Positions 1 through 64,000 of a stretch of 64,000 nucleotides of DNA are shown piece after piece. The position numbers and the translations under genes are program-made. The notes below the pieces were generated by a model. It saw nothing but the letters and a program-made list of their open reading frames with translations. It made no database searches and was not told where the DNA came from. The number at the start of each line of letters is the position of its first letter. Positions within the stretch are counted from its first letter, which is position 1. Origin of the DNA: Hippasteria phrygiana (taxonomy: Eukaryota; Echinodermata; Asteroidea; Valvatida; Goniasteridae); assembly GCA_037893225.1 (NCBI GenBank), contig JAZGUH010000123.1, forward strand, positions 744,001 through 808,000, in the 5' to 3' direction.

Positions 1-156
1 TTAAGTGTGTACACACAAACAATCCAGCTGGGAGGAAATACATGCAAAGGGTTAATGGTTGTTCTTATTTGTACTTTGAACATGCGTACTTTAAACTGTA
101 ACTAATTTTTTTATTCTCTCTTTTTGTTTGTTTTAAAGGACATTTCAGATGGAAAT

Positions 157-534
157 ATGTCCGAGGAGGCTGATCAACCACCCCAAGAAGAGAGACGGCG
201 AGTACTGTATCCATGCCCAGGGTGTGAGAAAACTTTCACACGAAAATTCAGCCTAAAACGACACAAGCAGCACGTCCATGTTTAAGATGCTCCCAATATT
301 CCTGCACCGAAAGCATTTAGATGTCGCCAATGCGACAAGTTTTTTAGTGGACATGACATCCTGAGAAGGCATCAACGTGTTCATGCCCGGCCACCACTTC
401 AACAGGACGTACCGGCACCGAACCAACCAGCAGCAGCACACCCATAACGATCCTTTGCCTGCCTAATCTGTGGCAGAACATTCAGCAGGCGAGACAATAT
501 AAGGCGGCACGTAAGAACAGCGCACCCTCCTCTT
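157..534 (+). pseudogene. C2H2 zinc-finger N-terminus of PolB mobile-element gene, copy 1
   Basis: The frame opens with ATG at 157 just after a T-rich tract ending in AG (a likely splice acceptor near 138) and reads MSEEADQP. Three C2H2-type fingers follow: YPCPGCEKTF...H...H, FRCRQCDKFF...H...H and FACLICGRTF...H...H. Such fingers probably bind DNA or nucleic acid. In-frame stops at 283-285 and 445-447 and a frameshift near 560 show that this copy is dead. The same fingers, in the same order ahead of the same central domain, recur in copy 2 at 4327-4700, so they belong to this element's gene and not to a host gene. The recognition rests on the Cys/His spacing, which is clear. The exact start codon is inferred from the matching MSDEG starts at 3827 and 10695. 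Confidence 0.75.
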
Positions 535-1171
535 GCCCCGGCTGATCTTTCTGCTCCGGCTGATCCCATGGGGTATAGAAGACCCGATCCACTTCCCAAT
601 TAGATTGGGAAGAGTTGACCGAAATGAGAATGCTGACCGCGTCGGAGATGATTTTGATGATGAAGAGGATCATGAACTGAACAATTTTTTGCGTGAACAC
701 TGGCCCTCAGTCAGAACTCGCCATGCAAAAGATAGACCTGTGCAAGACATGTACAATTTTAGACTGGTGGGTTCGCGACGCATTGAAGCTGTTGTTGATA
801 TGGTGGCTGCTTTGAGGGCAGTCTTTAGTCGACTTCGGCAACGTGTAAAAATAAATGTGTCATTCGGTTTGGTCTTACGACATTCCTTGACAGGCGAGTT
901 AAGATATTTTCATCCTTGTCATAACAATGCCCGGTTCTTTGAGGAGCCATTCATCATCACGTCCGAAGCAGATCTTGAATTATTGATAGAAGAGCTGAAC
1001 GAGGCTGGTACATGTGGTATTGCAGAACATGGACAGCGGCAGTGGCTGGACACAGGGTGGACAGTTGAGTCAATAACTAACGTGACCGTGTTCGTTAACA
1101 AGACCGATTTTATCATCGGTGTGTTGCCGAGAGGACTTATCAATTTGAAACGAAACCGACATACCGGCTGA
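533..1171 (+). pseudogene. Central conserved domain of PolB element gene, copy 1
   Basis: A long open stretch beginning around the residues DPIHFPIRLGRV, continuing with FLREHWPSVRT, MYNFRLVGSRR, RVKINVSFGLVLRH and ELRYFHPCHNNA, and ending near LINLKRNRHTG. Copy 2 (4790-5405) has the same block at roughly 70-80 percent amino-acid similarity by eye, so it was under coding constraint when the element was active. I know this arrangement from uncharacterised animal proteins that carry zinc fingers in front of a B-family polymerase, but I know no function for the domain itself. It lies between the fingers and the polymerase and sits in a different frame from the finger segment, which implies an indel near 560. 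The annotated start at 533 is only the first Met in this frame and is not a real start. Confidence 0.7.
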
Positions 1172-1189
1172 GCATTATAATGATAAACT

Positions 1190-1763
1190 GTGCTTTTTCC
1201 GGTGCGTGGCCCTCCATATCAATCATTTGGAACGCGACACACACCACTTATTACACCGGTTTCGTGAAGGTGTTAGAAATCCGAATGCAGATGGGGTAAC
1301 TCAAAGGATTTTTCAAATGAATATTCAAGTGTACAAGAAGGATGCAGACTTAGAGGGGGAGGAGTCAGAGGGGGAGGAGTCAGCGGGGGAGGAGTCAGCG
1401 GGGGAGGAGTCAGCAGAGGAGGAGCATCAGGACCGAGAAAGACAACGAGTAAGAGCTGAACTTACCCGCCGTTACCTTAGCACCCCGAATTTAAATCTTT
1501 GCGGGACACATTTTTCGTACATACGTGACTTGAATAAATACAGCAAGTCGTATGCTTGTTCAAAGTGTGGACAGTGCTTTAACAAAGCACACAATGTGCA
1601 CCGCCACGAAATCTCATGTGACTCGAACGTCCGTTATAAGTTTCCTGGTGGTGCGTATTGGCTTCCCATGACAGTCTTCAACAAACTTGTCGATTTAGGG
1701 GTGCACGTCCCTGTCGACCTTCAGATATATCCATATCGCGCCATGTACATTGTACGACTTTGA
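1190..1763 (+). pseudogene. Linker with CFFRC motif, acidic repeat and C2HC finger, PolB element copy 1
   Basis: It begins with CFFRCVALH, a motif that in this protein family follows the central domain. LLHRFREGV, an F-x-INIQVY segment and an acidic run (five GEESA/GEESE repeats, nucleotides 1350-1420) come next. Then LNLCGTHFSYIRDLNKYSK leads into a C-x2-C...H-x4-C finger (YACSKCGQCFNKA...H) and KFPGGAYWLP. The acidic 15-bp repeat (ggggaggagtcagcg) is absent from copy 2, so it expanded locally. The segment HFSYIRDLNKYSK shows what the uninterrupted gene looked like at the point where copy 2 carries its 2.64-kb insertion. The frame is lost before the exonuclease part. Confidence 0.7.
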
Positions 1764-2529
1764 AAGTTATTTTCAGAGAGTGCCGAACCAGGGTCAGGCC
1801 AATGGACGACTCAGCTGGGAAAGTCGCAATGAAATTCTCAGCTGTAGTATTGCAAGCAAAGTTCCCGGTTACGAGGCTCCAAGGTGCTTTGTAACAACCG
1901 GGAGATCCAGTAACCTGGTGGATCTAGTGGTGGATCACCTGCACAGCATCTCACATGCTGCGCACGAAAGGTTGCTGGAGAGGTACGAGGACATCTTTGA
2001 TCAGCTTGACCGACTCATTGAAGCAGCCGACAACGGCAGATGGGCAGCAGACAACAACCAGGAAAAGGACACACCCAGCCGAACACTTCAAGGAGGAGTT
2101 TGGAGACTTCTTAGAAGAATTGCCGGTCCTGGGTTTCAACAGTGGCAAGTACGACGTTAATCTTATCAAGCGACACCTGTATTCAAAACTTCAAAGAGAC
2201 GACCCTCTGAAATTTATAGTGAGGAGGAGCGGCACATACGGTACATGGCGCTGGAAACCTAATGCTTGAAATTTCTGGATGTGACAAATTACCTCGCCCC
2301 AGGCTACAGCTATGCAAAATGTCTAAAAGCTTATGAAGTCGACCAAGAAAATGGGTTATTTCCATATGAAGCTTTTTTCAGCAGGCTAAAACAACAAAAC
2401 ATAACCGATGAAGAATATGCTTACTGTAAACAAATTTGGGAAAGCAAAAACATGAAAACTATGAAAGATTTTCTGATTTGGTTTAACAACCTAGACGTCG
2501 TACCATTCCTAGATGCACTGCAAAAATGA
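1744..2529 (+). pseudogene. Exonuclease part of B-family DNA polymerase (DNA_pol_B_2-like), copy 1, truncated
   Basis: YDFESYFQ supplies the ExoI D-x-E motif, LGFNSGKYDVNLIKRHL matches the ExoII region (N...YD), and KFLDVTNYLAPGYSYAK is the next conserved block. It ends with FFSRLKQQNITDEEY and DFLIWFNNLDVVPFLDAL. Frame changes occur near 2030, 2130 and 2266. Palm motifs A and C were not found downstream, so this copy is truncated at its 3' side, after about 2530. Family knowledge says these domains proofread during DNA replication. Here all function is lost. Whether the parent element is a Polinton/Maverick-type element, an adintovirus-like endogenous element or another PolB-bearing transposon cannot be settled without its other genes. 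Confidence 0.7.
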
Positions 2530-3737
2530 GTGAATTTCATGCCGAACGGAGGCATAGATATGAAGTGTGGAAGAGGGGGCAATGTTGAGGAAAGTAATAA
2601 TGGTAATTAGCAATGTATGACAACTGCACATCACACTTCTTATGAATACTATGTAAGACTAAGGCACATTCGTTGCATTCTTTTCTGTATTTTTAGCATA
2701 CCCAACTATTTGTGGTTAACTGCATATACTGGGTCGTCCATCTAATGCTAAAGTGCTCGTTTTTGTAGCACAGCAGAAGTTACTCACTCAGTAATAAGAC
2801 ATGAATAGTAAACGGTCACATTAATTCGGGACGTCAAATATTGAACTGAATAGTTTTTACTACTGATAATGAGGCGGTACGATTTATTGTATGCGCATAC
2901 GCTCTGCTGCTACTTGCAAAGTGGTCCCTCTTATCACAACCACATTACAACTGGGGGGGGGGGGGGTTTATGAACGAGTTGCTTCATACTAGCAGATTTC
3001 AGGTTTGATCTTTCAGCGAGTTAAATTATTATATGACTTGCCACTAAGGTTACTATTTAAGCTTATTTCAACTTATATAAAAGTTTTATATATTTTGATA
3101 TATATACACACATGCATAAAGAAAAGTAAGGCCAAATAAAAAAAAATACTCATACAAGAACAATCACTCCCATACCAAGAAACAAGTTGCTGACAAAAAA
3201 AGACACACCATGGACTCTCTCAGGGTTTTTTGCCAAGAAATGTGGCTTCTTGGGAGGGTCGTGATGCTTATAAAAGGTGCTCCAGCAAGCTACTGGCTTG
3301 TGTGTTGGCTTTGGATAGGCCTTCAAATGCATCATTCATACCGTCTAAAAAGTGTCTTGATCGTAGAAGAAAATCAAATGATATACAAACAGTTTCTCGT
3401 TGAAATACAGATTGTGATTCCATGCGGACCATGTGAAGAAATTTGGCATCTACAGCATACGTACATGTACATTGCACTTTGCTAAACTTGATTCTGGTTG
3501 ATAAGGAAGATGACGGAATGTTATACGCGGTTTGGATAGCACCATCCACAGCTACATGTACATGTACCTGTGGTCAGCGACTTGAAAGACTAGAAATCAA
3601 GTTAAGAACCTCAAGAATCATTCATGTAGACACACAAGGGAAAGATTACACCATGTGTGTATGTTCAACATATTTTACACATGTGAACATTTGAGCACTT
3701 TCGTAAATTCTCACAAATTGAAAATGATGACCTGTTG
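2530..3737. other. AT-rich spacer without a recognised gene
   Basis: It has a G13 tract at 2955, TA-rich sequence around 3070-3110 and several tacatgtacatgtac stretches (3465 and 3553). Short open frames on both strands at 3150-3550 have no motif I recognise and no counterpart elsewhere in the window. Confidence 0.5.
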
Positions 3738-3848
3738 ATTGAAAGTGGTAATTCTTAATTGACAGTTTGTCGTTTTCTTTTCATTTAAAAGGAACAGGGG
3801 CCGAAGACTTAGAACTTTAACGACAAAATGTCCGACGAGGGCAAAATT
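3738..3848 (+). repeat. 5' leader/first-exon repeat, copy A (pair of 10601-10714)
   Basis: About 110 bp nearly identical to 10601-10714. It contains a pyrimidine-rich tract ending in AAAAG (likely acceptor), a short leader and ATG at 3827 reading MSDEGKI. It then diverges. The same MS-(E/D)-E start begins copy 1 at 157, so this is the leader of the PolB element gene. It sits upstream of the copy 2 zinc fingers, as expected. Confidence 0.7.
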
Positions 3849-4053
3849 TGGATATTTTTAAAACTACTTATAACTTACGTACACCTTCTGCCCAACTGCT
3901 GTAATGGGGTGCATGTATGCCAACCGGGATTGTGCAGTCGAGCGCCCCAATAACCAAACAATGACTTGAATATAAAGAAAATGCGGATATAGTTTTCAAA
4001 CCGTGGCTATAGCCATCGTGCGTAATCAAATAGTTAAATCCTTCATTTTGCAG

Positions 4054-4250
4054 ATGCAGTCAGAGGCTCTATGTCCATTTTCATAATGGCAACTTACAGA
4101 AAAGATGGAGCGGAAGTTCATCCGGGTGGAACCCATGACGTGCTGAGGGATGACCCACTCAACCACGTAGTGATGAAGGAGACCAAAGAGGGAGAATGGA
4201 TAGTAGACCTGAGCAAGAATGGTGGGTATTGGTTATTTCATCCCAAGTGA
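4054..4250 (+). CDS. Small exon-like ORF, unknown function
   Basis: After a good acceptor (cttcattttgcag, ending 4053) a frame is open through ATG 4071 and ATG 4086 and reads MATYRKDGAEVHPGGTHDVL, then DDPLNHVVMKETKEGEWIV, with a stop at 4248-4250. Splice-donor-like GT sites lie at 4222 and 4226. The composition is protein-like (charged, no low complexity), which favours a real exon. I do not recognise the family. It lies between the MSDEGKI leader (3827) and the zinc-finger block (4327), so it may be an alternative or captured exon of the PolB element gene. Copy 1 has no equivalent in the same place. It could also be a relic of an unrelated insertion. Confidence 0.4.
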
Positions 4251-4326
4251 TCTCGAACAGTTCTGATGTCAGTTAGTCTGTGGTTTTGGAGATAAACACC
4301 AAGACTAACTTTTTAAAACCAAATAC

Positions 4327-5112
4327 ATGTATCCGGTTTCCAAAATTGAAACTGTAAAATGGAATAGCTTAAACAGACACAAGCGGCGTGCGCACATTCT
4401 AGGTAATCCCAATAGGCCTATTCCCGCCCTGAATACATTTAGATGTCAGCAGTGCAACACATTTTTCAGTCGGCAAGACAGCCTCAAAAGACACCAGCAT
4501 GTCCACACCCGTCAACCTCAAGGTGATGTACCGGGCCCCAATCAACCAGCAGCTGCCGCTGATGTTATTCCTCCACGACAACCTCCGCCACCACCACGCC
4601 CAAAACCAACCTTTACCTGCGAGACGTGCGGCAAAACATTCAGTAGGCGGGATAACATGAGAAAACACGCAAGAACTACCCACCAGGCAAATGTCCAACC
4701 TGCAAACGTCCTTGTTCCAGCCCTGGTCCAGGCACCGGGTGCTCCTGCCCCTGCTCAGGTTATTCCCCCGGTCGCTCCTCCAAGACCGGCATTTGCTGAC
4801 CCCATACACTTTCCTGCTAGATTGGGGAGAGTTTGGAATGAGAATGACGACGGCGCCCAAGAAGATGCTGATAATGTAGTGGATGCCGAACTGATCGGAT
4901 TTTTGCGTGAACACTGGCCTGCAGTCAGAACTCACCATGCAACGGACAGACCAGTGCAGGACATGTACAATTTCAGATTGGTCGGTTCACGTCGCTTTGG
5001 ACCCAGTGTAGATATGGAGGAAGCTCTGAGGGCTGTGTTTCGCCGACTTTGCCAGCGAGTAAAAATTAATGTCTCGTTTTGGTGTGGTCTTGCGCCATTC
5101 GTTGACGGGTGA
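4327..5112 (+). pseudogene. Zinc fingers and start of central domain, PolB element copy 2
   Basis: A continuous frame holds a degenerate first finger, where the cysteine half is gone but LNRHKRRAH is kept. Two intact C2H2 fingers follow (FRCQQCNTFFSRQDSLKRHQ...H and FTCETCGKTFSRRDNMRKHA...H), then a proline-rich linker and the central domain from DPIHFPARLGRV to RVKINVSF. A frameshift near 5070-5090 moves the rest of the domain into another frame. Residues 60-150 align well with copy 1, so the two copies are paralogous insertions or a tandem duplication. The proline-rich linker is longer here. The fingers presumably bind nucleic acid. The copy cannot make a full protein. Confidence 0.75.
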
Positions 5113-5766
5113 ATTGAGATATTTTCATCCGTGCCACAATAACGCTCGGTTCTTTGAGGAACCATTCAATATCGCGTCGGAGGCAGACCTCCAATTATTA
5201 ATCATTGTGCTAACAGAGGCCGATATTGCCGAACATGGACGCCGTCAACGCCCTGACACTAAATTGACTCTTGAGGGCATAATGAATATGACAGTATTTG
5301 TCAACAAAACAGACTACATCATAGGTGCGCCACGGGACGAACTTCCCCCTGAAGTGGCCAACAACCAAGGACTCGTAAAGTTGAGAACAAATAGGCAGAC
5401 AGGGGCAACGATACAATGACAATCTCTGCTTCTTTCGGTGTGTAGCCCTCCACAGGAACAATAACATCAGCTGCAGAAATTTAGAACAGGCAGTCAACAT
5501 TTGCTTCACCTGTTTCGAGAAGGGGTCGGAAATCCGAGTGCCGATGGAGTCACTCTCGACGATCTCGCCGATGCGGAGCGAGTTTTTGAAATAAACGTCC
5601 AAGTTTATTCGCTAGTCGCGAGAGAGTCCAAGGATGAGGAGGAGGAGGAGGCAGCAGGTGTGCATAACCAAAGAAGGAGAGTGAAAGCTGAGCTTGTGCG
5701 CCGTTCTCACTGCCGGTTCCCTACCACGATGCGTCTAAATCTATGCGGCGAACATTTTTCCTATAT
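5069..5766 (+). pseudogene. Rest of central domain and linker, PolB element copy 2 (5' of insertion)
   Basis: It continues with FGVVLRHSLTGELRYFHPC to LVKLRTNRQTG (stop near 5419), then CFFRCVALHRNN in another frame, then LLHLFREGVGNPSADGVT...FEINVQVYSL and MRLNLCGEHFSYM, where the reading is cut at 5766. The next expected residues (the MNKYSK equivalent) appear only at 8417, so the gene is split by the 5767-8405 insertion. Together with several frameshifts this shows long decay. An acidic Asp/Glu run near 5632-5652 corresponds to the expanded GEESA repeat of copy 1. Confidence 0.75.
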
Positions 5767-7239
5767 GGGTGTTTCTTTTTATGCGGGTACCAATGAGGAA
5801 TTCGATGTGATGAATATGAAATGACCATGATTCAACATGAGTGATAATATTTACCAACATAAATTTCATTTATTATCATTAATCAATAAACAGTGAAAAT
5901 ATTCATATTTGTTGCAAAATGAAATGTTGAATAAAAATGTACATTTTGACCCAAAAATGTTATGGAATCTCCTTATTTTTTAGGTACACTGTGTGACATT
6001 AAAACTTGCCTCCTTTAAGATACCTTCCCGGTTGAATAAAAGTACACACATCGATTATTTTTTATTTAAATTATCAGAAGTAAGCCAACTCACAATAGTG
6101 AGTGCAATTTCAAACTTTGAGCGTCCTGGTTTAGGATGCAGGTGAAGTTGATTCCCGGTAGCACATCGTAACTTTTCGTTACTCGGATTGTTACGTTGTG
6201 AAAGTTCATTTCATGACGAGAAAAAAAGTAAAAACCGTTCTAAGAGAAAACGAAGTACATAAAATTCAACTCCAAACAACTAATAGCAAATACCTGGGAC
6301 CCCTATTTATCTCAAATCCAAAACATCTGCAAAGATATCGCAGTTTATATGCACCGTAGAGTATTTTGGTTTCTCACGAAATAGTTACGTTGTGCGAAAT
6401 GAAGTCCACATAAAAAGTATACGCGAAGCGAGCGCAACGATTCAATGTCCCGGATGAAAGATCACGTGATTCATCAGGTGATTATTGCAGCGTGCGAGTT
6501 ACAGCCATTTTTTCGCGTTCTAAATTTACGACAAATGTTTTTGACTCTGCCATGTTACGCTGTTAACATTGTTACGTTGTGTGTGCTAATTTGTAAGTTG
6601 TACAAGGTAAAACTGCGAAATCATCCCACTATATACACGAACAATTATAGCCAAAAAATCCAGTGAATATTGTAGACAATGTTGGCTTTCGAAAGGAACC
6701 TTTGGGGTATCTGTCTGGATGAAATGTGTGTGGAAATCGTTCAAGACGAGTCGAGTGTGTCTCGCCTCTCGCGATACGATGTATCGTGTTTGGACAGGTG
6801 TTTTTTCTCGCTGCCTGTATATCTCACTAAAACGTACTGATTATGCATAACATTTTGCACTTAGAATTGCAACGTACTTGCAACTTTGTTTCAAGTCATT
6901 GTACGTGCCATTTGTAACTCAAATTGATTGCACTTCGTATACAATTTACAAAATAACAATGTAACGGAGAGACTAGTCTCTCGTGACGTTGTGAACCCGT
7001 GTTGTTTTTATGGGGTCGCGACCGATGCACGCACAGTTGATGTGGCGATCGCTGCACAACTGTGTAATCGTGTAGTTTTGGACACCTCTAGAAGCTAGAA
7101 CACCTACATTTTTTAAAGTTCTTAAATAGTTTGTACAATTCCAAAATGACTTTTGTGACTGGAGCAACCCTATTTTCAATTTTATTAATTTCGGAATAAA
7201 TTTTGGAATGATGCAAACTATGCAAATTAAAAAAATTGT

Positions 7240-7439
7240 GAAAGAGTTACATATCCGGCCATCACTTATTTTCCCTTAAAATAACTTAATAACTACCAGA
7301 AAGGGTAAACCTGATAAAAAAAAAAGAATATAGGAGGGAAAACAATTTCAACTTATTCTTTAAAAATACTTTAACTTTTTCTGTCATGGCCCGCCATTAA
7401 TAACAGTTAGACTTGATGGCCGGATATGGAACTCTTTCC
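7240..7439. repeat. MITE with gaaagagtt...aactctttc ends
   Basis: About 200 bp with terminal inverted repeats (gaaagagttacatatccggc at the left, ccggatatggaactctttcc at the right). It is closely related to 24377-24580, including the internal ggagggaaaa and ttctgtcatggcc stretches. It is nested in the 5767-8405 element. Confidence 0.75.
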
Positions 7440-7813
7440 ACAAGGCTGATCTACGTTTACCAGTGTGACTGGATCAACCAGGGAAGCTTTTTGTGGATTT
7501 TTTTGTTTGAGAACGTGGAATTTTTAATTAATTAATTAAGGCTTATTTTTTTTGGGGGGGGGGGGGGTGTGTACATGTCCCTCTCCACATATTTTGTTTT
7601 CTTATAGCCTACGTATTAACTTATTTTTTTTAAAGAATCATTCAGTTCAGTGACAGCCGCCTCTAATGTGCAAATAGCTGCATACATGTACATGTACACA
7701 AATGTACATGTCCTTTTCACTGTACCTGTATATGCAAGTGTAGTTGTCTCAGAGGAACCATTGTGCTGTATTTTACAACCAACAGGAAGGAGTTGTAAAC
7801 ACTGACGTGGATT

Positions 7814-7859
7814 ATTTCACGTGTAACAGAGACACCGGTTTCTCTGTTACACGTGAAAT
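7814..7859. repeat. Perfect 19-bp inverted repeat (hairpin)
   Basis: The arms at 7814-7832 and 7841-7859 are perfect reverse complements (atttcacgtgtaacagaga) around an 8-base loop. A third half-copy, tctccgttacacgtgaaat, lies at 8200-8219, so the motif is repeated inside this element. Confidence 0.85.
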
Positions 7860-8405
7860 CATCTATACAGGCTCCTCTGAGTACATTTCAGTACTTCCAA
7901 ATGTCCTAGTGAAAGATACACAATCTTAACTACTTTCATACATCAAATATTTCACATATTTATTATTTCACTCGCTTGGTTCTTGAAAAATCCAAATTTT
8001 GTGTAGCGCACACCTCAACTGCTTGATTTTATAAATGAATTGAAAACTGAAGGTTCAGTTTTTTTTAACCTGAAACTAAATTTATAATGAACTTGTTATG
8101 TTAAGAAATTGTGGTAACTGACCCACCAAAAGATGACAACAGTTGAAAAAATAAACCATCATACAATTGGTAAAATGCACTATAGTTTTAAAAGTGGTTT
8201 CTCCGTTACACGTGAAATACTTTGCCACATAACTGTAGTCAATGAGGTGCCACAGCGGAGGAAGTCACTCAAATGAAAAAATGCTTTGATTTATTGAATG
8301 TGTTCATTATCAATTACCTGTCAATACATTTTGGTTGACTCTTGACCTTTTTGAAATTTTGACCCTTATGTCACACATTTGGACCCCATATTAAAAGATC
8401 TACCC

Positions 8406-8656
8406 ATATACACGATATGAACAAATACAGCAAATCGTTCGCGTGCGGAAAATGTGGACAGTGCTTCCAGAAAGCATTCAATCTACAGAGACACAAACTT
8501 ACCTGTGATGCTAACGTGTTGTACAAGTTTCCGGGGGGTGCCTACCGTCTACCAAAGACAGTATTTGACAAACTGACCGATGTTGGGGTACAAGTGCCAT
8601 GCGACCACCCGATTTACCCATTTCGAGCAACCTATGACTTTGAATGCTATTTATAG
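8406..8656 (+). pseudogene. C2HC finger and ExoI region of PolB, copy 2 (3' of insertion)
   Basis: The interrupted gene resumes with MNKYSKSFACGKCGQCFQKA, RHKLTCDANVLYKFPGGAYR and ATYDFECYL, which carries the ExoI D-x-E. A stop follows at 8654-8656. In copy 1 the matching position continues into the exonuclease domain, so this stop is a lesion. Cysteine and histidine spacing of the finger is intact. Confidence 0.75.
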
Positions 8657-9670
8657 AAACTGCCAAATCAGAGACAGAACAATAGACGGCCGACTTGGGA
8701 AAACCGACATGAAGTCCTAAGTTGCAGCGTGGCAAGCAACGTTCCCGGTTTCGAGGTGCCGCGATGCTTCGTCACCACCGGGAGTTCGAGCGATGTGGTA
8801 GATCAAGTTGTAGATCACCTGCACAGCATATCGGATGCTGCCTACACACTTCTCCTTGAGAAACATGAAGATGTCTTCGATCAACTCAACCGGCTCATCG
8901 ACGCAACAGACGACAACGAAGGGGAACCTAAAGCACCGAGACGATCAAAGCACCCAGCCGAGCAAGTCAAAGCGGACCTTGAAGATTATTTGCGAGAACT
9001 ACCAGTGCTGGGTTTCAACAGCGGTAAGTACGATATCAATTTGATCAAGCGACACTTGTACTCGAAACTCCAGAGGGACGACCCTCTTCAATTTATAGTG
9101 AAGAGGTCTAGTTCCTATATAGCCCTAAAAACCAAACTTTTGAAATTTTTGGATGTATCAAACTACCTTGCGCCTGGCTATAGTTACGCTAAATTTCTCA
9201 AGGCTTACGATATCCCACAACAGAAAGGGTTCTTTCCGTACAAATGGCTAAACAACCTAGACAAACTAGAAAGCAAAGAATTACCCCCTCACCAAGCGTT
9301 CCACAGCAAACTCAAACACACAAACATCTCACAGGAAGACTATGCACATTGCAAGGAAATCTGGAAAACTAAAAACATGCAAAACATAAAGAATTTCCTC
9401 ATTTGGTATAATAACTTAAATGTTGTTCCATTTCTTGCCGCGCTTCAAAAAATGACTGATTTCTACGCAGAATGCGGTATGGACATGACAAAATCCGCCA
9501 TATCAGTACATGTACCTGGCCTTTCTCTGAGATATTTATTCCTTACCCTCGGTCCCGATGTGTACTTTTCTCTGATTAACAAAAGAAATCAGGATCTCTA
9601 CTTCAAAATCAAAGAAAATATAGTGGGTGGGCCCTCGATTGTTTTTAATCGATACCACGAGGCAAACTAA
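8657..9670 (+). pseudogene. Exonuclease domain of B-family DNA polymerase, copy 2
   Basis: The longest open segment of either copy (about 313 codons from 8729). It contains ASNVPGFEVPRCFVTTG, the ExoII region LPVLGFNSGKYDINLIKRHL, KFLDVSNYLAPGYSYAKFL, GFFPYKWLNNLDKLE, AFHSKLKHTNISQEDY and a block ending PSIVFNRYHEAN. These match the exonuclease and inter-domain region of DNA_pol_B_2 polymerases. An acidic/basic spacer (nucleotides 8900-8970) differs between the copies. The reading stops at 9668-9670, after which motif A appears in another frame. It is not functional as it stands, but it is the best-kept part of the polymerase and the best query for finding the parent element. Confidence 0.8.
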
Positions 9671-10345
9671 ATGTATATCCGAAACGGGTCCAAAATGTTT
9701 AGGAAAGTGATCGGCTTCGATGCCAATGCCCTTTATCTGTGGGCGCTCATGCCAAGCGGCACGTTCGTAAGGCGAAACGCAAATCAGTTAGGGCCCAAAA
9801 GTATGGAGCAATGGCATGCGAATGGCTTGAGTGGGAAGCTAAAGTAAACAATGTGCATATTGTACACAAATTCAATGGGACAGAAAAAAGTATTGGCTCG
9901 CGAAAACTACCGGTTGATGGGTTTTGTCAGGAGACTAATACTGTCCTACAATTTCAGGGATGCTATTGGCACGGGCATAAATGCCACATCAACAAGAGTG
10001 ATTTTAACAAAGTTAGACAGGATAGTTCCGAAACACTCCGGAAAGAAACCGAGAAAAATTCTGAGTACATAAGGAAACAGGGGTACAATTTGATTGAAAT
10101 GAGAGAATGTGTGTGGGAAACTTGTCAGGAAAGTGACCCGAATTTAAGACGGTTTCTGCGTTCATATCGTCTCCCACACTTTGAAAGGAAACAAATGTCC
10201 TAGAATTCATTAGAGATGGGAGTCTCTTTGGTCTAGTTGAATGATTTACATGTTCCTGACTCGACCAAAGAAACATTCGCTGAAATGTCACTAATTTTCA
10301 AAAACGTACACATATCTGGAGATGACATTGGGGAACACATTTGCA
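9671..10345 (+). pseudogene. PolB palm motif A with endonuclease-like insert, copy 2; ends before motif C
   Basis: In one frame VIGFDANALYLWALMP (about 9709-9756) is palm motif A, with its metal-binding Asp. The next open segment (9739-10203) reads CEWLEWEAKVNNVHIVHKF, LPVDGFCQETNTVLQFQGCY and WHGHKC. This resembles the Vsr/restriction-endonuclease-like fold found inside the palm of several animal-element PolB proteins. A further frame change gives FIRDGSLFGLVE, LHVPDSTKETFAEMSLIFKN and ISGDDIGEHI up to about 10345. The remaining palm (motifs B and C, with the catalytic DTD) is missing. At least three frameshifts are present, and no thumb region or other element genes follow. Confidence 0.7.
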
Positions 10346-10400
10346 GAAAGACAATGCATCACTGTTCCTTTCTCAAAATGGAAGACAAAGGTAACCAAAT

Positions 10401-10553
10401 ATGCCATCGACACACAACAATGACTTAGCCAATCTTGAAGAACGCTGTAAGTATCTCGAACAGCGTAATAAAGAAATGGAGGAATTGATACACCTCTTGG
10501 AGGATGATGTTATCTGCACGTTCAAAGATGGACGCTATATACTGACAGCATAA
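10401..10553 (+). CDS. 50-residue coiled-coil-like ORF after PolB copy 2
   Basis: ATG at 10401 opens a frame ending in TAA at 10551-10553. The middle has heptad-like hydrophobic spacing (LEERCKYLEQRNKEMEELI), suggesting a short coiled coil, then a tail DVICTFKDGRYILTA. A GT donor-like site lies just upstream (10391), so it may instead be part of a spliced exon. No family is recognised. It could be the end of another gene of the mobile element. Confidence 0.4.
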   Translation: MPSTHNNDLANLEERCKYLEQRNKEMEELIHLLEDDVICTFKDGRYILTA

Positions 10554-10600
10554 GACATACAATAATGGAGTTGCTTTCTCAAAACGTGTCGTCAAGAACC

Positions 10601-10746
10601 TCTTGATTGAATGTGGTAATTTTTTATTGACAGTTTGTCATTTTCTTTTCATTTAAAAGGAACAGGGGCCGAAGACTTAGAACTTTAACGACAAAATGTC
10701 CGACGAGGGCAAAATTGTGAGAAGTGTGCAGGAATTAGACATTGCA
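10601..10746 (+). other. Leader/first exon of PolB-family gene, copy B, with splice donor
   Basis: It repeats 3738-3848 almost exactly through the acceptor, the leader and ATG at 10695, then continues open as MSDEGKIVRSVQELDIAG. It ends at a splice-donor-like cag/gtatat (10747). This keeps the exon that copy A has lost, so it is probably the 5' end of a third family member or the 3' border of a duplicated segment. Downstream sequence to 10990 has no zinc fingers. Confidence 0.55.
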
Positions 10747-10824
10747 GGTATATGAATAGTACTATTGAATGCCTGCATGGAAACATCTAGTCCACCACGT
10801 GGAAGCTGATAGGAACTGTGTTGT

Positions 10825-11163
10825 GTGCAGCATCCTAGCTACAATGTCAACGTAAACCTGGTCTGCAGCGGATGTACCGAATCTACATTGTACATCCGTA
10901 GGACTGATTTTACCAGTATCACATTAAGGACCTTTACAGGCTGTGCTGCGCCATCGTTGTCCATTACATGTATAATCACGAATCAGCATGAAACGAAAAG
11001 GAAGCAGAATTGGTCGCAAGAAGAAACGATGGCCCTTATTGTGATCTGGGGGAAGAGATCCCACCAGGAAGAATTCAAGAGCCTGCAATACAACTCGGGA
11101 GTGTGGGCCTCGATCCTCACCAAATTTCTGCCCAATTTTCCCGATTCACCGTACAGGACATGA
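10825..11163 (+). pseudogene. N-terminal half of a trihelix (Myb/SANT-like) DNA-binding domain, broken
   Basis: The open frame contains TKRKQNWSQEETMALIVIWG and ILTKFLPNFPDSPYRT. This is the start of a trihelix or Myb_DNA-bind_4 domain (tryptophan of helix 1, then ALI-x-IWG). The frame meets TGA at 11161 and TAG at 11188. In the same frame, beyond the first stop, comes the beginning of helix 3 (ESLKDWID, LQRKYCEAK). The domain is then cut by a 697-bp insertion and resumes at 11917. Upstream, the frame is open to 10825 but not protein-like, so the true exon start is unknown; a splice acceptor at about 11004 is possible. Such domains occur in transcription factors and in transposon-derived genes. 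This one is inactive. Confidence 0.6.
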
Positions 11164-11172
11164 GAAAGTTTG

Positions 11173-11219
11173 AAAGACTGGATCGACTAGCTCCAACGAA
11201 AATACTGCGAGGCAAAAAA
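11173..11219 (+). repeat. 47-bp direct repeat, copy 1 (pair of 11917-11963)
   Basis: aaagactggatcgact...gaggcaaaaaa occurs at 11173-11219 and 11917-11963 with two mismatches in 47. It encodes the KDWID-LQRKYCEAK helix of the trihelix domain. The repeats flank the inserted segment 11220-11916, so they are either a very long target-site duplication or the result of unequal repair. Confidence 0.8.
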
Positions 11220-11916
11220 AAAAAAATTATAATAATAATTCATTTGAGGCCTATGAGGCTTCAAAGAATTTATTGCCCCAAGACGGTCGTTTGGTTTTGG
11301 AGGGCAGGAACAGGCCCCTCCTTTAGGCACCCATTTGGATAACTGTTGATTGACACAAGGTCGTGTATGGTATAAAGTCAAAACCTCAAGGCTCGAGTGG
11401 TCACTCTTGTCAGAGCAGTTTGCCAGTCGGATTGTTCTTTTAATACTCTTGGTTAATTTGCCAGTCGGATTGTTCTTTTACTCTTGGTTAATAATTAATT
11501 TTCGAAGTTTTTACTTCCCATATTCTGGTACTGTTCGGAATTTAATTTGTTTGCAACGATGCCGAAGTCCAAGCGTTCTTCCTCTGTATCTACACATGCT
11601 ACTGCGGGAGGGAGATCACGGGGACGGCCTTGTTCCTCTGGATCTGTGGCCAACGCAAGTGTTACGCCTGCCGATGGATGTCCCCCTGTTGCGGGGACCA
11701 TGACTGCAGTGTTGCTCCCCTGTTCGCACCGTTACCACCAGTCCTTGGACCTCAAATCTCTGCAGCAACAGGACGCCAGGAGACAAGTCTGCCTGCTCCG
11801 CCGGTTACATCGGAGTGGGGTGAGTCTGGTAGTAATACATGCACTGTTCAATTGCCCCCCTTAGATGTTTCCCCCGCTCTTCCTGTTATATCTGTAATTT
11901 CGGGTTCTGGTGCTTA
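11220..11916 (+). mobile_element. 697-bp insertion inside the trihelix gene, with a truncated ORF
   Basis: It lies between two 47-bp direct repeats. It has an internal 27-bp-scale repeat (tgccagtcggattgttcttt at 11429 and 11459). A coding-looking segment from ATG 11559 starts MPKSKRSSSVSTHATAGGRS, rich in Ser, Arg and Thr. It shifts frame near 11720 and ends PVISVISGSGA with its TAA at 11915-11917, exactly at the repeat border. The basic, Ser-rich start could be the beginning of a retroelement ORF1, but I see no enzyme domain and do not name the element. Confidence 0.45.
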
Positions 11917-12037
11917 AAAGACTGGATCGACTGCCTCCAACGAAAATACTGCGAGGCAAAAAATAAAATAAATAAATACTACATCTGGATGAGGAAGAGT
12001 ACCTCTCCCTATTACAAGGAATTGGATGAAATTCTTG
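11917..12037 (+). pseudogene. C-terminal half of trihelix domain, with splice donor
   Basis: The frame CLKDWIDCLQRKYCEAKNK, then TSPYYKELDEILG, completes the trihelix domain begun at 11000. Its end (PYYKELDEILG) matches the same position of the intact domain at 19244 (CPHFETLDRVLG). A consensus donor G/GTGAGT lies at 12038. This supports a once-real spliced gene. Confidence 0.6.
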
Positions 12038-12119
12038 GTGAGTTTTCACAATTGTTTGCTTCGTGGGCAGGTACATGTACAGTGTAGGCCCTACTTTGGA
12101 TGGGCTTAACTTTAACATT

Positions 12120-12152
12120 ACATGTACATGTACATGTACATGTACATGTACC
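12120..12152. repeat. (ACATGT)n microsatellite
   Basis: More than five uninterrupted copies of the palindromic hexamer acatgt. Shorter runs are scattered through the window (7684, 16428, 28438). This is a common microsatellite type in marine deuterostome genomes. Confidence 0.95.
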
Positions 12153-12301
12153 AGCATGATGGCTTTATGTTTTTGTTTTTTGTTTGCTTCAGTTATTGTA
12201 ATTCTTGTATTTGTTTTAATATATTTCTCTCATTAGCTTGCTCCATTGGGTATAAACTGGATGGTATTCGAGATACAAGGCGATTAATAGCCAAGTTTCA
12301 G

Positions 12302-12469
12302 AACAGATGAATTCATCCCTCCAGCGAATCAAAGTTCAGCTTTCATATATGGGCCAAGACAATTTTTGTGGCATTGTCGGTTTTTTGTGGGGAAAAAACA
12401 AAGAAACAATGTGGTCATTATCCAACACCTTGAACGGCGACATTTCAGCAGACGATAGCAAAGATGACA
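12302..12469 (+). CDS. Candidate exon downstream of the trihelix fragment
   Basis: It is bounded by an acceptor (ccaagtttcag, ending 12301) and a strong donor (a/gtatgtg at 12470). One frame is open throughout: QMNSSLQRIKVQLSYMGQD, GIVGFLWGKNKETMWSLSNT, LNGDISADDSKDD. It may be a later exon of the broken trihelix gene. No domain is recognised. Confidence 0.35.
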
Positions 12470-12479
12470 GTATGTGAGA

Positions 12480-13588
12480 GTGAAACATTGCTTTTTCTTG
12501 TTGCTGCCTTTAAAATCGTACATACTTGTAATTTACAAGCGTATCTGATGACAGGTACATGTAGAATAGCAGAATAACGAACTTAGAGAAAAGGATGTTG
12601 AGGCTTAACTTTTTCTTATGAATTTACTTTTTCTTTATCAACGAAGTACAGCTCGGTCATCAAACATATTGAAAATATTTGAATCGTTCATACGCTTTTT
12701 TCATTATCTTCATTGCCGATTCTAATTTCAGGACAAGTCTCATCAACTTGTGCTTGTCCATACAGTAAAATAACAAATCAAATACAAGTTCTATGTCAGG
12801 ATGCAGGAAGCTTCGTGTACATGTCCCAATACCCACTATCCCAAGCAACACATAAGCATTCACATGTACGCACAAGCGGCAATGCGTTAAAACCGTTTGT
12901 TTGAAATACGCGGCTTCCCCGCAGGGCTGTAAAAGCTGGGATATTGGGGCGCAAATGCAGCCCCTGCGAATTAAGAACTATAATAAATTTTATGAAGTTA
13001 TATTTTCAGGAAATGTGCTTTTGTTAACAGACATTACAATGTATGTATGATACTGTCACTTTGACAAACTTACACATTTTACCCCCCCCCCCCCCCTTTC
13101 ATTCCCTTAGTTACATGTAACGAACCAGAATACAGGCCTGCGTGGAAAGAGACACTCGGCATGGCTATTTGCAGAGAGTACGCGCTATGGATGTGTTGAC
13201 TGTTGCTCAGGACGCATACGTGCTGGCTGAATTGTGCAATACACAAAATGCCCAAATGTGCCGAGGAGCAGACGTGTACAATGTAGGGACATGTACAAAT
13301 TGGACCATACATGTATATCCTGCATGTGGGCACTATGTAAGGAGTAAAGAGTTCAAACTACATTTTGAAACAAATTCCAAATGGATAGTGATCTCTTTAT
13401 CCTCCAACAAGAGGGTAAATATAATTCTTTTCCTTTTAGACATATTAGACAAAGAAACAATAAAATCAAAGAAAACCAGTTAAGTCTGGCATCCCTTTAC
13501 AGACGTGTTGAATTGTGTTTTTAGTGTTTACATGGCCTTCGCAAAGCACTTCCAGCGCTATTGAGCCTGATGGCTGACCCTTGATTGA
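12480..13588. other. Spacer without a supported gene
   Basis: It contains a C14 tract at 13083 and scattered acatgta motifs. The open frame 13142-13483 ends in low-confidence sequence with no recognised motif. Confidence 0.5.
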
Positions 13589-13715
13589 ATTAGCCTTTTA
13601 GAGGTATGGCGGACACAATAGGAGGGCGCTATTTGATTTGGGTAAAACCTTTGTATTTATACCCAAATCAAATAGCGCCCTCCTATTGTGTCCGCCATAC
13701 CTCTAAAAGGCTAAT
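13589..13715. repeat. Near-complete hairpin repeat, perfect 56-bp arms
   Basis: The arms 13589-13644 and 13660-13715 are exact reverse complements (tagccttttagaggtatggc at the outside). The loop is 15 bases. Perfect arms mean recent origin or continuing homogenisation. It is probably a short foldback MITE. No clear target duplication was identified. Confidence 0.9.
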
Positions 13716-14149
13716 GAGTGTCAAGTTTGTGAAAACTTCTGCGTAACTTTAATAATGGATGCAGCATAATGGGACTCATTCAAGAAAATCACTTTGTTTC
13801 ACCCACACTTTATCTTTCGGAAGTGGCTATCGGGGCCTTTACCACAGAAGAAAACAGTGGAATTGACCATGTGGCACAAGAAGGTATGAAAACCACTGGC
13901 CACTTTGGGCTATAAAAAAGATTCAGAGTTCACCAGAGGGCACAAGAAATGTCGAGATCTTTGGCAAGATGGCCTGGGAGAGACTGACCAGTTTAGGGCT
14001 CGGGCTAAGTCAAATTTTTCACTTCTTTTTTAGGCTGTGAGTGCTTAAACTGTATATCAAGTGCCTTGCGTGACATCATAGCAACAACATCACAGGGCGG
14101 GAAATACAATGTAGCTTGAACATTTTGAACTGTTAATAAGAACACTTTG

Positions 14150-14560
14150 TTCTTATTTCAAATCCAAACGGGGATACCTTAGTTTTTCAGAATGATTTTC
14201 ATTTCGTAGGACCGCTAACATTTTCAATGTCAAAGAATACCACAAGGGTTCTTTCTTTGTTAGCTTGGGCTTTGTTGGACAATTCAAGATTAAGAATGTG
14301 GTCTTTAGTACTTCAACTTTTCCGGAACCCATTCTGATGTTGGCTGAAGAGGTTATTTGTTTCTATGTAGCAGACTGGAATTAACCATGCGTTCCATCAA
14401 TTTACATAAGGTGAGGTTAGAGCTATAGGCTGGTAACATAAAGGGTTGGCAGGATCTTTCCCTGGTTTGAGGATAGGAATGAGGAGAGTGTCTTTCCATT
14501 GCTTGGGACATTGGGAAGTGTGCCAGATCATATTGAAGATAATAAGTAAGTATTCTCAAA
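14150..14560 (-). pseudogene. Non-LTR retrotransposon reverse transcriptase remnant
   Basis: On the minus strand, broken frames give WKDTLLIPILKPGKDPANP, then IALTS, LCKLMERMVNSSLLHRNK, NLFSQHQNGFRKS and HILNLELSNKAQANKERTLV. These are conserved blocks of a CR1/Jockey/Nimb-type reverse transcriptase, from the fingers up to just before the first catalytic Asp motif. Stops and frame changes are frequent. No endonuclease or 3' tail is attached, so this is a small decayed fragment. The exact clade needs a database comparison. Confidence 0.7.
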
Positions 14561-14639
14561 CTTATTTAGAAATGTTTGATGACCATATTACTTCTTCCGT
14601 CTTTACAAGGGGTTGTGCATTTGGTGTAACTTCGCGCCG

Positions 14640-14800
14640 TGCGATGGAACAAATAATTAAATGCACGTGATCGGCGATCCACCAATCAGATGGCGGGGAT
14701 TTATTTAGGGGTTGTATGAAGTGTGATATCACACTTTTGCCATGGATCGACCAATCAGGATCGAGGATTCAAGTTTGAAGATAATAGTTGTCAACTTGTC
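14640..14800 (+). promoter_or_regulatory. Candidate promoter with two CCAAT boxes
   Basis: accaatcag at 14691 and gaccaatcag at 14749 lie in a locally CpG-containing stretch (ttcgcgccgtgcgatgg at 14629). They precede a Lys-rich exon candidate (ATG 14872). CCAAT boxes commonly lie 50-150 bp upstream of animal transcription starts. No TATA box is placed convincingly. The CCAAT pair is visible; the promoter role is inference. Confidence 0.35.
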
Positions 14801-14871
14801 AATATCAATCAGACTTGAGCATGCTGTTTCAGTGCTGACGGAAATGGAAAGAGGAGCGAAGGACCAAAAAG

Positions 14872-15015
14872 ATGAAGGCCGAAGCCAAGAAGTCGGTGCT
14901 TAAAAACGTAGCCGGAAAAGCCAAAACACAGGCTGCTCAAAAGATATACCAGAATCCGACGTCCACTAATGTGCCCAGACAAAGTGTGCCCGTGCTTCAT
15001 CCGAAAGACACACAA
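14872..15015 (+). CDS. Lys/Ala-rich first exon of a repetitive-protein gene candidate
   Basis: ATG 14872 opens 48 codons in phase 0 up to a donor (acaa/gtaaga at 15016): MKAEAKKSVLKNVAGKAKTQ, AAQKIYQNPTSTNVPRQSV, then PVLHPKDTQ. The basic composition suggests a nuclear or nucleic-acid-associated product. In-frame sequence extends upstream to a stop at 14834. It would be the first exon of a gene continuing with the repetitive exons at 15370-17670. No known domain is seen, and the gene model is tentative. Confidence 0.35.
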
Positions 15016-15369
15016 GTAAGAAACAAAGTACAATTTTGAAAGAAAAAGGAACGTCTCACTCACGATGAATTGTACAATGTGTATGAGCTGAGCAAGCAAC
15101 TGGATTGGTACATTTGTCAATTTTCTCTGTTGCCTGACTTGTTTCTGTGTGGGACTTTCGGGAATATTTGATGAATTGCGAAGGTTGTGCGCAACCGTAG
15201 ACAGATCAATACTTTCCGATAATACAAACAACATTCAACTTGGGAGATTTCTATGTGTCAGCTCTTACTGTAAGACATAAACATTTTGTGAGCAATCCAG
15301 TTCTGCCTGTTTTATCTGGTGCTGCTCACCACCTGAATAATATTACTGCTTTCTTTCATATTATTGTAG

Positions 15370-15476
15370 ATGATCATTCATGTCTTCTTGAGACAGAGCG
15401 TGCATATAACAAATACCGTCTCTAAGCGGGTCGGGAAAGAACACCAAAGGATGTAACAAAACAGAAGGGAAATGAG
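15370..15476 (+). CDS. Duplicated exon-like segment 1
   Basis: It is bounded by an acceptor (ttattgtag) and donor (gag/gtagac). It resembles 15804-15922 in sequence, border positions and flanking introns, so the two are tandem duplicates. The frame equivalent to the better-kept copy contains a stop (TAA at 15423), so this copy is probably dead. Its length (107 bp) differs from copy 2 by exactly four codons. Confidence 0.35.
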
Positions 15477-15803
15477 GTAGACATTGTTACATTTATTAAC
15501 CTATTAATAGTGTTGTGATCAGATAACAATAATTGTTTCATGATAACAGTGTACCTAGTGTAGGTGTGACTGAGTAATGAGTTCAGCAGGCAATATTATA
15601 TTGATGTCAATTGCTAAACATGTTTTGTATAAAGGTCTAATTTCTTGCAATCTGTATCGAGGTAAAATGATTATTAGATATGTAACTGCATGCAAATTTG
15701 TGGGATAACAGCCTACTGACTTTGTTTAGTATCAGTCTGAATTCAAAATTTGTACTCTGACTCAATGAATTTCTTCAAAGATTCTGATGTAAAGTAACAT
15801 TAG

Positions 15804-15922
15804 ATGGTCATTCACCTCTAAAGACGGAGCTTCTTGTTGACAAAAGCTGCCTCAGAGCCAACAAGCGTCAGAAAAGAACATTAAATGGTGCACCAAAACA
15901 GAAAAAAAAGAAGAGAACTGAG
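15804..15922 (+). CDS. Duplicated exon-like segment 2, Lys-rich
   Basis: Bounded by an acceptor (taacattag) and donor (gag/gtacat), and open in one frame: GHSPLKTELLVDKSCLRANK, then RQKRTLNGAPKQKKKKRTE, with a nuclear-localisation-like KKKKR. It is homologous to 15370-15476. The flanking introns also match (the agataa-taata-tgttt and gtgactgag stretches), so the duplication unit is about 430 bp. Confidence 0.4.
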
Positions 15923-15981
15923 GTACATGTACCCTGTTAAGTCTTGTCATGTCCAGATCAGATAATTAATAACTGTTTTAA

Positions 15982-16134
15982 CCCTCCCTCTCTCGGTGCC
16001 AAAATGGAGCAAACTACCCTACCTATCAAAACTTATCGAGTTTCAAGTTGAAACACACAAGCTGTTGGAGAGGAAGGGCTTTGGTTTTCCGATAGGTTAT
16101 GGTAGTTATAACAGTAGGGGGGGGGGGGGGGGGG
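15982..16134. mobile_element. MITE with TTAA target duplication, inserted in a duplicated intron
   Basis: It is flanked by TTAA (15978-15981 and 16135-16138), with ends CCCTCC.../...GGGGGG that have slipped into an 18-base G tract. It is absent from the paralogous intron at 15480-15560, which gives the empty-site structure. Related copies lie at 23100-23240 and 27121-27244. TTAA targets fit piggyBac- or Kolobok-type transposition. Confidence 0.75.
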
Positions 16135-16693
16135 TTAATACTTGTTTTGAGGTACATTGTAGATGTGACTGAGGTTAACAGCTAAATGCCATAGTTTTCT
16201 AAGATCCAACTTCATGTAACCCGCATATCCAGGTAGAACAAATTATTTGACCTGATGTAAATTTCTGCAACTTTGTGGAATAACGGCACCCTAGCTTTGT
16301 TTACTATCAATTTTGATCTCAAAATTTGTACTCTTTGCTCTTATGAATTTCTTGCAGGCTGCTGATGTACAAACAAAAAGTAAAGATCACATTTGTGCTG
16401 TCTGCCAAAGGCACAGGGGCATTGGTACATGTACATACATGTACCATCAAATTTTAACACTTCAGCAGAATGTTCACCATTAGAAATAAACAGATTATTA
16501 AAATAGCAAATAATTTCAAACTTCCTTGATGAACATTTAGTACATGTCATCAACCTTAGAAATGATTCCCTCTGAAATGTTTTATCTTGGATAAAACATT
16601 GCAATTTGACCGTCACTTAAATGTGGAGTTATTTTGAAATCATTACAGCAAAACATTTCATTAAATTGAGCGATATTAAGTTGAATTTTTTAG

Positions 16694-16777
16694 GAAGAAG
16701 CGGATGTACAGCACCAAGATTTACAGCACCAAGATTTACAGCACCAAGATTTACAGCAACCTGAAGCTGAAAATTTG
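16694..16777 (+). CDS. Gln-rich repetitive micro-exon
   Basis: An 84-bp, phase-0 segment between tttttag and g/gtatgt. It encodes EEADVQHQDLQHQDLQHQDL, then QQPEAENL, built from a 15-bp repeat (gatttacagcaccaa). The border signals are good. It may belong to the gene at 14872. No function is recognised. Confidence 0.4.
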
Positions 16778-17115
16778 GTATGTATTTTGGCATGTTCATT
16801 ATAACCAGGTCAAGACAAATTTAAGTTTAATGTTCAGCTAAGGGTGCTCGGGTTTCGAACAGATACATCTGTTTCCTTGACTATTTAAACATTGCTGAAC
16901 CAAATTGATGAAGAGATCCATTATTTCTTGATGAATGAAAAAAATGAACATAACCAAGAAGTCCAAGTCAGATTGATTTTACTTTTCTTGCCGAGGGAAC
17001 AACAGGAAACAGTAACGACAAAAGTTCGACAAAATACTGTGCTGGTTTGATTTAAACTCGTCTGAAACTTTTTTTGGGCTTAACTTTGAATGTCTATTTG
17101 CAGATTTAACGTGAA

Positions 17116-17466
17116 ATGGAACATCCACCTGAAGATGACAACATTTTGTCACATTTTTCATTTGTCACAAGTAGCACTGATAACCAGTCAGTAGTAATTC
17201 CTTTAATTTCTCGTGCTGCATGCAAATTCAGCCCTCTGGAACTCACTAGCCCTCTGGAACTCACTAGCCCTCTGGAACTCACTAGCCCTCTGGAACTCAC
17301 TAGCCCTCTGGGACTCACTAGCCCTCTGGGACTCACTAGCCCTCTTGGACTCACTAGCCCTCTGGAACTCACTAGCCCTCTGGAACTCACTAGCCCTCTG
17401 GAACTCACTAGCCCTCTGGAACTCACTAGCCCTCAATCCCAAATGGATCTGTTAAAAATCCATTGA
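17116..17466 (+). CDS. ORF with 12 tandem LTSPLE hexapeptides
   Basis: ATG 17116 lies just after an acceptor-like ctatttgcag (17103) and reads MEHPPEDDNILSHFSFVTSS, then VVIPLISRAACKFSP. Twelve copies of the six-residue unit LTSPLE/LTSPLG follow, and the frame ends QMDLLKIH. Other frames of the repeat are open too because the unit is 18 bp, so open length alone proves nothing. The non-repeat N-terminus is what favours this frame. It may be the last exon of the candidate at 14872. Confidence 0.35.
   Translation: MEHPPEDDNILSHFSFVTSSTDNQSVVIPLISRAACKFSPLELTSPLELTSPLELTSPLELTSPLGLTSPLGLTSPLGLTSPLELTSPLELTSPLELTSPLELTSPQSQMDLLKIH
17229..17440. repeat. 18-bp minisatellite, about 12 copies
   Basis: The unit agccctctggaactcact repeats with only a ggaact/gggact/tggact variant in the middle copies. 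All copies keep the 18-bp period, so the coding frame is preserved. Confidence 0.95.
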
Positions 17467-17492
17467 TAAGAAGCTTGATCTCCTCATTTTAA

Positions 17493-17670
17493 AATGCACC
17501 TCCTCAGTCAGCACCTCCTCAGTCAGCACCTCCTCAATCAGCACCTCCTCAATCAGCACCTCCTCAATCAGCACCTCCACAGACCACACCTCCACATGAC
17601 AACATGGAGAAGATGGACTCGAGTGAAAAAGTCCAGTCCAAATTTTGCAAGGAAACTTGCCAAAAGGTTA
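17493..17670 (+). repeat. 15-bp coding-type repeat (APPQS) and following exon-like tail
   Basis: Five to six copies of a 15-bp unit (cacctcctcagtcag). In one frame they read APPQS repeats followed by the protein-like MEKMDSSEKVQSKFCKETCQ up to a possible donor (aag/gttatt, 17668). In another frame an ATG at 17494 gives a Leu/His-rich repeat running to 17931. I favour the first by composition. This is the third separate repeat of period divisible by three within one kilobase. Confidence 0.4.
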
Positions 17671-18008
17671 TTTTCAGCTACTGAGATGAAGGCATCAAAT
17701 GTTAGTGGGACCAAGGGCAAACAAGCACTCAGCCCACGTCGTATTTGCCTAGTTAAAAAAGAAGCCTTCAGGGCTATCCAATCTCACTCACCTCGAGCAA
17801 ATTTTAACTTGGTGAGTTTGGTTTCAGCTTCAGAAGAGACTGACGTGTTTTTCTCGCAGCGGAAGCATTTTGTGTACTTTATAAAGGTACGGCTTTACTC
17901 TTGCAATCCAGATATCACACATTTACACTAAATAAACTCCTTACTCTCTTTATTTAGTGTTACTTAACCAATTCTTTTCGTGGGTTTTGCACTCGCTCGG
18001 AGGCCAAC

Positions 18009-19230
18009 ATGGCCGATGACGATGCAGATGTGGTTGGATCAACTATCTCAGAATAGTCAGGAAAAAGACTTCAGAACTCGTCTCAAATCCCGTTCCACAG
18101 AAAAACTAATCAGCCAAGCTCAGGATAGTGACATTTCCCCCTCCAAGATCTAATAAGAAGAAACTTCTAAAACGTAATGCTAGTTAATGCCTAAGTGAAT
18201 CCCCCAGCGATTCCGAATATAGTACAGCAGGTGATCGACAACCAAAACGCCGCCATATAAATAACACATCCCAATGCTCTCCCACTCTTGTAATTATTAC
18301 CTCACCAGATGTCAGACTAGCCAACATAAATCCAATTAAAGTCGCTAATGCACTAAATTCCGTTGGTCACAGCCTCATAAAAAATGTCACAAAAAACAAC
18401 CAAGGGGGCATCACTGTCCGATGCCATAACTCTGCCCAAGCTCAAAAACTAAAAACAATCACACACCTAGGAAAATGGACAATAGAAACAGAATATGCAA
18501 AATCTGAAATCCAAAGTAAGGGAGTGATGATAGCGCGCAGGTCTCCCAATGGACCTCTCCGAACAAGACATTCTTGCTTACAGCAACAAATCTGGCATAA
18601 TTGAAGTAAAGAGACTTATGCGCAAAAGAGATGGCCATGTCGAAAGTAGGCTTTCTGTGTGCCTCGCTTTTAACACACCTAATTTACCACCCCGCATTCA
18701 GATAGAATCAGATCTAACGAGGAGCACGCACAGGCCTTGCCAGTAAACCACACACAGAACAGTAACAAAAGACTCACCCATCAGGCAGCTAACATTAACA
18801 ATATCAGTACTGCCGATGCCTCTACTCAAACAAACACAATGGTAGGGAGACAAACAGATCCGGCAGCACCATGCATATTCATCAGATCCGGACAATCACT
18901 TGTAGAAATACTAGAAACAGGAACGATGCAAATCTGGCAAAGAAGAAAGAAGACAGAGTTGCAGCAGTCAAGTCACTTATCGATCACTTACTCCCAACCA
19001 GTGAAACTCCAATGCCCAAAGAAACTAGCAAGCAAAGAAAACGCAGAACTCCGTCACAATCACCCGATGACACAAAAACACAAAACCGATCACAAAAACA
19101 GCCTCAAGTTAAAAGAAAGGATCAACTGACAAATCCCAAATGGGACCACCAAATACAAAAACCCGAAACTCAAGACGAAATACAGGGCCAAGAATGGTAT
19201 GGCCCCGTTGGGAACTGGGTTACTGAAAGT
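18009..19230 (+). pseudogene. Non-LTR retrotransposon ORF1 (gag-like) remnant
   Basis: It starts near ATG 18009 (MADDDADVVGSTISE, then a stop). Broken frames give VITSPDVRLANINPIKVANA, then LIKNVTKNNQGGITVRC, WTIETEYAKSE and DLSEQDILAYSNKSGIIEVK. The block ends with SVCLAFNTPNLPPRIQI. The last block is characteristic of ORF1 proteins of Nimb/Jockey/CR1-type elements, where it precedes CCHC knuckles. The knuckles are missing here, apparently deleted near 18735. A polar, Gln/Lys-rich tail continues to about 19230. It is inactive. No ORF2 follows; instead an intact-looking trihelix exon starts 14 bp after the tail. Confidence 0.65.
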
Positions 19231-19243
19231 TGTTAACTCATAA

Positions 19244-19783
19244 ATGGGTCCTAAGAAGTCTGACAATAAGGCTGAAAGGCCAAAATGGAGGGACGAAGAG
19301 GTTAAAGCTCTCTTAGCGATTTGGTCTGATGCTGAAATTCAGTCGCAGCTGGATGGCACCACACGAAATAACAAGGTTTTTACCAAGATATCGGAGGATT
19401 TTGACTCCAAGGGCATCCACGACAAGACACCCAGCCAGTGCCGCAACAAATTGAAAAATTTGAAGCGGGACTACAAGAAAGTGAAGGACCACAACAGGAA
19501 TCAATCCAGGGGAAAAAGAAAATCCTGCCCGCACTTTGAAACCCTGGACAGAGTCCTCGGCTGCCGACCGACGATCGAGCCCGGGCAGTTGCTCTGCGAC
19601 ACCGCAGCACCAGCAGCTTCCGCGGCGCCCATGACAGACGACCCCGTCGAGGAGGAACACGATGGAGAGTCTGCCGGCAGTATCAGTGACATGAGCTTGG
19701 TCGACGATGAGGATATCGATAGCCAGAATGATTCTTTGGACGATGCCTCATCCAACCTTGATCTCAGTGCTACCAGTGCAAAG
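19244..19783 (+). CDS. Trihelix (Myb/SANT-like) DNA-binding protein, first exon
   Basis: ATG 19244 opens 180 codons in phase 0 to a donor (gcaaag/gtattg at 19784). Residues 10-105 form a complete trihelix domain: the first helix WRDEEVKALLAIWSD, then VFTKISEDF, SQCRNKLKNLKRDYKKVKD and the closing CPHFETLDRVLG. An Ala-rich linker and a strongly acidic region (EEEHDGESAG...DDEDIDSQNDSLDD) follow, which looks like an activation or interaction segment. Such domains bind DNA, for example in ZSCAN29-like and Harbinger-associated proteins. It is intact, unlike the fragment at 10825-12037. Downstream exons were not established; 20755-21330 is one candidate. It may be a host gene or a transposon-derived multicopy gene. 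Confidence 0.7.
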
Positions 19784-20754
19784 GTATTGTACTTCTAGGC
19801 CTTTTTACCGATCCATTGCTTAATAATTTCATAAAATTTTGATTTAGTGGCCTATTATATATTTTTTTTCACAGGGCATGGGTCCTGCTTACTGTCAGCT
19901 TTATTATGTCATGAACAGCCACTTTTCCCATCACACTATAACTTTTCTGAAATTTGAATAAATAATTTAAAAAGGGGTATTTTGGACCGCTAAACATGTC
20001 ACTTTTCTTAAAACATACTTTCAAAATGTCATGGTTTTACTAATAATTTTGTACAAAGAATGTACAAAAACATGTACATTAATAAAAAGAAGAAGTCGTC
20101 GAGCGAGGTGGGCGCAGCCATGTTGGAAATGTGTCGCATATACACATCCGGCCGCTTGGCGCGTCGCAATGCATTGTGGGATTGAGAAAATCATCACAGC
20201 GCGCCTGCGCCGAAATGCGATCCGTGTTGATAATTTGATCGCGCCCAACAACCATACAACTACAACTTTACCCTTATGCTGAAAGTTTTACATGAATATT
20301 TAAACCGTAGCAGAAACACTGATTTAAGTGACTAGAATCCATCAAATTATGTTGGATTTGGGGCTATTAAGGGAAATACACAGTGTATGGATAGTCAGGC
20401 TTCATCGAATGGGGTATACTTAAGCCTATTTAAATAAAACAGGATTTCTCAAAAACTGCTTATCCGATTTTCTTGATTTAAAAACCATTGTATTTCTTTC
20501 ATCAAGACCTTTAATTTTATATAATTTAATAGGCAGGGCATTCGAGGCACATACATTTTCAGCCGACTCAGCGAGATGTGCATGCACACTGTAAACACAC
20601 ACAGAGCACTAAGCACGTTCAACATGAAAATAGGGGTAACTTTCGTTCGTCATGTTGCAAATCAGTGATGAGCTACATGTATAGCAACAGATGAGTACCA
20701 TCAGTGACTTATATTGTGGAAAACTTTAAAAGCATACTTTCTATTCAATTCCAG
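19784..20754. other. Intron or spacer after the trihelix exon
   Basis: Mostly AT-rich. A CpG-containing stretch at 20090-20240 (gcgcagccatgttgg, gcatcaatgcattgtgggat-like) could be promoter debris, but nothing confirms it. Confidence 0.35.
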
Positions 20755-21330
20755 ACCACCTCCAAATTAATGGCCTACAGAGGCAACGACTTCAATGTTC
20801 CATTCTTCAACTCAGCAGCCATTACCACAAAGATCATTCCAGCGTCTTATGTGCATCACTTGACACAAATAGAGAACAACATATGTACAAAAGTGTTTAA
20901 AACCAGATCTTGAAGATGATATTAATTTTCAAAGTGAACAAAAAAACTGGCACGAGCGGGATTCGAACCTGCGACCTCCGGGTTACCGTACCGGAGGTCG
21001 CAGGTTCGGAGGTCGCAGGTTCGAATCCCGCTCTTGCCAGTTTCTTTGTTCACTTTGAAAATGCATTCAAATTTACCTAGTCAGTTTCCCTTGTGGATTG
21101 TTTGATGATATTAATTTAGCGGGATTGAGAGCCATGGGCATTGTCAACCAACACATTTCAACACCCTTGATGAAGATGGTTGAAAGTAACAACTCCATCA
21201 TAGACACCGACAAATATTACACACGGCTACAGAAGAAGATACCCGAGTGAATGATAGACACACAACGCCACTAGTCAATGACAGCACTGTTCTCTTTGAG
21301 GACTTCCCGCCAGTGAAAGTTGAGATCTTG
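20755..21330 (+). pseudogene. Fragment of an uncharacterised animal protein family, split by a SINE-like hairpin
   Basis: After an acceptor (attcaattccag) the frame reads LMAYRGNDFNVPFFNSAAIT, then SYVHHLTQIENN. After a one-base shift it reads PDLEDDIN, is interrupted at 20939, and resumes at 21118 as LAGLRAMGIVNQHISTPLMK, then DTDKYYTRLQKKIPE. Together these resemble a multicopy animal protein whose members carry Y-x-GN-x-FN and AG-x-RALG-x-(I/V) blocks. I cannot name it, and it may itself be transposon-derived. The frameshift, the insertion and the stop after KKIPE show that it is broken. Confidence 0.45.
20939..21103. mobile_element. Palindromic tRNA-SINE insertion with 14-bp target duplication
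   Basis: GATGATATTAATTT flanks the insert (20925-20938 and 21104-21117). Inside, the 3' half of a tRNA-like SINE (B box ggttcgaatcc and tail ttgccagtttctttgttcac) is present in both orientations head to head, with ggaggtcgcaggttcg repeated at the centre. A single forward relative lies at 23446-23540. Confidence 0.75.
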
Positions 21331-21484
21331 ATTAAAATTTTGGGTCATTTTGGAGGACAATTTCAGTTAAAAAGTTGTGACCATATTGCCAATTGCTACA
21401 TTTTTAAATTGGAAATGTGAGCCTCATTTATTTTATATCAATTTGTTATCAATATAAATATAATTTTAGGAGTCATTTAAAATA

Positions 21485-22750
21485 CAGTTGACTCTCGTTA
21501 ATACGAGGTCCTCCGGACTTACGCAAATATCTCGTATTATCCGGGCTCTCGTCCTATCCGGGCTGCAGGTTTTCCCCTTTATTGTGTATAAATGTGATGC
21601 GTTGATAGGCCTCAAACACGATGTAAACGCCACGCACATCGTGTCGATAAAATTGTATTGCTTTATATTGGTTACAATGTACGAAAATGTTGCAAGCAGA
21701 TTTTTAATAAAACAAGCAGTAATATTTTATAGAACAACACCGGAGCACAAGAACAAAACCTCTGGAGTTCGCTGACCGGGCGATTTGAGCTGCCAAGATC
21801 ACTGCAAACCACTGCATTATTAGCTACACGCACGTAAGTTTTCCCATCATACACAAACATCTTGATGGGGCCGGGCTCTTGTTAGTTGGTAACTATTACG
21901 GAAACTAGCATAAGGCACAAAAGGGAGGAAACCAGTGCATTTTTTGTGGACAACAGAGGGCGTTTCTCGATCGTGGGGGGTCTTTATTAATGGCAATTTT
22001 TTACGGTAAAATTTGAAATGTTGGGGTGCGACTATTGGGGATTAATAAGCTCTAAAATTAATTGATAATCCTGGGGGTAAATTAAATATTTTGAGTTACA
22101 AACGGGATTGATATAACTGAATAAAAGAGGGCGCCAAACATTCTGCTTTTCATGATTGCCTTGGCATGGTTGGGTTATTTTTTTCCTGCTGGCTGGAAGG
22201 GGACGAAAGCAAGTGCAGGCTACTCTTTTCACAGTTTACGCGTTCCGGTGGCATGAAAGCCGCCATAAACAAACCCCTCTATAGCGGCACGGGAACCGCA
22301 ATCGCCCACCTTTTAATAGCCCCCTCTAGCGGCACGTTCGAGACACAAACAGCTGATGTCTACATGGAGTGAAAACCGCAGAGCAGGATTAGCAAGCATT
22401 ATGACTGCGCCATTATCATTGCGGCATGAGACATAAACAGGTGATGTGTACGCGAGTGAAAGCCGCACCGCAGAATTAACGAACATTACAATTACTTTTC
22501 AAATTGAATGGATTCGCTGATTGACAGGTTGTTTTCCAAAATGTTTGTGGAAAATAGATAACAATACATGCATTTGCGCTTAATCAGGCCGCAAAAAATA
22601 CTCGTCTTAGCCGAGTTCTTGCGTAAACAGAGCTCGTATTAATGAAATTTTCTCCCATAAGAATGTGCACAATTCGGTCGGGACCAACGAAAATTCTCGT
22701 CTTAACTGGGTTCTCGTGTTAACCGAGCTCTTATTACCGAGAGTCGACTG
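21485..22750. mobile_element. Tigger/pogo-like mariner element, non-autonomous
   Basis: Ends cagttgactctcgttaatac and ...ttaccgagagtcgactg are inverted repeats, flanked by TA (21483-21484 and 22751-22752). The CAGT-GACTCTCG-TAATA terminus is typical of Tigger (pogo) elements. Subterminal tcgtattatccgggctctcg and ttctcgtgttaaccgagctc continue the relation. No transposase frame is seen in the 1.27 kb. Confidence 0.8.
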
Positions 22751-23099
22751 TAGTAACAATTAACAAACACCAATTATTTGCCAATAAATGATCAAAAACT
22801 AAATAGAAACAAATTATAAGCCGGTCACAGTGCTGACAGAAGATTGGGTATCGCAAATAGCGCCGCCAACGCCGGTTCACGTGAATCTGCCTACCAAATC
22901 CGCTCTCACGGACCAGGCCAATGGTTTCCGACATTCCCTGCAAATTGGGACGGCAGCAATCACTCCACGCTCCTTGCAGAATTTAACAATGGCGTGTTGG
23001 TTTGCCAACACCTCTCTGCACAAACGAACTAGGTTCCAAGATTCTTGCTCAGTCATTTTGCTAGGAATGATTTCTTACCTTTCAAGGGCCCCCTTATAT
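22751..23099. other. Spacer without a supported gene
   Basis: Open frames at 22830-23210 on the plus strand run into the next MITE and have no recognised motif. Confidence 0.4.
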
Positions 23100-23240
23100 C
23101 CCTCCTGTTCTCAGGGCCAAAATCGACCCAGCTGTTGCACAGATCAAAACCTATCAAATGACAGATTGAAACACACACAAACTGTGAGAGTTAGTGTTTG
23201 GAGTTTTTGATAGGCTGTAATAGTTATAAGTATAGGAGGC
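23100..23240. repeat. MITE, CCCTCC family, copy 2
   Basis: It shares ccctcctgttctcagggcca, gatcaaaacctatcaaatg, gattgaaacacacacaaact and tttttgataggctgt with 27121-27244, and more loosely with 15982-16134. It ends tataggagg, the inverted partner of its start. Confidence 0.75.
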
Positions 23241-23445
23241 ATAATGGACAAACCCAATTATTCAATACTTGTTCCACCCATGTGACATTGGAATATTCCA
23301 AATTTTGTACGTCATAAATTATTATTCCTAATTTAAATAATTCGTCAAACAATCCACAAGGGATACTGAATACATTTGCAAAATGACTTCTGACTAGCGC
23401 CCACCCGAACAAAGATACTAACAATTTGGTAGACCGCCAACGTAG

Positions 23446-23540
23446 GGCAAGACAGCTCAGTTGGTAGAGCGCCAGTACGATAACCCGGAGGTTGCAGGTT
23501 CGAATCCCGCTCCTGCCAGTTTCTTTGCTCACTTTGCAAA
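23446..23540 (+). mobile_element. tRNA-derived SINE
   Basis: It has an A box (agctcagttggtagagcg) and B box (ggttcgaatcc) at tRNA spacing, with a partly pairing acceptor stem. The anticodon stem does not fold well and the 3' end continues into ttgctcactttgcaaat, shared with 21030-21060. A SINE is therefore more likely than a working tRNA gene. Confidence 0.7.
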
Positions 23541-23613
23541 TCTAATTTAAATAATTCAGAAGCCAGATTGTGACATAGACCGTAAGTATGACTAAAATGC
23601 TTCTTGAGGTAAC

Positions 23614-23705
23614 AAGCGCTCGTGGCCTAGCGGGTAAGCGTACTGTGTATTAACGCACATTCTCTTACAGGCTTGATTTCGATGGAGGTTTGAACCTTGG
23701 CGAGG
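23614..23705 (+). mobile_element. Second tRNA-like promoter (SINE fragment)
   Basis: tggcctagcgggtaag fits the pol III A box, and ggtttgaacc is a weak B box about 60 bp downstream. It does not fold as a tRNA and is adjacent to MITE 23843-24293. Confidence 0.4.
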
Positions 23706-23842
23706 GAATGGAAAAAGGAACATGGAGTGATAGAGATGCGTCGTAGTGGGTGGTGGTGGAATGGAGACAGAGGAGTGTACAGGAGATGCAGGAGGAAGAT
23801 GTAAAAGAGAGGGATTTTTAGCAACTGAATTTTGTTTATTAT

Positions 23843-24293
23843 TAGCTTGAAAATTCCAGCTCAAGGTTAATGACATGTGTTATGTGAGATTCGCCGTTTA
23901 GAGCGAAATACTGACAGCGATCAGCAAACAGCCGTTGTATATCGAGCCCCGAGGTGCACGCAGTGCCGCTGGCCGATAATCGATCGGAAAACATCGTTCA
24001 TGTTAAAAAATCCGCTCCATTACTTTGTACACAGCTGTTTGTGCATGCACTGAAGTTGCACGAAAAATTCATTTTTTTTCGGATTTAACTTGAACCTATT
24101 CTCATTTTAAGGGGATCGCAAGCTGCATGAATTACTACTCTGCCGGTAAGGGTTGATATATTCCGGGAAACGGAAGATATCGGATCATATCGGCAAAAAA
24201 AACAACACACCGCTGAAAACCCGATACGAGTGTTTCTAGCTCTAAACGGGGAATCTCACATGTCATGAGCCTAGAGCTGGAATTTTCAAGCTA
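23843..24293. mobile_element. MITE with TAGCTTGAAAATTCCAG ends
   Basis: Left tagcttgaaaattccagctc and right gagctggaattttcaagcta are inverted repeats, followed on the inner side by a second pair (tcgccgtttagagc / gctctaaacgggga). The element is about 450 bp. A TA dinucleotide at each extremity may be the target duplication. The interior is unrelated to other repeats here. Confidence 0.75.
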
Positions 24294-24376
24294 GTTCATT
24301 ATTATATTTTTTTTTTTATTATTATTTTGTTATACTTTTCCTCGCTAAAATCCCCCTAAAAATAAAAAGGCGTTGC

Positions 24377-25031
24377 GGAAAGAGTTCCATATCCGGATAT
24401 CACTTATTTTTCCTTTATATGACTTAAAACCTACCAAAAAGTGTAAATCTGATGAAGAAACACGAATTTAGGAGGGAAAAATTTTCAACTTATTCTTTGA
24501 AAATACTTTGACTTTTTCTGTCATGGCCCATAGACTTTGTGCACAAGGTATAAGTGATGTTCGGATATGGAACTCTTTCCGAAACACGAATTTAGGAGGG
24601 ACAAATTGGAAAGATTTTACTTTAATACCCCCCACCAAAATCGGTTAGAAACAGCAAATCTTGGAAAATAACCGTCCATTTGTGTTCATAATTGTATAAA
24701 TACTTGGCACAACCTTTAATTTTGCCAATTTTGTTGGGACATTTTAGTGCAATATAGGGGAAGAAAGTTTGTGTTTTCTGTGTTAGTTCTTGGCAGTTGG
24801 CACCATGTATAGTCACTCCAAAGTGTGCACATACATGTTGATTTCTTCCTCATATTTTTTTTACAGATTTTGCTGAAATAAATCTTGAAATAACAGGTTG
24901 TGCCACATGTTTAGACAGTTGTTATCAAGGAGGGTTGGTTATTTTCCAAGATTTTGCTGTTCTTGACCAATTTTGGTGGGGGTATTAAAGTAAAATCTTT
25001 CCAAGTGATGTCTGGATATGGAACTCTTTCC
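24377..25031. mobile_element. Composite MITE, ggaaagagttccatatcc family
   Basis: 24377-24580 is a complete unit (both ends) related to 7240-7439. A third terminus lies at 25007-25031 (gtctggatatggaactcttt). Between 24580 and 25031 a long internal inverted repeat (ggaaagattttactttaata at 24608, its complement at 24982) makes a larger foldback form. The unit contains the motif catagactttgtgcacaag (24530), shared with other families in this window. Confidence 0.7.
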
Positions 25032-25525
25032 ATTGAGAGACTTCTGGATAAGTATTTTTTCACTGAAGTTTAAAGAGGAAAGAAAACCAATTTGCATTTG
25101 TTTTACTTTGGTGGCTTTTCTGAGAGCTTATGCCTCCCCAAACCTAACAAAGTAGGTTTGAAGAGTTTATGCATGGATTTGGCAATTTTAGAGAAGTTAT
25201 ACATTGTACTTTAGAGTCTCTTTCGCTCAGAATCAGAAAAGCTCGGGGTCAACCGCTTGTTTACAATCCAATCTTGTGACGTAGCTGCATAGAGATAGAT
25301 GACGTCACTATGCGAGTGCCCATTGTGTTTCTATGCGTGTACGTGTGTACTATGTGTTGGTTTTGTCCTATTTTTAATGTTCCTGGCGGTGCATTATTGC
25401 ATGAACGTTGCACTGATGAGTTTTTCATTATTTTTTTAATGGGGTCCTTGTGGAGCAGGAAGCTTACTCGTGTCTTATTCATCCATATTTTGACACTGAA
25501 ATTTAGGTTTGGAATTTGTGTGGAT
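25032..25525. other. Spacer without a supported gene
   Basis: It contains the open frames 25261-25821 (minus) and 25310-25549 (plus), which overlap the repeat at 25526-25705 and show no family motif. Confidence 0.4.
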
Positions 25526-25705
25526 ATAGAGTACCCTGTGGAGACATGAAAACAATAGAGACAAAGGGACTGAATAGGTCTCCACCAGGCAATTATATGG
25601 GTTAGGTTGTCTCCACAAGGAATTCTGTGTACAAAGTCTATGGGGGTTTGCTTAAGTACAGGGACAAAGGGGAGAACAATGCCATGTCTCCACAGGGATG
25701 CAAAA
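25526..25705 (-). repeat. Interspersed repeat, inverted partner of 61697-61867
   Basis: accctgtggagacatgaaaa, tctccaccaggcaattatat, gtgtacaaagtctatggg and gccatgtctccacagggatg all recur in reverse complement at 61697-61867. The ends (ctgtggagacatg / catgtctccacag) are inverted repeats of each other, as in a MITE. Confidence 0.8.
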
Positions 25706-25824
25706 ACGCAGAAATGTGGATGGATTTGTGTGTGCGCCCTGAACATAGTCTGGTAACTGCATTGTATCTGTCTCAATGAAATGAATAAAAAATTAGCTGG
25801 CCTGATGTTTCCAAATTCCAACTG

Positions 25825-26612
25825 CAGGGCTCGAAATTACCATTGTAGTGCTTGCGCAACGCAAGTGAAAAATACCCGAACGCAAGTTATCCTTGACTCA
25901 AGCTTGCGTTTTGCGCAAGTTGGAAAAGTACCGGCTTTTGTCTACTGATATTCCACAATGATAACCTGTATGATTTGATTAAAGCAATAAGTTTAACAAA
26001 CATGTTTTACTGTAGCTTTTCTGTCTGTCTGTCCCGCGGCCCAGCAGCTATACTTATGATCATAGCGCTCGCACAATCCCTGCATGCAGATCGGAACGAA
26101 ATCCGTGCAATGTTAATGTACATAGAACGGTGCAGACTGCACGTACAGTACATCATTGCCTTTTTATGCATGTCTTGCGTTGGGGACCAGACATGCTGCT
26201 GGGCGATGTGTAACCTCGCTCCCATTCATACAAGTCAGTCGTTGAATGTAACTGAAACCGCCGGGTGCGAGCGTGCGTTGCGTGGAGCGGGGATTTTACA
26301 CGTAAACGTTGTTGACATCGTTTCGCGCACTGATCGGCTTTTAAATGACGGAGAAGTGAGATATTTTGTGACATTTTTTTCTTGCATTTTGGGGTTTCCG
26401 ATCATCATGAAACGTTCACCACCGAAGCAGAAAAGTCTGCTCTCTTTCTTCAAAAGTAAGCGGCCGGCATCCGAAGCTTTGCCTGTATTTCATATGTCAT
26501 ACATACATTGAATTACAAAAATTAGCGCAAGTCAAATTTTGTTACCGCAAGTTGTTTCAAATGCCAACTTGCGCAAAGCGCAAGTACATTTTTTTGGGAA
26601 TTTCGAGCCCTG
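25825..26612 (+). mobile_element. hAT5-like element with 5-bp target duplication AACTG
   Basis: cagggctcgaaattac and the right end gggaatttcgagccctg are terminal inverted repeats. AACTG lies directly outside both (25820-25824 and 26613-26617). Subterminal gcttgcgcaacgcaag / cttgcgcaaagcgcaag repeats add a second pair. Most hAT families make 8-bp duplications, and a 5-bp one fits the hAT5 group. It carries the first exon of a transposase (26407). It sits inside an older repeat with ttagctggcctgatg / cgtcaggccagctaa ends (25787 and 26651). Confidence 0.75.
26407..26510 (+). pseudogene. N-terminus of hAT transposase
   Basis: ATG 26407 reads MKRSPPKQKSLLSFFKSKRP, then ASEALPVF, to a stop at 26509. 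The basic start followed by KSLLSFF is a common beginning of hAT/ZMYM6-like transposases. The catalytic part is absent, so this is a deletion derivative. A donor-like gtattt after GCTTTGCCT suggests that the original first exon ended there. Confidence 0.55.
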
Positions 26613-27120
26613 AACTGCCTTTGAGAAAGAACTTGCTTAAGTTCAAAACGTCAGGCCAGCTAATTTATTGATTGATTTGTATATTTCAGGTCCATTTAGT
26701 CAGTCATCAGCAGTTTGCAACAGTTTAATTTATTTTCAATGAAATGAAAACATACAGTGACGTCGCGATACGTACAGACGTACATGTACACATAATTTTA
26801 ATTTTCGCTCTGAAATAATGGCAGAATCTGATGGCTCGTGGGAGGAGTATAGCGTAGATTCTGAAGATTTTCAGCTGCATAATACCATCAACTGTAATAC
26901 ATTCGGGCTCTGACTCAAAAAGTTAGCTAGGAAGGCCGTGAATTTGGCAAAAATTGCCAAGAAAGTACGACCAGCTGCACGAAAATGTCATAACACACAC
27001 GTGGATGATAGTGCCAACACACTGCTGACGTGGTGCATGCAGTGGCCACACTGCTGGTCCACCGAGGCCAAGTAAGCGCACACGCGTCATAAGGTCATAT
27101 GCATACATTTGCATCCTTAA
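26613..27120. other. Spacer with a 31-codon ORF
   Basis: ATG 26818 opens a short acidic frame (MAESDGSWEEYSVDSEDFQL...) ending at 26911. It may be an exon start, but nothing else supports it. An acatgtac run lies at 26781. Confidence 0.35.
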
Positions 27121-27244
27121 CCCTCCTGTTCTCAGGGCCAAAATCGACCCAGCTGCTGTACAGATCAAAACCTATCAAATGTCAGATTGAAACACACACA
27201 AACTGTCAGAGTTGGTGTTAAGAGTTTTTGATAGGCTGTGATAA
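27121..27244. repeat. MITE, CCCTCC family, copy 3, preceded by TTAA
   Basis: Nearly identical to 23100-23220 over about 115 bp, with TTAA at 27117-27120. The right end is lost (truncated in gtgataaaac). Confidence 0.75.
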
Positions 27245-27404
27245 AACGCTCACTCCAGTTTTGTGGGTTTTGAGAAAGGATCCCACAAAAAACATTTTAA
27301 AAAATACAACAACATCAACAACAAAACAAAAGAAATCCAAACAAAAAACCTAGTTCATGGAGGAAGTTCAAAACCCCCAAACCCCCTGACGCGCGTGCAA
27401 CCTA

Positions 27405-27660
27405 GAATCAATATATCTACACACAAACACTTGACACGCCCGTTGTACCACTCACGAAACAGTCGCCGGCATAAACGGGTTGTCGCGCGATGCATGCGGG
27501 CGCTGCGCATCAGGGTGATGTCATGCACGGTCGAGGGGTATGGGTCACTATTCGAACTACGTACATGAAAGCGAAAAGACATGTTCTGCGGGTGTCTCTG
27601 GGAATGAATGGTCAATTTCACTTTTTGTTTAGATGTTAAGTAAACCTGGGTACATTCATG
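27405..27660 (+). repeat. Diverged arm of the 29291-30377 foldback family
   Basis: It shares the cgatgcatgcgggcgctgcg region, gaaaagacatgttctgcggg and gatgttaagtaaacctg with 29910-30170 in the same order and orientation, at clearly lower identity than the two arms of the nearby foldback share. It is an older copy. Confidence 0.7.
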
Positions 27661-29210
27661 TAAAACTGACGCTATAAACCACATTTTTTGACGCACCACG
27701 TCTAGAAAACAACTCACCAAGACGGACCAATATGACGGACATAATCATGAAGTCAACGAACGAATCTCACTGCCGCGCCGAAGCGGCATAAACGCACGCA
27801 CAGTGCACGTTAATACGCGGGTACCTGTCTACACCACGTGCCAACCTTTTGCGTGTGCGTATTTGTGATTTGTGCAGAGGATACTACTCTACATGGATTA
27901 CTTTGAGGACGATGTTGAATGGCAAGTTCGGTTCCTATTTCACTAACGAAAGGTACAGCACAACGCGATCACGACGTACAGAACAGTACAAGGCACAACA
28001 CTGTCTGTTTATCGTACGGTGGTAAGCGTGCGTGATGCACTTTGTGTGGCGGGCGGCGATGAACCTCGTGTTGCAGTAGAAAATGTCGGGAAAACACGCT
28101 GCGGTGTACGAGCGGTACAACCTCGAAATAAATTCATGAACACGGAAAATGCATACACAGACAAAATAGATCAAGTTCTGTGAATTAACGTGCAGAAATC
28201 TTCTTTCTCTGTCAAATTTTTTAGCCTAATTATTCATTGAAACTTTTGACAATCGGAACACCGCGTGTTGTGACCAAAGTTCGTGAAGTTACTGTATGTA
28301 GCGCGCCGAAGGCGTGCTTCATAGCGCCGCCTACAGGGCGCGTTTCCTCGTACACGAACATCGATGTGTATTGTGAGGCGCACACGTGCAAGTACTGAGA
28401 AAAAGAAAGTCAGTTGACTGCACGTGAACGTTGCCGTACATGTACATACTCCTGCTGATTTGTGTGTACGTACGAAAACACACATTTAATCTTGCGGTGG
28501 GGGTGTTGATGCTTAAAGTATCGGCATACTCCGAAACTGGACCAGATTCAGTTTGTGTGCAAAGTATGTGCATATGCTGCACGTATTGTGTGCATGTAAT
28601 TCTGTACGATCGCCAACATGTTGTGCAGCGAGATTTTATGAAGGGCTGGCAGGACATCGAAAAAACAAATGATATGAAGGATTGTAGTGGCTGTGTTTTT
28701 GCAAAAAGGGCACAGCGGCCAAGGTAAATATGGGGCAAGACAAAACTGGCTGTAAAGACGGAGATTTTTTTGTGGGGCACCTCGGCCAGTAAGAAGTCGT
28801 TCATTTCAAGCCCTGACTAGCGAGCGAGCTACGTATTTAAAACGTTTTGGCCCGTTTTGGCGATAAGCAATTTGGTGTCGCTGACTTATTTCATTCCGTG
28901 TGGTTTTCTGAAAAAAACTCGAGTATAAATGTAGACATCATAACAGATCTGCAGCAGTTTTTATTCAAACAAAATATCAGTATTTTGGATTTTAACATAG
29001 GTCGATTAAAATGTGTCAAAATTGCTACGTATGTAGTGCAACAAGCTTGAAACTGCATGGCGCACCATGACGCAACCCGCTTTGTATTTACGACGAACCA
29101 AAGCCGTACTTGACGCACCCCATTTGTCACGATTTGACTGACATTAGCGGGACATGATGCACGTCCCCCGGGGGTCCGAGGGTCCGTCTTGCAATTGATA
29201 GGTGCATAAC
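27661..29210. other. Spacer with scattered CpG-rich repeat debris
   Basis: No supported gene. A hAT-type end (tttcaagccctg) occurs at 28803-28814 without a visible partner. The long minus frame 28331-28804 is cysteine-rich but unlike any family I recognise. Confidence 0.4.
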
Positions 29211-29290
29211 TTCGCCTTGGACCCTACTATCGCCAGATCATGTCCAAATGTTAAAAAAGGCGATAAAGGGTCCAAGTTACTCGGACTACA

Positions 29291-30377
29291 CTAGTCCGAG
29301 TAACTTGGACCCTTCATATCGCCTTTTTTAACATTTGGACATGATCTGGCGATAGTAGGGTCCAAGTCGATTGTGCGATAGAGAATGGCCAAACACAAAA
29401 TCCCCCCAAAAAACATCAGAATTCAACCTTACAACGGCCACCAAAATACTAGATACGCCACCACCTGACCAAGTGGAGTTCCGTGATCAGATAAATGTAC
29501 CAAGGTTTACTTAACATCCAAATAAAAAGTGAAATTTTACCGTTTATTTCCCAGAGACCCCCGCAGAACATGTCTTTTCGCCGTTTTGAAGTTCAAAAAG
29601 TGACTCCTCCATCTTGCATGACGTACGTCACCCTGATGCACAGCGCCCGCATGCGCCTAGTCTAGGTTCCAAGACGTTCTTAGCGGTGCAACGTATAGCG
29701 CGCACGGCCGGCCGACAGCGCCCTCTCGCCAAGGCGTGTGTTTGTGTTTGTGTAGCTAGAGGGTGCTGCCATGCCGTGCGCGCTGTACGTCGCACCGCGC
29801 TAAGGACGTCTTGGAACCAAGACTAGCATGCACCGCGCGACAACCTGTTTATGCCGGCGACTGTTTCGTGAAGAATTTCCTACCTCATGACGCGCGTGAA
29901 ACCTCGAATCAATATACTACACATGCTACATGTATAACTATGATCTACACACGAACACGTACAGCGACCGTTTTACCACTCGCGAAGCAGTCGCCGGCAG
30001 GTTGTCGGGCGGTGCATGCGGGCGCTGCGCATCAGGGTGACGTACGTCATGCAAGATGGAGGAGTCACTTTTTGAACTTCAAAACGGCGAAAAGACATGT
30101 TCTGCGGGGGTCTCTGGGAAATAAACGGTAAAATTTCACTTTTTATTTGGATGTTAAGTAAACCTTGGTACATTTATCTGATTACGGAACTCCACTTGGT
30201 CAGGTGGTGGCGTATCTAGTATTTTGGTGGCCGTTGTAAGGTTGAATTCTGATGTTTTTTGGGGGGATTTTGTGTTTGGCCATTCTCTATCGCACAATCG
30301 ACTTGGACCCTACTATCGCCAGATCATGTCCAAATGTTAAAAAAGGCGATATGAAGGGTCCAAGTTACTCGGACTAG
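29291..30377. mobile_element. 1.09-kb foldback element with 365-bp inverted arms
   Basis: Arms 29291-29655 and 30013-30377 are near-perfect reverse complements, beginning ctagtccgagtaacttggac. The core (29657-30012) holds a nested MITE and CpG-rich sequence. Directly left, 29214-29285 repeats the first ~70 bp of the arm in inverted orientation, so 29214-29360 is itself a hairpin. High arm identity suggests recent movement or gene conversion. No coding frame is supported. Palindromes this long are unstable in cloning and can cause assembly errors. Confidence 0.85.
29657..29826. mobile_element. MITE with ctagt...ttccaagacgt ends, nested
   Basis: ctagtctaggttccaagacg at the left and cttggaaccaagactag at the right form inverted repeats, continuing inward as cttagcggtgcaacgtatag / ctgtacgtcgcaccgcgcta. 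A relative lies in MTIF3 intron 2 (59645-59783). Confidence 0.8.
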
Positions 30378-30798
30378 GACTACACAAGGGGCAATTTTAG
30401 TCATTTTTTTTTCAATGAAATACATTTTAATTGTTCTTTACCAATTTGTATTCGGTCAGAAGAATATACAAGCTCTCAGAAAAGCCAATAAAGCGGAAAA
30501 ATGCAACTTGGTTTTCTTTCCTCTTTAATGGCCTCGTGGATTTTGGAGTTTTGTGGTGCACCCTCCAGCGCGGTACTAAAAGGACGCCCTCTTGAGTCTT
30601 GTTACAGTCCGACAATTCCACAAACTCTGCTTGGCCTATCTTAACCCCCGCAAACCCCCGACTTCACTGTACAAAAAATAGTAAAAAGTTATCCTACAAA
30701 CTCACCGATATTGTAGTCAACTTCTGCATTTACCATCGACAAATTTTGACCTCTTTTGACAGGTAAAATTTAGCACTGAATTGTCATCGATTTTTAGG
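30378..30798. other. Spacer between foldback element and giant element
   Basis: No supported gene. Sequence around 30480-30520 (ctctcagaaaagcc, ttggttttctttcctcttta) resembles the complement of 25074-25125, so old repeat debris is present. Confidence 0.4.
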
Positions 30799-31166
30799 GT
30801 CGGCCCAACCTGTCGGAAGCTAGCCGCGAATTGGGCCCGATTTCCCAGCCGCGAACTCAGCCGCGAACTCAGCCGCGAACTCAAAAAAACAGAACACATG
30901 CAGCAGAAGGAGCTGCAAAAAATCAACAGATTCTGGAAATACTTTTTTGGTACAGCCAACGAAATTATCTAAATTTTCCACTAAACACAGGTTTTTAGGT
31001 TATACATTTCCAACCAAGATCATACAGCACACTTTAGTACCAAAAGAAATGAATTTACCTATTCAATCTTCATGAGGTAATTGTTTCAAATGAAGCAATT
31101 TCGTAGTAATTGGTTTAAAGAAAATATTCAATTTCATGAAAAGACAGTACCTTTCACTAAAAATAA
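30799..31166 (+). repeat. Left terminal inverted repeat of giant element
   Basis: It starts gtcggcccaacctgtcggaa and contains three tandem copies of ccgcgaactcag (30840-30878). It continues to the first satellite monomer. Its reverse complement is found at 46708-47072. Confidence 0.85.
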
Positions 31167-32900
31167 AGTGTACCGCACATATTCCAAATATTTCCCAATT
31201 TTCTTTCATAATCTAAAAGAACATACCACTGGCCACACTTAATTTTGGATAGAGCTAATTCAGCCTACTAATTCATACTCAAATGGTCGATTAAAGTCAC
31301 GTCATTTCCACCCAAAATGAATGTATTCAATTTACCCGTACTTGAGTATGTCTCTTTAACAAAAAGTGTACCGCACGCACATATTCTAAATATTTCCCAA
31401 TTTTCTTTCATAATCTAAAAGAACATACTACTGGCCACACTTAATTTTGGATAGAGATAATTCGGCTGAGTAATTAGTACTCAAATAGTAGATTAAAATC
31501 ACATTATTTTCCCTACAGGACGAATGTTTTGCAATTTACCCGTACTTGAGTATGCCTCTTTAACAAAAAGTGTACCGCACATATTCCAAATATTTCCCAA
31601 TTTTCTTTCCTAATCTGAAAGAACATACTCATGGGCAGACTTAATTTTGGATAGAGCTAATTCTGTTGTCTAATTAGTACTCAAATCGTCAATTAAAATC
31701 ACATCATTTTCCACCCAATATGAAAATATTTTAATTTACCCGTACTTGAGTATGTCTCTTTAACAAAAAGTGTACCGCACATATTCTAAATATTTCAAAA
31801 TTTTCTTTCATAATCTAAAAGAACATACCACTGGCCACACTTAATTTTGGATAGAGCTAATTTGGCAAACTAATTAGTACTGAAATCGTCATTTAAATTC
31901 ACGTCATTTTTAACATAATCTAAACGTATTGTAATTTACCGGACTTGAGTATGCCTCTTTAACAAAACATGTACCGCACATATTCTAAATATTTCCCAAT
32001 TTTCTTTTATAATCTAAAAGAACATACCACTGGCCACACTTAATTTTTGATAGAGCTAATTCAGCCTACTAATTCATACTCAAATGGTCGATTAAAGTCA
32101 CGTCATTTCCACCCAAAATGAATGTATTGTAATTTACCCGTACTTGAGTATGTCTCTTTAACAAAAAGTGTACCGCACATACTCCAAATATTTTCCTTTG
32201 ATAATTTAAAACAACATACCCCTGGCCACACTTAATTTTGGATAGAGATAATTCGGCTGACTAATTAGTACGCAAATAGTAGATTAAAATTACATTATTT
32301 TCCCTACAGGACGAATGTTTTGCAATTTACCCGTATATACTTGAGTATGCCTCTTTAACAAAAAGTGTACCGCACATATTTTAAATATTTCCCAATTTTC
32401 TTTCATAATCTGAAAGAACATACTCATGGGCAGACTTAATTTTGGATAGAGCTAATTCTGTTGTCTAATTCATGACTCAAATCGTCAATTAAAATCACAT
32501 CATTTTCCACCCAATATGAAAATATTGTAATTTACCCGTACTTGAGTCTGTCTCTTTAACAAAAAGTGTACCGCACATATTCTAAATAATTCCCAATTTT
32601 CTTTCATAATCTAAAAGAACATACCACTGGCCACACTTAATTTTGGATAGAGCTAATTTGGCAAACTAATTAGTACTGAAATCGTCATTTAAATTCACGT
32701 CATTTTTAACATAATCTGAACGTATTGTAATTTACCGGACTTGAGTATGCCTCTTTAACAAAAAATGTACCGCACATACTCTAAATATTTCCCAATTTTC
32801 TTTTATAATCTAAAAGAACATACCACTGGCCACACTTAATTTTGGATAGAGCTAATTCAGCCTACTAATTCATACTCAAATCGTCACGGTTTTCACGAAC
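31160..32900 (+). repeat. Left satellite array of giant element (~200-bp monomer, about 9 copies)
   Basis: The tag gtgtaccgcac recurs at about 31169, 31368, 31571, 31770, 31970, 32169, 32367, 32568 and 32766, a period close to 200 bp. Monomers fall into subtypes that recur in the same order about 1 kb apart (for example tctgttgtctaatt at 31663 and 32456), so higher-order duplication has occurred. The orientation is opposite to the right array. A detached monomer lies at 33466-33640. Confidence 0.9.
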
Positions 32901-33109
32901 AGACGAATTTTGCCTCTCCGCACTAAACTAAAGTTACAAGAAAATCAGGTTTTAAGCTGCTCACTTTTTAAATTGAAGATATTACCTGCGTTCATACCAC
33001 ATGTTGATTCAGTGTTGACACTATGTTAAAGTTCAGTTCTCGGTCTTTCACAAGTAATTGGCAGCTAAGCGATAAGTCAATTAATTACAGAGTTATTAAT
33101 TGATTAATA

Positions 33110-33475
33110 CATTTGTCTGTTCGTGAAAACTCAGAAGCGAGAAATGGCCCGTTTTGCCCCACAGAGTGTCAATTGTCTCTTCGTGAAAACCCAAAATCCA
33201 TTTTCTGGCAATTTTGCCCTTCATAGCCCTATTGTATTAACATGGAGTTCAAATTCGTCTCTTCGTGAAAACCCAAAATCCATTTTCTGGCAATTTTGCC
33301 CTTCACAGCCATACTGTATTAACACGGAGTTCAAATTCGTCTCTTCGTGAAAACCTAAAATCCATTTTCTGGCAATTTTGTCCTTCACAGACCTATTGTA
33401 ACATAGAGTTCTGAATTGGCTCTTCGTGAAAAACCGAAATCCATTTTCTGGCAATTTTGCCCTTCTAGGCCATAT
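33110..33475. repeat. Tandem repeat, ~60-82-bp unit, five copies
   Basis: tcgtgaaaac starts units at 33121, 33181, 33263, 33345 and 33423. Each contains caaaatccattttctggcaa or a variant. It is inserted in the left satellite array, separating the last monomer. Confidence 0.85.
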
Positions 33476-33839
33476 ATAATTCCCAATTTTCTTTCATGAT
33501 CTGAAAGAACATATACCTGGGCAGACTTAATTTTGGATAGAGCTAATTCAGCTTACTTATTAATACTCAAATGGTCGATTAAAATCACATTATTTTCCCT
33601 ACAGGACGAATGTATTGTAAATTACCCGTACTTCAGTATATGCCTCTGCAATTTTATTGAGTTAATGCACCTTGCATTCGATTGATATTTTTAGACATCT
33701 GTGTCTAAGTAATATATTCTGCAAGGTTCAGGTAATTCAAATGAAACTAATTATTAGCGATACTTGATTGCTGTATGAAATGACCATTGATATCATTATA
33801 AATAAATAAACATACAGGTCTTTCATCTGTCTCGACCCA

Positions 33840-34620
33840 TAGATTTTTAGATCTTTAGAGTATTGCTGTACGGTGTGGGGAGGAAGGTACATATCTCACG
33901 ACAATACCCTCAACAAATGTCTAAAAAGAGCCGCACGGATAATCCTTAAATGTACCTCCCTCACCCCCTCATGCTGATATGTTTGCCAGACTAAATTGGA
34001 TTCCTTTTAAAGAAAGAGTTCAGTCCAAAAAGGCTATCTTTGTTTTCAAAAGCCTTAACAAAATGACTCCTTTGTACATGACAAATCTGTTCACGCCACT
34101 TACAGTGATTCGTGAAACACGACAATCGACCCAAATGGCACTGAAAGTTCCTTTCGCCAAAAAGGAATGCTACGTGACAAGTTTCGCTGTGAGTGGTGCC
34201 AGTATATGGAATAATCTGCCTGAACAAATGAGAACCATAAACTCCTTAAGTACATTTAAATCGGAGCTACGTAAAGCCATCTATCAGTGATATTTCTGTC
34301 ATTTACGCTGATCTGCGGAGTTATAAACTTGGTTGCCAAAATACTTTGGAGCCGGATGGGAATTTCCCCTTGTTTTTCACCCTTGAAGGTTTTTTCGCGG
34401 GTTTTTCGCCCATCTCGTATATCAGGAATAGGCTTCTGGAGAGTTGAAAAGTTAACAGAAAATTGATTTATTTGTGTAAACATTATTGTATTTGTTTAAA
34501 TATTTTGTATGAATGTGTAAATATTCAGTTTTAACTAATAATATGCAGGGCCCCAATGGAAACCAGTTTTAAACTGTTTGGGCATACCCTGGGTAAAGAA
34601 ATGTAATAAATAAATAGATT
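33840..34620 (+). pseudogene. 3' end of a CR1/L2-type non-LTR retrotransposon
   Basis: Frames read EYCCTVWGG, TLNKCLKRAARIIL, then (from 33979) LNWIPFKERVQSKKAIFVFK, SLNKMTPLYMTNLF and SGASIWNNLPEQMRTINSLS, TFKSELRKAIYQ. This is the carboxy-terminal end of a non-LTR reverse transcriptase. The 3' region ends gggcataccctgggtaaaga and an ataaataaatagattgattga tail, typical of CR1/L2-like elements. The last 104 codons are uninterrupted, so the insertion is fairly young. 5' truncation is usual for such elements. Confidence 0.8.
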
Positions 34621-35434
34621 GATTGAGGCCAGCTCATCATTTTCCTTTATTGTACATGTAAAATGAACCATCTAAGCAATTTTCTCATTTTCTTTCAACA
34701 CGATTTGGAATTGTAAGCCTACGACTTATTTTAAACCTGCTATGTCCGTGCTGTGACTGAAACTTTAATCCTAAATTGAATTCCTCACTAACGCCTTATG
34801 AAAGCAAATTATTATTACATGTAAAAATACATACTACTCTTTCCACTAATTTATTTTATTCATAGAAATTATTTCTTTCTAATTATGTGTCACGCGCAAA
34901 GAATTATATAAGGTAGGAATTAGAAACGCCCAGCTCCTAATTTCGAAAGTGCGTTAAATTAATTTAAATTGTTAAAAAATTGTGTTAAATTAATCTTTGG
35001 CCCAGTTTCTTTGGAAATGTCTCATTGGAAAGCTCAAAACTTAATAATCCTTGCAATGTAGCAATGCAATTGAAATTTGTAAAAGGGTGATACAACCAGC
35101 ACGGACATGTAGCTTTAGAGTCTCCAACAATCCCCAAAAATGTTTTCATTCTTGATTGCTTGCGCACCTGTAACGCACACAAAAAAATCTGCCATCTGGT
35201 AACTTTCATTATTATTGGTCATGCTATACGCTGTAATAATTGTTTAAGATTTAAACACTCTTTAACGATTTTGTGCCAAATATGCGTTTTACGCTTAGTT
35301 TGTTTGTATGTGTAATTTATGATTAAAAGAAACGGCTAGACATTTCCTACTGCACAAGTCAAGATTGCAGTTTAACTGAAAATTTGATTGACCTTGTTCA
35401 GTATATTTATAAATAACGAGTTTCTTAAATATAG
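34621..35434. other. Non-coding part of giant element upstream of the C2H2 exon
   Basis: AT-rich, with no supported ORF. It should contain the promoter and any first exon of the transposase gene, but no clear TATA box or start codon is identified. Confidence 0.4.
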
Positions 35435-35608
35435 ACAAATGGACGTGACAAGTCTCCGTCAAGAAGTTGTCCCGTGAAAGGTGGAACACTACCAAACAAC
35501 TACCGTACGGGTCTGGATAATCACGTCTGTTGCTTCATATGCAATGCAGTATGCTGGGGTGAGGATAACTTCCTCGGTCATTTTCATGCGAGACACCGTG
35601 TGAAAAGG
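35435..35608 (+). CDS. C2H2 zinc-finger exon of the giant-element transposase gene
   Basis: It is bounded by an acceptor (tttcttaaatatag, ending 35434) and a perfect donor (agg/gtaagt at 35609). It is 174 bp, phase 0 at both ends, and open throughout. It encodes GGTLPNNYRTGLDNHVCCFI, then CNAVCWGEDNFLGHFHARH, a C-x2-C-x12-H-x4-H finger. There is no in-frame ATG, so it is an internal exon and an upstream exon with the start codon is still to be found. Splicing to 36769 joins ...RHRVKR to ESANTDN in frame. The finger likely helps recognise the element's ends or target DNA, by analogy with other transposases. Confidence 0.7.
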
Positions 35609-35754
35609 GTAAGTATTGAAGACGATATCTCCCCGAAAACCATGCCCAAACACTAAACATCTGGAAAACCAATGGCGAGGCTGACTGATTAGTCAGTCGG
35701 ATGGCAAGTCGGTCGGTATATAGCCATATAGCATAGCAATAAGCCTTTTCGCAC

Positions 35755-35982
35755 CAGTGGCGTAGCTAGGGGGGGGGGGGGGGGGTGCACGCCCTCCCCC
35801 CTAAAAAATCGTCGCCCCCGCAGTCGCCCCCCACTAAAAAATCCGCAAACGCAGAAAATAATAGCATTATAAAGAAAAATAACTGTGAGCGCGCCCCCCA
35901 CCCCAACTGTAACATCCAGCCCCCCCCCCCCCCAAAAAAAATCGCCCCCCCCCCTATGGAGACAACCCTGGCTACGCTGCTG
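35755..35982. mobile_element. hAT MITE with 8-bp target duplication TTTCGCAC
   Basis: TTTCGCAC flanks it (35747-35754 and 35983-35990). The ends cagtggcgtagctaggg and ccctggctacgctgctg are inverted. Slipped G and C tracts fill the interior. It lies in the intron of the giant-element gene, so it inserted after the gene was in place. Confidence 0.85.
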
Positions 35983-35990
35983 TTTCGCAC

Positions 35991-36768
35991 TAGACAAAAT
36001 CTCTGTTGACAACGTGATCTTGACTCATTTCGCCGAGCTATTTGCCTTCCCAAAATAGCAGCAAAAGACAGAGCGATTCGCATGCCATGTCATCAGACGT
36101 GAGAGGGGCCATTTTGTAGTTTTAAAAAAATTGCATTATGGGATTGGTTTTCGGCTGCAGTTCGCGCGCTTGCAACTGGGATTTCTAAGTTAAGTATTTA
36201 CGCATGCGCAGCGCCTAGCATGAGCCGTTCCTTAGTTAAAATTCTGTAATGTACTAAACTATAAAAATGCTATGACGTTCCGTTCTATTATAATGAATAA
36301 ACATGAATTTTCATAAAAACTAATTAATTATTCATGAAAATTGATACAGCCACGTACGGAAAAAACAACAAGCGAGCCGCGGCCCGGCTATAGTCTTGTT
36401 CACAGACCAAAATATTCTGACTATTTCTGATGATTATTAGATAATATACAGGGAATCTTCAGGTCAGAGAACCAGACTACGGCCCGGCCCGACTGCGCGT
36501 CAAGTGTGAAACGTTCATGCCCAACCCCATGAGGGCGAGCTCGCCCCGAGGTTGGCTGAGGTAGGTTTGCTCGAAACAATTGAAACGACGCGGTGTTGAA
36601 CTCGGGGGTGAAAACGCCGGGGCGGCCCCTTGAGTTCACCCGGGGTTGGTTCGGCGCTCTAATGTGAAAATGCCTCATTATTCGATAACGTTAATGACAT
36701 GAACTTTTGAAATTGCATGTATTTTCTAGTAGTGTATTCTTACTCCAATCATTATGTTCCTTTTGCAG
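35991..36768 (+). other. Rest of the intron between the C2H2 and large exons
   Basis: A CpG-containing stretch (36440-36660, for example ccccgaggttggctgaggta and cacccggggttggttcggcg) looks like another repeat but has no paired ends here. The acceptor ctccaatcattatgttcctt-ttgcag ends at 36768. Confidence 0.5.
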
Positions 36769-38543
36769 GAATCAGCAAACACCGACAACGAAACAGGGGG
36801 AGGTCGGAAAAAGCAAACCGCAGAGGCAAAGGTACAACGTATGGCAAGGGTTCTAGGTCAGACTCTCGAGGAGTATCCAGCAGATGACAATTACATCAAC
36901 ATATCAGATAATACCATGTTCAATTTGCGACAGGCCATTCAATCATTCAGAAAGCCTAATTGCCACAAATTAGTTCAAATTATGTGGAAAAATAATCGGC
37001 TAGGTCTAAGGGAGAAGGTCCGTACTTTTTTAGTAACAAATAGGCCAACAGAACACCATTCTTTTCCTGAACACAGAAATTATAATGCAACTGGTGTTAA
37101 AGATGCAAAGCCAAAGGAGGGTCGTACCAGTGCATCTGATTCTGAACAAGGTCGTGTCAAAGATTCAAAGCCAAAAGAAGGTCATATCACTACGTCTGAA
37201 TCTGAGCAGGGTCGTGTCAAAGATTCAAAGCCAAAAGAGGGTCCTACCACTACGTCTGAATCAGAATTAACGGATACTTCACTAGGCCTGCATGAAGCGA
37301 CACTATCTCATGAATTCCGAACCGATCATAATGCGAAGCCTCTAAGTAATTCTCTGGTTTTAAAGAATTCATTAAATTCCCTAAAATTGTACTGCATTTG
37401 CCGGCAACCCCATAATGATTCTAGAAGCATGATTGCTTGCGATAATTGCGATAAGTGGTACCATTACCAATGTATAGACCTGGAACCAGAATCACGACGA
37501 AAGTCGTATTTGGATAAAGTCTATTTTTATTGCGGGTTAGATGGTTGTAATGAAGGCGTAAGGATATTTACTTGCTGTAGGACTACAGCCATGGCCAGTT
37601 CTTCAGTTGCTGAGGAACTCGACAGTATTGGCAATCAAAAGCCAAAATTACCGACTTATCAGTTAGACGATAGATCCAAGGTAATAGACTGGATTCAGAC
37701 CAGTTCTAATGATTTTGTGGATGGTTTACACAGTTATCACTCATTATCCATCAACTTCTCTCAAGATCTGTCACCCATTCCCTCTAAATCCAATGAAAAC
37801 CCAATCTTTGTAAAATCGTCTGATGTTAAAGTTGAACATGAAAATGATACCACTGGCTCGGAGAGTAAAAATTGTAGATCGACAAGTTTATCACAAAAAA
37901 CATTTCGGATGTCGACCGAAATGCAGTCAGGGTCTTGTAGCCGCTCATCAAAATTGTCAGAAACAATACCACAAGACGTAGATTTCAGCGGTAGCTATGA
38001 AAATGAATCCACGCATAACAGTTACGGTAATGAAATCGAAGATATTTTGCCTGATGATGTCAGGAGAGACATGTACACGCAAAATGAAAATACATGTAAT
38101 AGCAACGAACTAAATACATTCTGGGCAATTAAATTACCTTCAAAAACAAAGTGTTTTTTCTATGTTGATAGGTCAGAATGGAAGAAGCTTAAACATCAAC
38201 AAAATGGTAATACATTACCAAGATCTTGGATTCATATATTTGTGAAAGGACTCAAGAAACTACATCCGTGTTGCTCTGTTCAGTTCAGACGCCACTACGT
38301 TTCTTCAAAATCAGGCAAACATGCGTTCCGGACAGATGGGTATTGCAACTTCAGTGATTGTGGTGTTAAATTTCAATTGGTAATGGAAACTGAAAGTGAT
38401 TTAAAAGTTAATGTTTCATTCACAGGGAAAGTTAAACACCAAAAATATGAGCGGAGGGCAAGATTTGTTAGAAATACTCAACGAGAAGCACTGAAAGACG
38501 TTCTGAAGTACAAAAACCAAGGCGTGAACATCTGGACAACCTG
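36769..38543 (+). CDS. Giant-element transposase gene, part A: PHD finger and zinc-binding N-terminal half
   Basis: The large exon starts after an acceptor at 36768. Sections in order: a helical region (MARVLGQTLEEYPADD, HKLVQIMWKNNRLGL); a spacer of three 20-residue repeats; a PHD finger (YCICRQPHND, IACDNCDKWYHYQCI, YFYCGLDGC) with full Cys4-His-Cys3 spacing; a long acidic, Ser-rich linker; and a domain WIHIFVKGLKKLHPCCSVQF, RRHYVSSKSGKHAFRTDGY, CNFSDC. That last domain resembles the FLYWCH/WRKY-GCM1-type zinc domains found in front of MULE transposases. PHD fingers read histone tails, so the protein may target chromatin (inference). The frame ends at 38541-38543. A second frame open upstream of it carries on the protein, so a single-base indel near 38515 is likely. 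Confidence 0.75.
37096..37275 (+). repeat. 60-bp in-frame coding repeat, three copies
   Basis: The unit encodes KDSKPKEG-x-TTSESEQGRV (20 residues) three times with few changes. It keeps the frame of the PHD protein and lies in its disordered spacer. Confidence 0.9.
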
Positions 38544-40939
38544 AAATCTTTAAACGACAAAAAATTCATGTCAGGCTGTCGAGATGAAGCTCCCAAAAAG
38601 GAAGTTTTATACAAAATCTCAAGCGAAGCTAAGAAATTTTCTGATTCAACTGAAAATGAGATACAGGCTTTATTGAATTTAATTCACACGCAATCAGATT
38701 CTAGCAGACGCTTCCCCGGCATTTTGCGACAGGTCTGTTTATCCCCTTCATACCTAATTTTGTACTCGCAAGACAGCGTTAAAATTTATCATCAAATTTC
38801 ATCAAGGGACATTGTCTATCTAGATGCAACCGGATCAATCATTCGAAACAATTCAGCCTTGTCGAGAACTAAAAAGTACCAATTATATGATCTTGTAATT
38901 CGCCATCCGATCAAAGGCTCTCCCCCCTTTGTAATAGCCTCTCTGCTAAGTGCAGAGCATAATGCTGTCATAATCTCGTACTTTTTGCAATGTTTTCTGC
39001 ACTCGGAGCAATGCCTGTATGGTCATCGTGGGGTAAAACCACCCTTATTGCTTATGATAGATGGCAGTTCGACATTACTGCTCGCCAGTTTGAGGGCATT
39101 CAATTGCGAAACTGTATCTGAGTATTTGAACCGATGTTACAGAATCGCAACCGGATGTGCAAAAGATGACGATTTCAACAAGACGATAATTCACTGTTGT
39201 GCCAGCCATTTCATAAAGAACGCTGCAAAAATGTGCCGGAAATATTATCAGTCAAACTTCCGAGATGCTATGTACTGCTGGATAGGAGCGCTCCTGCAGT
39301 CAAGCAATCTAACTTCAATGGATCAAATCGTCGAATCAATCACGATTTTAACACACTCAAAATTTACAACTGGCCTTGTGAAAATGCATTACCAAAGGCT
39401 GCAATGCCAGGTTGAAAAAAATGACGACGATGCATTTGATGATACGTTCAACGAAGAGGGGAAACCTGAAAATAATGAAGACGAATCTGTTGTAAATGAA
39501 GCATTTGCTAATCAAGGTGAATTAGGAAATTTGGATATGTCCCAGGATGAATACATAAAAAAATCACCGAATTCACCTTTCAAATTGCACTTCAACAAGA
39601 TCGTTGAAAAAGCCATTCGCCGAGTTAATAGGCAAAACCTACTCCTTAAAGGGTCTTTGAATTTGACTAATAATGCATACTTTGGCATCGAATTCCTTAA
39701 TTACTTAATAGAATATTCTATCCCAAACATACCAAATTGGTCGGCACTTATGACTCATGATTTAGGTAGACATGGACATTCTGAAGCATATACAAATTAT
39801 TCAAAGATGTTCAACAATCTCAAGAAATCGAAATTTCAAAATCTGACATCAGACAATCGAACGCAAGGAATCATTGAAAAGAGTATGCAGGAGGTTAAAA
39901 GAACAAAACTAATTTATGAAAGATGTCAGAAAATCATTGATTTTGTTCATATTTATGAACGGGACATGTTGCCGCTCCAAAGAGAATTTTGTGAAGCGTT
40001 TTGTACAAAGAAGAAAAACCTAAAAACTGCACAAATGGCGACAGAGACTTGGTCGAAACGTTTCAGAACTAGCACTCCAACCAGAAAGGGTGTCTACCTT
40101 ACACCCCCAAAAAATGGGCTTCACTTTAAAGACAAGCCGAAGGGAAAACGCTCCAGAAAAAATATAAATCACACAAATGATTCAGACAGTGCAAAAGAAA
40201 AGAACATTCCATCACCGCCCAAAAAACAAAAAGACGGTGTCAAAAAAAAGGGTAACAAAAAAGAAGAAATAATTCCAGGTGTAAATCAACAAGTTTTAAA
40301 TCTGGAAAGGGGTATTTATAATAACAGTGTATCTTGTTGGTGGATAGCCACAATCCAAGCAATGAAGCAGTTCATATACTCATCTCAACTCGGTGTCGGC
40401 AAATTTCAGGGGAGTGATGTTTTTCTCTGGCGACAACTTATCACGGCACTCTTTCAAACTTTAGGAATGGAGACAAGCAATGCAGTTCCATACCACAGCA
40501 TTCAACCACTCGTAAGAGAGTGCGCGGTGCAAATGAAAGTAGATTGCCGTCAACAACAAGATGCTGCCGAGTTTTATTCGCGTCTTATGGTGCCTTTTCT
40601 GAGAGGTTCCTGCTTAACAAATGAGGTGGAACTTTCAAAAAGCGTGATGTGCCTTAATTGCAATGAAAGTCATGTTGTGGAGAATTCGACATCAGGTGTA
40701 TTGCCTGTTGCCGTCCACAACAGTAGTCTAGATAAATGTTTGCAGGCGTTCTTCGACGACGAAATTGTCGAGGGCTTAGAATGTGATCTGTGTGGGCACA
40801 AAGAATGCAAGAAAATGATTGTTTCTCGTATCGTCAATTGTCCCTCGTTATTAGTCGTGCAACTAAAGCGTTTTCGTGTTTCCACGCAAGGGCAAAATAA
40901 AATCTCGGCAGACGTTACTCCAAATAATTATGGTACTTG
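38526..40939 (+). CDS. Giant-element transposase gene, part B: MULE-like transposase and USP N-half
   Basis: The frame is open from upstream of 38526 (EHLDNLKSLNDKKFMSGCRD). The RNase-H-fold transposase core has IVYLDATGSI (first Asp), LLLMIDGSSTLLLASLRAFN (second Asp) and IIHCCASHFIKNA (C-x2-H, as in MULE transposases). The acidic third residue is not placed with certainty. A basic linker (RSRKNINH..., PPKKQKDGVKKKGNKKEE) follows, and then a USP domain: the Cys box YNNSVSCWWIATIQAM, CRQQQDAAEFYSRLM, a zinc-ribbon C-x2-C pair, and LLVVQLKRFRV. USPs remove ubiquitin. This would be a transposase carrying its own deubiquitinase. The frame ends at 40938-40940, in the middle of the USP fold; the rest continues in another frame. 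Confidence 0.75.
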
Positions 40940-42045
40940 ATTTATCAAGGTTTTGTTTGAATAAAACTCCATCATTTTACAAACTGCGTGCGGTTGTGGC
41001 ACACGATGGTGTTTCATTGGAAAGTGGGCATTATCGAACCTTCGTCAGGAATAAATCCGGTACCGCCATTGTAGAATTCAACGACGAAAAGGTTCATGAA
41101 TTAAGCGTTATGGATTTCACAGGACAAGTTTCCCAAAATGGGTATTTGTTTTTTTATGAACAGATTAATCCAAACACAAATGATGTTTCAGAATTCAATG
41201 CACCTATCGATCATCGTTTCATTGTAAGCGAAAGGGAGGAAGAATTTATCAGAATTCTGTGGGCATCATTAGATGAAAAGAACTTACACAGTGTTGCTGT
41301 AAGGGATGATGAAACCAAAAATTATTTGTCATTCCATCAACTGGCAATGATCAATAGCAATCCAAAACCTTCCGTTTTGAAGCGCTTAAAAGCCATCTAT
41401 CAATACTACCACCAGGGTTGGTTGAGTGAAGTAGTAGTTGATTTCTATTTAGCCCAGTTATGTCAAATAGCGAATAAAGACAAAAACCACAGGAAATTTG
41501 GGGTTGTAGAGTGTAGGGATACGATGAAAATCGTGAATAAGCAACACACACTCCAGACATTGCAAATAGTCTCAAAAAAATGCTACCACGACGAGAACTT
41601 CTGTGATGTCATGCTTTTCCCGCTTCTTGAAAACAGGCATTTCACTCTGTATGTTATGAACAATCTGGAGTCCAAGCTGATCTGCTATGATTCAATGAGT
41701 TGTAACAGAGACAACAGACAAAAAATGGTAAATTGTGCAAGTTGCTTTTTCGAATTCTTCAAAAATGGTACTTCTAACAGATATTGGAGCAAAATGCCTG
41801 GAGTTTTCCAGGCCCATCGAACGGTTCCTGTACAGCCTGCGCCATGTCCGCAGCAAAAAGATTCCGCTAGCTGTGGTGTGTTTTGTTGTTTGTTTGCGGA
41901 ATACATATGCTTTGCTGAGAAACAAATCCAACAAAATGATAATGCTGACGTGTTGAGACTCTATATCACTTTGCAATTGATTAAGAGATCAAGGATTATT
42001 GACCCAGAATTACACAGATTATTCTTGGCGTTCATCAATGAGTAA
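40876..42045 (+). CDS. Giant-element transposase gene, part C: USP C-half and Ulp1/SENP-type protease
   Basis: The domain resumes at about 40935 with LDLSRFCLNKTPSFYKLRAV, the USP His box SLESGHYRTFV and EFNDEKVHEL, so the Cys, His and Asn/Asp of the USP triad are all present across parts B and C. A Ulp1/C48 domain then follows: GWLSEVVVDFYLAQL, LLENRHFTLYVMNN (His), LICYDSMS (Asp), and CPQQKDSASCGVFCC (Gln and Cys). Its triad is complete as well. Ulp1-type enzymes cleave SUMO or SUMO-like precursors and are known in several transposon families. Finding a USP and a Ulp1 domain in one transposase is unusual. The 40876 ATG is a shadow start; the real junction is a one-base shift near 40930. The stop is at 42043-42045. 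Confidence 0.75.
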   Translation: MFPRKGKIKSRQTLLQIIMVLDLSRFCLNKTPSFYKLRAVVAHDGVSLESGHYRTFVRNKSGTAIVEFNDEKVHELSVMDFTGQVSQNGYLFFYEQINPNTNDVSEFNAPIDHRFIVSEREEEFIRILWASLDEKNLHSVAVRDDETKNYLSFHQLAMINSNPKPSVLKRLKAIYQYYHQGWLSEVVVDFYLAQLCQIANKDKNHRKFGVVECRDTMKIVNKQHTLQTLQIVSKKCYHDENFCDVMLFPLLENRHFTLYVMNNLESKLICYDSMSCNRDNRQKMVNCASCFFEFFKNGTSNRYWSKMPGVFQAHRTVPVQPAPCPQQKDSASCGVFCCLFAEYICFAEKQIQQNDNADVLRLYITLQLIKRSRIIDPELHRLFLAFINE

Positions 42046-42859
42046 TGTATATGGATCTGTTTGTAGCTACTTGTGGTAAATTGACTCCTTCCATTCTGTC
42101 ATTACAATTCTGTAACGATTTTACATGTACAACAATGTAATGTTTAAGACCCGCTAACGTCTATTGGGAAAAAGGGAAGCATCTTCGAGAGAAAGTGTTA
42201 ATAATCAAAATATTTGGTACAATTTTGTTGCAAAATCTATCTTTCTTGGTTCGATTATTAGGCCTATATTTAAAAACAAAAAGTGTAATTTTGACAAAGA
42301 AACTAACTAGCGTTTCTGCGGTAGACTAGTTTCATTTTATCCAAGTATTTTGGGGGATGAACCTATAGACCACCTCTGACAAAGAAGTGACAATGATAGG
42401 AGGGGATATACCACCACCCTCTCAATTTACACCCGTGGAATGGAAGAGTCATTTAAAATCACAATGTGGCGAAGTTTTGTATTGTTTTGAAAGAGTTAAT
42501 TCTGCATGCTTAAATGTTTTTTAAATAATGGATTGTGCATCAACCGTTGAAATAATTTATTGACCCATAACTTTTAGTGCTTAGCCATACATGTTATGAC
42601 TTGTATTCGTTCGTACGAGTTACATCCTATCTTGACATCAAAATGTTTTTAGCCATTGGGGGTTACAAGTTACAACTGCAAGACATGTTCAGCTATCCTA
42701 TGAGAAATTGGAATACTTGGGGTAAATGTAGTTTTTATAGTTTGAATGACGTACCGGTAATTCAGAGGCCGGGACTCCCGCCGTATGTGTCACATGAGCT
42801 ATGCGCGGGTTATTCAAATCATGGATGTATTGTGCAAATGATGCAATGATGCATTGCTG
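42046..42859. other. Spacer between the two genes of the giant element
   Basis: AT-rich 3' region of the transposase gene. The frame 42577-42849 has no recognised motif. No convincing AATAAA is placed near the stop. Confidence 0.4.
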
Positions 42860-42867
42860 TATAAAAG
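42860..42867 (+). promoter_or_regulatory. TATA box for the CCHC gene
   Basis: tataaaag sits about 30 bp before aattcaattcaggcc (possible start near 42890) and about 145 bp before the CCHC exon. Motif and spacing are good; the role is inferred. Confidence 0.5.
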
Positions 42868-43005
42868 TAGCGTCCGCAGCAACATAATTCAATTCAGGCC
42901 GGTGCATACGCTGCAGAGTGATCGTGTCAGATTTCCAGTGTCTATATTACGTTAAGTTCCACATCAAAGTACCCCTTGCTTTCGTTTTTTATTTCATTTT
43001 GATAG

Positions 43006-43310
43006 GCATGCCGAAAACTGACGTATGCTTCAGCTGCAAAATGCCAGGCCACTGGTCCAGAGAATGTCCATTTAACTTCGATGTCACATCATCCAGAGTT
43101 AAACCTAGAGCCAGAGCTGCCCCCACAATCGGTTACACCAACTTCCACACGAGATACACCCCTTGGCAAGTCCCCATCTCGCAACGACCCTTCCACATCG
43201 ACACCGAATTATCTCTATCCAAAATTAAGTGTGGCCAGGGGTATGTTGTTTTAAATTATCAAATAAAAAAAAATAAAAATTTGGAATACGTGCGGTACAC
43301 TTTCTGTTAA
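43006..43310 (+). CDS. CCHC zinc-knuckle protein whose 3' end is read from the satellite
   Basis: After an acceptor (tttcattttgatag, ending 43005), ATG 43008 opens 100 codons. KTDVCFSCKMPGHWSRECPF is a C-x2-C-x4-H-x4-C zinc knuckle, which binds single-stranded nucleic acid in Gag and related proteins. A basic, aromatic segment (PRARAAPTIGYTNFHTRYTP) follows. From about 43200 the frame enters the first right-array satellite monomer (LSLSKIKCGQGYVVLNYQ...) and stops at 43308-43310, so the last ~35 residues are satellite-encoded. An upstream exon from 42890 is possible. It may be an accessory protein of the element. Satellite read-through could be recent, with the true 3' exon lost. Confidence 0.55.
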
Positions 43311-46300
43311 AGAGGCATATTAGTGATGTACGGGTAAATTACAATGCATTCATATTGGGTTAAAAATGACGTGCATTTAATGGACGATTTGAGTACTAAT
43401 TAGTTTGCCAAATTAGCTCTATCCAATATTAAGTGTGGCCAGTAGTATGTTCTTTTAGATTATGAAAGAAAATTGGGAAATATTTAGAATATGTGCGGTA
43501 CACTTTTTTTTAAAGAGGCATACTCAAGCACGGGTAAATTACAATACGTACTTCATATTTTGTTAAAAATGACGTGAATTTAATTGACGATTTGAGTACT
43601 AATTAGTTTGACAAATTAGCTCTATCCAAAATGAAGTGTGGCCAGTAGTATGTTCTTTTAGATTATGAAAGAAAATTGGGAAATATTTAGAATATGTGCG
43701 GTACACTTTTTGTTAAAGAGGCATATACTGAAGTACGGGTAAATTACAATACATTCGTATTGGGTGGAAAATGATGTGATTTTAATTGACCATTTGAGTA
43801 CTAATTGGATAGCCGAATTATCTCTATCCAAAATTAAGTGTGCCCATGAGTATGTTCTTTCAGATTATAGAATAAAAAAGTAAAATATTTGGAATATGTG
43901 CGGTACACTTTTTGTTAAAGAGGCATATACTGAAGTACGGGAAATTTACAATACATTCGTCCTGTAGGAAAAATAATGTTATTTTAATTTACCATTTGAG
44001 TACTAATTACTCAGCCGAATTATCTCTATCCAAAATTAAGTGAGGCCAGGGATATGTTGTTTTAAAATATCAAATAAAAAAGAAAAATATTTGGAATATG
44101 TGCGGTACACTTTCTGTTAAAGAGGCATATTAGTGATGTACGGGTAAATTACAATGCATTCATATTGGGTGGAAAATGACGTGAATTTAATTGACGATTT
44201 GAGTACTAATTAGTTTGCCAAATTAGCTCTATCCAAAATTAAGTGTGGCCAGTAGTATGTTCTTTCAGATTATGAAAGAAAATTGGGAAATATTTAGAAT
44301 ATGTGCGGTACACTTTTTGTTAAAGAGGCATATAGTGATGTACGGGTAAATTACAATGCATTCGTATTGGGTGGAAAATGATGTGATTTTAATTGACTAT
44401 TTGAGTACTAATTGGATAGCCGAATTATCTCTATCCAAAATTTAGTGTGCCCATGAGTATGTTCTTTCAGATTATAGAATAAAAAAGTGAAATATTTAGA
44501 ATATGTGCGGTACACTTTTTGTTAAAGAGGCATACTCAAGTACGGGTAAATTACAATACGTTCATATTATGTTATAAATGACGTGAATTTAATGGACCAT
44601 TTAAGTATTAATTAGTTGGCTGAATTAGCTCTATCCAAAATTAAGTCTGCCCAGGTATATGTTCTTTCAGATTATGAAAGAAAATTGAGAAATATTTGGA
44701 ATATGTGCGGTACACTTTTTGTTAAAGAGGCATACTCAAGTACGGGTAAATTGCAAAACATTCGTCCTGTATAGGGAGAATAATGTGATTTTAATCTGCC
44801 ATTTGAGTACTAATTAGTTTGCCAAATTAGCTCTATCCAAAATTAAGTGTGGCCAGTGGTATGTTCTTTTAGATTATGAAAGAAAATTGGGAAATATTTA
44901 GAATATGTGCGGTACACTTTTTGTTAAAGAGGCATACTCAAGTCCGGTAAATTACAATATGTTCATTTTGGGTGGAAATGACGTGAATTTAATTGACCAT
45001 TTGAGTACTAATTAGTAAGCCGAATTAGCTCTATCCAAAATTAAGTGTGGCCAGTAGTATGTTCTTTTAGATTATGAAAGAAAATTGGGAAATATTTAGA
45101 ATATGTGTGGTACACTTTTTGTTAAAGAGGCATACTCAAGTACGGGTAAATTGCAATACGTTCATATTATGTTAAAAATGACGTGAATTTAATTGACGAT
45201 TTGAGTACTAATAAGTAAGCCGAATTAGCTCTATCCAAAATTAAGTCTGCCCATGAGTATGTTCTTTTAAATTATTAAATAAACAAGGGAAATATTTGGA
45301 ACACGTGCGGTACACTTTCTGTTAAAGAGGACTAGGTATATACGGGTAAATTACAATACGTTCATATTGGGTGGAAAATGATTTGATTTTAATTAAGCAT
45401 ATGAGTACTAATTAGTTTGCCGAATTAGCTATATCCAAAATTAAGTGTGGCCAGGGGTATGTTGTTTTAAATTATTAAATAAAAAAGAGAAATATTTGGA
45501 ATATGTGCGGTACACTTTTTGTTAAAGAGGCATATACTGAAGTACGGGTAATTTACAATACATTCGTCCGTAGGGAAAATAATGTGATTTTAATCGACCA
45601 TTTGAGTATTAATAAGTAAGCTGAATTAGCTCTATCTAAAATTAAGTCTGCCCAGGTATATGTTCTTTCGGATTATGAAAGAAAATTGGGAAATATTTGG
45701 AATATGTGCGGTACACTTTTTGTTAAAGAGACATACTCAAGTACGGGTAAATTACAATGCATTCATATTGGGTTAAAAATGACGTGAATTTAATTGACGA
45801 TTTGAGTACTAATTAGTTTGCCAAATTAGCTCTATCCAAAATTAAGTGTGGCTAGTGGTATGTTATTTTAGATTATGAAAGAAAATTGGGAAATATTTGG
45901 AATATGTGCGGTACACTTTTTGTTAAAGAGACATACTCAAGTACGGGTAAATTACAATATTTTCATATTGGGTGGAAAATGATGTGATTTTAATTGACGA
46001 TTTGAGTACTAATTAGACAACATAATTAGCTCTATCCAAAATTAAGTGTGGCCAGTAGTATGTTCTTTCAGATTATGAAAGAAAATTGGGAAATATTTAT
46101 AATATGTGCGGTACACTTTTTGTTAAAGGGGCATACTCAAGTACGGGTAAATTACAATACGTTCATATTATGTTAAAAATGACGTGAATTTAATGGACGA
46201 TTTTAGTACTAATTAGTTTGCCAAATTAGCTCTATCCAAAATTAAGTGTGGCCAGTGGTATGTTCTTTTAGATTATGAAAGAAAATTGGGAAATATTTAG

Positions 46301-46735
46301 AATATGTGCGGTACACTTTTTGTTAAAGAGACATACTCAAGTACGGTTAAATTACAATACGTTCATTTTTGGTGGAAATGATGTATCTTTAACCGACCAT
46401 TTGAGTATTAATTAGTTGGCTGAATTAGCTCTATCCAAAATTAAGTGTGCCCAGGTATATGTTCTTTCAGATTATGAAAGAAAATTGGGAAATATTTCGA
46501 ATATGTGCGGTACACTTTTTGTTAAATAGACATATCCAAGTACGGGTAAAATAGAATACGTTCATATTGGGTGGAAAATGATGTGATTTTAATTGACGAT
46601 TTGAGTACTAATTAGTTTTCCGAATTAGCTCTATCCAAAATTAAGTGTGCCCAGGGGTATGTTGTTTTAAATTATCAAATAAAAAAGTAAAATATTTGGA
46701 ATATGTTCGGTACACTTCCTTTTTAGTAAAAGGTA
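43200..46735 (-). repeat. Right satellite array of giant element (~201-bp monomer, about 18 copies)
   Basis: The tag gcggtacac recurs about every 201 bp from 43289 to 46706. Each monomer contains ctctatccaaaattaagtgt and the complement of left-array sequence, so the array is inverted relative to 31160-32900. Monomer subtypes alternate, as on the left. It ends where the right terminal inverted repeat begins. Confidence 0.9.
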
Positions 46736-47072
46736 CTGTGACAGTCTTAAACCAATTACATGTACTACAAAATTGCTTCATTTGAAACAGTTACCTTATG
46801 AAGATTGAATAGGTAAATTAATTTCTTCTGGTACTAAAGTGTGCTATAGGATCTCGGTAGGAAATATATAACCTAAAAAACTGTGTTTAGTGGAAGATTT
46901 AGATAATTTCGTTGGCTGTACCAGAAAAGTGTTTCCAGAATCTGTTGATTTTTTGCAGCTCCTTCTGCTGCATGTGTTCTGGTTTTTTGAGTTCGCGGCT
47001 GAGTTCGCGGCTGAGTTCGCGGCTGGGAAATCGGGCCCAATTCGCGGCTAGCTTCCGACTGGTTCGGCCCAC
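46708..47072 (-). repeat. Right terminal inverted repeat of giant element
   Basis: The reverse complement of 30799-31166 with scattered substitutions and small indels. It includes three gagttcgcggct units, and its outer end reads ...ctggttcggcccac. Confidence 0.85.
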
Positions 47073-47150
47073 GTGCACTTCGCAAGGAACAGATTGGTAC
47101 CCTGACGTTAAATACTGTACGAAATACTGCTTTGATATGTTTTAGGGAAC

Positions 47151-47299
47151 CCAGCTGTTTGTTTCGCACGAATCCGAATCCGGATCGCGCGCCACTAGTG
47201 GTCCAGCAGCTGGTTCGCACCATCAACTCGGTAGGATCTTATGTGTGAACCAATGCACGGATTACTGATCGCGATCCGGATTCGCGTGAAACAAACTAG
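47151..47299. repeat. Short MITE with imperfect inverted ends
   Basis: ctgtttgtttcgcacgaatc at the left and gattcgcgtgaaacaaactag at the right pair imperfectly, and the inner ccggatcgcg / cgcgatccgg also pair. About 150 bp. Confidence 0.6.
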
Positions 47300-47462
47300 T
47301 TATTGTACGATCGTCGGTCGGTACTGTACGCATCCCATATCCGCTGCAGTCTGAATCTTGTAGTTTGTACATTGTACTGTGATCTAGGCCTGCAGGCTAC
47401 CTGCAAACTCACTTTTTCAAGATAGACGGTAACAGTTTTAACCAACCGACACTTTGTTGAAA

Positions 47463-48010
47463 CATAGACCGTATCGCAAATACCGCCTGGTTGAGACGTC
47501 ACAATGGTCAAAAGGGATTGTGGGAAGGAAATGGGAGCGATTTTGGTTCGCGTTTCTTTCCCACGTCCCTAGTAACCATTGTGACGTCTCATCCAGGCGG
47601 TATTTGCGATAAGGTCTATGGAGGGATAAGAACAGTCCATGCAGGCCAAACCATCGCAAATACCGCCTGGTCGAGACGTCACAATGGTCACAAGGGATTG
47701 TGGGAAGGAAATGGGAGCGATTTTGGTGCGCGTTTCTTTCCCACATCCTTAGTGTAACCATTGTGACGTCTCATCCAGGCGGTATTTGCGATAAGGTCTC
47801 ATACTCATAGACCTTATCGCAAATACCGCCTGAATGAGACGTCACAATAGACCATATTGCAAATACCGCCTGGATGAGACGTCACAATGGTTACTAATAC
47901 TAGGGACGTAGGAAAGAAAGGCGCACCAAAATCGCTCCCATTTCCTTCCCACAATCCCTTGTGACCATTGTGACATCTCGACCAGGCGGTATTTGTGATA
48001 TGGTCTATGG
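47463..48010. repeat. Cluster of ~158-bp MITEs, three full copies and one partial
   Basis: Copies at 47463-47620, 47649-47799, 47811-47850 (partial) and 47848-48010 (inverted). Shared ends are catagacc-tatcgcaaatac and gtatttgcgataaggtctatg. Interiors share gtcacaatggt and ggaaatgggagcgattttgg. The copies insert near each other's ends. Confidence 0.85.
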
Positions 48011-48861
48011 CCAAACTGAGCGAGGGAAGGACATGCGATCCGGGGGATATGGGAGGGGACTGAGGTAGAATGGGGGGGGGGGGACATGCGAATACTTTAA
48101 CATTTTACGTCAGTGTTGTATTTAGTGCCCTCGTTGGTGGGTGAAAAACAATGCTTGAAAAAAAAATTTCTTGAAAATATTTCAAGAAATCATTTGTTGT
48201 TGGAATTTTGTAAATTTGTTGTTGAAATTTGGGATTGCCGTTGGCATTGCCATGATATAAAATTACTAGCATGTTCATGCCTACCGGGTATGAATGTTCC
48301 AATTTTATTTAATGCTTTTACACTTTGTGAAATTATTACTTTTATAATACAAAATCAATCATGTCGTCAAACTTGAAAGGATTATTACTTTAAAATGCAT
48401 ATTGGGACTTTTCCAATATACCACATGTTTACCCAAATGCTTTACATGATAATGAATCATGACAGAGTTTAATCTGTAACTTTTGTATTAATGCCCCCCA
48501 CCCCATTTTTTATTGAGTGGAAATTTAAACTGTACGCTCCTATACTTTGTCAATTCAATTCAATTTGATTCCATTCTATTCAATTCAATTCAGTTCAATA
48601 AAACATTAATTTTGCTATCTCCAATAAACAAAATACAAGTATGATACATAAGTACAAATATAAACAAAAGTGTCGGTAATTAACACAAGTAATATTAATA
48701 ACGTAGTATTTCAAACTAAATTAATGGTCAAGGTTGAACAAACTAATTATTTAAAGAAATGAACAGAAAGAGTAATATAAGAGAGGGCAAGAAAATACTG
48801 TCACACAGGAGTGCTAATGACAATCCCGAAATCAGGGGTGGGGCAAGAATGGGAAAAACAA
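48011..48861. other. AT-rich spacer with a (TTCAA)n tract
   Basis: A G10 run at 48071. Imperfect (attcaattcaa)n at 48554-48598. No supported gene. Confidence 0.5.
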
Positions 48862-49008
48862 TAGACCTATTATCAGACGTAATGGCTTTGTTTACATGTG
48901 CGCTTTCCAATGGGAGCCAGGTCAGGATGCCAGACAATCGTCCCCACCTGGCTCCCATAGGAAAGCACACATGTAAACAAAGCGTGATGTCATTACGTCT
49001 TGGGTCTA
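48862..49008. repeat. MITE/hairpin upstream of MTIF3
   Basis: gacgtaatggctttgtttac, atgtgcgctttccaatggga and gccaggt are mirrored by acctggctcccataggaaag and cacatgtaaacaaagcgtga. The arms are about 55-60 bp with a short loop, and the ends are tagacc/ggtcta. Confidence 0.75.
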
Positions 49009-49244
49009 CTGATAGGCTCACAATCCTGAATTTCATTCATTAATCATTAGTTTTCAAGACTGCATGATGGAACATAAAACAGCTGGTAGCAGCAGACAAA
49101 CCGCTCCTTTTCCATTGTTCTGACCAGTTGTGCACATGCTCAGAACTACGCACACATGCTTAGAACTAGCAAAAAGGACCTGGGTGTCTGCACAGCCACC
49201 AGCATCTCCCATTTAACTCATTGATTCTATTTTGTCACCAACAG

Positions 49245-49693
49245 TCTGGTGCTGGTTCAGAACCATCATGTTTAAGCTTTCGATCTGGCGGGCTGTAACA
49301 TTCAGAGCTCAGAGTATGCACTGTGTTGTGATAAATTCAACACTACGTCCTCCTGCCTGCTGTTGCTGTGGAAGCCATCATTATGGAAACCGCATCTTCC
49401 CTCATCGAAGATCAAATCAAGTTGACTTTCCTCGAAGCATGCGCTCATTCAGACAAGACCATCACCAAAGATTAGCCCGTCTTCACAACGGGCCAACCCG
49501 GCTTAAGGTTTTTCCCAGGTCATTGTCGTCCGAATCGGACTCCACCGAGCAGCTGTCAAAATCGAGCCAACTACATGCAGATCTCGGTGACGAGAATGCC
49601 TTTGAGGATGTGGCCAAAGAACTAGATGCAGTAGGACTCGAAACGGACCGGAGGAAATCTCGAAAAGAGAAAGCTGCATCAGATGGCTTGAAG
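49245..49693 (+). CDS. MTIF3: MTIF3 exon 1 (coding from ATG 49268): mitochondrial presequence and N-terminal extension
   Basis: The exon follows an acceptor (attttgtcaccaacag, ending 49244). The first suitable ATG at 49268 begins MFKLSIWRAVTFRAQSM. It is Arg-containing and free of acidic residues over about 60 codons, as in a mitochondrial targeting peptide. The second half is acidic and Ser-rich (SLSSESDSTEQLSKSSQLHA) and ends EKAASDGLK at a phase-0 donor (aag/gtatca, 49694). In-frame sequence upstream of 49268 crosses the acceptor, so that ATG is chosen. A non-coding 5' exon is implied upstream. With the next three exons it gives 366 residues, longer than human MTIF3 (278), mostly because of this N-terminal region. 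Confidence 0.75.
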
Positions 49694-49777
49694 GTATCAT
49701 AATTTGCTCGCCAGAAGTGTGGACAAGTTTTGTGTTATGCGTTGTTGCAGCCAAATCTTAAACCTAGATGTGGATGC

Positions 49778-49858
49778 AAGGGGGGTGGGGGGGTGGGGGT
49801 TGCGGGAGAGGTGGGGGGGGCAAGGCAAAGGGGGCCATGTGACCCCCCCTCCCCCTCC
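49778..49858 (+). repeat. G-rich tract with quadruplex potential
   Basis: Repeated runs of 4-8 G (gggg...gggggtgggggttgcggga, then aggtggggggggcaagg) followed by C runs at 49845. It lies in MTIF3 intron 1 shortly after exon 1. Confidence 0.7.
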
Positions 49859-50159
49859 CTGATACGAACTTTTGCGTGGCTGGCCATTAAGCCTAATAGT
49901 TATTTGCACTTGGTAAGCAGCATTGATATGGCACTACCAACATCATAGAGTTAAAAATCATATACTGCACCCCAACCAGGATTAAAATGATATATTTCAG
50001 GTCGTTCTATTTTGCAAGCAATTTGTAGCAGTATATTCATGATTTTATTTAACCATCAAAATTTTGTCCAAAATGTATCCATCTTGTCAACTGTGTTCCT
50101 TATTGGCTTTTCCGAAATCCTTCGGAAAAGGCTTTGTTTTTGTTCTGATTTTTTTTTTT

Positions 50160-50200
50160 TTTCTTCTTCTTCTTCTTCTTCTTCTTCTTCTTCTTCTTTT
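50160..50200. repeat. (CTT)n microsatellite
   Basis: About 12 copies of ttc/ctt after a T16 tract. Confidence 0.95.
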
Positions 50201-50813
50201 AGTTCTGACCAAAATCCCATAGACTTTGTACACGAATTTTCTGCGCGGCACTTTAGGTCTTAAAAAACTTCAGATCTTAACCAAACTTACCTCAAACATA
50301 GACCCTAAGCTGAAATAGTATGTCGAAGAGTGACGTCATGATGACGTCATCACGTGTCACGTGACGTCATCTTAAAGGTGCGTTTTTCAAGGGCCCATAT
50401 CTAGAGAACGGTAGGTCCGATTTCCTTCAAACCTGATATGTTGGTAGGCTAGCTCGTGTTATAGATGAAATTTGAGGTGACGTCAAGATGACGTCATGAT
50501 ACGATTTTATAGTAATTTTTAAGTTTTTGAAATTCAAAGTTTCTTAAAGCCATATCTCATCAACAGAACATGCTAAATTCAAAATTCTTTTTGTAATAGC
50601 TTTGTTAGCTCCTATATTCTTTCACATACATTTGAAAAATGTGTGACGTCATCATGACGTCATCAAAAATGTGCATTTCTGAAACACACATAAGGGTACG
50701 TCCGATCGTCATAAAAATTAGTGGGTAGGTAGATAGTGCTACTAGCATGTAAAATCCGAGGTGACGTCATGATGACGTCATCGGCTGATTTTCTGTGAAT
50801 TTTTTTGTTCTAT

Positions 50814-53800
50814 CCCAAATCCCATAGACTTTGTACACGAATTTTGTAAGTGGCACTTTGGTCACTAAACAACCTCGGATCTTATTCAGACTTAACACAA
50901 ACAAAGACCCTCAGCTGAAAATGTAAGCCGAAACGTGACGTCATGATGACGTCATCACGTGTCATGTGACGTCATCTTAAATGTGCATTTTTCAAGGGCC
51001 TATATCTAGAGAACGGTAGGTCCGATTGCCTTCAAACCTGGTATGTTATGGGAGCTCGTGTTATAGATGAAAATTAAGGTGACGTCATGATGACGTCATC
51101 ATACGATTTTACAGTAATATTAAAGTTTTTGAACTTCAAAGTTTCTTAAAGCCATATCTCACCAACAGAACATGCTAAATTCAAAATTCTTTTTGTAATA
51201 GCTTTGTTAGCTCCTATATTCTTTCACATACATTTGAAAAATGTGTGACGTCATCATGACGTCATCAAAAATGTGCATTTCTGAAACACACATAAGGGTA
51301 CGTCCGATCGTCATAAAAATTAGTGGGTAGGTAGATAGTGCTACTAGCATGTAAAATCCGAGGTGACGTCATGATGACGTCATCGGCTGATTTTCTGTGA
51401 ATTTTTTAGTTCTATCCCAAATCCCATAGACTTTGTACACGAATTTTGTAAGTGGCACTTTGGTCACTAAACAACCTCGGATCTTAATCAGACTTAACAC
51501 AAACATAGACCCTCAGCTGAAAATGTAAGCCGAAACGTGACGTCATGATGACGTCATCACGTGTCATGTGACGTCATCTTAAATGTGCATTTTTCTAGGG
51601 CCTATATCTAGAGAACGGTAGGTCCGATTGCCTTCAAACCTGGTATGTTGGTATGGTAGCTCGTGTTATAGATGAAAATTAAGGTGACGTCATGATCACG
51701 TCATCATACGATTTTACAGTAATATTAAAGTTTTTGAACTTCAAAGTTTCTTAAAGCCATATCTCACCAACAGAACATGCTAAATTCAAAATTCTTTTTG
51801 TAATAGCTTTGTTAGCTCCTATATTCTTTCACATACATTTGAAAAATGTGTGACGTCATCATGACATCATCAAAAATGTGCATTTCTGAAACACACATAA
51901 GGGTACGTCCGATCGTCATAAAAATTAGTGGGTAGGTAGATAGTGCTACTAGCATGTAAAATCCGAGGTGACGTCATGATGACGTCATCGGCTGATTTTC
52001 TGTGAATTTTTTAGTTCTATCCCAAATCCCATAGACTTTGTACACGAATTTTGTAAGTGGCACTTTGGTCACTAAACAACCTCGGATCTTATTCAGACTT
52101 AACACAAACATAGACCCTCAGCTGAAAATGTAAGCCGAAACGTGACGTCATGATGACGTCATCACGTGTCATGTGACGTCATCTTAAATGTGCATTTTTC
52201 AAGGGCCTATATCTAGAGAACGGTAGGTCCGATTGCCTTCAAACCTGGTATGTTATGGGAGCTCGTGTTATAGATGAAAATTAAGGTGACGTCATGATGA
52301 CGTCATCATACGATTTTACAGTAATATTAAAGTTTTTCAACTTCAAAGTTTATTAAAGCCATATCTCACCAACAGAACATGCTAAATTCAAAATTCTTTT
52401 TGTAATAGCTTTGTTAGCTCCTATATTCTTTCACATACATTTGAAAAATGTGTGACGTCATCATGACGTCATCAAAAATGTGCATTTCTGAAACACACAT
52501 AAGGGTACGTCCGATCGTCATAAAAATTAGTGGGTAGGTAGATAGTGCTACTAGCATGTAAAATCCGAGGTGACGTCATGATGACGTCATCGGCTGATTT
52601 TCTGTGAATTTTTTAGTTCTATCCCAAATCCCATAGACTTTGTACACGAATTTTGTAAGTGGCACTTTGGTCACTAAACAACCTCGGATCTTAATCAGAC
52701 TTAACACAAACATAGACCCTCAGCTGAAAATGTAAGCCGAAACGTGACGTCATGATGACGTCATCACGTGTCATGTGACGTCATCTTAAATGTGCATTTT
52801 TCAAGGGCCTATATCTAGAGAACGGTAGGTCCGATTGCCTTCAAACCTGGTATGTTATGGGAGCTCGTGTTATAGATGAAAATTAAGGTGACGTCATGAT
52901 GACGTCATCATACGATTTTACAGTAATATTAAAGTTTTTCAACTTCAAAGTTTATTAAAGCCATATCTCACCAACAGAACATGCTAAATTCAAAATTCTT
53001 TTTGTAATAGCTTTGTTAGCTCCTATATTCTTTCACATACATTTGAAAAATGTGTGACGTCATCATGACGTCATCAAAAATGTGCATTTCTGAAACACAC
53101 ATAAGGGTACGTCCGATCGTCATAAAAATTAGTGGGTAGGTAGATAGTGCTACTAGCATGTAAAATACGAGGTGACGTCATGTTGACGTCATCGGCTGAT
53201 TTTCTGTGAATTTTTAGTTCTATCCCAAATCCCATAGACTTTGTACACGAATTTTGTAAGTGGCACTTTGGTCACTAAACAACCTCGGATCTTAATCAGA
53301 CTTAACACAAACATAGACCCTCAGCTGAAAATGTAAGCCGAAACGTGACGTCATGATGACGTCATCACGTGTCATGTGACGTCATCTTAAATGTGCATTT
53401 TTCTAGGGCCTATATCTAGAGAACGGTAGGTCCGATTGCCTTCAAACCTGGTATGTTGGTATGGTAGCTCGTGTTATAGATGAAAATTAAGGTGACGTCA
53501 TGATCACGTCATCATACGATTTTACAGTAATATTAAAGTTTTTAAACTTCAAAGTTTCTTAAAGCCATATCTCACCAACAGAACATGCTAAATTCAAAAT
53601 TCTTTTTGTAATAGCTTTGTTAGCTCCTATATTCTTTCACATACATTTGAAAAATGTGTGACGTCATCATGACGTCATCAAAAATGTGCATTTCTGAAAC
53701 ACACATAAGGGTACGTCCGATCGTCATAAAAATTAGTGGGTAGGTAGATAGTGCTACTAGCATGTAAAATCCGAGGTGACGTCATGATGACGTCATCGGC

Positions 53801-56800
53801 TGATTTTCTGTGAATTTTTTAGTTCTATCCCAAATCCCATAGACTTTGTACACGAATTTTGTAAGTGGCACTTTGGTCACTAAACAACCTCGGATCTTAA
53901 TCAGACTTAACACAAACATAGACCCTCAGCTGAAAATGTAAGCCGAAACGTGACGTCATGATGACGTCATCACGTGTCATGTGACGTCATCTTAAATGTG
54001 CATTTTTCTAGGGCCTATATCTAGAGAACGGTAGGTCCGATTGCCTTCAAACCTGGTATGTTGGTATGGTAGCTCGTGTTATAGATGAAAATTAAGGTGA
54101 CGTCATGATCACGTCATCATACGATTTTACAGTAATATTAAAGTTTTTGAACTTCAAAGTTTCTTAAAGCCATATCTCACCAACAGAACATGCTCAATTC
54201 AAAATTCTTTTTGTAATAGCTTTGTTAGCTCCTATATTCTTTCACATACATTTGAAAAATGTGTGACGTCATCATGACGTCATCAAAAATGTGCATTTCT
54301 GAAACACACATAAGGGTACGTCCGATCGTCATAAAAATTAGTGGGTAGGTAGATAGTGCTAATAGCATGTAAAATCCGAGGTGACGTCATGATGACGTCA
54401 TCGGCTGATTTTCTGTGAATTGTTTAGTTCTATCCCAAATCCCATAGACTTTGTACACGAATTTTGTAAGTGGCACTTTGGTCACTAAACAACCTCGGAT
54501 CTTAATCAGACTTAACACAAACATAGACCCTCAGCTGAAAATGTAAGCCGAAACGTGACGTCATGATGACGTCATCACGTGTCATGTGACGTCATCTTAA
54601 ATGTGCATTTTTCTAGGGCCTATATCTAGAGAACGGTAGGTCCGATTGCCTTCAAACCTGGTATGTTGGTATGGTAGCTCGTGTTATAGATGAAAATTAA
54701 GGTGACGTCATGATCACGTCATCATACGATTTTACAGTAATATTAAAGTTTTTGAACTTCAAAGTTTCTTAAAGCCATATCTCACCAACAGAACATGCTA
54801 AATTCAAAATTCTTTTTGTAATAGCTTTGTTAGCTCCTATATTCTTTCACATACATTTGAAAAATGTGTGACGTCATCATGACGTCATCAAAAATGTGCA
54901 TTTCTGAAACACACATAAGGGTACGTCCGATCGTCATAAAAATTAGTGGGTAGGTAGATAGTGCTAATAGCATGTAAAATCCGAGGTGACGTCATGATGA
55001 CGTCATCGGCTGATTTTCTGTGAATTGTTTAGTTCTATCCCAAATCCCATAGACTTTGTACACGAATTTTGTAAGTGGCACTTTGGTCACTAAACAACCT
55101 CGGATCTTAATCAGACTTAACACAAACATAGACCCTCAGCTGAAAATGTAAGCCGAAACGTGACGTCATGATGACGTCATCACGTGTCATGTGACGTCAT
55201 CTTAAATGTGCATTTTTCTAGGGCCTATATCTAGAGAACGGTAGGTCCGATTGCCTTCAAACCTGGTATGTTGGTATGGTAGCTCGTGTTATAGATGAAA
55301 ATTAAGGTGACGTCATGATCACGTCATCATACGATTTTACAGTAATATTAAAGTTTTTGAACTTCAAAGTTTCTTAAAGCCATATCTCACCAACAGAAAA
55401 TGCTAAATTCAAAATTCTTTTTGTAATAGCTTTGTTAGCTCCTATATTCTTTCACATACATTTGAAAAATGTGTGACGTCATCATGACGTCATCAAAAAT
55501 GTGCATTTCTGAAACACACATAAGGGTACGTCCGATCGTCATAAAAATTAGTGGGTAGGTAGATAGTGCTAATAGCATGTAAAATCCGAGGTGACGTCAT
55601 GATGACGTCATCGGCTGATTTTTAATGATTTTTTAGTTCTATACCAAATCCCATAGACTTTGTACACGAATTTTGTATGCGGTACTTTGGTCACTAAACA
55701 ACCTCGGATCTTAATCAGACTTAACACAAACATAGACCCTAAGCTGAAAATGTAAGCCGAAACGTGACGTCATGATGACGTCATCACGTGTCATGTGACG
55801 TCATCTTAAATGTGCATTTTTCAAGGGCCTATATCTAGAGAACGGTAGGTCCGATTGCCTTCAAACCTGGTATGTTGGTATGGTAGCTCGTGTTATAGAT
55901 GAAAATTAAGGTGACGTCATGATGACGTCATCACACGATTTTACAGTAATATTAAAGTTTTTGAACTTCAAAGTTTCTTAAAGCCATATCTCACCAACAG
56001 AACATGCTAAATTCAAAATTCTTTTTGTAATAGCTTTGTTAGCTCCTATATTCTTTCACATACATTTTAAAAATGTGTGACGTCATCATGACGTCATCAA
56101 AAATGTGCATTTCTGAAACACATATAAGGGTACGTCCGATCGTCATAAAAATTAGTGGGTAGGTAGATAGTGCTACTAGCATGTAAAATCCGAGGTGACG
56201 TCATGATGACGTCATCGGCTGATTTTCTGTGAATTGTTTAGTTCTATCCCAAATCCCATAGACTTTGTACACGAATTTTGTAAGTGGCACTTTGGTCACT
56301 AAACAACCTCGGATCTTAATCAGACTTAACACAAACATAGACCCTAAGCTGAAAATGTAAGCCGAAACGTGACGTCATGGTGACGTCATCACGTGTCATG
56401 TGACGTCATCTTAAATGTGCATTTTTCAAGGGCCTATATCTAGAGAACGGTAGGTCCGATTGCCTTCAAACCTGGTATGTCGGTATGGTAGCTCGTGTTA
56501 TAGATGAAAATTAAGGTGACGTCATGATGACGTCATGATGACGTCATCACACGATTTTACAGTAATATTAAAGTTTTTGAACTTCAAAGTTTCTTAAAGC
56601 CATATCTCACCAACAGAACATGCTAAATTCAAAATTCTTTTTGTAATAGCTTTGTTAGCTCCTATATTCTTTCACATAAGTTTGAAAAATGTGTGACGTC
56701 ATCATAACGTCATCAAAAATGTGCATTTCTGAAACACATAAGGGTACGTCCGATCGCCATAAAAATTGGTGAGTAGGTAGATAGCGCCACTAGCATGCAA

Positions 56801-56850
56801 AATCCGAAGTGACGTCATGATGACGTCATCGGCTGATTTTTTATGAATTT
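50814..56850 (+). repeat. ~603-bp tandem repeat, about ten copies, dense in TGACGTCA
   Basis: cccaaatcccatagactttg begins units at about 50814, 51417, 52021, 52625, 53226, 53829, 54435, 55037, 55644 and 56249. Units differ at few positions (for example atgatgacgtcatcatacg versus atgatcacgtcatcatacg), so they are recent or homogenised. Each has seven to nine perfect TGACGTCA palindromes, usually as TGACGTCATGATGACGTCAT pairs, plus CACGTG. A variant pair (ggtatgttatggg / ggtatgttggtatggtag) marks two unit subtypes. Confidence 0.95.
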
Positions 56851-57378
56851 TTAAATGTTTCAAATTTCATTGTACTCTTAAAATTTTACACTTCTTCAAA
56901 TGCCATGAACTTCAAACTTGGCATATGCATTGACTATCTACTCGAGATGGGTGCCGAATCATGACGTCATGATGACGTCATCACATGTCACGTGACGTCA
57001 TCTTAAATCTGCATTTTTGAAGGCCCTATATCTATTTTTTTTCTGCTTCTCATTTTAGTTCTATCCCAAATCCCATAGACTTTGTGCATAGATTTTCTGA
57101 TCGGCACTTTTGTCATCAAACAACATCGAATCTTAGTCAGAGTTAGCATAGGTATAGACCCTGATGCAAAGTCGTGCCGCGAAGAGTGACATCATAATGA
57201 CGTCTTCGTGTGGCATGTAACATGAACTTAAATGTCAAGTTTGGAGTACGAAATGTTAATCATGAAATAATCTCAGATCTTAAACTTAGCAAAGACATAG
57301 ACCTTCTGATACTTTATGTTAAATAAAAAAGGAAAACGGAAAAGCCATGCGTATGTTTACAACAGACGCACATTTTTT

Positions 57379-58410
57379 GGCTTTTCCGCTACAGCAGGAA
57401 AGCCTTTGTTTTTGTTCTGTTCGCGCGATTGTGTAGTTTAGTACACTTTCGCCCAGGCATGAACACAATCTACTTGAAAATTGTTCGTTTTGCCACATTC
57501 AGAACAAAGGGCCACGTCGAAGAACATCTGCAGGTTTTTTTTGGAGTGAAATCGTTAGCTAAGAGGTAACAAAATACGTGATTGCGCAATACCCAGCTTT
57601 ACACGGAAATATAGCTGGTGGGAGAGTAGTTGACCGAGCCAAAACGTGACACAACGTAAGAAAATCGTATTTTCCGCCTTAAAAAACCTTTCCAAATCAC
57701 AAAAGCACGTATCATTGGGATTCAGAGAAGTCTACTTTAGTAACAAAAAAAGGCTTTTGGAATAATCAAATACTCCAGAAGCTAACATGAACACAATTAA
57801 TACAGAAATCCTAAACTACACAATACCCACTATTTTGGTTTCTTCTTAAACACGAATTTTGTCTGCGGCACTTTGGTCACTAAACAACATCAGATCTTAA
57901 GCAAACTTAACCCTAACATAGACCCTAATCTGAAATTGTGTGCCGAAGAGTGACGTCACGATGACGTCATTATATGTTACGTAATGTCATCTTAAAGGCT
58001 CATTTTTCAAGGGCCCATATCAAGAGAACCGTAAGTCCAATTGCATTCAAACCTGGTATGTTGCTAAACAAGTACATGTTATAAATCAAAATTGAGGTGA
58101 CGTCATAATGACGTCATCATCTGATTTTTATAGTAATTTCAAAATTTTAACGTTAAAGATTCTTAAAACCATATCTCATCAACAGAACATGTTAAATTCA
58201 AAATTCTTTTTGTAATAGCTTTGTTAGCTCGTACATTCTTTTATGTAAATGCGAAAAATTACTGAAGTCATAATGACGTCATCAAAGGCATGATTTCTTG
58301 AAAGACATAAGGATAGACCATGTCTAATCGTCATGAAACTTGGTGGTTAGGTAGATTTGTCACTAGTTTACAAAATTCGAAGTGACATCATAAAAACATA
58401 TGGAAAAGCC
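57379..58410 (+). mobile_element. Single-unit relative of the satellite element
   Basis: It starts ggcttttccgctacagcagg, then aaagcctttgtttttgttctg as in 50105, and ends ggaaaagcc. From 57850 to 58390 it contains one diverged copy of the 603-bp unit (cacgaattttgtctgcggca, ctttggtcactaaacaacat, gacgtcataatgacgtcatc). The first 470 bp are unrelated to the array. Confidence 0.65.
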
Positions 58411-58492
58411 CTATGTTCTTAAAAACATAGACCTCTAGTTTCCTTGTACAGTTGTTGAAAATAGAAGTAAATCTCCTATATTTCACCTGCAG

Positions 58493-58665
58493 GAATCCAT
58501 GAAAAGTGTTGGCAGACTGGTTCCGGACAGGATAGTCAACCTACTGGATCAGGAGGGGGAGTCGTTGGGTTCCCTGCATCGCATAGAGGCCATCAAACAC
58601 AGTCAGCAAACGGGGCTCAAGCTTGTACTAATCAACCCAAACAGCAAACCTTATCCCACATATAG
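58493..58665 (+). CDS. MTIF3: MTIF3 exon 2: IF3 N-terminal domain
   Basis: Acceptor atttcacctgcag, donor tatag/gtaaag. The frame (phase 0 in, two bases out) reads SVGRLVPDRIVNLLDQEGES, LGSLHRIEAIKHSQQTGLKL and VLINPNSKPYPTYR. This is the IF3 N-domain signature (V-x-LLD-x-EGE-x-LG-x-(M/L)-x3-EA, then LVL-x-NP). Mitochondrial IF3 promotes dissociation of the 55S ribosome and checks initiator tRNA on the small subunit. It lies 8.8 kb downstream of exon 1, the intron being filled by the satellite element and its relative. Confidence 0.9.
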
Positions 58666-58730
58666 GTAAAGTAATATACTGGGTTTTTCATTGCGTGTTG
58701 TACGTCCAGGGGCTTTGTGCAGTGGCTTAA

Positions 58731-58872
58731 CCCTAACCCTGCCAGACGCAGCACAGTGCATCTGTGGTGACAGCTTCACTTTGCTGCACTCTGCACACAA
58801 GTCAATGTGACAAAGTATGCAATCTGATGCATCTGGCAGGGTGTTTAGCCAAAATACCCTGGAGGGTTAGGG
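58731..58872. mobile_element. TTAA-type MITE in MTIF3 intron 2
   Basis: TTAA at 58727-58730 and 58873-58876 flank ends ccctaaccctgccagacgca and ...agggttaggg. An inner tgcatctggcagggt pairs with the left end. The telomere-like CCCTAACCCT is part of the inverted repeat and not telomeric sequence. Confidence 0.75.
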
Positions 58873-58876
58873 TTAA

Positions 58877-59644
58877 GGAGCCTAGTGTGTAATAATGATT
58901 CATCTATCGCTCATGCCCCTTAAACAACTCCTGTGGAATCCTTGGCCCAATTTCATGGCTTCTTTATGCTGGTTTCTACGCTTATAGATTGCAACCGCAC
59001 TCTCTCTGTAAGTCCAAAAAATCCTTAGAGATGAAATGTACGCATGTGTGCAAGCCATACATCTTTGCTAACCTGTGAAATATGCCAATCGTTTAGTGCA
59101 GAATTTTATGTTATGCGAGGCTGAGATTTTTTAGGATTTTGGGTTAAACGTCTCCCAGATTTCCGGAAGATTTTGTGGTCCTTAAATTGTTGTTATCATT
59201 CCAGTATGACCCGCAATCTAAAACAGTCTTCTCTTAATTCTAATGCCCCTTTATTTGGCAGTTTGGAACCCTATCTTTTGCAATTTTCTTAAGCAATTTT
59301 TCAGCAACGCTTTCGAAGGTTTCATGATTTTTTTTTTTTTCCTCAAATCTCACCGGTACCCTAGTTATGGTTAGGACTGATCCTTTGCTAACGTTAAGCA
59401 GAGCCATAAAATTGGGTCCTGCATGTGTGGTTTTTCTAAGATTTTTGCCAGGTGAAGGTGGAGTTAGTATGATTTAACAGTGTTTCACAAACTAGGTCAA
59501 TTGGGATGCTTTCAAAATAGGTATACATGTAATTAGGTAATTCATAGCAGGTGTACCCCCTGCTGAACTTTGTTGACACCTGGGTATCGAATCGTGAATA
59601 TGCCTGGCGCATTCAGCATGCGCTTAGCCTGTGTTGGACTTGTC
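58877..59644. other. MTIF3 intron 2 sequence
   Basis: A T12 run at 59329. No exon, repeat pair or ORF that I can support. Confidence 0.5.
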
Positions 59645-59783
59645 GTAGTTCAAAGATGTCCTTAGCGGTGCGACGTATAACGCGCAACGGCCGCAACTCT
59701 GACACGCCAAGGCCAGGGCGCCGTCGGCCGGCCGTGCGCGCTATACGTTGCACTGCTAAGGATGTCTTGGAACCAGGACTAGT
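59645..59783. mobile_element. MITE, relative of 29657-29826
   Basis: It shares atgtccttagcggtgcgacg and cgctatacgttgcactgcta, with ends gtagttcaaag and cttggaaccaggactag. The same CpG-rich core (ggccggccgt) is present. Confidence 0.75.
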
Positions 59784-59843
59784 GTTGGACCTGTGTTGGA
59801 TCTTTTATATACATGTGTAATGTGATGTCACTAGGAAGGTGCA

Positions 59844-60042
59844 CAGGGGCGGATCTAGAGGGGGGGGGGGTTGTGGGGGTTGCACCCCCCCCCCCCTTTG
59901 GGCTGCTGAGCAAAGTTGTGATAAGCAATGCTATAACCACATCCTTGTTACCAGTGGGTATACTGCTGGTCCATATACTGTACACTGTACCGGTATAGGC
60001 GGGTACAACCCCTCTCTAAATAAAAGGCTAGATCCGCCCCTG
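59844..60042. mobile_element. CAGGGGCGGATCTAG MITE with GTGCA target duplication
   Basis: caggggcggatctagag at the left and ggctagatccgcccctg at the right, flanked by GTGCA (59839-59843 and 60043-60047). A truncated end of the same family lies at 62267-62279. The 5-bp duplication is like that of the hAT5-type element at 25825. Confidence 0.85.
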
Positions 60043-60143
60043 GTGCAAGACTTTTGTCACGTTCAAAACAGAAACCAAATTTGTGTCATACCTGTTTTTG
60101 TTGCCACTTTTGCTTCATTTTTTGTTTACTTTCTCCTTTTCAG

Positions 60144-60384
60144 ACTGATGACCGGGCAGCAACTCCACCGAGAACAGATGCTGCTGCGGGAGAAACTCAA
60201 GGCAAAGAGCGCCCCCATACAAGTCAAGGAAACCAGGCTGTCTGGGAATATCGACAAGCATGACTTGGAGGTCAAACGGCGGCACGTGCAAGAGTGGTTC
60301 AAGGATGGCGGGGCACACGTCCATGTTAAGGTGGCAGTGCTTGGCGCAAAGAGGGGACGGAAGGCAGTCACAAAAGAACAGCAG
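60144..60384 (+). CDS. MTIF3: MTIF3 exon 3: linker helix and start of C-terminal domain
   Basis: Acceptor ttctccttttcag, donor cag/gtattt. The split Arg codon joins exon 2, giving YR-LMTGQQLHREQMLLREKL. KETRLSGNIDKHDLEVKRRH then matches the start of the IF3 C-domain (K-E-x-R-L/I-x-x-x-I-x-x-H-D-L-x-x-K), followed by VQEWFKDGGAHVHVKVAVLG and AKRGRKAVTKEQQ. The C-domain contacts 12S rRNA of the small subunit. Exon borders preserve the frame into exon 4. Confidence 0.9.
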
Positions 60385-60597
60385 GTATTTTTTTTTAAGT
60401 TTCTGAAATTATTTTTTGTCAAGAGGGATGGGGACTTGAGTTATGAATGTAGAGGTTTGCGGTTAAAAAGCTTATTATTGTGTACTGAATACCAAACTGG
60501 GTATTAAGCAGTTTGTGAATTTTGATTTTCATAAAACCACCCCCCCCCCCCCCGAAAAAACAAAAAAAAAACACGCCAAAAAAAAACAAAAACACAC

Positions 60598-62240
60598 ACA
60601 CATCCAGTCACACAGTCGTACTTCCCCAATACGTCCGAGGACAATGCTTTGTGTTTCCTATTGTTCCTTTAATATAACCAACCCCCATAGACTAAGCACG
60701 TATCCTTACGTTCGAGGACCGATTTCAACAAAAGACTCTACGTTCGAGGACTGAAAGGTTTCTTTGTGTTTGCTTTCTTCTCTTGTCCTCGGAGATATAT
60801 ACAGTGCACGTACATGTAAACGGGTGCAATCGTGGACCTCCCATTGTTCCTCTTTTGTTTATACGGAAGGCCTCCCATTGGTTTTGTACACGATTTTCAA
60901 TCGTGGACGTTAGGTCAAACGTGGACCTCTTTGTCTACGCCCGAATTCTTTTGTCCTAGGTCCACGATTGCCGGCATATACAAACTCACACACACACACA
61001 AGTGTGTAAATACCGGCAATCGCGGACCTCCCATGTTCCTCTTTTGTTTATACTTTAACTTTTTCGGAGGGCCTCCCATATGTTTTGTACACGATTTTCA
61101 ATCGTGGACCTTGACTCAATCGTGGACCCTATTGTCCTCTTTGTCTTTAACAAATCCACGGTTTGAATAGCTATCTGAACTCACACCCACCCATGTAAAC
61201 GCCTGCAATCGGGGACCACTTATTGTTCATACACTTACTTTTTGGCAAGGGCTCTCATTGGTTTTGTACACTATTTTCAAACGGGGACCTTTCTCAATCG
61301 GGGACCCTATTGTCCTCTATTGTTAAAGGTCCCCTATTGAATGCAAAAACAAACTCGCACACAGAGTCGTACTTTCCCAATACGTGCAAGGACAATGCTT
61401 TGTGTTTCCTATTGTTCCTTTAATATAACCCAACCCCACAGACTAAGCACGTACTTCTACGTTCGAGGACCGATTTCAACAAAAGACCATTTCCCCGAGG
61501 ACAAGAAAGATTCCTTTGTATTTTCTTTCTCCCCTTGTCCTCGAACGTAGTACAATACATTTACACACGTGTTAATACAGGCAATCGCGGACCTCCCATT
61601 GTTCCTATTTTGTCTACGCCCTAACCCTTTTGTCCCTCGTCCACGATTGTCGGTATTTACACACTCAGCCTTACACAAACAATCTCATGTTTACATCTCT
61701 GTGGAAACATGGCATTGTTCTCTTTGTCCCTGTACTTAAGCAAATCCCATAGACTTTGTACACAAAATTCCTTGTGGAGACATCCTAACCCATACAATTG
61801 CCTGGTGGAGACCTATTCAGTCCCTTTGTCTCTATTGTTTTCATGTCTCCACAGGGTACCGAATATCCATCCACACACATACTTATGGGGAAGACCTTTG
61901 TTCCCCTTCTTTTGTTCCTATTGAAATCTCAAACTCCATAGTGTTTTCCCTCTGGGGAAGATAGATTTCTAAAGATTTTGCTCTGGGGCTTATTGTTCTA
62001 TTGTGTTTTCTGCCCCACAGGACTACATGTACACGAACACACAAGTGTGTAAATACCGGCAATCGCGGACCTCCTATTGTCCCTCTTTTGTTTGTACTTT
62101 AACTTTTTCAGAAGGCCCCCCATATGTTTTGTACACGATTTTGAATCGTGGACGTTGGGTCAATCGTGGACCCTTTGTCTACACCCTAACCTTTTTGTCC
62201 CTAGTCCACGATTGCCTAGATATACACACTCACACGAAAC
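60598..62240. repeat. MTIF3 intron 3 repeat field: two interleaved families
   Basis: Family X (tcgtactt-cccaatacgt, gacaatgctttgtgtttcct) occurs at 60598-60800 and 61350-61550. Family Y (caatcg-ggacctcccattgt, ttttgtacacgattttcaat) occurs at about 60826-60985, 61015-61165, 61205-61335, 61577-61655 and 62052-62215. The copies are diverged and alternate with each other. Each Y copy begins and ends with matching aatcgtggac / gtccacgatt, so Y looks like a MITE. Confidence 0.75.
61697..61867 (+). repeat. Interspersed repeat, partner of 25526-25705
   Basis: The reverse complement of 25526-25705 over about 165 bp, including cccatagactttgtacacaa and catgtctccacagggtacc. Confidence 0.8.
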
Positions 62241-62354
62241 ACGTAAAAAGTCGCTGGTATAAGACAGGATCCGCCCCTGCATATCTTCCACCTTCCTGAA
62301 GCCACAAATGGCTCTCATTCAGATTTGATTTCTCTTTCTATATCCTCACTGCAG

Positions 62355-62615
62355 ATGGCTGTGATAAACCAACTGATATCTGGCCTTGAGGATAGGGTGA
62401 CATTTGTTGGCAAGCCCAGGGATGCAGGCAAGGAGGGGATGAACCTGATGGTGATGCTCAGACCCATGTCGGCCAAGGAGAAGGCTGCCCTCGTCAGGCA
62501 GAAGAACAAGGAGGAGGGTCTAAAACATCCGGAGGCAGCGGCCAACTCAGAACTGGAGGATGAGGATGGGAAAGAGAAGATCGGCATGAGTGATAATGAG
62601 ACTATTAAAGGATGA
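62355..62615 (+). CDS. MTIF3: MTIF3 exon 4: end of C-terminal domain and stop
   Basis: Acceptor tatcctcactgcag, phase 0. MAVINQLISGLEDRVTFVGK, PRDAGKEGMNLMVMLRPMSA and KEKAALVRQKNKEEG complete the IF3 C-domain (the (M/L)-x-(M/V)-x-L-x-P end is typical). An acidic tail (SELEDEDGKEKIGMSDNET) precedes TGA at 62613-62615. Such tails are seen in mitochondrial but not bacterial IF3. All four exons together sum to 1101 bp without a stop. Confidence 0.9.
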   Translation: MAVINQLISGLEDRVTFVGKPRDAGKEGMNLMVMLRPMSAKEKAALVRQKNKEEGLKHPEAAANSELEDEDGKEKIGMSDNETIKG

Positions 62616-62694
62616 CAAACATTATGGGAGGATTTTTGTAGACATTAGAAGAATAATGTAGATTTGTAAAGTGCACATATCCACCAGTGTTGTA

Positions 62695-62800
62695 CTCGAG
62701 ACCGGTTAGTCCGAGACCAGGACCGAGACCTGGAGTTCCGAGACTGAGAGCAAGACCTTCAAGAGAGACCGAGACTGCAGATAGTACAGAGAATAAATAA
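62695..62800 (+). mobile_element. hAT left end, truncated, in the MTIF3 3' region
   Basis: cagtgttgtactcgagaccg followed by gagacc-type repeats is a common hAT terminus. No right end is visible. Confidence 0.5.
62792..62797 (+). terminator. Possible poly(A) signal AATAAA
   Basis: aataaa 177 bp after the MTIF3 stop. It lies inside the truncated hAT end, so the transposon may have supplied the signal. A variant aataat at 62651 is the alternative. Confidence 0.35.
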
Positions 62801-63054
62801 CCCCCAAAAATTTATATTAATAGATACTAAAACTAATTGCAAGTAAACGTTTACACAAATGTAATTGAATTTGTAACCTTTTTTCATTGACGTCAGAATA
62901 TAGCAAGGAGAAAATGACATAAAAGAACAAATATGGTCCTGTCACACTGCAGAACTACATGGAAAACGAGACGAAAAATCAGAACAATGTTGATCATGTG
63001 GCAGTAGTCAAAATGGAAACGACATCAATATCAATATTCCAGTGTGGCCACAGC

Positions 63055-63205
63055 CACATGATTACTCTAACTAAGCCTGTTCGATATGACGATATTTCCC
63101 GATATTTCGATATTTTTTTCATATCGAAAATCGTATCGGCCTCTTTTAAAAAAAACCGGAATATCGGGGAATTCGATATACCGAAGAATATCGCGATATG
63201 TGTTC
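63055..63205. repeat. CGATAT-rich imperfect palindrome
   Basis: cgatatgacgatatttcccg and tttcgatattttttt face aatatcggggaattcgatat. This looks like the decayed end of a hAT-type element. No gene. Confidence 0.5.
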
Positions 63206-63330
63206 CTTTTGGCCGCATTACGTGTGGATTTGTCCAGTTTACTTTGCTCGAAATTCCAGTTATTTCCAAGGGGCAATCCTCAAGAAATGTGGGAGAAACT
63301 TTGCCCAAATGTATGACATGGCATCCTAAT

Positions 63331-64000
63331 CACAGACGTCCGTTTCAGACATTTACTTTTGAAATTAATATGTTTCTTTCTCATATTTTTCTTTTCGCAA
63401 TTGATTAGTTAATTGTTTTCCCACTATTTGTATTAAATATTCCCCAATATTAAGGAATAATCCCATGCCAACTTTTTGATTTTGAAAGATGATTTCTAAA
63501 TTAATTGTGCAACACATACATAAAGTTTAATATATCAAGATTATTTAATTACATGTTTCAGCAAACAAATCAGGTCGGTATGGATCACAATAAAGCCATT
63601 ATAATTATGTGTTTCAGTTACAAAAACAATCACAACTACAATGTTCTTTTATTTCAAAAGAGTAATTCTAAATTTACTTAGGGTTGCTATACATGTATCA
63701 AATGACTGGTACTAACCAATTTCTTATGTTCTTGTATATTCTAGCAGCATTTCTAAATTAATATTCAGCTACAGTACATGTACATTGAATTGGCGTGAAA
63801 TTACCAGAGGATCTGAGCATGGTTAATTTTTTCTACATACTCTGCTCACTTGAAGTGTATCCATTTTTAAATTTAGATTTCAAGAGCACTTGACATTGGT
63901 AAATTCCAATAGTTTGAAACAGATTGCATAATTTGTACTTTTTAAAAAGTATAATCAGTCCCCCAAACGCGCTTGGTCCCCCAAACGCCCTTGGTCTCCC
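63331..64000. other. AT-rich window edge
   Basis: No supported gene. At 63959-64000 ccccaaacgc-cttggtc occurs twice, the start of a 19-bp tandem repeat cut by the window edge. Confidence 0.5.

Follow-up and report, generated by a model that had tools for sequence, protein, structure and literature searches.

A 16,256-bp insertion in the window, the whole 64,000-nucleotide stretch of Hippasteria phrygiana DNA that we analysed (C123:744001-808000), is probably a giant DNA transposon of the Rehavkus/Foldback-MULE kind that moves by cut and paste. The element moves as a single unit, with ACC[A/T]...[A/T]GGT ends, target duplications of 8 or 9 bp, and empty sites. We regard it as a giant Rehavkus-like variant. 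Two diverged families are present in the genome, and their comparison separates the conserved from the free parts of a transposon-borne satellite. New here are a conserved half of about 97 bp in the satellite monomer, a USP domain, arrays that differ in number of units beside a 99%-identical gene, and target sites that appear to have been used more than once. The element offers a clean system for satellite function and for the seeding of satellite DNA by transposons.

Inverted ends, target duplications and empty sites

The window copy is a single insertion at 30808-47063, between 8-bp duplications of TCGGCCCA. The left duplication (30800-30807, no strand) exactly matches the right one (47064-47071, no strand). 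A repeat search of the window found the arms 30799-31108 and 46763-47072 to be inverted and 94% complementary. A first-pass annotation had proposed terminal inverted repeats (TIRs) of about 365 bp. The inverted ends stand, and their extent is corrected to 357 bp on the left (30808-31164, plus strand, starting ACCTGTCGGAAGC) and 346 bp on the right (46718-47063, minus strand). Many genome matches to the left end start at base 10 of the query, which places the boundary of the element at 30808 and assigns what lies outside it to the target duplication. Each TIR contains a 12-bp tandem repeat, at 30846-30883 and 46988-47025.

Inside the TIRs lie two arrays of a ~200-bp satellite, both located with TRF and a monomer HMM. 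The left array (31165-32886, minus strand) has a period of 200 and 8.6 copies; the right array (43204-46717, plus strand) has the same period and 17.5 copies, and is inverted with respect to the left. These repeat searches confirmed the giant layout first proposed, with inverted arrays of ~200-bp units inside inverted ends. Between the left array and the gene are an internal 82-bp tandem repeat (33171-33465, plus strand, 3.7 copies) and a stray satellite monomer of 0.9 unit, found with the monomer HMM (33475-33648, minus strand; copy coordinates 3176-3349). A nested insertion of about 770 bp follows (about 33846-34613, plus strand). It resembles a non-LTR retrotransposon in its 3' terminal part and is absent from the C437 copy. 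Its open reading frame had no Pfam match, and the LINE identity was judged by eye.

We searched the genome (944 Mb in 1,285 contigs) with the left end; of 327 first-look candidates 40 were scored, and at least 44 matches resulted, which included two-ended copies with exact duplications. A chance arrangement is excluded. Our sample of family 1, that of the window element, comprised the window copy and 12 further places. Eleven of these copies are two-ended and two are one-ended (C83 and C107); seventeen other single-ended places were left out, save short pieces of C203 and C120. Those two pieces (L050 and L051) are identical over 2,183 aligned bases, flank included, except for an offset and one 18-base gap in the array, and they may therefore represent one insertion or locus twice.

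In family 1, 10 of the 11 two-ended copies retain ACC[A/T]GTCGGAAG at one end and its complement at the other, in C875 with one base relaxed; the eleventh, C56b, has lost the left motif. These ten copies span 2.9 to 24.4 kb, and nine have an exact duplication. It is 8 bp long in the window copy, C430, C161, C140 and C167, and 9 bp long in C437, C56a, C768 and C534; C875 has no exact target duplication. When the two families are pooled, the duplication is exact in 15 of 18 two-ended copies, being 9 bp long in eight and 8 bp long in seven. The arms of the two-ended family-1 copies hold about 3 to 31 units, and those of the one-ended copies fewer. Gene-bearing copies occur as well as gene-less foldback copies, and C430 is almost nothing but two inverted arrays. 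At the left end of C534 (L020, about 350-560), the 12-bp repeat at the tip of the TIR has grown far past the usual three units. In C107 (L027:6413-7242), the internal 82-bp repeats and a neighbouring stretch are mutually inverted, like a small inner foldback.

We looked for empty sites by querying the genome with the joined flanks of ten copies (40 of 2,894 candidates scored). With further searches for C437 and the window, five of the ten matched across the junction. The C430 junction was found end to end at 99% in at least 36 places, that of C768 in at least three and that of C161 in at least one. The C437 junction had at least nine matches across it at 79 to 84% (40 of 928 candidates scored), and the window junction had one, at 79%, on the same contig. 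The aligned empty sites, one chosen for each copy, are uninterrupted and carry one copy of the duplication in C161 (220 of 220 bases), C768 (219 of 220) and C430 (219 of 220). The sites for C437 and the window are diverged paralogues; in the window alignment, a 4-base gap and three mismatches fall within or next to the bases of the duplication. Among the matches listed there was no full-length empty site for C56a, C534, C140, C167 or C463. The empty sites are best taken as related sites rather than proven alleles, because most of them are copies of dispersed repeats.

The duplications and empty sites show that both arrays belong to one mobile insertion, as the first reading of the sequence had supposed. 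It is very improbable that a host satellite was captured by the transposon or flanks it by chance. Satellites in common with transposons are described in the literature. However, the arrays here lie inside the target duplications and have empty sites, and their inverted order is the same in both families. A host satellite beside a transposon was thus rejected on the strength of the duplications and empty sites.

Target choice was examined by comparing fifteen joined junctions, along with four single flanks, all against all. C176 of family 2 and C430 of family 1 lie in the same repeat at the same position and point in opposite directions (98.8% over 85 bp). C935 of family 2 and C161 of family 1 likewise share a repeat position in opposite orientation (93.6% over 94 bp). 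This repeated insertion at the same repeat positions looks like a target preference or hotspot. C430 and C534 have about 600 bp of joined flank in common, at 89%, and this pair may reflect a shared duplication instead of independent targeting. The flanks of C56a and C768 have a common repeat, and their match stops short of spanning the junctions. An Rfam search of 8 loci of copies and flanks (L017, L036 and L037 left out) gave no match at gathering scores.

The transposase gene and a second family

The window gene lies on the plus strand in three open parts. The first (36733-38544) holds the N terminus, a PHD finger (about 37393-37506) and the start of the transposase core. The second (38472-40940) holds the DDE-like core, with its motifs assigned by eye, and the first part of a UCH domain, that of a ubiquitin-specific protease (USP); the third (40867-42045) holds the rest of the UCH domain and an Ulp1-type protease (Peptidase_C48). 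The PHD, UCH and Ulp1 matches are above Pfam cut-offs in the window frames. They are also above the cut-offs in C463, a 33-kb copy of the second family, in which the gene is one unbroken frame of 1,758 codons. Therefore, the window gene body is frameshifted and does not consist of three exons. The gene had first been read as a spliced transposase gene in the middle of the element; the gene was confirmed, and the splicing of its body was discarded in favor of frameshifts. A three-exon body was rejected for the same reason, since the C463 counterpart reads as a single frame. The gene of C437, about 99% identical to that of the window, stays open through 1,429 codons, after which it has one frameshift. 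The frame changes, two in the window and one in C437, are not all at identical sites.

The PHD finger (PF00628) is above its cut-off in the window, C437 and C463 proteins. The core conserves the motifs LDATG, IDGS, CCxxH and IIEKS, placed by eye in P0003 around D683, D760, C805-x2-H808 and E1031. The core thus appears, by eye, to be a MULE-type DDE domain. This assignment relies on the motifs because no transposase Pfam model matched at an E value of ≤1 in the proteins scanned and because the AlphaFold model of the core, built from 3 sequences, failed (pLDDT of 32). A THAP domain had no match at an E value of ≤1 in the three proteins scanned. The C463 UCH domain aligns to the solved structure of USP15 and its Ulp1 domain to that of SENP1. 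Downstream of the gene, a small ORF (42888-43310, plus strand) with a CCHC zinc knuckle runs into the right array. Its region was found in C437 and C534 and had no significant match in C463; the ORF is perhaps a captured exon.

A search of the genome with the transposase DNA returned C437 at 99%, C203 and C120 at 93%, a group at 69% (C463, C696, C935, C208 and C639) and more fragmentary relatives. Between the two families, dN is 0.162 in the PHD finger, 0.219 in the core, 0.234 and 0.347 in two pieces of the UCH domain, and 0.283 in the Ulp1 domain. The pS values for these domain segments are 0.56 to 0.82, near or beyond saturation. The linkers diverge more, with a dN of 0.40 to 0.76. The protease domains appear to have been kept by selection. 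A protein database search returned three relatives only. P0002 (67 to 68% identity) has the UCH domain; P0004 (29%) has a PHD match just below the cut-off (23.2 versus 24), placed before the core; and P0005 (25%) has an Ulp1 match and has, by eye, apparently lost the core motifs.

Of the second family, we examined C463 and six further two-ended copies, picked by coordinates; other pairs may exist. C463 is 32,954 bp long and has the duplication ATTACAAAC. Its arrays comprise 44.6 and 38.3 units of ~201 bp, and its ends resemble those of family 1 mainly in the outer ~76 bp. The other copies measure 32,269 bp (C935), 36,535 bp (C208), 19,982 bp (C696), 23,444 bp (C639), 11,701 bp (C176) and 2,985 bp (C35). 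The duplication is exact in six of the seven, namely C463 and five of the six others; C639 has no exact target duplication. C35 is short and has an exact duplication, and therefore long arrays are dispensable for moving. The two families together range from 2.9 to 36.5 kb. Five gene-bearing copies of the second family, at 20 to 36.5 kb, bear out the very large size first proposed; the foldback-like plan is supported as well. Both families have the same inverted array order and a period of 200 to 201 bp. Between the families, blastn found nothing significant at equivalent places for the inner TIR and the interior noncoding DNA, and the best stray match was 34 bp (E value of 0.003). Two older relatives, C363 and C101, had no arrays in the single 4-kb stretch of each that was covered.

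We suggest that the protein with its PHD, DDE-like, USP and Ulp1 domains would recognize the GCCGCG-rich TIR tips, and would then cut and paste the element. More tentatively, the USP and Ulp1 domains may strip ubiquitin and SUMO at the complex. Catalysis and the role of the proteases, like any binding of the monomers, are predicted from sequence. Ulp1 domains are known in MULEs, and a Trichomonas vaginalis protein combines transposase_11 and Peptidase C19 domains, according to PMC2836005. The same source cites a proposed tie between transposition and the ubiquitin/SUMO pathway for other transposons (PMC2836005). The USP- and Ulp1-type domains on one transposase fit that proposed link. In open-licence PMC papers, we saw no MULE bearing a USP domain.

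Turnover of the arrays and a conserved half-monomer

The first-pass annotation had suggested that the ends might grow and shrink and that monomer counts be compared between copies. The counts do differ: the window copy has 8 and 17 counted monomers per arm and C437 has 6 and 28, beside a gene that is about 99% identical. Units 24 to 28 of the C437 right arm match window units 13 to 17 in the same order, and units 2 to 6 match the same window units in shifted order. Units 20 to 23 have their best match in the window left arm. C463 has 39 and 46 monomers, which reduce to 17 and 24 distinct sequences in repeated blocks. The arrays thus change in number and order faster than the gene, by block duplication. 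Of 346 monomers from 13 places, 237 had their best match in another element, 97 within their own arm and 12 in the opposite arm of their own element. Exchange between arms is limited, with these 12 of 346, and some exchange of this kind probably contributes to array change.

The block duplications would fit arrays that are passive, expanding by unequal exchange and replication slippage while the transposase needs the TIR tips only. We hold this possible, with some doubt. The movement of the short copy C35 points the same way, as does the comparison of the family-1 monomer with the TIR, which gave nothing above shuffles (score of 18, shuffle mean of 20, with 89% of shuffles as high). A motif common to TIR and monomer, as in the Galileo/Tetris model, was accordingly not found in family 1. 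A high TIR-monomer score in family 2 was an artifact, the TIR piece having contained the first monomer.

The consensus monomers of the two families are identical at 79 of 98 aligned positions (81%) in a half of ~97 bp. The rest of the monomer is unaligned between the families, with matches of only 8 to 10 bases beyond this core. We infer that the core is under constraint, because whole-monomer exchange would have brought the other half too, and because synonymous sites are near saturation and the noncoding parts lack a significant match. Within families, conservation of the core against the rest is 0.931 versus 0.892 in family 1 and 0.980 versus 0.955 in family 2. The family-1 excess was equaled by 10 of 198 circular shifts, and so weak an excess is again compatible with passive arrays. 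However, passive arrays would hardly account for a ~97-bp stretch 81% identical between families in which synonymous sites in the domain segments of the gene differ at 56 to 82% and the inner TIR and noncoding interior have no significant blastn match at equivalent places. The ~200-bp period kept in both families speaks against them as well.

We give nearly an even chance to a functional reading, in which the ~97-bp core, recurring every ~200 bp along both arms, would serve the protein or a host partner as an additional docking or chromatin platform and would aid the movement of a large element. That the inverted arms are a selected docking platform, whose core binds the multidomain transposase itself or a host partner, we propose more tentatively. 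Such a platform may let a cut-and-paste element of 30 to 36 kb still move. The satellites had been suggested earlier as binding platforms for the transposase; the conserved 97-bp core favors this indirectly, and the lack of family-1 TIR-monomer similarity above shuffles tells against it.

The monomers might instead serve expression or chromatin, as a promoter, enhancer or nucleosome-phasing unit that shields the gene or recruits the PHD protein via histones. About 200 bp is close to the nucleosome repeat length, the period is 200 to 201 bp in both families, and the protein has a PHD finger. However, long arrays are kept in copies without a gene match (C430 and C56a), and we consider this role unlikely.

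A genome query with one monomer gave at least 589 matches (39 of 206 candidates). Among the monomer matches listed, 22 of 26 contigs also carry a family-1 TIR match. C235, C18, C286 and C715 have monomers without a family-1 TIR match among the matches listed; on C286 there is a match to the TIR of family 2.

Relation to known elements

The Foldback (FB-NOF) elements of Drosophila have inverted arms of tandem repeats, and copies occur with and without the gene. Their arm repeats are short (10 to 31 bp), and the element is smaller. The present element is like FB-NOF in its inverted arms of tandem repeats and in having both gene-bearing and gene-less copies. Unlike in FB-NOF, its arms consist of ~200-bp monomers, and a 12-bp repeat is found only at the TIR tip.

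The closer likeness is to Rehavkus, summarized in one account as having 9-bp duplications, TIRs of 26 to 400 bp, a PHD finger and a minisatellite next to the 3' TIR (PMC6446971). That account names only insects and annelids as hosts and Repbase as the only place of description (PMC6446971). In a second account, the 9.5-kb Rehavkus-1_TC of Tribolium carries a 164-bp satellite in its inverted termini, mostly as five and eight monomers (PMC10218199). The layout was therefore already described, and the initial claim that no described family has it is withdrawn. The present element has a PHD finger in the transposase (window, C437 and C463), window TIRs of 357 and 346 bp that fall within the range of 26 to 400 bp, and, like Rehavkus-1_TC, satellite in both inverted termini. 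Rehavkus is given 9-bp duplications; the 15 exact ones here divide into eight of 9 bp and seven of 8 bp. Unlike Rehavkus-1_TC, the elements here span 2.9 to 36.5 kb, with ~200-bp monomers and up to about 45 units per arm. They also have a USP domain; the likeness to Rehavkus is to its published description. A survey of arthropods gives MULE lengths of 1.4 to 10.0 kb (PMC13359780). Rehavkus- or foldback-type elements can thus be as long as 36.5 kb, and their arms can contain dozens of satellite units.

Tetris of Drosophila virilis, as outlined in PMC4079207, has ~220-bp TIR-220 repeats in variable number inside foldback TIRs. The same outline reports no autonomous copy, a 37-bp stretch of the outer TIR within TIR-220, and longer satellite arrays (PMC4079207). 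Our element is like Tetris in having tandem repeats on the ~200-bp scale, in variable number, in a foldback element. It is unlike Tetris in that family 1 has no TIR-monomer similarity above shuffles and the listed monomers are found chiefly on contigs that carry the element. Tm1 of root-knot nematodes is presented as a Mutator-type foldback element with 9-bp duplications and with transposase-bearing and other groups (PMC3169594). It has ~14-bp repeats and a Phantom-like transposase with a FLYWCH domain (PMC3169594), unlike the ~200-bp repeats and PHD-bearing protein here. Galileo, of the P superfamily, is cited in PMC4079207 for foldback-like TIRs whose internal tandem repeats hold extra transposase binding sites. 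Its transposase has a THAP domain, unlike the proteins scanned here.

Three further stretches stood out. In C437 (L010-L012), about 7.9 kb between the interior and the left array has no listed match to the window copy. A short way to the right of the window element, 47473-48010 contains short direct repeats of two families, with GGTATTTGCGATAAGGTCTAT. Farther away in the window, 515-10203 holds two similar blocks of fragments that resemble, by eye, a type-B DNA polymerase with C2H2 fingers.
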